Virus record (IMG/VR): IMGVR_UViG_3300040815_001563
Span: 1 to 23,731 of that record
Strand: one strand, 5' to 3'
DNA from: a virus
DNA: 23,731 bases
The position numbers and the translations under genes are program-made. Positions 1 to 23,731 of the stretch are shown here, piece by piece. The notes below the pieces were generated by a model that saw only the letters and a program-made list of their open reading frames with translations, was not told the DNA's origin and did no database searches. Every line of letters starts with the position of its first letter. Position 1 is the first letter of the stretch.

Positions 1-288
1 TAGTGTGGGTAGAGTGTTGTTGAGTAGTTTGGTTTTGCGTTCGGGTACGTGTAGGGTTTTGAACGGAAAATGTTCTGTTTTCCAGTTGGTTCTTACTTCT
101 ACTTCAGCGTAGCCTACCAGTGTGTTGTCTTTATAGATACATAGGTCTACGGCGTATTGGTCTGGGTTGTCTACTGCTGTAAGGTGGGGATGGTTGTCGT
201 GGACGTATTTCTTGACGATCTCCCGGCCCTCTGCATCATAGGTGTCGTGTAACTGCTTATCGAATTGCTTGTAAGCGGTTTCGGTCAT
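1..288 (-). CDS. Hypothetical protein, possible PD-(D/E)XK-type nuclease (3' end outside window)
   Basis: Open frame of 96 codons from ATG at 288 that runs off the left edge, so the C-terminus is missing. The ATG overlaps the stop of the preceding gene (ATGA), which supports this start. Around residues 46-66 there is a hydrophobic strand with Asp48, then a turn and a strand ending Glu62-Val-Glu64. This spacing resembles the D...ExE/K core of PD-(D/E)XK nucleases, and PERK follows near residue 82. Family assignment is inference from this pattern only; no full motif can be verified in the fragment. Its coding strand is strongly C/A-rich compared with most genes to the right. Confidence 0.7.
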   Translation of the reverse strand, partial: MTETAYKQFDKQLHDTYDAEGREIVKKYVHDNHPHLTAVDNPDQYAVDLCIYKDNTLVGYAEVEVRTNWKTEHFPFKTLHVPERKTKLLNNTLPTL

Positions 289-554
289 TTGGGGGTATCC
301 TCCATCCAAATAATACGGTTACCTGACCCTTCTAGGAAGTAGTGGTCGTGTTTGATTACTGGGGATACACCGATCATGGCGTATGTTCCTTCGTATGTGG
401 CTATTCTGCGGCCTTCTAGTTGTCCTAGTAAACCTAAGTTGTGGTTCTCTTTGATCACTTTTTCAGTGATTTTTTCAACAACTTTCACATACTTTTCTGA
501 AGTGTCTATATACCAGTATTCTGTTCCTGCGGTGAATTCGTAAATCATTTCCAA
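285..554 (-). CDS. Hypothetical protein, 89 aa
   Basis: Complete small ORF starting MEMIYEFTAGTEYW, overlapping the downstream gene by ATGA and the upstream gene's end by about 10 bases. This packing is typical of a phage operon. It is rich in Glu, Lys and aromatic residues, has no signal peptide or membrane segment, and probably folds as alpha/beta (the central stretch VKVVEKITEKVIKE looks helical, followed by short strands). I do not recognise the family. It lies in the leftmost minus-strand operon that appears to start near 1513. Confidence 0.65.
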   Translation of the reverse strand: MEMIYEFTAGTEYWYIDTSEKYVKVVEKITEKVIKENHNLGLLGQLEGRRIATYEGTYAMIGVSPVIKHDHYFLEGSGNRIIWMEDTPK

Positions 555-796
555 AACCTCAACTTGCTTAACATCACTGTGCGTATACGGTAGGGGATAA
601 CTTCGCTGTTCGTGCTGTTAGAGGGATGTGTTTTATTCTTGAAAATCTTCTTGTCGATGTGATAGAAAACGGCGGCACCTACAAGGTTTGCGATGATAGT
701 TTGCAATACTGCGCCACCGGGGATGAAAACAATACATAATGCTAAGATAGGTGTGGACAACTGCCATCGAAAAGAGTACTTTAAGAAGCGTTTCAT
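545..796 (-). CDS. Small membrane protein, 83 aa
   Basis: Starts MKRFLKYSFRW. Residues about 14-30 and 32-48 are two closely spaced hydrophobic segments (LSTPILALCIVFIPGG, then TIIANLVGAAVFYHI), flanked by basic residues on both sides, so a two-pass inner-membrane hairpin is likely. The last 35 residues are polar. The size and two-segment layout are compatible with a holin-like or superinfection-type membrane protein, but no specific function is shown. It starts only 3 bases after the stop of the upstream gene, in the same operon. Confidence 0.6.
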   Translation of the reverse strand: MKRFLKYSFRWQLSTPILALCIVFIPGGAVLQTIIANLVGAAVFYHIDKKIFKNKTHPSNSTNSEVIPYRIRTVMLSKLRFWK

Positions 797-799
797 AGG

Positions 800-967
800 T
801 CACTTATCAGTATTTTCTAGCCCGTTTACCATATTTAACAGGTCTAACAAGCCGTCCTGAACGTATGATGCTTCAACAATGCTCTTCCGTGACACATTCT
901 GAAGCATACCCTCAATCTGTGTGATCATTGCGTCAACCTGTGTGTACGTAACATCGGTTTCGGTCAT
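800..967 (-). CDS. Hypothetical protein, 55 aa
   Basis: A longer frame opens at 1036, but the ATG at 967 (MTETDVTYTQVD) overlaps the stop of the upstream gene as ATGA and is the likely start. The remaining protein is a single predicted helical, mildly acidic domain (VDAMITQIEGMLQNVSRK..., LLDLLNMVNGLE) with heptad-like spacing of hydrophobics, possibly a small helical-bundle or dimerising protein. Family not recognised. Confidence 0.6.
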   Translation of the reverse strand: MTETDVTYTQVDAMITQIEGMLQNVSRKSIVEASYVQDGLLDLLNMVNGLENTDK

Positions 968-1200
968 ATGGTAGTAGCCTCCAAACTTTCTGCTGTTATT
1001 AGGGGTCGTATGTCTTGCGATAGGCCACCGTACCATAATATTGACTGGTGTAGGGCGGCTATTCTTTCTTCGTATCCTGCTAGTTCGTCACGGATTTGAC
1101 GTAACAGTTCAGGTAAAGCAACTACATTTACTTTGCCTGTTTCTGCGAATTCTAACAGCACTTCTATTGTTTCTGCTAATGTTTCCTCATGCATGTTCAT
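964..1200 (-). CDS. Hypothetical helical protein, 78 aa
   Basis: Starts at ATG 1200 (MNMHEETLAETIEVLL); a GTG one codon upstream is also possible. The protein is almost wholly predicted alpha-helical, with Glu/Leu-rich amphipathic stretches (ETIEVLLEFAE, PELLRQIRDELAGYEERIAAL) suggesting a coiled coil over residues about 28-55. No catalytic motif is visible. Its stop overlaps the start of the 55-aa gene downstream (ATGA), so the two are probably translationally coupled. No strong ribosome-binding site is visible; a very short frame of 10 codons ends at its start and might couple translation. Confidence 0.6.
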   Translation of the reverse strand: MNMHEETLAETIEVLLEFAETGKVNVVALPELLRQIRDELAGYEERIAALHQSILWYGGLSQDIRPLITAESLEATTI

Positions 1201-1233
1201 CACACAACGTCACATACCAGTTGTTTACGCATA

Positions 1234-1311
1234 TTAGCCTTTCCCCATCCACCACATTAAAAATGCGATAGAGGGTATTGCTAAAATGGCGATAACGTCA
1301 CCGACGCCCAT
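1234..1311 (-). CDS. Putative membrane micropeptide, 25 aa
   Basis: Short frame reading MGVGDVIAILAIPSIAFLMWWMGKG: a single hydrophobic segment of about 18 residues with a basic tail. It begins 14 bases inside the end of the preceding gene and fills what would otherwise be a gap in the operon. Size and composition fit a one-pass phage membrane peptide. A 78-base frame can arise by chance, so support is modest. Confidence 0.4.
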   Translation of the reverse strand: MGVGDVIAILAIPSIAFLMWWMGKG

Positions 1312-1513
1312 TGTGATAGCCTTTAACCTTCCGGTCCGGCTTATGTGTCTCCCAGCGCCGCCTAACAACGGTAACATTTGGGGACGATATGGCAGTCACT
1401 GACTCATAGTCCGCTTCAGTGATAGGCTCATACTTAGAAGCGTCAATTGTATATCCCTCAAAAGGGTCTTTTCCGACGAGTAGGCGCTCCCATAGTTTAA
1501 GTAGTCTATTCAC
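1298..1513 (-). CDS. Hypothetical protein, 71 aa (GTG start)
   Basis: The frame is open from an ATG at 1522, but the strong Shine-Dalgarno AAAGGAGG (1530-1523) abuts that ATG with no spacer. It lies about 9 bases before the GTG at 1513, so GTG (VNRLLKLWERLLVGK) is the probable start. The N-terminus is a basic amphipathic helix, the middle is acidic (ITEADYESVTA), and the tail is very basic (VVRRRWETHKPDRKVKG). First gene of the leftmost minus-strand operon, directly behind the promoter at 1552-1580. Family unknown. Confidence 0.6.
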   Translation of the reverse strand: MNRLLKLWERLLVGKDPFEGYTIDASKYEPITEADYESVTAISSPNVTVVRRRWETHKPDRKVKGYHNGRR

Positions 1514-1522
1514 GTATATCAT

Positions 1523-1530
1523 CCTCCTTT
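1523..1530 (-). promoter_or_regulatory. Strong ribosome-binding site AAAGGAGG
   Basis: The minus strand reads AAAGGAGG directly followed by ATGATATACGTG. Optimal spacing favours the GTG nine bases downstream over the adjacent ATG, and so decides the start of the first gene of this operon. Confidence 0.7.
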
Positions 1531-1551
1531 GAGTGTGCGATTACTAATAGT

Positions 1552-1580
1552 ATTCTACCATAGATGCGTTGTGAGTACAA
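1552..1580 (-). promoter_or_regulatory. Sigma70-type promoter for the left operon
   Basis: Minus strand TTGTAC, a 17-base spacer, then TAGAAT preceded by TGG (extended -10). The start of transcription would fall near 1545, giving a leader of about 30 bases that carries the AAAGGAGG site. The -10 neighbourhood (ATGGTAGAATA) is almost the same as that at 11230-11238 in this window. Confidence 0.6.
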
Positions 1581-1583
1581 CGC
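1566..1583. repeat. Perfect inverted repeat, 7-bp arms, 4-base loop
   Basis: GCGTTGT-GAGT-ACAACGC lies between the end of the tRNA region and the left operon and covers the -35 element of the promoter at 1552-1580. It could be an operator site, or a stem ending tRNA-cluster transcripts; no T-tract follows on the minus strand, so an intrinsic terminator is less likely. Confidence 0.5.
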
Positions 1584-1588
1584 TTAAG

Positions 1589-1630
1589 AGCCGGATGTCA
1601 GAATCGAACTGACGACAACCGCATTAAATT
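1589..1630 (-). pseudogene. 3' half of a tRNA gene (anticodon loop to acceptor)
   Basis: The minus strand from 1630 to 1589 reads as the 3' half of a tRNA. It has loop bases ending TTTAA, a 3' anticodon arm TGCGG, a 5-base variable region TTGTC, a perfect T-arm GTCAG-TTCGATT-CTGAC, an acceptor strand ATCCGGC and discriminator T. Counting back from the T-arm puts UUU (Lys) in the anticodon, but bases 32-33 are AA instead of the usual CU. No D-arm, 5' anticodon arm or 5' acceptor precedes it; the tRNA-Thr CCA end lies only 16 bases away. A matching 5' acceptor GCCGGAT followed by TA occurs at 2211-2219 on the same strand, across the HNH and tRNA-Thr genes. Confidence 0.7.
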
Positions 1631-1646
1631 GTTGTATAATAATAGT

Positions 1647-1721
1647 TGGAGCCTCCGCTGAGAGTCGAACTCAAATCTCTTCATTACAAGTGAAGTGTAA
1701 TAGCCATTATACTACAAAGGC
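1647..1721 (-). tRNA. tRNA-Thr (UGU), CCA encoded
   Basis: Acceptor GCCTTTG pairs with CGGAGGC through G-C, A-T and G-T pairs. The anticodon arm is CTTCA-CTTGTAA-TGAAG with anticodon TGT (reads ACA). The T-loop TTCGACT is canonical with stem TTGAG/CTCAG. Discriminator T is followed by an encoded CCA at 1649-1647. A short D-arm (GTA...TAC) is present. Confidence 0.93.
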
Positions 1722-1733
1722 AGGAACGGGAAA

Positions 1734-2213
1734 ATGAATCATTGTCTTACATGTAACGCCGAAACAACGAATCCTAAATATTGTAACACATCGTGTGCGG
1801 CCAAGTCAAATAACAAGGGTGTACGGCGAAACGGTAAACCTCCAAAACCGTGTAAGCGCTGTGGAGCGGTGCTAAGTCGTAACAGTGAACAATATTGCAG
1901 CACAAAGTGCTTCCAATATAGTCAACTTGAGAAAAGGATTGAATCAGGGTCCTTCTCTAGCACAACTGCTAAAAAATGGTTAATTAAAGAGCATGGATCA
2001 ACATGCTCTGTCTGCGGTCAAGGTGAGTGGATGGGTCAGAATATGCCCATCGAAATCGACCACATTGACGGTAACTCCGAAAATAATGACTTAACAAACC
2101 TCAGACTGATGTGCCCAAACTGCCACGCACAGACACCAACCTATAAATCCCGAAACACAGGCAACGGCAGGCACTACCGGCGAGAAAGATATCTACAAGG
2201 TAAAAGTTATTAA
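1734..2213 (+). CDS. HNH homing-type endonuclease with zinc-ribbon N-terminus, 159 aa
   Basis: Predicted free-standing HNH endonuclease that would nick or cut DNA, probably a mobile 'homing' gene. Three Cys-pair zinc modules are visible: C4-C7/C17-C21, C40-C43/C55-C59, and C91-C94/C127-C130 around the catalytic core. The HNH motif is IDHIDGN (Asp109-His110), with Asn residues following near 118-123 and CPNCH (His131). The tail is basic. It is the only plus-strand gene in the minus-strand tRNA cluster, starting 13 bases from tRNA-Thr and ending 10 bases from tRNA-Arg. A weak AGGA lies 8 bases before the ATG, and a possible TTACAA-18-TATACT promoter lies antisense inside tRNA-Thr. Its stop codon is embedded in GCCGGATTA (minus strand), which looks like the 5' end of an interrupted tRNA. 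Confidence 0.9.
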   Translation: MNHCLTCNAETTNPKYCNTSCAAKSNNKGVRRNGKPPKPCKRCGAVLSRNSEQYCSTKCFQYSQLEKRIESGSFSSTTAKKWLIKEHGSTCSVCGQGEWMGQNMPIEIDHIDGNSENNDLTNLRLMCPNCHAQTPTYKSRNTGNGRHYRRERYLQGKSY

Positions 2214-2219
2214 TCCGGC
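2211..2219 (-). other. Candidate 5' end of an interrupted tRNA (GCCGGATTA)
   Basis: Minus strand GCCGGAT pairs perfectly with the orphan acceptor strand ATCCGGC at 1590-1596. It is followed by TA, the usual tRNA bases 8-9, and sits four bases after the discriminator of tRNA-Arg, where the next tRNA of a tandem array would begin. The following bases do not form a D-arm because the HNH coding sequence takes over. A 7-base match could be chance, so confidence is moderate. Confidence 0.45.
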
Positions 2220-2223
2220 GAAG

Positions 2224-2298
2224 TACCCCCGGCAGGATTTGAACCTGCGACCTAGAGATTAGAAGGCTCTTGCGCTATCCAGACTGCGCCACGGAGGC
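2224..2298 (-). tRNA. tRNA-Arg (UCU)
   Basis: Acceptor GCCTCCG pairs with CGGGGGT (one G-T at each of positions 1 and 4). D-stem is GCGC/GCGC. The anticodon loop CTTCTAA carries TCT, which reads AGA. T-arm is GCAGG-TTCAAAT-CCTGC and the discriminator is A. CCA is not encoded. The closing pair of the anticodon stem is a C-T mismatch. It is one base downstream of tRNA-Ser, so the two are surely co-transcribed. Confidence 0.92.
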
Positions 2299-2299
2299 T

Positions 2300-2390
2300 T
2301 GGCGGAGAGGGTGGGATTCGAACCCACGGAGGCTTGCACCTCGCTTGTTTTCAAGACAAGTTCCTTATAGCCAGACTTGGATACCTCTCC
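2300..2390 (-). tRNA. tRNA-Ser (UGA), CCA encoded
   Basis: Acceptor GGAGAGG/CCTCTCC is perfect and the discriminator is G, followed by encoded CCA. The anticodon arm is CTTGT-CTTGAAA-ACAAG with anticodon TGA. A long class II variable arm (GCGAGG...GCCTCC) and T-arm GTGGG-TTCGAAT-CCCAC identify serine tRNA. Confidence 0.96.
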
Positions 2391-2402
2391 AATGATTAAA
2401 GG

Positions 2403-2495
2403 TTACTCCCAGTCACCGTCCGTGTTCAACAGCCACGACATCAAAATAATGATCCCGACCGCACAACCAATTCCAAAAGCAATGTATAAGTTCAT
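2403..2495 (-). CDS. Putative single-pass membrane peptide, 30 aa
   Basis: Frame starting MNLYIAFGIGCAVGIIIL: one strong hydrophobic segment of about 20 residues, then an acidic tail ending NTDGDWE. It lies between the tRNA-Ser gene and the small acidic protein gene, filling an otherwise empty interval in the same orientation. No convincing ribosome-binding site is seen. The N-out or N-in topology and function cannot be told. Confidence 0.4.
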   Translation of the reverse strand: MNLYIAFGIGCAVGIIILMSWLLNTDGDWE

Positions 2496-2539
2496 GGCCA
2501 CATACTATCACACAATACATGGACATGTCAAGATGATGG

Positions 2540-2707
2540 TCACTTAATCTCAGGCGATCCAGACACTTTCACAGCAGGCGCATTTGAGTCCTGACCAGAC
2601 TCCTTATCTTTAACTTCCTGCGGGCGTTCTACTTCTTTGCTAAACATTAAGATAGGGGGACGATCACCCATCATTTCAACAGGTAAGTCGTCCCACAAAT
2701 CTGGCAT
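2540..2707 (-). CDS. Hypothetical acidic protein, 55 aa
   Basis: The frame is open further upstream, but the ATG at 2707 (MPDLWDDLPVEMMGD) is preferred. It follows the thioredoxin stop by one base, and the end of the thioredoxin gene supplies an AGAGGG ribosome-binding site at good spacing. The N-terminal third is hydrophobic/acidic and the rest is a charged, probably disordered Lys/Glu/Ser tail. Its coupling to thioredoxin suggests a shared transcription unit; the function is unknown. Confidence 0.6.
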   Translation of the reverse strand: MPDLWDDLPVEMMGDRPPILMFSKEVERPQEVKDKESGQDSNAPAVKVSGSPEIK

Positions 2708-2708
2708 G

Positions 2709-3095
2709 TCAGCCCTCTTTCGTCTCCACAGATAGATAAGTACCAAGTTCTTTCTCTAGCATATCAAGCGGGCGAGCCCCAACCATGCTAGTCTCGGACT
2801 TTCCATCAACAAAAACCATCATCGTAGGAATGCTATTAATATCGAAACGCTCCATCAACAAGGGGGCCTTGTCTGCCTCAACCTTGATAACTTGCATCTC
2901 ATCAGCATACTTTGCTGCAAACTCGTCAAGAATTGGTGCCTGCATCTTACACGGACCGCACCAGTCGGCCCAAAAGTCCACCAGTACCGGCTTAGCCGAC
3001 GTAGACACAATATGCTCAAACTGCTTCTCATCAACAGGTACAGCGTACCCGCCTGTAAGGACAACTCTCTTCATGGGTTCATCGTTTCGTTTCAT
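2709..3095 (-). CDS. trx: Thioredoxin
   Basis: Thioredoxin-fold disulfide oxidoreductase of 128 residues, slightly longer than the usual ~105. The active site is W45-C-G-P-C-K50 after the strand PVLVDFWAD, and the cis-proline is in SIPT (Pro90). All are standard, so it should be redox-active with host thioredoxin reductase. Phage thioredoxins supply reductant for ribonucleotide reductase or act on host proteins; which applies here is not shown. The ATG at 3095 lies exactly 6 bases behind a TAAGAT -10 box, so a leaderless message is likely. An internal Met8 is an alternative start. It is divergent from the first oxygenase gene, with only 70 bases between. Confidence 0.92.
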   Translation of the reverse strand: MKRNDEPMKRVVLTGGYAVPVDEKQFEHIVSTSAKPVLVDFWADWCGPCKMQAPILDEFAAKYADEMQVIKVEADKAPLLMERFDINSIPTMMVFVDGKSETSMVGARPLDMLEKELGTYLSVETKEG

Positions 3096-3101
3096 ACTAG
3101 T

Positions 3102-3130
3102 ATCTTAGCACATAAACAAGGGTAGAGCAA
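3102..3130 (-). promoter_or_regulatory. Sigma70-type promoter, leaderless, for thioredoxin
   Basis: Minus strand TTGCTC, 17 bases, TAAGAT, then six bases (ACTAGT) before the ATG of thioredoxin. Transcription would begin at or next to the A of ATG. It is adjacent to the divergent promoter at 3131-3159. Confidence 0.65.
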
Positions 3131-3159
3131 TTGCATTTTGCGAGCCGTTTTACTAAAAT
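3131..3159 (+). promoter_or_regulatory. Sigma70-type promoter, leaderless, for the plus-strand oxygenase operon
   Basis: TTGCAT, 17 bases, TAAAAT, then six bases (ATGCTT) before the ATG at 3166. Box spacing and the six-base gap match the other leaderless candidates in this window. This implies that the in-frame ATG at 3160 is not the start. Confidence 0.65.
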
Positions 3160-3165
3160 ATGCTT

Positions 3166-3861
3166 ATGTTAGTACGAGATAACTTTCTTAGCGATCCAGA
3201 GATGATTGCCGCCATCAAAGCCGACGATACATTCTTCCCGCCAGTAATGGAAACATTTGAAGACCGTGGAAGTCTAGGCGACCTTCAGGGGCAACAGTAC
3301 CACAGCGAGGAAGCATCGTGCTACGCCCCCTACATGTTTTGGGATGGGTGGTGGAACTCTCCTGCCAACACGTTAAAGAAACAGGTGATCCAACAAATTT
3401 GGCAATGCCCCGAAAGTAGAGACTTCGATTTGGGCGACATTGTAGGCTTCGAATATTGGACACGCACCTTTGTGCCGCCACAATACTTACCACATCATGT
3501 GGACGAGGACACGTTCCAGTACGCTTTAGATAAAACTTTTAATGCCCCTATTAGCGGATGCATATGGTATGGGTTCTCTGAAGCACCAGATGGTGGGATG
3601 CTTGAAATACATAAGCCAACAATTGAGGGTTCCCCGTGGCAGGTTTTAGACAATGGGCAGATCGAAGCATATCTTAGCGGGCCAGAGGATCGTGAAAGAA
3701 TAGCGTACAAACCCAACCGGCTAATCGTATTCGACGCAGGGCGTAGAATGCACGAAACTACCCCATTAATAAACGGTAAGCGTCAGATCATGGTAGTGAA
3801 TGTCTGGCACAAAGACAGCCCGCCCATGGCGCTACAGACAGGTGAGTTTTTCTATGAATGA
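3166..3861 (+). CDS. 2-oxoglutarate/Fe(II)-dependent oxygenase, 231 aa
   Basis: Predicted non-heme iron dioxygenase that couples 2-oxoglutarate decarboxylation to hydroxylation of an unknown substrate. The double-stranded beta-helix signature is visible: the HxD pair is in PHHVDED (His111, Asp113), and the distal part reads PNRLIVFDAGRRMHETTPL with His196 and the 2-oxoglutarate-binding Arg206 ten residues on. The insert between the two halves is longer than in the neighbouring oxygenases. The start at 3166 is chosen over 3160 from the promoter spacing. It overlaps the next oxygenase gene by 8 bases. It differs from the CWWK-type group below. Substrate unknown. Confidence 0.82.
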   Translation: MLVRDNFLSDPEMIAAIKADDTFFPPVMETFEDRGSLGDLQGQQYHSEEASCYAPYMFWDGWWNSPANTLKKQVIQQIWQCPESRDFDLGDIVGFEYWTRTFVPPQYLPHHVDEDTFQYALDKTFNAPISGCIWYGFSEAPDGGMLEIHKPTIEGSPWQVLDNGQIEAYLSGPEDRERIAYKPNRLIVFDAGRRMHETTPLINGKRQIMVVNVWHKDSPPMALQTGEFFYE

Positions 3862-4726
3862 AATACAGGCAGAACACATAGGCTTAGGTGTTTTACGCTT
3901 CCCATCAGCAGCCACTGTTAATTCAGAAATGCTGGATATAATCGACACACTCCGAACTGAAGCCCTTAAATCGCACTACACCTATGTATACGACGAAAAT
4001 GGAGACATTCTTCATGCAACCAACCTGAGTGGGCACCGGTTTACCCCAGAGGAAATAGACAGTAACTGTGTCCGAATAAACAACTTTAACGACTTGCATG
4101 AACAGCATCAAAAAGATTACTTTGCTAATCTAGAAAATGAACTCTACGCTGCCCTAATAAATTATGCAAACAACTTCCCTATGGCTTTACCGTGCCTCTG
4201 GTGGAAAACTAAAGGCCACGTCCTCTCATACTCCGATGGAGCATCACTAGGGTTGCACGCAGATAACGACATAAATTACAAGCCTAATTTTGAGCCAGAC
4301 TACCAACTAGGAACAAAGCACGTACTGGCCGCAATCGCCTACCTTAACGACGACTACGAAGGTGGCGAAATAGAATTCCCGTATCTAGGAATCAAGTATG
4401 CCCCAAAAGCCGGAGACATTTTAATGTTTCCAGCAAACTTTATATACGCTCACGAAGTAAACAAAATAACTAAAGGCACTCGGTACGCATATCTAGGTTA
4501 CTTTGGTCAAGGTTCTTCAGACCCTGAACACGGAGTAACAATAATTGAAGACAGCCCCAATATCTACAGCGGGCAAGTATGGATGAACGACCTATTCATC
4601 GACTACTCACAGTTCTTGGATGACAACGGTATAGAGAACGACCACAACAGAATACCGCTACAACGTGCGTTCCACTCGTCTGGTACCAGAAAGGAAATCA
4701 GAAATGCAGAAAATGCCGCTAGTTAA
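3854..4726 (+). CDS. 2OG/Fe(II) oxygenase, prolyl-4-hydroxylase type, 290 aa
   Basis: The longer frame from 3800 is unlikely; ATG 3854 has GGTGAG seven bases upstream and overlaps the previous stop. The catalytic domain shows CLWWKTKGHVLSYSDG (about 114-129), then HADND with His135 and Asp137, YLNDDYEGGEIEFP (163-176), PKAGDILMFP, distal His200 in YAHEV, and Arg210. This is the P4Hc/2OG-FeII_Oxy_3 layout. A conserved WMNDLFIDYSQFL follows near residues 250-262, shared with three paralogs on the minus strand. All iron and co-substrate ligands are present, so activity is expected; the substrate is unknown. Confidence 0.88.
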   Translation: MNEIQAEHIGLGVLRFPSAATVNSEMLDIIDTLRTEALKSHYTYVYDENGDILHATNLSGHRFTPEEIDSNCVRINNFNDLHEQHQKDYFANLENELYAALINYANNFPMALPCLWWKTKGHVLSYSDGASLGLHADNDINYKPNFEPDYQLGTKHVLAAIAYLNDDYEGGEIEFPYLGIKYAPKAGDILMFPANFIYAHEVNKITKGTRYAYLGYFGQGSSDPEHGVTIIEDSPNIYSGQVWMNDLFIDYSQFLDDNGIENDHNRIPLQRAFHSSGTRKEIRNAENAAS

Positions 4727-5315
4727 TATCCCATACTTCTTGGGTCTTATTGATGGGATTGACAATGAACTTATAGCCGAACAAATCACAAAGTTCGGTA
4801 AGCCAGCAGGAAACGGCAGTCACCCCCTAGACGATCAAGCAGTAAACGACGGTGACATACTCTTGCCAGATTCACCAGAAATAAACCAATTACTACTACA
4901 GTTAACACGACTCGCACAACACGCATCAGAAAACCAAGAACTAACCCTCAAATCACAATGGGCGGTTAGTCTTAAAGAAGGAAGAAGTGTAGGCCCCCAC
5001 TCGCATCACGCAAACTATCACATGTACCCCGAAGACTACTGGTCGGCGGTATACTACCCTGTCGCAGACGAGTCATCAGCACCGCTTATTCTGTCTGCAA
5101 CTTGGTGTAACGTGGTAAACAGGCAGGCCCGGATACAGCCACAAACCGGCATGTATGTTATCTTCCCTTCCTACATACAGCAATGGACTAGCCGACAAGC
5201 CTCATCGGAGCCTAGACTGGAAATCGGCGCAAACTTTGATCCCGCAGAGCCTAACACAGAACCAAACGTAGACTTCTCAATCTACGACCGGCGTCCCCCC
5301 ATCGACACTGCCTGA
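4704..5315 (+). CDS. 2OG-oxygenase-like protein lacking the distal histidine, 203 aa
   Basis: ATG 4704 (MQKMPLVNIPYFLG) is preferred because AAGGAA lies upstream. The central part SQWAVSLKEGRSVGPHSHH, then WSAVYYP and later GMYVIFPSYIQQW...EPRLEIGANF, follows the pattern of the putative 2OG-FeII_Oxy_5 family (first ligand in the PHSHH region, His99-His102; Arg171 near the end). Where that family carries the distal His (FPSxLxH), this protein has Gln159-Gln160. It may therefore be inactive, use another ligand, or bind something else. It is third in the plus-strand operon, and its end overlaps the converging minus-strand oxygenase by 34 bases. Assignment is from motif memory and is tentative. 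Confidence 0.62.
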   Translation: MQKMPLVNIPYFLGLIDGIDNELIAEQITKFGKPAGNGSHPLDDQAVNDGDILLPDSPEINQLLLQLTRLAQHASENQELTLKSQWAVSLKEGRSVGPHSHHANYHMYPEDYWSAVYYPVADESSAPLILSATWCNVVNRQARIQPQTGMYVIFPSYIQQWTSRQASSEPRLEIGANFDPAEPNTEPNVDFSIYDRRPPIDTA

Positions 5316-6052
5316 CTATCATTGATTAAGTTCGGCATCCAAATGCGATGCCCCTCTTGCCCAACAGTCTCGTTGTTGGCGATGTCAACACCGTAACACG
5401 CCACGCTCAGATAGGCTACACGCCTGCCAGAAGTTACCGGAAACACTTCGTGCCGCCCAACATAGTTAGTTGGGTACACGGCCACTGAGCCAGCCTCTGG
5501 AGCAAAAGCGTACTCCGCATGAGGGAAATTCAGTTCGCCTCCAGTATAGTCTTCGCCGCAAGTGTTTAGATAAAGATTTATGCTAATGTTGTTATACATA
5601 GAAACCTGATTAGGGGGTGTCTCCCCCCACTCAAACGGAATCTGGTCATCACAGTGGGGGCCAATGTTCTGACCGGGGTCATAAACTGCGATATGACCTT
5701 GCGGTCTCCACCACGCCGTAGTAGCAGCATCAGGAAAAATAGAACAGTAAGTTACAAGAGCATCATAAATTGCTTTGTCACAAGAATCAACAAAATCTAA
5801 AAACTTCTGCGGTGTTTCATCACTACGGGTCTGCCCACGCACATCAAGAAACCTCTGCGGAGCCATATGAATCTCTTCAATACTAAACTTGAAACCAGTC
5901 TGATTTACAGCATGGTCCTCCTTAATGTTGAAAGTCTCTTCGGGCTCGCCCGTCAACCAAGCACAATACTCAGTAAAAATAGACTTATCAAACTCAAGAG
6001 CGTCTCTACAAATAACGACGCCCATACCTACATGCTCTGCAGAAATCATCAT
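5282..6052 (-). CDS. 2OG/Fe(II) oxygenase, prolyl-4-hydroxylase type, 256 aa
   Basis: Complete P4H-type dioxygenase. It shows WWRPQGHIAVYDPG (114-127), HCDD (His133, Asp135), YLNTCGEDYTGGELNFP (161-177), distal HEV (His201) and Arg211. It ends with the family feature WMPNL near residue 240. The ORF opens with two Met codons: GGAGGG sits one base from the first (6052) and at better spacing from the second (6049), and the first overlaps the upstream stop. Second gene of the operon driven by the promoter at 6952-6980. The most divergent of the four CWWK-type paralogs, with Arg for Lys in the WWK motif. Substrate unknown. Confidence 0.85.
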   Translation of the reverse strand: MMISAEHVGMGVVICRDALEFDKSIFTEYCAWLTGEPEETFNIKEDHAVNQTGFKFSIEEIHMAPQRFLDVRGQTRSDETPQKFLDFVDSCDKAIYDALVTYCSIFPDAATTAWWRPQGHIAVYDPGQNIGPHCDDQIPFEWGETPPNQVSMYNNISINLYLNTCGEDYTGGELNFPHAEYAFAPEAGSVAVYPTNYVGRHEVFPVTSGRRVAYLSVACYGVDIANNETVGQEGHRIWMPNLINDSQAVSMGGRRS

Positions 6053-6945
6053 CCCTCCGAATTAATTAATGTAACTCTATACTGCTCTGAACTTTTATCG
6101 AAACCGGCCTCTTCTAAGTAAGCCCTGTAATCCTCCCGTAGCGTGGGCATCCACACATTCGTGCTATTCTCCGCCCCCTCGGGATTTAGAAGTGGGTCAC
6201 AAACGTCTTCCCTAACCTCAGAGTTTGGGGTACCCTGAGAGTACCACCCAAGATACGAGAGCCTTCTACCCTTCCCTACCGGTAACACTTCGTGTCCTGC
6301 GACAAAGTTAGACGGGAAGAACAAGATAGAGCCACGCTCCGGCGTGATAGTGCCAACATCTTTCAAATAATTGAAGTTGTGTAGACCTTGTGTAAAGTTT
6401 CGGCCATTCAAATCATCAGCGTCAACTGAAGAATTTAGATAGGTTACAGTAGAGACAACACTTCGTAAAGCAAGTTCCTGCGGGGTTCGGTGAACTCCGT
6501 AAATGTACTCTGCGCTAATGTCTGAATGCGAACCAAGATAGACCCCATCACCATATGAAACTACATGGCCCTTAACCTTCCACCATACGCAGTTGTACGC
6601 TAGAGGGTATCGTGTAAAGTACTTTAGTAAGCAGCGGTCTTTTGCCGCCTCTAGTTCTTTAAGTAGATTCCTGACCTCATCGCTGGGGTTTAAATGCAAT
6701 GAGGAGCCCCTTCTAGGCATAGACATATAGGTGTCTAAACCAAAAATGTAGCCGCTTCTATTCTCGTAAGCAACCTCACCAGTCTCCGGATCGACAGTCT
6801 CTGTGTACATTTCTGAGAACTCTTCATCGACCAAATTAGATACAGTGTCATAAACTTTATCCCAATCACAAGAGATAGCGTTTCTAAACAACACCACCCC
6901 GTTGCCTAGGTCCTCCGGTTCAGCATCGTTGTGTGATATAAACAT
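6049..6945 (-). CDS. 2OG/Fe(II) oxygenase, prolyl-4-hydroxylase type, 298 aa
   Basis: Paralog of the 3854 and 7773 oxygenases. Motifs are CVWWKVKGHVVSYGDG (119-134), HSD (His140, Asp142), TYLNSS..., ITPERGSILFFPSNF, distal GHEV (His218) and Arg228, followed by the C-terminal WMPTLREDYRAYL. Between the sheet strands it has an acidic loop (SSVDADDLNGRNF) also seen in the 7773 protein, suggesting close kinship of these two. First gene behind a consensus promoter; its ATG is exactly six bases after the -10 box, so its message is probably leaderless. It couples by ATGA to the next oxygenase gene. Confidence 0.87.
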   Translation of the reverse strand: MFISHNDAEPEDLGNGVVLFRNAISCDWDKVYDTVSNLVDEEFSEMYTETVDPETGEVAYENRSGYIFGLDTYMSMPRRGSSLHLNPSDEVRNLLKELEAAKDRCLLKYFTRYPLAYNCVWWKVKGHVVSYGDGVYLGSHSDISAEYIYGVHRTPQELALRSVVSTVTYLNSSVDADDLNGRNFTQGLHNFNYLKDVGTITPERGSILFFPSNFVAGHEVLPVGKGRRLSYLGWYSQGTPNSEVREDVCDPLLNPEGAENSTNVWMPTLREDYRAYLEEAGFDKSSEQYRVTLINSEG

Positions 6946-6951
6946 GTGTCT

Positions 6952-6980
6952 ATTCTACTTGTAAAGATATGATGTGTCAA
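6952..6980 (-). promoter_or_regulatory. Consensus sigma70 promoter, leaderless
   Basis: Minus strand TTGACA, 17 bases, TAGAAT, then six bases (AGACAC) to the ATG of the 298-aa oxygenase. The -35 and spacer lie within the 3' end of the upstream TauD-like gene. Confidence 0.75.
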
Positions 6981-7776
6981 TCTCTGGATGGCTACAAAAA
7001 TAACCTAAGAACTGACGTTCATCACGTTTAAACCCACCGCTAACAGCGTGAGACATTACAAACAAGTCACTAACAAGCAGGTCACCGTTCTGCCAACTCC
7101 ACACAAGTTGATTGTATGGATTCAAAACTATTTCAGTCTCAACTACGTCAACACACTTAACGAAGAAATTAGTTTCATCGTTTGAGGGCTTACCACCATT
7201 AAACGATATCAAATCTACGTCGCTTTGACATATCCTAACAACATCGGCGTTTTTAAATGGGTGTTTAACTATAGCATCTCTAGCAACTTTAGTTGTGACG
7301 TTTCCCTTGTTATCAACTACAACTTTACTACCTATCACACACTTTCTCAAAAAGTCAACAACTTCAGATGAGAGTGTGTCTATAATTTTAGAGTTATCTG
7401 TGAAATATGTTTTTCCTACATCTGCGGAGCAGGAGAACTTCTGCATGTTCCAAAATCCTGCAACAGTAGAATTTTCCAAAGACGAATGAACATGCTCTAA
7501 ATGCCAGTTAACCGCAAAATTATTCGGAGTGTGCTCACCGTAGCAAAAGGTATGCGAATGATCCTCGCTGTACCGCCGCAGAACAGAACGATCAAAATCG
7601 TCTGAACGGGGAGTCCACCCAACATAATCGCCAATCGCTAAAATTATGTCTATCTGCTCTTCCTCAGAAGCGAACAATCCACGAAAACCGTAGACGCCTT
7701 CTTCTAGAAACTTTTCAGCAAAATACTTGGAGTCCCGAATTATGTCACTAAACGAACACTCAACAACGTCAATCAT
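6955..7776 (-). CDS. TauD/TfdA-like 2OG/Fe(II) dioxygenase, 273 aa
   Basis: Different subclass from its neighbours. N-terminal residues EEGVYGFRGLFASEEEQIDI and DYVGW resemble the start of TauD/TfdA-type dioxygenases, with WHLEHVHS supplying His92-x-Glu94 as first ligands. The C-terminal NGDLLVSDLFVMSHAVSGG carries distal His243, followed by Arg254 for 2-oxoglutarate. Family members hydroxylate small free molecules such as taurine, amino acids or carnitine precursors. The large middle insertion (about 115-215) is unusual and the substrate cannot be read. Last gene of the long operon that begins at 11206; its ATG overlaps the preceding oxygenase stop. Confidence 0.8.
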   Translation of the reverse strand: MIDVVECSFSDIIRDSKYFAEKFLEEGVYGFRGLFASEEEQIDIILAIGDYVGWTPRSDDFDRSVLRRYSEDHSHTFCYGEHTPNNFAVNWHLEHVHSSLENSTVAGFWNMQKFSCSADVGKTYFTDNSKIIDTLSSEVVDFLRKCVIGSKVVVDNKGNVTTKVARDAIVKHPFKNADVVRICQSDVDLISFNGGKPSNDETNFFVKCVDVVETEIVLNPYNQLVWSWQNGDLLVSDLFVMSHAVSGGFKRDERQFLGYFCSHPEIDTSYLYK

Positions 7777-8834
7777 GACTCAATTGGTACAGGGTCCGTC
7801 CCACAGTTAGCATTTTCGTCCAAAACCTCTGCCTCATGAGTTGAACCATACTGGGCAACACATCGACCCTGATAGACAGGGTTAATGCCTTGATTCTGCT
7901 CAGCGCCTGTACTAATGCGGGAATACTCAGACTTACAATACTTCTCGTAATCGTCATAAATGTTGTTCATCCACATCGCTGGGCACCACTGGTAACTATC
8001 CTCAGGCTCAACAATATTAATGTTTGCGTCCATGTGCGGAGAGCCCTGACCAAAGAAAGACAAGTAACTATATCGTACACCCGAATTCATACGGCTAACC
8101 TGATGTGAAGCCATATAGTTCGTGGGGAAGAAAACGATGTCGCCCTTCTGGGGCTTGTAGTCGATGCCCAAATGGAAAAACTCTAAATGTCCGCCAGTGA
8201 AATTTGTACCATCTAACTCGTCGTCTGTGTCAACAGAGTCATTAAGATAAACTAAACATCCACATGTCTGTCTCGCCGCCATCTGACCCCGAGGCATATA
8301 ACGCACACCTTCAGTCACCTTATAGTTAGTGTCGTTATCACAGTGCGCTCCCAAAATACCTTCATCTTCGTAGCGAAGAATATGGCCACGGTTCTTCCAC
8401 CAAACACAACCCACCATGAGAGGGAAGTAGTCAATGTATCGGAGCAAAGCCTTGTAGATAACGTCTTCCATATCATGAAAGAATTTTCTTGGAACTTCGG
8501 GGGTATCCTCAATAACCGGATGAAGTAGTCGCACAGGAGTAGAAGGAATGTCCTCTGGCCGATACCTAAAGCCGTCCTCATTAATACCGTACTTTTCACC
8601 ATCTTCACCAACTATATATTCCCACCTGTTTTGGTGTGAAACTACAGACTTCTCATCAATGTATTTAAATACTTCGGTAGGATCGGCAGTTAAAGCGCCA
8701 CGAAAAACTAGGACACCTCCACCTAAATCCTCAACGTCGAAATCAGCAATTTCCTTAATAGCGGCGTCATCAATAAGAGGGGTGTCCGGGTGCGGATCAC
8801 CACTCCGCTCCGGAGGAGTGTTAAAATCAGTCAT
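7773..8834 (-). CDS. 2OG/Fe(II) oxygenase, prolyl-4-hydroxylase type, 353 aa
   Basis: Longest of the oxygenases. A Pro/Asp-rich N-terminal tail of about 30 residues precedes VEDLGGGVLVFRGAL, a segment shared with the 298-aa paralog. The core has CVWWKNRGHILRYEDE (143-158), HCDND (His164, Asp166), YLNDSVDTDDELDG (acidic loop), GHLEFFHLGI, PQKGDIVFFPTNY, distal SHQV (His244) and Arg254. WMNNIYDDYEKYC follows near 290-303, then a tail of about 50 residues with unknown role. It starts two bases after the upstream methyltransferase-like gene stops; AAAGAAG upstream may be its ribosome-binding site. Confidence 0.87.
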   Translation of the reverse strand: MTDFNTPPERSGDPHPDTPLIDDAAIKEIADFDVEDLGGGVLVFRGALTADPTEVFKYIDEKSVVSHQNRWEYIVGEDGEKYGINEDGFRYRPEDIPSTPVRLLHPVIEDTPEVPRKFFHDMEDVIYKALLRYIDYFPLMVGCVWWKNRGHILRYEDEGILGAHCDNDTNYKVTEGVRYMPRGQMAARQTCGCLVYLNDSVDTDDELDGTNFTGGHLEFFHLGIDYKPQKGDIVFFPTNYMASHQVSRMNSGVRYSYLSFFGQGSPHMDANINIVEPEDSYQWCPAMWMNNIYDDYEKYCKSEYSRISTGAEQNQGINPVYQGRCVAQYGSTHEAEVLDENANCGTDPVPIES

Positions 8835-8836
8835 GT

Positions 8837-9580
8837 TTACTTCTTTACTAGAATGTGGAACCCGAGAGCGTGCGGGATGTGGTAAGACGTAATATCGTCT
8901 CGCTCATGAATCTGCTCGTAAAAATCAAACAAAGGTTCAATATAATATTTGTCTGAATACAAACGCATATTTTCATTAGAAGGTGCCGTATAAATAACAC
9001 CACCCGACCTTGTTAGATCAATAACCTTATCCAAAAGAGGAGGATTGATGAGCGTGTCCACCGTGTGGATATGCACAAAATCAAACTGCGCCCCATCTAG
9101 ATTCTCTAACTCTTCTATGTCAACAACGTTGTAATCTCCCTCCCACGGGAACTCTGGGCGTGTCAAAACGTGTCTCTCAAAAATATCAAGACATTCATTA
9201 TTAACAAACGTCATGTTGCAGCCCTTACGTTGCATATCAGCAGCAAAATCAAAGTTTCTGTCAGGAGTCAACATTAACACGTCAGTAGGCTTAGCGATAT
9301 CAGCAGACATCTGTGAATAGAGGCCAGTGCAAATGAAAACCGTTTCTTTCCATCCAGCCACTGCACCAGAAACCAAATCCCACGTATGCAAATAAAAATC
9401 ACTGCCAACCGCAATAGCCCGACGATCAAGACCTAAAGATGCCCACTCCGCCCGCAACGTTTTAGCCACATCGTCATGGAACGAGAAGAAGTCGTAGTCT
9501 AATTCACGGGAAGAGTTTTGAGAAAACTCGTAAGTCAGTGCGTTCGCAATTAAAAATTTGCTACCAAGAATCTTATCCAT
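8837..9580 (-). CDS. Class I methyltransferase-fold protein, 247 aa (function uncertain)
   Basis: The arrangement resembles a Rossmann-fold SAM-dependent methyltransferase. TVFICTGLYSQMSADI (about 80-95) sits at motif I, VLMLTPDRN (101-109) at the second strand, FDFVHIHTVDTLINPPLLDKVIDL (166-189) at motif IV and the helix after it, and SGGVIYTAPSNE (192-203) at the post-IV strand. The glycine-rich E/DxGxGxG of motif I is degenerate (ICTGLYS), so SAM binding is not assured. Start ATG 9580 overlaps the upstream stop by 8 bases. Its place directly before two oxygenases suggests a shared modification pathway. A non-catalytic Rossmann protein is the main alternative. Confidence 0.6.
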   Translation of the reverse strand: MDKILGSKFLIANALTYEFSQNSSRELDYDFFSFHDDVAKTLRAEWASLGLDRRAIAVGSDFYLHTWDLVSGAVAGWKETVFICTGLYSQMSADIAKPTDVLMLTPDRNFDFAADMQRKGCNMTFVNNECLDIFERHVLTRPEFPWEGDYNVVDIEELENLDGAQFDFVHIHTVDTLINPPLLDKVIDLTRSGGVIYTAPSNENMRLYSDKYYIEPLFDFYEQIHERDDITSYHIPHALGFHILVKK

Positions 9581-9869
9581 TAACTCTACCCTTCGCTAAC
9601 TGCCAGCGATGCCACAACCTACGGCTATTCATCATCACAAGAATATTTATCTCCTTCAAAGCATCATTAGAGGCGACTGAAGTCCCTTCCAACCGCTTAA
9701 ACGGAAAGTTACCCTTTAGCGCATCCACGATGCTATCAAACGTGGACGAATTAATATCTGAAGTGTCCATGCCTAGAACATACATAATTGACACTATTTC
9801 TCGCTCAATATATGCCAAGTCTTTACTGGCATCATACGTCGGTGTGTTTCTGTTACCAACTCTACTCAT
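9573..9869 (-). CDS. Hypothetical protein, 98 aa
   Basis: Mostly helical, starting MSRVGNRNTPTYDASKD, with a basic C-terminus (MMNSRRLWHRWQLAKGR). The stretch EIVSIMYVLGMDTSDIN resembles NIVSLAMMLNVDTATLT in the 72-aa protein two genes upstream, which suggests a common small helical module. ATGA overlap with the upstream gene. Family not recognised. Confidence 0.6.
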   Translation of the reverse strand: MSRVGNRNTPTYDASKDLAYIEREIVSIMYVLGMDTSDINSSTFDSIVDALKGNFPFKRLEGTSVASNDALKEINILVMMNSRRLWHRWQLAKGRVNG

Positions 9870-10138
9870 TGTGCTAAATCATCCCAGTCTTCCTCGGGAA
9901 AAGGAATAGGTGTATTGCGGGCGTTAGTCTCACTGGTAATCAGTTCACACAGGTATCCCTCTCCTGAAGGAAAGTTCCAAGCAGGAATAGAATAATCAAA
10001 ACGCACGGGCTGCTCCTTGACCGACGATGTGTCAGCGGGATCAGGACCGTCATCGGGCTGACCAAAAGCATTAACGTCAACTCCCGCATCCACGGCTTCG
10101 TCTTGAATTGTGCGATCAGTTATATTGTAGTTCTTCAT
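9866..10138 (-). CDS. Hypothetical acidic protein, 90 aa
   Basis: Strongly acidic and low in hydrophobics over residues 10-45 (DGPDPADTSSVKEQP), hence probably disordered at the N-terminus. A short aromatic segment (FDYSIPAWNFPSGEGYL) and an acidic end (PFPEEDWDDLAQ) follow. It sits between two small helical proteins, with ATGA overlaps on both sides. No family recognised. Confidence 0.55.
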   Translation of the reverse strand: MKNYNITDRTIQDEAVDAGVDVNAFGQPDDGPDPADTSSVKEQPVRFDYSIPAWNFPSGEGYLCELITSETNARNTPIPFPEEDWDDLAQ

Positions 10139-10353
10139 GCCTCAAGAGCCTCTAAATTCGTCACCATCTTTACCAGCGTCGTATAAGCCGGATAGTCTGG
10201 ATCGGCATTAGAAACTGGAATCTCATATGCAGAAGTAAGCGTAGCAGTATCAACATTTAGCATCATCGCTAACGACACAATGTTTTGATTGAGAAAGTCG
10301 ATTGCCTTCTCTTTGGCCTTCTGCCGCTGTTCTTCTGAAATTGTTACAGCCAT
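10135..10353 (-). CDS. Hypothetical helical protein, 72 aa
   Basis: Starts MAVTISEEQRQKAKEK behind a good GAGGAAAGA ribosome-binding site. Three helices are predicted: a charged N-terminal one, NIVSLAMMLNVD, and TTLVKMVTNLEALEA. The middle segment matches the 98-aa protein of the same operon in pattern. It begins seven bases after the 281-aa gene. No known family. Confidence 0.6.
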   Translation of the reverse strand: MAVTISEEQRQKAKEKAIDFLNQNIVSLAMMLNVDTATLTSAYEIPVSNADPDYPAYTTLVKMVTNLEALEA

Positions 10354-10360
10354 TCTTTCC

Positions 10361-11206
10361 TCACAGTCTATATATTTCTAGTTTCATACTATTATATGAT
10401 ACACAAGCACGATACAGTTGTGCAAGTCTTGGACGAGGCTCCTCCATCAGATTATTTTCTGTCGCCCACAACCTAAACGACAGCGGCATATCTGGTTCTT
10501 CTTCAGAAAGAACACACGAACCCGTCTTGAAATATTGTGCTATTTGTTGATCTGGCAGTTGCATCAAGTCCCTCACAACAGGGTCAGATTCAGCATTATC
10601 TACATTAAGCCCAAAATGACTTAGAAGCGTATCAGCGGCCTCTGCGGCGGGCTCAACACTACCAGTATGTATCTTCGCCCACTGCCACTCTAACATCAAT
10701 TTAAAGAACTCATGTAACGTAGCAGAACCAAAGTACGGATGTATCATCGACGTACGCCTTAACAAACCATCACCCTTCTCGTCCACTTGGGTATAGATAA
10801 TGTACCCCACATCGGGATCGTGGAACAACGTCAAATGCTTCTGAATCATACTCAAAAAGTCATTGATGTGGTCTAATACGATTGTACGGTAATCCTCACG
10901 CCCGTACAACTCGTCCATGGTTCTAGGTAGATGTGTCTCTGTCGAAGAACACAAAGGGTACATCCAGTGATCGGTGTGATTTTCCTTAGGGCAAGATGCC
11001 CAAAGCCTATAAATTTTATTGAAACGATTAACAGCGCCCACCTCTACAGGGCGCATCATTGGAGTGATAATGTCGATTAAATCTTGCAAATCCTCATAAT
11101 CGTTTGGATCATAGCCTGCCTCAGTTATCATCAAGTCTAGCCTAGGCTTAATCTCATTCATTTTTTCTTGCAAAGACGCTTTGCGGATATTGTTTGAAAG
11201 TCGCAT
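10361..11206 (-). CDS. Hypothetical protein, 281 aa
   Basis: First gene of the long operon running to 6955, with AAAGGATAG before the ATG. Mostly helical, with a basic N-terminus (MRLSNNIRKASLQEKMNEIK) and a segment DLQDLIDIITPMM. A Trp/His/Cys-containing middle (WASCPKENHTDHWMYPLCSS) could bind a metal. Then comes a long helical part with LHEFFKLMLEWQWAK and a C-terminal region containing LWATENNLMEEPRPR. No catalytic signature I can name. The small downstream proteins may be its partners. Confidence 0.6.
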   Translation of the reverse strand: MRLSNNIRKASLQEKMNEIKPRLDLMITEAGYDPNDYEDLQDLIDIITPMMRPVEVGAVNRFNKIYRLWASCPKENHTDHWMYPLCSSTETHLPRTMDELYGREDYRTIVLDHINDFLSMIQKHLTLFHDPDVGYIIYTQVDEKGDGLLRRTSMIHPYFGSATLHEFFKLMLEWQWAKIHTGSVEPAAEAADTLLSHFGLNVDNAESDPVVRDLMQLPDQQIAQYFKTGSCVLSEEEPDMPLSFRLWATENNLMEEPRPRLAQLYRACVSYNSMKLEIYRL

Positions 11207-11229
11207 AACTATCCTTTCGCTATGATACT

Positions 11230-11238
11230 ATTCTACCA
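11230..11238 (-). promoter_or_regulatory. Extended -10 promoter element TGGTAGAAT
   Basis: Located between the peroxidase-like gene and the 281-aa gene, with no good -35 at 17 bases, but with the TGN extension that compensates for this. It almost repeats the element at 1552-1560. The start site would be near 11223, followed by AAAGGA and ATG 11206. Confidence 0.5.
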
Positions 11239-11241
11239 TAC

Positions 11242-11859
11242 TCAGTAGTCCAGTACCTCGTCAATGCACTCCCTAATAGTCCAACTCTCACCAGTCGTCA
11301 ACGGAACATCATCAAGAGGATCGCTTTGCCAATTAAATCTGGTAATCATCTGACCGTTCCTACCTACAATAAACTTTTCCCAACTATGGGGAATTCTCGC
11401 AACAGCCCCACCTGACTTGTTCCATCCCTCCTGTGCCGCATCGGAGGTATCTGCAGGCGAAGCGGCCTTAACCCTGACAACGTTACCCAGCAAAGCAGAA
11501 TAAACTAGGCTACCATCTCTACCGTTTACATCAATCTTTTCGGATAAAGGGAACCGTACAAACGGGTAGACTTGCTTCATCCACGCAGAAATCTCATGAT
11601 TATCTGACGGTTCCATCTGCCCGAACTGGTTGCACGGGAAACCCACCACACTAAACCCTCGGTCCTTAAACTCGTCATGAACCTGCTGTAGTTGCCAAAA
11701 CTGCCGCACTGTTCTAGCATACGACCAAAAAGTGCTACACTGCGGTGTGTAACCCAACTTGGAAACAGTGTTGACAACTAAGGTCACCTTACCATCGAAC
11801 TGTTGCATGAAATCAGGCTCACCGTCCAACGAATTCATTTGAATGTCATAAACGCTCAT
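11242..11859 (-). CDS. Glutathione-peroxidase-like protein without catalytic cysteine, 205 aa
   Basis: Thioredoxin-fold protein aligned by eye to the GPx family: an N-terminal beta-hairpin, VTLVVNTVSKLGYTPQ (25-40), GFSVVGFPCNQFGQMEP (68-84), and WEKFIVGRNGQMITRF (160-175). In active GPx proteins the NVASxCG motif holds Cys or Sec; here Leu35 replaces it. The WNF of the active site appears as His158-Ser159, and only Gln78 of the Cys-Gln-Trp-Asn tetrad remains. Cys41 lies six residues after Leu35 and Cys76 is the usual FPCNQF cysteine. An insertion of about ten residues follows residue 42. It is probably not a classical peroxidase. Start ATG 11859 overlaps the previous stop. Confidence 0.78.
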   Translation of the reverse strand: MSVYDIQMNSLDGEPDFMQQFDGKVTLVVNTVSKLGYTPQCSTFWSYARTVRQFWQLQQVHDEFKDRGFSVVGFPCNQFGQMEPSDNHEISAWMKQVYPFVRFPLSEKIDVNGRDGSLVYSALLGNVVRVKAASPADTSDAAQEGWNKSGGAVARIPHSWEKFIVGRNGQMITRFNWQSDPLDDVPLTTGESWTIRECIDEVLDY

Positions 11860-12167
11860 TGCTTACTCCAAGGATCACTGCCATCTGAAACCTCCCCATA
11901 AATTGGGCAAGTCAACATTGACTTTCCAGAAAAAGAATCAATAATATCGACAACTCCGCCCAACACCCCATTGTCTACCTTGCTACACACAATCTTAACA
12001 ATACACTCAAACGGTGTATTAGTAGTGCCAAGCATTATGATGTTATTTTCAGAAACAGCAGACTCTTCAAAATCTAGTTTACCCTTAAACATATGGGCAC
12101 TACCGTTATCACCATCAGGAAGATGTAAAAGAAACTTCTCGCTGCCTAGGGGCGTGTGAACTGTCAT
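11856..12167 (-). CDS. Small beta-rich protein, 103 aa
   Basis: ATG 12167 (MTVHTPLGSEKFLLHLPDGD) overlaps the upstream stop as ATGA; a frame four codons longer exists but is less likely. The sequence alternates short strands and turns: TPLGSEKFLLHL, then GKLDFEESAVSENNIIML, then TPFECIVKIVCSKVDNGVLGG. This repeats the pattern of small lipocalin-like or beta-sandwich domains found in uncharacterised bacterial proteins. No signal peptide. It lies between the DUF6065 gene and the peroxidase-like gene in one coupled operon. Confidence 0.6.
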   Translation of the reverse strand: MTVHTPLGSEKFLLHLPDGDNGSAHMFKGKLDFEESAVSENNIIMLGTTNTPFECIVKIVCSKVDNGVLGGVVDIIDSFSGKSMLTCPIYGEVSDGSDPWSKQ

Positions 12168-12895
12168 TGAGTATACCAATTTGGAACCTCCGGTATTTCG
12201 GGGTCTTGAAGATCAACGAGTCCGTCATGGCGAGGACCAATACGGTTATTGTCTGCATCCAAGCCCGTGCGGATACCATTCATCCATGTCCACGGCTCGT
12301 CTTGCATCTTCTGCATCTTTGCTTTGTTGTACTTCATTCGACTGTCAATCAAATCTGGCTTATCCCACAGATTCTCTACAGTACACTCCATGTTAGGCAT
12401 CAGGTTAGAATCAAAAACAAAAAAGAAAGCAAACGGCATACCCTTAGGGAACACAACTTCTTTGCCAACTTCCGTGATCTTCCAAGCCATCTGCACCTCG
12501 TCAGGCCACCAGTCACTAGGAATGATGGCTGACAGAGGAGTAGCGCCCTCAACAAAATAGTTAGGAGGTCCTGTCACCCACGTGTGGTGACCTTCTTCGG
12601 TATTAAACGCCCAGCCCAACTGGAAGTCAACCATACCAATCTTGTTGCAGTTAGCCACCATTCTATGATCGTGTTCTCCACCCTCAATCAAAGTAGGGAC
12701 ATTCATTCCGCCATCCCACTTCACAACAACATCGCACGGCAACAGAATTTCCCACCCATTCACGTTAGCCATGCTTACTGGCAAACATCTGTAGGCGTGC
12801 TTGTTATAAGTGTCGTCCATCCAATCACGCCGCAGACTAGCCTGCTGAACGTGCGGAGACGCTTGGTGTGTACGTACCAGTGTTAACTTACTCAT
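12164..12895 (-). CDS. DUF6065 family protein, 243 aa
   Basis: Start ATG 12895 (MSKLTLVRTHQASPH) overlaps the preceding oxygenase stop (ATGA); the longer frame from 12949 is not needed. I recognise the DUF6065 signature RRDWMDDTYNKHAYRCLP (22-39) and MANVNGWEILLP (42-53), then WDGG and later GPPNYFVEGATPL. The biochemical role of DUF6065 is unknown. Family members occur, as far as I recall, near iron/2-oxoglutarate enzymes in phages and bacteria, which agrees with this neighbourhood. C-terminus rich in Trp and Asp. Not membrane-bound. Confidence 0.8.
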   Translation of the reverse strand: MSKLTLVRTHQASPHVQQASLRRDWMDDTYNKHAYRCLPVSMANVNGWEILLPCDVVVKWDGGMNVPTLIEGGEHDHRMVANCNKIGMVDFQLGWAFNTEEGHHTWVTGPPNYFVEGATPLSAIIPSDWWPDEVQMAWKITEVGKEVVFPKGMPFAFFFVFDSNLMPNMECTVENLWDKPDLIDSRMKYNKAKMQKMQDEPWTWMNGIRTGLDADNNRIGPRHDGLVDLQDPEIPEVPNWYTQ

Positions 12896-13752
12896 CGTGT
12901 CATCTGGTAGGTGTACGTGTTGTTTCCGGACTTCTGCTGTGCTTCCCAACTAGCAACAGCATACTTGTGAATCTCTTCGTGGACGATCTGGCGAAGTTGT
13001 TCTTCGCCCATACCTGCGATAACTTCAACCTTGCCGCCTTCAGGGAACGTAGGCTTAGCAGGCTGTTCGTTAGTCTGACCAAAATCACGAGAGAACCCGC
13101 CATGCTTATGGGCATCATCATTATAGTCAAACATTGTGACGGCAGAATACTTAACACCAGAAGTAACTGGTAGAGAAGCGTGAGCAAAAAGGTATGTGGA
13201 TGGGAAGAACACAGAGTCACCTGCTTCTGGCTTGTATGAAATGTCAAGCAGAGGGAAGTGGAGTTCGCCACCTTCGTAGTCATCGTTCAGATACATAACG
13301 TTAGACACAGTGCAAATGTAAGAAAATCCGTGGTCAGTGTGAACACCGAAGTGCTCATTAACACCATACCGCACAAAGTTGATCGCCTCCATGTACTGCA
13401 TGTTGATGTTGTACATGCTCTGATAATGTCGCAGTCCGTCGTTAATTCTAGACGAAACATCTGTGTAGATGCCGTTGATTTCTGAGAACTCCGCAGGGGT
13501 GTTAGCCATGTACTCTTCAGCCATCTTAAAGTCAACACAATCACGATACTCTGGCATCTTAACGCCCTCGCCTACGAGAGAGTCGTGCCACTTGAAGTAT
13601 TCGTGCTCACTGTTATCTAAAGCAGAGTGTAACCTATCTGGAACATAGGTAACGCCGTCAAGACAATTCTTGTACACCACGATACCCAAGATAGGGTCTC
13701 CAATGTACTCGTAGTCGAACTTTGGCTCTATGTTGGTTTTTCCGTATCCCAT
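12892..13752 (-). CDS. 2OG/Fe(II) oxygenase, prolyl-4-hydroxylase type with Lys co-substrate residue, 286 aa
   Basis: P4H-type catalytic domain: INFVRYGVNEHFGVHTDHG (His138, Asp140), MYLNDDYEGGELHFP (153-167), PEAGDSVFFPSTYLFAHASLP with distal His191, then VTSGVKYSAV, where Lys201 takes the position that is Arg in the neighbours. Lys is the residue used in collagen and algal prolyl-4-hydroxylases. A C-terminal extension of about 70 residues is charged and partly helical (GEEQLRQIVHEEIHKYAVASWEA). The ATG lies six bases behind a TATTAT box, so a leaderless message is probable. It heads the operon with DUF6065, the beta-rich protein and the GPx-like protein. Confidence 0.86.
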   Translation of the reverse strand: MGYGKTNIEPKFDYEYIGDPILGIVVYKNCLDGVTYVPDRLHSALDNSEHEYFKWHDSLVGEGVKMPEYRDCVDFKMAEEYMANTPAEFSEINGIYTDVSSRINDGLRHYQSMYNINMQYMEAINFVRYGVNEHFGVHTDHGFSYICTVSNVMYLNDDYEGGELHFPLLDISYKPEAGDSVFFPSTYLFAHASLPVTSGVKYSAVTMFDYNDDAHKHGGFSRDFGQTNEQPAKPTFPEGGKVEVIAGMGEEQLRQIVHEEIHKYAVASWEAQQKSGNNTYTYQMTR

Positions 13753-13758
13753 GCGTCT

Positions 13759-13787
13759 ATAATATCAAACATACCGTGTGGAGTCAA
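13759..13787 (-). promoter_or_regulatory. Consensus sigma70 promoter, leaderless
   Basis: Minus strand TTGACT, 17 bases, TATTAT, then six bases (AGACGC) to the ATG of the 286-aa oxygenase. The -35 lies in the 3' end of the upstream oxygenase gene. Confidence 0.75.
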
Positions 13788-14340
13788 ATCTTTCTAGGAC
13801 ATGCCAAAACGTTGTGATGTTCAGGCGCTCTCCCGAGTTAACTCTAGAAACTTGATGCAAATACTTCTCGCTGGTAGGGAAAGTGACTAGCGTCCCTGCC
13901 TTTGGGTAAAAAAATAAATCTTGGTTTGGAAGAAAAAGATCACCGCCCGTGAAATCCTCACCATAGTTACTGAAATAAACCAGTGTCGATATATCTCTAG
14001 ATGGGTAGCCCGCATATGTTGAAAGATTCATAGACTTTTCTTGGTAACTGTCGGCGTGCAGAGACAAATCCCACCCCTCTAAAGCGCAAACGACTGACGC
14101 TAATTCCTCTACACCAACTTTGCACGAATAATAGTCTTCGATAAAATCTTTAATTCTAATATTTAAATCTTCCATAAGCGGGAAAAGTACTTCACTTTCT
14201 CCCGTCTGGACGTACCTGTCATAGGCGTGGCCTTCAACATCGTATCTCTCCAACATGCTGAGTTCAGAAATAAAGGTATCTAGAGCCGCACTGTCAATAA
14301 AGTTTGGGTAAACTACTACACCATCGTACTCTTTAATCAT
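13765..14340 (-). CDS. 2OG/Fe(II) oxygenase, 191 aa
   Basis: Compact dioxygenase. Start ATG 14340 (MIKEYDGVVVYPNF) is chosen because GAGAG lies seven bases upstream and it overlaps the previous gene's stop by 8 bases. Ligands are LHADS (His95, Asp97), distal YLHQVSRVNSGERLN (His162, Arg172), with the linking strands LVYFSNYGEDFTGGDLFLP and PKAGTLVTFP. The whole fold fits in fewer than 200 residues, close to the minimal P4H domain. It pairs with the 213-aa oxygenase in a two-gene operon, and the two share the PNFID/ENFID N-terminal feature, so they may be an old duplication. Confidence 0.85.
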   Translation of the reverse strand: MIKEYDGVVVYPNFIDSAALDTFISELSMLERYDVEGHAYDRYVQTGESEVLFPLMEDLNIRIKDFIEDYYSCKVGVEELASVVCALEGWDLSLHADSYQEKSMNLSTYAGYPSRDISTLVYFSNYGEDFTGGDLFLPNQDLFFYPKAGTLVTFPTSEKYLHQVSRVNSGERLNITTFWHVLERFDSTRYV

Positions 14341-14974
14341 TGCCAGTCTCTCGCAAATTCTCAACTACTGTATAAAACGAAGGAGTAGTCCACCTTTCCC
14401 CACTGGTAATAGGGCGAACACCGTGTAAATAGTTTCTATCACCCACGAACATCACGGCCAACCCCGGCTTCGGAGTAATCTCAATGTTGTGCTGTGGGAA
14501 GTACAGGCTTCCGCCAGTAAAATCGTCGTTGTAGTAAAGCAGTGAGTTTAAGTCGTAGGTTGGAAATGGATTAGGACTACCATCGTTCAACTCTTTATCA
14601 GCGTGGGGTTGTTGCTCAATGCCTTCAAACCAACGCATCAGGACCGGGGCACGGCTGTATACCTTTACGTTGAAAAACTTTTCAACTTCAGCAGCCATCT
14701 TCCCAATGTACTTCTCAATTATATTGTAAACTTCAGGATTTTTGCGATCAATAATTGGGCCGCTACACATCCGGTCGTTCCAATACGAAGCGTCATAAAT
14801 GCAGACACCGTTGTCGTCGTACTCTGTCTCTTTTCCGTTTTCCCACTCATCAATCGTAGGTAGAAACTCTTGAACCTTAAGTAAATCCTCAGGATCAATG
14901 AAGTTTTCGAATACGACAATGTTCTCGGCGCTGTCACCGTAATAACCTGATGGTATGATTGAAACTTCTTCCAT
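14333..14974 (-). CDS. 2OG/Fe(II) oxygenase, 213 aa
   Basis: N-terminal ENIVVFENFIDPEDLLKVQEFL is typical of short P4H-type phage enzymes. Core: VLMRWFEGIEQQPHADKE (His124, Asp126), LLYYNDDFTGGSLYFP (145-160), PKPGLAVMFVGDRNYLHGVRPITSGERW with distal His184 and Arg194. All ligands are present. It is the first gene downstream of the fibre genes, has its own strong promoter, and its ATG lies six bases behind the -10 box. The Gly in the LHGV motif and the variable loop (KELNDGSPNPFPTYD) separate it from the CWWK-type group. Substrate unknown. Confidence 0.86.
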   Translation of the reverse strand: MEEVSIIPSGYYGDSAENIVVFENFIDPEDLLKVQEFLPTIDEWENGKETEYDDNGVCIYDASYWNDRMCSGPIIDRKNPEVYNIIEKYIGKMAAEVEKFFNVKVYSRAPVLMRWFEGIEQQPHADKELNDGSPNPFPTYDLNSLLYYNDDFTGGSLYFPQHNIEITPKPGLAVMFVGDRNYLHGVRPITSGERWTTPSFYTVVENLRETGND

Positions 14975-14980
14975 GCCCTT

Positions 14981-15009
14981 ATTCTAGTACCTACCTTACT
15001 CTACGTCAA
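14981..15009 (-). promoter_or_regulatory. Consensus sigma70 promoter, leaderless
   Basis: Minus strand TTGACG, 17 bases, TAGAAT, then six bases (AAGGGC) to the ATG at 14974. It lies entirely in the short gap after the FPP-repeat protein, separating virion genes from the oxygenase operons. Confidence 0.75.
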
Positions 15010-15012
15010 CAA

Positions 15013-16053
15013 TCACTTGAATGATGGCGGGAAGTAAGGTGGGAAGAACGGTGGGAAGAACGGAGGGAAGAACGGTGGGAAGAAAGGCGGGAAGAACGGA
15101 GGGAACCACGGCGGGAAGTAAGGAGGGAAGTAAGGTGGGAAAAAGGGAGGGAAGAAAGGCGGGAAGAAAGGCGGGAAGAACGGAGGGAAATAGGGAGGGA
15201 AAAACGGTGGGAAGAACGGCGGGAAATAAGGCGGGAAGAAAGGCGGGAAGAAAGGCGGGAAATAAGGTGGAAAGAACGGAGGGAAGAACGGAGGGAAATA
15301 GGGTGGAGCGACAGGAGTTACCGTAACGCTGTTCGACCAATCTCCAACAATGTGATCGTTCTCTAACCTGCCTCGGATACTATACTCGGTACCGTTAGTC
15401 AATGTTAAAGTATCAGATGTTGCAGTAGGGTTATCTGTTGTGACTGACGATACTGTACCGCCACCGCCCGTAGGGATGGCCTCAATCCTGATATAGTTGG
15501 AATAGCCACCTTCATCGTAAAAGTCTGAGGTAGCGGCGCCTCCCCCAAAATCACCAATAACATGCGCCGTCCATGAAACAGTAGACGCAGCGTCGTCACC
15601 GTTAGTGGCGCTGATAGTATTCATAGTGACAGGCTTGCGGACAACGATTAGGTCAGCAATTTCCATACTATTTTGTGCCCCGTCTTCAGACGTGGTAGTC
15701 ACCATAAACCTATACGAGCCTCCGGCGTTAACCTGATTTGCTGAAGACGCTCCCGATGCAACAATGTCAAATGTGAAAGATTGCTCTGAACCCTCCGCAA
15801 CAGCGCCACCCGGACCTGACGCACTATAACCTAAGCCAGATTGGTTTGCGTTTGTTGGTAGGTCAGTATCGTGAGTCCACCCTCTAACATCAGCAGTTGT
15901 ACCTTTTCCTGCGTAAGACGGTGTGGCGCCAAAAGAAACACTATTACTACTGGTACCTATCACGGGGATAGAGCCTCCAGAAGAAGACGGCGTTGTAGTT
16001 ACAGAACTTTCAGGTAACTTTCCACCTTGTCCTACATCCTTGTTAACTGCCAT
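15013..16053 (-). CDS. Fibronectin-III-like virion protein with C-terminal (F/Y)FPP repeat array, 346 aa
   Basis: Residues about 1-55 are Ser/Thr/Gly-rich. Residues about 60-135 and 140-248 look like two immunoglobulin/fibronectin-type beta-sandwiches, the second ending GTEYSIRGRLENDHIVGDW followed by SNSVTVTP, a clear FnIII-like last hairpin. From residue 252 to 343 the protein is 23 perfect tetrapeptides of [Y/F/W]-F-P-P: 15 FFPP, 7 YFPP and 1 WFPP. It ends SFK. Its position directly after the fibre genes suggests an accessory tail or head-decoration adhesin. The repeat would be extended and very hydrophobic, fit for stacking or polyproline helix formation. AAGG lies nine bases before the ATG. 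Function inferred from context only. Confidence 0.8.
   Translation of the reverse strand: MAVNKDVGQGGKLPESSVTTTPSSSGGSIPVIGTSSNSVSFGATPSYAGKGTTADVRGWTHDTDLPTNANQSGLGYSASGPGGAVAEGSEQSFTFDIVASGASSANQVNAGGSYRFMVTTTSEDGAQNSMEIADLIVVRKPVTMNTISATNGDDAASTVSWTAHVIGDFGGGAATSDFYDEGGYSNYIRIEAIPTGGGGTVSSVTTDNPTATSDTLTLTNGTEYSIRGRLENDHIVGDWSNSVTVTPVAPPYFPPFFPPFFPPYFPPFFPPFFPPYFPPFFPPFFPPYFPPFFPPFFPPFFPPFFPPYFPPYFPPWFPPFFPPFFPPFFPPFFPPFFPPYFPPSFK
15025..15300 (-). repeat. 12-base tandem repeat coding 23 x [F/Y/W]FPP
   Basis: The plus strand shows units of the type gggaagaacggn and gggaaataaggn. The first codon of each unit alternates among TTC, TAC and TGG and the proline codons vary, so selection is on the peptide while the DNA has drifted within limits. 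Long runs of FFPP at 18-22 and 11-14 suggest recent unit expansion. Confidence 0.9.
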
Positions 16054-16064
16054 AATTGCACGCC

Positions 16065-18578
16065 TTAGTCGGAAAGGTCACCCACCGCAACCCATGTGTC
16101 TGTCGCTCTTTTTATTAGTGTAGCAGAAGACCACTGATCACGCAACTTAAGACCCGGAGTAGCATTAATCGTCACACCCGCACCCGCAGTAATAGTGGTC
16201 TGACCGGCCCCAGTCTGCAACACAGTTATTTGCGCACCAACCGGGAACGCAACAGAAGAATTAGGGGGCACAGTCAACGTATTGGCTGAACCATTACTGA
16301 CTTCAACTAACTTGTCCTTATCCCCTAATACTAGCGTATAACTTCCAGCCTGCGCATTAGTTTTAAGAGTAGAAGACGCAAACTCTCGCTGAGCAGAACC
16401 ATCACCGACGATAATCTTATCATTCGTGGCATCCCAAGCAATGCGACCTTCTGAAGATGAAGCAGTAGTTGAAAGCAGTGAAACGGCCACTGCCGTGCCT
16501 AGCGCTGAAGCAGACAGAACGGAAGTATTGTTGATGTAGAACGCCTTACCTGAGGCAAGGTCTATATGCTCTGAAGATGTCCACGAGTCTGTAGCATCTA
16601 CCCAGTTGAATGTTTTATCTGTAGTTCCTTTAAGGGTGATTCCTCCACCGTCAGCAGTAGTGTCTGTAGGTGAGCCTACAGAACCCAACTCAATATTTTT
16701 ATCGTCTACTGAAATGGTGGTAGAATTTACTGTAGTCGTAGTACCATTTACAGTTAGATCACCGCTGACTATGAGGTTATCGTCTACTGTCACGGTTCCA
16801 CCGGCAGAGTCTATTGTCAAGTTTCCTAGTGATGTGTCAATTTCGTTTGTGCCAGTTATACCTATTTTTAAGTTTCCTGCCGTAACGTTACCAGTCACGT
16901 CGCCAGTCACGTCGCCAGTCACGTTACCAGTCAAATCCCCGGTCACATCGCCTGTAACATTACCAGCCACATTTCCTGTTAAGTCACCTGTAACGTCTCC
17001 TGTCACGTTACCGGTCACGTTCCCTGTTACATTCCCAGTCACATCGCCAGTGACTCCACCAGTCAAATCTCCTGTAACATTGCCGGTCACGTTACCGGTC
17101 AGGTTACCGGTCACGTTTCCTGTTAAATCGCCCGTAAGGTCGAAGGCGGCATTAGATACTGTGGCACCAGAAAGATTAACCGTTCCAGAGAACGTAGACG
17201 TTCCGGACGAAGTAATGTTGCCAGTAACATCACCAGTCACGGCACCTACAACGTCTCCTGTCACATTACCAGTCAAATCACCAGTAACATTACCAGTAAC
17301 ATCACCGCTCACATTACCTGTCAAGTTTCCGCTAACATCACCGGTAACGTTGCCAGTCAAGCCTCCAGTAACGTCAGCGTTCAGTGTAGCGTCAGACCCG
17401 TCAGTACCGGACTCTAAAATTTTACTGGTACCATTTGAAGCATACACATCTCCGGTCAAATCCCCAACAACGTTGCCAGTAACATTACCTGTAATGTCAC
17501 CAGTCACATCGCCAACAAGATCGAAAGAAGCGTTAGAGACAGTCGCACCCAAAAAGTTAACCGATCCAGAGAAAGCAGAACTTCCAGATGACGTTATATT
17601 GCCTGTCAAGTCGCCGGTCACATCGCCAGTAACATTACCGGTCACATTGCCTGAAACATTACCTGTAACATCACCACTCAAGTCACCAGTGACGTTTCCA
17701 GTAACATTTCCGGTTAAATCGCCTGTAACGTCACCGGTAACATTACCGGCCACGTTTCCAGTAACATTACCCGTCAAATCACCAACAACATCACCCGTGA
17801 CATCGCCTGTCACATTGCCCGTCACATTACCGCTAACGTTGCCCGTCACATCACCAGAAACGTTTCCGGTTAAATCACCTGTAACGTCACCGGTCAAATC
17901 GCCAACAAAACCAGTAGAAGTAACAGAAGTCAAACCAGTCAACGACGAATCCATACTAATTGTGTTGCCCGACTTAGACAGATTAGAACCAGCAGTGATA
18001 GAACTTACACCAGAAAATTGTGTGTAAACAAAAGCGTCAGTATTGAAGGTGTGTACTTCATTGGTTCCAGTACCTTCAGAAGTTAAAATGAAACCTTGAT
18101 TAGCGTTAGATGCCCCTCCCAAAATCCAAGCAGCCTGACCAGCGTACACGCTAGTGTCGCTATCCGTAGCACGAGTCAAAACGTATGCTGTGCTAACATC
18201 GCCCTGAGTTGTAACACTATAAATACCGTTCTGTACACCAGCAGCCTGATTCTTTACCAGAACACGGTCACCTGTAGTACCATTAACACCATCTACAGAA
18301 ATACGGCCATTTGAGCCAGCAGTTAACGTGGCACCTACACCTGAGGAGCCGTTATCGTACGTGGGGGTGTTAGCAAGAACGCCTGCTGTCGCTAAATCGA
18401 CAGCCTCAACCCAATGGACACCTGTCTCAACAGTTGCATCAACATAGTCAGTTGTTGCAATACGGTCAGAAGCGTTACTGACTACGACAGACCAGTATGT
18501 TCCGTTCCATTGCCATGTACGGTTGCTTACTGTGTGGGTGTCGTTTACTGAGGGGGAATCAGGGAAGTTGATAGCCAT
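16065..18578 (-). CDS. Tail fibre / adhesin with TGNV-TGDV repeat shaft, 837 aa
   Basis: Large, almost Cys-free, beta-rich, Gly/Thr/Asn/Asp/Val-dominated protein. Residues 1-190 contain domains common at the start of phage fibres (TWQWNGTYWSVV; GDRVLVKNQAAGVQNGIYSV; TRATDSD). Residues about 225-566 are tandem four-residue repeats (TGDV, TGNV, TGDL, SGNV), predicted to build a long trimeric beta-helical shaft. Two near-copies of a 34-residue insert are at 328-361 and 454-487. Then comes a module AGNLKIGITGTNEIDTSLGN (567-586) and following, which recurs in the 588-aa fibre. A C-terminal part (710-837) with ITVLQTGAGQTTITAGAGV is typical of fibre tips. A GGAGGC site precedes the ATG at the end of the upstream fibre gene. 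Confidence 0.88.
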   Translation of the reverse strand: MAINFPDSPSVNDTHTVSNRTWQWNGTYWSVVVSNASDRIATTDYVDATVETGVHWVEAVDLATAGVLANTPTYDNGSSGVGATLTAGSNGRISVDGVNGTTGDRVLVKNQAAGVQNGIYSVTTQGDVSTAYVLTRATDSDTSVYAGQAAWILGGASNANQGFILTSEGTGTNEVHTFNTDAFVYTQFSGVSSITAGSNLSKSGNTISMDSSLTGLTSVTSTGFVGDLTGDVTGDLTGNVSGDVTGNVSGNVTGNVTGDVTGDVVGDLTGNVTGNVAGNVTGDVTGDLTGNVTGNVTGDLSGDVTGNVSGNVTGNVTGDVTGDLTGNITSSGSSAFSGSVNFLGATVSNASFDLVGDVTGDITGNVTGNVVGDLTGDVYASNGTSKILESGTDGSDATLNADVTGGLTGNVTGDVSGNLTGNVSGDVTGNVTGDLTGNVTGDVVGAVTGDVTGNITSSGTSTFSGTVNLSGATVSNAAFDLTGDLTGNVTGNLTGNVTGNVTGDLTGGVTGDVTGNVTGNVTGNVTGDVTGDLTGNVAGNVTGDVTGDLTGNVTGDVTGDVTGNVTAGNLKIGITGTNEIDTSLGNLTIDSAGGTVTVDDNLIVSGDLTVNGTTTTVNSTTISVDDKNIELGSVGSPTDTTADGGGITLKGTTDKTFNWVDATDSWTSSEHIDLASGKAFYINNTSVLSASALGTAVAVSLLSTTASSSEGRIAWDATNDKIIVGDGSAQREFASSTLKTNAQAGSYTLVLGDKDKLVEVSNGSANTLTVPPNSSVAFPVGAQITVLQTGAGQTTITAGAGVTINATPGLKLRDQWSSATLIKRATDTWVAVGDLSD
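16881..17906 (-). repeat. TGN/TGD tandem repeat region of the large fibre
   Basis: Blocks of four-codon repeats (residues 225-329, 355-377, 402-455, 482-566). Synonymous codons are changed from unit to unit (for example aca/acg, ggt/ggc/gga), so no long identical DNA repeats exist despite near-perfect peptide repeats. Confidence 0.88.
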
Positions 18579-20488
18579 CAGTTAGCCTCCAACGCTTCAA
18601 TACGGGCAGTTAGTTCTTGAATAGTGGTGCTCTGTCGTTGAACCACGCTGATCAGATGAGGCACCAACCGGTCATACTGAACACCCTCAGGTTCCGTCAA
18701 ACACGACAACACATGCTCAACATGATCGTCGTCATCGGGTTCACATTGACAATCGGTAGACGGCCCGTAATGAACCAGCCGTGGATCAACCTCTGCCACT
18801 TCCTCTGCGATCAAACCGTAGTAAGACCACTCGTCCGGATCATCGGGTGACAACGACCTGTACCAGACGGGACGCAACCGAAACACCACATCGGCGTAAT
18901 CATCCTCCAACGTCTCAATATCAGTTTTGTATTTCGCTGATGACGTAGAGCGATACATCGTGTTGTTGCCAGCAATGTAAACATTGGCCGCTGAACCTGT
19001 CGTGATGTTGTTGATTGAGGCAGATCGAACAATGGTTGATGCCACACGGAAACCTTCTGAACCGGAATCATTTACGCAACGCAAATTTGAAATCCCGGAA
19101 CCGGAAACAATATGCAACATGTGATCCGGTGACGTTGTGCCGATACCGACATTGCCAGACGAGCCAATACGCATTTTCTCTGCGCCGTCGCTCTTGAATA
19201 TGATGTTTGTGCCAGCCTGCTCATTGTTGTAGTCAGCGTCAATAATCAGCGACCCAACACCTGAACTTGCGCTGATGCGAGATTCTGCGTTTGTGTCCGT
19301 GTCGGTAAAAATCAGATAAGGGGCTGCGTTACTGATGTGTATGTCCCCAGCCACATCCAGTTTGTACGCAGGTGTCGTTGTACCGATACCGACATTGCCA
19401 GTAGCGGTAATACGCACTCGCTCTTGTCCAGCCGCAGTAAGAAATTGAATATAGTCATTGGATGTTCCGCCGTCCAAGTTAGACGAAAGTTGAATCGGCC
19501 CCTGTGATCTTAGAAATAAACTGTCTAACTGACTTCCGCTCTGGTCAACGTAAAACCCATCGCCAGTTGAGTACAGTTGCCCAGAACCAGTATTAGATAT
19601 TTCCAGTTGTGCGGCAGGTGTCGTTGTACCGATACCGACATTGCCAGACGAAGCAATAACCATTTCGTCAGAACCAGAAGTGCGAAATGCCAACAAATCT
19701 GTCGAATGATCGTAAGACAAACCGCCAACAGAGTTGCTATCGGGATCAACAAACCGTAAATACCCGTTTCCGGTGTTTGTGGTGTTGATGGCGATACCTG
19801 CCGTATCTGAGTCTTCAATAATCAATCGTGCCGCTGGATTTTGGTTAGTTACGCCAGAACTACCAGCAAGTACGTGCAAATTCCCAGCAGGACTGGTTGT
19901 ACCGATACCGACCTTGCCAAGTTCGTCAATAATCATCCGCTCCGAACCGGCAGTATCAAAACGAATCTTATCCTCATCCGAAGACTCCTCAACCTGAATC
20001 TTCGTATCCTCATCCAAATCCGTAATAAAAGGAGACGCAGGCGGCGAAGCACCAACCTCAATCCAAAACGAATCATAATACACAAACGTCTTACCCGTAT
20101 CAGACTCATACCAAATCTGACCAACAGACGGAGAACCCGGAGCAGTATCAGACACCGTAGCATACGCAGTAATATCAACCCACGAAATAGTGCCAGCACC
20201 ATTAGTCTGCAACACCTGAGAAGTAGACCCATCAGAAGTTGGAAGAGTAAACTGGTCCGTAACAGCCAAAGACGTGGCAGTAAAAGCATCATCCGTCTTC
20301 AGAGTGTCAGCAGAATCACGATACAAAGTCGTGTCACCAGTGGCAGAACCAGAACCCCAAGTAATCTTACCGCCCGCATCAATATTTATACGGTTCTGTG
20401 AATCACCATCCACATTTGCGGCGATAGCCTGCGACGATGCAGACCCCAACTCGTCTAAAGTTATAGGAGTTTTAAACTTCTTTGCCAC
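18578..20488 (-). CDS. Tail fibre/spike with C-terminal peptidase S74 intramolecular chaperone, 636 aa (GTG start)
   Basis: Starts with GTG (protein MAKKFKTPITLDELG). Residues 10-150 are a phage-fibre N-terminal region with IWYESDTGKTFVYYDSFWIEV. Four repeats of the form (R/E)MxI...GxVGIGTTxPxxxL lie at about 190, 283, 365 and 446, as often seen in fibre shafts. From residue 514 a peptidase S74 chaperone domain follows: S516-S-A-K-Y-K-T-D-I (candidate Ser/Lys dyad Ser516 or Ser517 with Lys519 or Lys521), RLRPVWY, YYGLIAEEVAEVDPRLV, GVQYDRLVPHLI, and a C-terminal coiled coil. The domain trimerises the fibre and then cuts itself off. An acidic Cys-containing insert (CQCEPDDDD, near 580-587) is unusual. 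It has its own candidate promoter upstream. Confidence 0.9.
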   Translation of the reverse strand: MAKKFKTPITLDELGSASSQAIAANVDGDSQNRINIDAGGKITWGSGSATGDTTLYRDSADTLKTDDAFTATSLAVTDQFTLPTSDGSTSQVLQTNGAGTISWVDITAYATVSDTAPGSPSVGQIWYESDTGKTFVYYDSFWIEVGASPPASPFITDLDEDTKIQVEESSDEDKIRFDTAGSERMIIDELGKVGIGTTSPAGNLHVLAGSSGVTNQNPAARLIIEDSDTAGIAINTTNTGNGYLRFVDPDSNSVGGLSYDHSTDLLAFRTSGSDEMVIASSGNVGIGTTTPAAQLEISNTGSGQLYSTGDGFYVDQSGSQLDSLFLRSQGPIQLSSNLDGGTSNDYIQFLTAAGQERVRITATGNVGIGTTTPAYKLDVAGDIHISNAAPYLIFTDTDTNAESRISASSGVGSLIIDADYNNEQAGTNIIFKSDGAEKMRIGSSGNVGIGTTSPDHMLHIVSGSGISNLRCVNDSGSEGFRVASTIVRSASINNITTGSAANVYIAGNNTMYRSTSSAKYKTDIETLEDDYADVVFRLRPVWYRSLSPDDPDEWSYYGLIAEEVAEVDPRLVHYGPSTDCQCEPDDDDHVEHVLSCLTEPEGVQYDRLVPHLISVVQRQSTTIQELTARIEALEAN

Positions 20489-20529
20489 GGCCTCAACCGA
20501 TCCTTAAACAGAAAGTGCCCTCAAGCACA

Positions 20530-20557
20530 ATACTAGTACTACACTTAGTATACACAA
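20530..20557 (-). promoter_or_regulatory. Candidate promoter for the S74 fibre gene
   Basis: Minus strand TTGTGT, 16 bases, TAGTAT, in the 197-base gap between two fibre genes. The start site would be near 20523, giving a leader of about 35 bases with AAGGA before GTG 20488. Spacing is one base shorter than in the other promoters of the window. Confidence 0.45.
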
Positions 20558-20593
20558 AGAGGTGGGGCCAGTCATTCAACCAACCCCACCCCT
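20558..20593 (-). terminator. Candidate terminator hairpin after the 588-aa fibre gene
   Basis: The transcript of the minus strand can pair GGTGGGG with CCCCACC over a 16-base loop, extendable outward by three or four pairs, followed by TCTTTGTGT. The T-tract is weak. The position, just upstream of the next candidate promoter, supports a transcription boundary. A smaller stem CACGG/CCGTG at 20661-20677 lies right after the stop codon. The rest of the 20489-20685 gap holds no gene I can support. Confidence 0.5.
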
Positions 20594-20685
20594 CGTCGGG
20601 TATTTCCTCGCCTGCACGGCGTAACTACCGTCCCCACTGTAACCATGGACTCGGTAGCGCCACGGATGTTTACCGTGACATCTTA

Positions 20686-22452
20686 TCAGCCAATGACCAC
20701 GATGCGATATGCCTCGTCTGCAGGGGCTGAAGCAAACCCTAGCGTAACATTGTTAGCATCATCACGAGTAACATCGCAAACGACTGTTTCTCCTGAAGAA
20801 ACTTCGTAAACTTCGACAACAACAAAAAGTGTTCCCAGACCGTGAGTCATCTGAATGCTAGTATCCGTGCCACTCTGGGGAACCAAAGCAGAATAGCGAG
20901 TCATGAAACCTAGATTAGTTTTTGCGCCAGCAGCAGTCGATGCGCCGGTACCACCATGGAGTACAGCAACATCTGTCGCCTCCCACGTACCTGTGGTAAT
21001 AGTGCCCAAACCAGTAATGTTAGTCTGTGACGCAGTAAGAACAGAACCAGTCAAATCACCAGTCACATCACCGGTCACATTGCCAGTCAAGTTACCCGTC
21101 ACATCGCCAGTCAAATCACCAGTGACATTACCTGTCACATTTCCGGTAAGATCACCAGTAACATCCCCAGTAACATTTCCGGTCAAATCTCCCGTAACAT
21201 CGCCTGTGACATTGCCAGTAACATTACCAGTCAAATCGCCCGTAACGTCACCAGTCACATTACCCGTAACGCTACCCTCAAGAGAAGCAACAAGCGTAGC
21301 AACAGTGTAATTAGTGCCAGCAACATTTACTGTAGTCGTCGGAGCGTCTTCCAAGTCATGGAACAGTCGGAACTTTCCGTCAGTAGAATCACGGAACATA
21401 CCAGCAAACGATGCTGTGCCGTCATTATACGTTCCATAGAAACCGATGTCAACGCTATTAGCAGTGTTACCACTCGCAAGAATAATTAGCGGGTCTTCTA
21501 CAGACAGCGTAGAAGTGCTAACAGTTGTCGTATCACCGTTAACAGTTAAGTCACCGCTAACAATAAGATGATCATCAATCGTGACTGTACCACCAGCAGA
21601 ATCAATGACAAGGTTTCCGCTAGAAGTATCAATTTCGTCAGAAGATGTCACACCGACCTGAATGTTACCTGCAGTCAAGTTGCCAGTAACGTTACCAGTC
21701 ACATTACCCGTCAAGTCACCAGTAACATTTCCGGTGACATTTCCAGTAAGGTCACCAGTCACATCGCCGGTCACGTTACCAGTCACATTGCCAGTAAGAT
21801 TACCTGTAACATCCCCGGTCAAATCTCCTGTAACGTCACCCGTAACATTACCAGTCACGTTGCCTGTGAGATTACCTGTCACGTTACCTGTGACATCACC
21901 AGTCAAATCTGCAGTGACAGTATTGAACGTAACATCAGCAGAAATTGCTACATCCTGACCAATAGTGACAGTCACAGAATCAGAAGAATCATTCGCTACC
22001 GTCGATACACCAGTTCCACCAAGGATGCTAAGAGTACCACCATTCAGGGCCACACTAGCAGCAGTAGACAAATCGTCAGTAAAAGAAAGGTTTGTAGAAA
22101 TAGAAGCAGTGCTTGCTGCAGTCAAACGACCGTAAGCGTCAACCGTGAACGTCGGAATCTCGGTAGCCGAACCATACGACTGCGCCGTAACACCACTAGT
22201 AGCCAACCCAATGTTGACTGACCCCGAAGTACCTCCGCCAGTAATAGGAGCAGATACAGTAATAGCAGAAATATCACCTTCATGCAGGTTAACCCAGCCT
22301 GAGCCGTCATAAATCTTTAATGCATTATCAACAGTGTCAAAATATACCTGACCGTCAGCAGGATCAGAAGGAGCGGTACCAAGATTCTGAATCTTAGCGT
22401 TCTGCAACTCATTCTTATTTAGATCAATATTAGTTAAGAATTTCTGAGCCAT
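20686..22452 (-). CDS. Tail fibre with two TGN/TGD repeat blocks, 588 aa
   Basis: Starts MAQKFLTNIDLNKNELQNAK behind GGAGAGG. The N-terminal module (LGTAPSDPADGQVYFDT, LKIYDGSGWVNLHEGD) is a common anchor of phage fibres to the baseplate. Residues 182-260 and 394-469 are tandem TGNV/TGDV/TGDL repeats. Between them lies the module AGNIQVGVTSSDEIDTSSGN (261-280) plus IVSGDLTVNGDTTTV, shared with the 837-aa fibre, and an insert with GMFRDSTDGKFRLF. The C-terminus (MTHGLGTLFVVVEVYE...NVTLGFASAPADEAYRIVV) matches a receptor-distal domain frequent in phage fibres and is related in pattern to the end of the 158-aa protein upstream. Confidence 0.88.
   Translation of the reverse strand: MAQKFLTNIDLNKNELQNAKIQNLGTAPSDPADGQVYFDTVDNALKIYDGSGWVNLHEGDISAITVSAPITGGGTSGSVNIGLATSGVTAQSYGSATEIPTFTVDAYGRLTAASTASISTNLSFTDDLSTAASVALNGGTLSILGGTGVSTVANDSSDSVTVTIGQDVAISADVTFNTVTADLTGDVTGNVTGNLTGNVTGNVTGDVTGDLTGDVTGNLTGNVTGNVTGDVTGDLTGNVTGNVTGDLTGNVTGNVTGNLTAGNIQVGVTSSDEIDTSSGNLVIDSAGGTVTIDDHLIVSGDLTVNGDTTTVSTSTLSVEDPLIILASGNTANSVDIGFYGTYNDGTASFAGMFRDSTDGKFRLFHDLEDAPTTTVNVAGTNYTVATLVASLEGSVTGNVTGDVTGDLTGNVTGNVTGDVTGDLTGNVTGDVTGDLTGNVTGNVTGDLTGDVTGNLTGNVTGDVTGDLTGSVLTASQTNITGLGTITTGTWEATDVAVLHGGTGASTAAGAKTNLGFMTRYSALVPQSGTDTSIQMTHGLGTLFVVVEVYEVSSGETVVCDVTRDDANNVTLGFASAPADEAYRIVVIG
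21046..21273 (-). repeat. TGN/TGD tandem repeat block, C-terminal block of the 588-aa fibre
   Basis: Nineteen or so four-codon units (residues 394-469), with synonymous codons shuffled between units so that DNA identity is lower than peptide identity. Confidence 0.85.
21673..21909 (-). repeat. TGN/TGD tandem repeat block, N-terminal block of the 588-aa fibre
   Basis: About twenty four-codon units (residues 182-260), ending in TAGN, the same junction that ends the repeat region of the 837-aa fibre. Confidence 0.85.
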
Positions 22453-22465
22453 GGCCTCTCCAAAA

Positions 22466-22942
22466 TTAGGTTAAATACGCTTTACCCGTAAACGCTGCCT
22501 CAAACGAAACAGTCACGCTGCTTGTACTATTATATGATACCGTACCTACAACCACTGTCCCCGCAGAATCGACAACAGTTACAGACGGATAACCGTCCAA
22601 AGTGTGGGTAATTTCCCAAGAACTAGAAGCAGAAGGTTGATTATAAGTGAACCTTTTAGGAATCAAAGGTAAAGGATCGCTCCCCCACGAAAGTTCCCCC
22701 TTAGGCCCCCACAACTTCCCAGAAGCAGTATCAATATAGAAATCGCCAGCAGTTCCTAACGCATCAGACGGGGCACTAGCAGCATAATATAAATTAGACG
22801 CCGCACCAGCATCATTAACAAAAGTAGACGCCACCACTGTAACAGAATTAGCGTTCGACTCCGAAACAGACACAGCATTAATAATGTCGTTAACTGTAAC
22901 TCCAGTAGATTGCTGCTCTACGCTGACTGTGTATGTTGACAT
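22466..22942 (-). CDS. Small fibre/baseplate-type structural protein, 158 aa
   Basis: The Ser/Thr/Val-rich N-terminus (about 1-65) is followed by the common fibre motif GTAGDFYIDTASGKLWGPKG (63-82). A C-terminal domain SWEITHTLDGYPSVTVVDSA...VSFEAAFTGKAYLT (about 107-158) resembles the compact beta domain of phage baseplate and fibre proteins that pairs 'W.I.H.L...P.V.VVDS.G' with 'V.F....TG.A'. It lies between a baseplate-like protein and the first long fibre, so it may be a connector. Ribosome-binding site TAGGGTAG before the ATG. No enzymatic motif. Confidence 0.75.
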   Translation of the reverse strand: MSTYTVSVEQQSTGVTVNDIINAVSVSESNANSVTVVASTFVNDAGAASNLYYAASAPSDALGTAGDFYIDTASGKLWGPKGELSWGSDPLPLIPKRFTYNQPSASSSWEITHTLDGYPSVTVVDSAGTVVVGTVSYNSTSSVTVSFEAAFTGKAYLT

Positions 22943-22944
22943 CG

Positions 22945-23286
22945 CTACCCTACGCTAAATAAGCCCCTAATTACCTTCACGACCGCCAGTTTTGACCCAA
23001 TACTGAACAACTCCAAGTCATAAACATGGTCACCAGTATCTAAACCAACAGTATCATCCGAAGATAAACTTAACTCTATTTTACTATTTTCAAGGTCATG
23101 AGTGATCCTACTATTTGACGTGGACAACTCAACAACAACGGAATCTGCAGAAATACTGCGCCTAACCTGCATACGGGAGCCCCAATACTGTAAACTTGCA
23201 TATTCGTTGTCAGGATTAACTAAAGTTATAGAAGCAGAAAATGGCTCACCCCGTGTACACGAAAAATCATGAAATCCAGCGGTCAT
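22945..23286 (-). CDS. Baseplate/BppU-like structural protein, 113 aa
   Basis: Reads as a single beta-sandwich. TRGEPFSASITLVNPDNEYASL starts a first strand pair; then come WGSRMQVRRS, SRITHDLENSKIELSLSSDDTVGL, GDHVYDLELFSIGSKLAVVKVI and RGLFSV. This order (RG.xF...I...R.xI...L.LS...GxxVYDLEL...G.F.V) is shared by many small phage baseplate or fibre-holding proteins. It couples by ATGA to the 105-aa gene upstream and is followed two bases later by the 158-aa protein gene. Structural role inferred. Confidence 0.7.
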   Translation of the reverse strand: MTAGFHDFSCTRGEPFSASITLVNPDNEYASLQYWGSRMQVRRSISADSVVVELSTSNSRITHDLENSKIELSLSSDDTVGLDTGDHVYDLELFSIGSKLAVVKVIRGLFSVG

Positions 23287-23600
23287 TCGATAATTCCCCC
23301 AGCAATAAAATCGTCAGCAGCCATAATCATGCCACGGGCAACCCAATCAGGAAGATTGTCGGAAGTAACCACCATAAGATTGGCGGTACCATCCTCACCT
23401 ATAACTTCGCCAGCAAAAATGAAGTTACCTAAAATACCGCCTTCACCACGAGCCTCAAAAACAGAATCAACCAACTCGTTAATAATGTTTTCAGCCGTGC
23501 CCTTATTGGAAGCGTCAACAGCATCAGCAATCATGCCAATCAAGTCGTCGTCAGAGTCGTCATCCCCACGCTCACTAAACGGTACAAAATCTTCTGACAT
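23283..23600 (-). CDS. Hypothetical acidic protein, 105 aa (structural-gene neighbourhood)
   Basis: Preceded by an excellent AGGAGG site at 23611-23606. Residues 1-50 are Asp/Glu-rich and helical (DDDSDDDLIGMIADAVD). The second half (GGILGNFIFAGEVIGEDGTANLMVVTSDNLPDWVARGMIMAADDFI) is a strand-rich domain with a C-terminal helix. No catalytic motif. The gene order, upstream of baseplate and fibre genes, suggests a tail-associated or assembly protein; family not recognised by name. Confidence 0.65.
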   Translation of the reverse strand: MSEDFVPFSERGDDDSDDDLIGMIADAVDASNKGTAENIINELVDSVFEARGEGGILGNFIFAGEVIGEDGTANLMVVTSDNLPDWVARGMIMAADDFIAGGIIE

Positions 23601-23612
23601 AACTACCTCCTG

Positions 23613-23731
23613 CTATTCTTCGGGTTTAAGACTTAAAATCTCTTTATGTAACTCGGCGTTTCTTCTTTCCAAAGCAGAAATTTCTTCCTGTAAATGGTGC
23701 GTAATATATCTCAACCGATTATTTTCTTTAC
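23613..23731 (-). CDS. C-terminal part of a coiled-coil protein (5' end outside window)
   Basis: A frame of 39 codons is open to the right edge and ends at TAG 23613. It reads KENNRLRYITHHLQEEISAL then ERRNAELHKEILSLKPEE. Hydrophobic residues fall at heptad positions, so a parallel coiled coil is likely, as in trimeric tail or fibre-associated proteins. It ends shortly before the ribosome-binding site of the 105-aa gene. Confidence 0.6.
   Translation of the reverse strand, partial: KENNRLRYITHHLQEEISALERRNAELHKEILSLKPEE

Follow-up and report, generated by a model that had tools for sequence, protein, structure and literature searches.

The window, by which we mean the whole 23.7-kb virus record analyzed here (itself a fragment), carries a tRNA array on its minus strand. 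The array includes tRNA-Ser(UGA) (TGA in DNA; 2390-2300, minus strand) and tRNA-Arg(UCU) (TCT; 2298-2223, minus strand), the latter being the left neighbor of an invaded site and kept in relatives. At 2219-2211 (minus strand) lies a short 5′ remnant, GCCGGATTA, which comprises an acceptor strand and positions 8-9 and is assigned below to a resident tRNA-Thr(UGU). It is overlapped by the stop codon of an intact gene (1734-2213, plus strand) that encodes an HNH homing-type endonuclease of 159 amino acids and runs in the opposite direction to the tRNAs. A complete tRNA-Thr(UGU) (TGT; 1721-1647, minus strand) with encoded CCA, called by ARAGORN and matching the Rfam tRNA model with 59.8 bits, is referred to here as the spare tRNA. 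A 20-nt spacer (1646-1627, minus strand), delimited by sequence and alignment, separates it from the 3′ remnant of the resident tRNA-Thr(UGU) (1626-1589, minus strand; tRNA profile match over 1588-1626), which runs from TAATG, the end of the anticodon loop, through the T arm and acceptor to the discriminator base. The spacer could include a decayed anticodon arm. The far-side boundary of the invaded site is formed by a small ORF of 74 amino acids (1298-1522, minus strand).

Directly after the 3′ remnant, the minus strand contains a perfect 7-bp hairpin (1566-1583; GCGTTGT ACTC ACAACGC), which folds much better than shuffled sequences (z -5.7) and is not followed by a T run. Elsewhere in the window, at least seven genes at 3160-14974 match 2OG-Fe(II) oxygenase families, an unusual density, beside tail-fiber genes. 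Tail-fiber-like proteins with long repeats are encoded at 15013-16053 and 16065-22452, with FFPPFFPPYFPP found in one protein and GNVTGDVTGDLTG in two others.

Resident tRNA-Thr(UGU) gene in relatives of the window

Relatives of the window were obtained via the neighboring oxygenase-like gene. Two of them, L006 and L007, possess no HNH gene at the site and carry an intact tRNA-Thr(TGT) directly after tRNA-Arg. In both, the sequence after tRNA-Arg begins with CTTCGCCGGATTAACTCAGTTGG, and the tRNA-Thr ends with CATCCGGCT (in L007, GGCATCCGGCT); the complete gene in L006 reads CTTCGCCGGATTAACTCAGTTGGTAGAGTACTTCACTTGTAATGAAGATGTCGTCAGTTCGATTCTGACATCCGGCT, and the L007 version is nearly identical. 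The bases GCCGGATTA, present once on the minus strand of the window and absent from the plus strand, open the tRNA-Thr of both relatives at the same distance from tRNA-Arg as in the window, and window positions 2210-2268 (spacer and first tRNA bases) are 86% identical to L006/L007. The last 39 nt of the window 3′ piece are 92% identical to L006, and this piece aligns to the L006 tRNA with a local score of 68, compared with 33 for the best of 1000 shuffles. By this comparison of sequences, the pieces at 2219-2211 and 1626-1589 (minus strand) are the two ends of a single tRNA-Thr(UGU) gene.

These data bear on several claims of an earlier note on this DNA. Its two separated tRNA pieces are real, and the intact tRNA it had looked for in relatives free of the HNH gene was found in L006 and L007 (GCCGGATTA...CATCCGGC), which supports its proposal that a tRNA was destroyed by homing-endonuclease invasion. 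The note had placed the 3′ half at 1630-1589; this is a tRNA 3′ end, but the clear match starts at TAATG (1626), within the anticodon loop, and not at 1630. Its assignment of the broken gene to tRNA-Lys was wrong, the broken tRNA being tRNA-Thr(UGU). The note also missed that the inserted tRNA-Thr is an isoacceptor of the broken gene, so that the insertion provides what it destroys, and that the arrangement recurs elsewhere and for tRNA-Pro.

Relative to L006, the window is without 26 nt (ACTCAGTTGGTAGAGTACTTCACTTG) and holds 584 nt in their place, consisting of the HNH gene, 12 nt, the second tRNA-Thr(TGT), and the 20-nt spacer. The spare tRNA-Thr(UGU) is 66% identical to the intact L006 allele. 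Homologs of the small ORF at 1298-1522 occur at the equivalent place in L006 and L005, hence homologous sequence borders the invaded site at either end. The window copy is irregular, with a reversed HNH gene and a 5′ half cut to 9 bases, and may represent a rearranged or an old insertion.

In L005, only the 5′ part of tRNA-Thr is left (3790-3826, minus strand; GCCGGATTAACTAAGTGATGTAGATT). The site is free of an HNH gene, and the 33.6-kb record yielded no tRNA-Thr; this leftover is possibly a repair scar or an escape allele. L003 carries a different tRNA-Thr at the position. Together, L005 and L003 indicate that the position is unstable in this group, and since L005 lost most of its tRNA-Thr without an HNH gene, loss has other routes too.

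Interrupted tRNA-Thr(UGU) and tRNA-Pro(UGG) genes in other phages

HNH relatives were gathered from viral contigs and named phages and scanned for HNH genes flanked by tRNA halves whose acceptors are complementary. The contigs are for the most part metagenomic fragments, tRNA isotypes are anticodons called by ARAGORN, and the evidence is comparative throughout. The scan returned several cases; with a D-arm motif as a requirement, shuffled sequences yielded 0.2 per set. A split tRNA (2872-3465) in L101 and L103 surrounds both an HNH gene and a whole tRNA-Thr(TGT). The unsplit form was sought with a pattern allowing any base in the middle of the anticodon and was identified in L282, which holds no HNH match and carries the tRNA-Thr intact in a Leu-Thr(TGT)-Asn-Ile array. 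Alignment of L103 with L282 gives 87.4% identity across 1470 bp of one flank and 96.4% across 618 bp of the other flank. The L103 break point lies within the anticodon (CACTT / insert / TAATGAGG), with one G lost, and the window 3′ half, starting with TAATG, points to the same site. The cassettes of L101 and L103 are 98-100% identical, whereas their wider surroundings are 69-88% identical (one neighboring tRNA, 96%), which is the pattern expected of a recently moved element; it is only consistent with preferred inheritance in mixed infection.

HNH genes and tRNA-Thr accompanied by tRNA remnants were also found in L100, L229, L232, L243, and the isolate Synechococcus phage DSL-LC03 (L165; OR003938), in which a 5′ tRNA remnant, the HNH gene, and tRNA-Thr follow one another. 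In XbC2, GAP32, iF6, and AM24, an HNH gene or HNH match adjoins tRNA-Thr, and other named phages have different tRNAs or none annotated. The L147/L148 loci are rearranged, with a target isotype that is not clearly readable, and L142 was rejected as a false pairing, its 5′ piece lying within coding sequence.

A different HNH lineage is found at tRNA-Pro(TGG). A near-identical pair is formed by L091 and L092, whose flanks are 99.9% identical over 2158 bp and 99.7% over 579 bp. In L092, tRNA-Pro(TGG) is intact, whereas in L091 it is interrupted behind the 3′ anticodon-stem strand by a net insertion of 643 bp, which contains an HNH gene and a second tRNA-Pro(TGG) that shares 80.5% identity with the target. 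Remnants of a tRNA enclose HNH and tRNA-Pro(TGG) in L175, L178, and L179, and a 5′ remnant precedes HNH and tRNA-Pro in L174 and L189; the anticodon TGG is still legible in the 5′ remnants of L179, L185, and L189. In L099 and L185, the HNH gene lies within a split tRNA and the insert is without a spare tRNA. The enzyme stop codon TAA occupies the place of the target's anticodon-loop TAA in L096 and L099, and a 3′ tRNA half directly follows the HNH stop in L096, L099, L222, and L274.

Occupied and empty alleles are thus present in related genomes in L091/L092, L103/L282, and the window with L006 and L007; the first two pairs are strong, and that of the window is more diverged. In all three, the isoacceptor carried inside the insert is the one that is broken. 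As read from the alignments, the insertion point is the anticodon for tRNA-Thr or just beyond the anticodon stem for tRNA-Pro. Several broken Thr targets have D stems GCTC or ACTC, and their spare tRNAs have GCAT, GTAT, or CCAT types. A recoded D arm was considered as the basis of resistance and rejected, being a hint only: HNH-linked tRNA-Thr genes in general are of mixed types, the cases are few and related to one another, and the D stem is shared in L091/L092.

Other split tRNA genes were also encountered. Halves of tRNAs surround inserts of ~200 nt in L225 (2836-3110), L226 (2043-2327), L242 (2078-2352), and L253 (1080-1347); three of these four split genes, which lie close to HNH genes of the same family, read as tRNA-Thr interrupted in the anticodon loop. 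Rfam identified group I introns in the L225, L226, and L253 inserts, and those of L225 and L226 suggest that the anticodon region is a preferred target for more than one kind of mobile element. Just ahead of the intron-split tRNA in L253, an abiF RNA match was recorded (1034-1070; Rfam, 50.2 bits). Jumbo-phage tRNA genes of ~105-120 nt with matching acceptor ends, either missed or annotated as over-long, occur in L163 (2707-2824), L171 (2952-3070), L170 (1819-1936), and L162 (2151-2256), suggesting inserts of 30-45 nt near the anticodon.

HNH enzyme and its association with tRNA isoacceptors

The window HNH protein scores above the cut-off for both Pfam HNH and HNH_3, matches PHROG HNH families with values down to 3.8e-26 and the PADLOC homing endonuclease model with 8e-16, and contains all residues invariant in 12 homologs; its gene is intact and its class is that of known homing nucleases. 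No GIY-YIG nuclease domain was detected in this enzyme, HNH models being the only matches in Pfam and PHROG. In the window HNH gene, ACA accounts for 9 of 12 Thr codons, compared with ~25% in the ORFs of the phage. Supply of the enzyme's own codons by the spare tRNA was nevertheless rejected as an explanation: over 50 Thr-linked HNH genes, the ACA excess is small and equal to that of the Pro codon CCA, and so is not specific.

The association with tRNA genes was assessed in 166 dereplicated HNH genes, with 367 tRNAs away from HNH genes as controls. A 5′ tRNA remnant was present at the expected place for 9/166 HNH genes and 0/367 control tRNAs (Fisher p = 2e-5), and either remnant (5′ or 3′) for 19/166 and 10/367, respectively (p = 1e-4); most HNH relatives adjoin intact tRNAs and show no visible remnants. 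Within 300 bp, 55 relatives of the window enzyme have Thr(TGT) as their nearest tRNA, far ahead of Leu(TAA), the next most frequent, with 8; of all tRNAs in the HNH loci, 9.5% are Thr(TGT). Mapped on the enzyme tree, isoacceptor labels require 53 changes, compared with a shuffled mean of 85.1 (0/200 shuffles as low). Pro(TGG) also clusters on the tree, as do Ile(TAT) (e.g., L219, L235, L241, and L258), Met(CAT) (L119, L134, and L141), Leu(TAA) (L132, L205, and L211), and Ala(TGC) (L196, L197, L200, and L201). Among the 166 relatives, HNH clades track particular tRNA isoacceptors at the level of these sequences; the tree describes association and not history, given that near-copies promote clustering, that similarity to the window enzyme decided which loci were included, and that support for deep branches is poor.

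Proposed mechanism, alternative explanations, and known systems

We propose that a compact cassette composed of the HNH gene and the spare tRNA-Thr(UGU) was quite probably inserted into the resident tRNA-Thr(UGU) and took over its role, acting as a homing element. This reading draws on the presence of both resident-gene ends, on the intact allele of relatives, on a tRNA of the same isoacceptor in the insert, and on two further occupied/empty pairs. It is also favored by the L101/L103 cassettes, the remnants beside HNH and tRNA-Thr or tRNA-Pro in other phages, the excess of 5′ remnants at HNH genes over control tRNAs, and the clustering of isoacceptors on the enzyme tree. According to the model, the HNH protein would cut the resident tRNA gene near the anticodon in a co-infecting phage, and repair from the cassette-bearing genome would copy the cassette in, with the tRNA halves or neighboring sequence serving as homology. 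The diverged spare tRNA would evade cutting and supply the lost function, and the phage would come to depend on it. If the spare tRNA indeed stays uncut and supplies this function, the phage could not shed the element without losing this tRNA. Several findings count against the model, namely the intact, remnant-free tRNA neighborhoods of most HNH relatives, the near-identical anticodon arms of the window spare tRNA-Thr and the L006 target, which leave escape from cutting unexplained, and the reversed orientation and 9-base 5′ half in the window.

The spare-less inserts of L099 and L185 and the HNH-free loss in L005 also count against it, and the same loci favor a reading in which two unrelated events took place, i.e., the resident tRNA-Thr decayed or was hit by HNH alone, and the other tRNA-Thr(UGU) came separately by array recombination. 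We regard this as unlikely, as the HNH gene and a same-isoacceptor tRNA arrive together in one insert in L103/L282 and L091/L092, and flanks more than 99.6% identical in the latter pair leave no time for two such events.

Another alternative is that the HNH enzyme acts on RNA, cutting host (and old phage) tRNA-Thr, with a resistant tRNA-Thr carried adjacent to it and the broken gene as a by-product. HNH proteins of defense systems, e.g., Septu PtuB, cut tRNA (PMC13096335), and PADLOC reports a weak similarity of the window HNH to PtuB (1.6e-4). The best family matches are nevertheless homing endonucleases and HNH DNA endonucleases, and an RNA-only nuclease would not account for a DNA insertion placed precisely in the cognate gene, which makes this alternative very improbable.

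A split tRNA joined in trans, as raised in the earlier note, or a self-splicing intron in the tRNA is barely plausible. The acceptor halves of the two window pieces are indeed complementary (7/7 pairs), but both pieces lack the D arm and the 5′ anticodon arm, and neither holds a complete anticodon arm. In Rfam searches, neither the window nor L091, L099, L101, or L103 matched a group I intron, the HNH gene and tRNA nearly fill the insert, and the L101 insert, with ~44 nt besides these genes, is too short to hold a ribozyme. The note's further suggestion of a phage attachment site with a chance 5′ match has practically no probability left: 3′ tRNA halves are typical attachment cores, but homology of the 5′ end to the whole tRNA of L006 and L007 at the same locus extends across the tRNA-Arg/tRNA-Thr junction, which refutes this reading, and no integrase was found among the scanned proteins of the window, the record being a fragment.

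Returning to the cassette model, its wider meaning concerns phage tRNA repertoires, for which the usual explanations are codon usage or resistance to host defenses that cut tRNA. In synthetic home-and-rescue drives, engineered in insects, an important gene is disrupted by a nuclease, and the cassette inserted there brings an altered copy to replace it. We see an even chance that widespread natural drives of this kind act on phage tRNA genes. In this view, HNH lineages, each tied to one isoacceptor (Thr-UGU and Pro-UGG, with Ile, Met, Leu, and Ala as probable further cases), would disrupt their cognate tRNA gene in or close to the anticodon and leave there the enzyme gene and a diverged spare; phage tRNA sets would then be renewed by drive as well as by codon-usage selection. 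If this is true, a nuclease that both breaks and supplies a tRNA would be a further force, tRNA repertoires would be partly made by selfish elements, the presence of unusual, diverged tRNAs and of tRNA fragments within phage arrays would be explained, and engineered gene-drive design would have a natural precedent. The near-identical pair L091/L092 opens the mechanism to direct testing.

As far as sequence tests reach, the cassette belongs to the broad kind of homing endonuclease elements and is neither SegB nor a group I intron. SegB, located in the tRNA cluster of T4/T6, is a free-standing GIY-YIG homing endonuclease that cuts within tRNA genes (Brok-Volchanskaya 2008, as cited in PMC13096335 and PMC2988022), with tRNA-associated homologs that have no isotype preference (PMC13096335). 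Similarly to SegB, which promotes inheritance of its tRNA region, the window endonuclease gene is free-standing among phage tRNA genes; in contrast, its product is an HNH enzyme of isoacceptor-linked relatives, and no broken target tRNA enclosing a cognate spare copy is described for SegB in the available parts of these sources. HNH endonuclease genes likewise lie among the tRNAs of mycobacteriophages, where they were proposed to disseminate tRNA clusters (PMC6409571); in the available part of that source, the proposal concerns whole clusters, with no cognate-tRNA insertion, spare copy, or isoacceptor preference. In the open-licence literature, to which our search was confined, we found no description of an endonuclease gene and a cognate spare tRNA within a broken tRNA gene.

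Two further systems are close in their effect. Mobile group I introns in tRNA genes are inserted in the anticodon loop, are often moved by HNH enzymes, and restore their target by self-splicing; the cassette resembles them in its anticodon-loop insertion and restored target, but it has neither a ribozyme nor room for one, and restoration would come from a second gene copy. Similarly to a home-and-rescue drive, the insert breaks a gene and carries a changed replacement copy; unlike the synthetic version, it is natural, resides in phages, and concerns tRNA genes, and its spare copy is presumed to resist cleavage. By analogy, the cassette would work like a home-and-rescue drive, or like a mobile intron, except that the target would be restored by a copy instead of by splicing.
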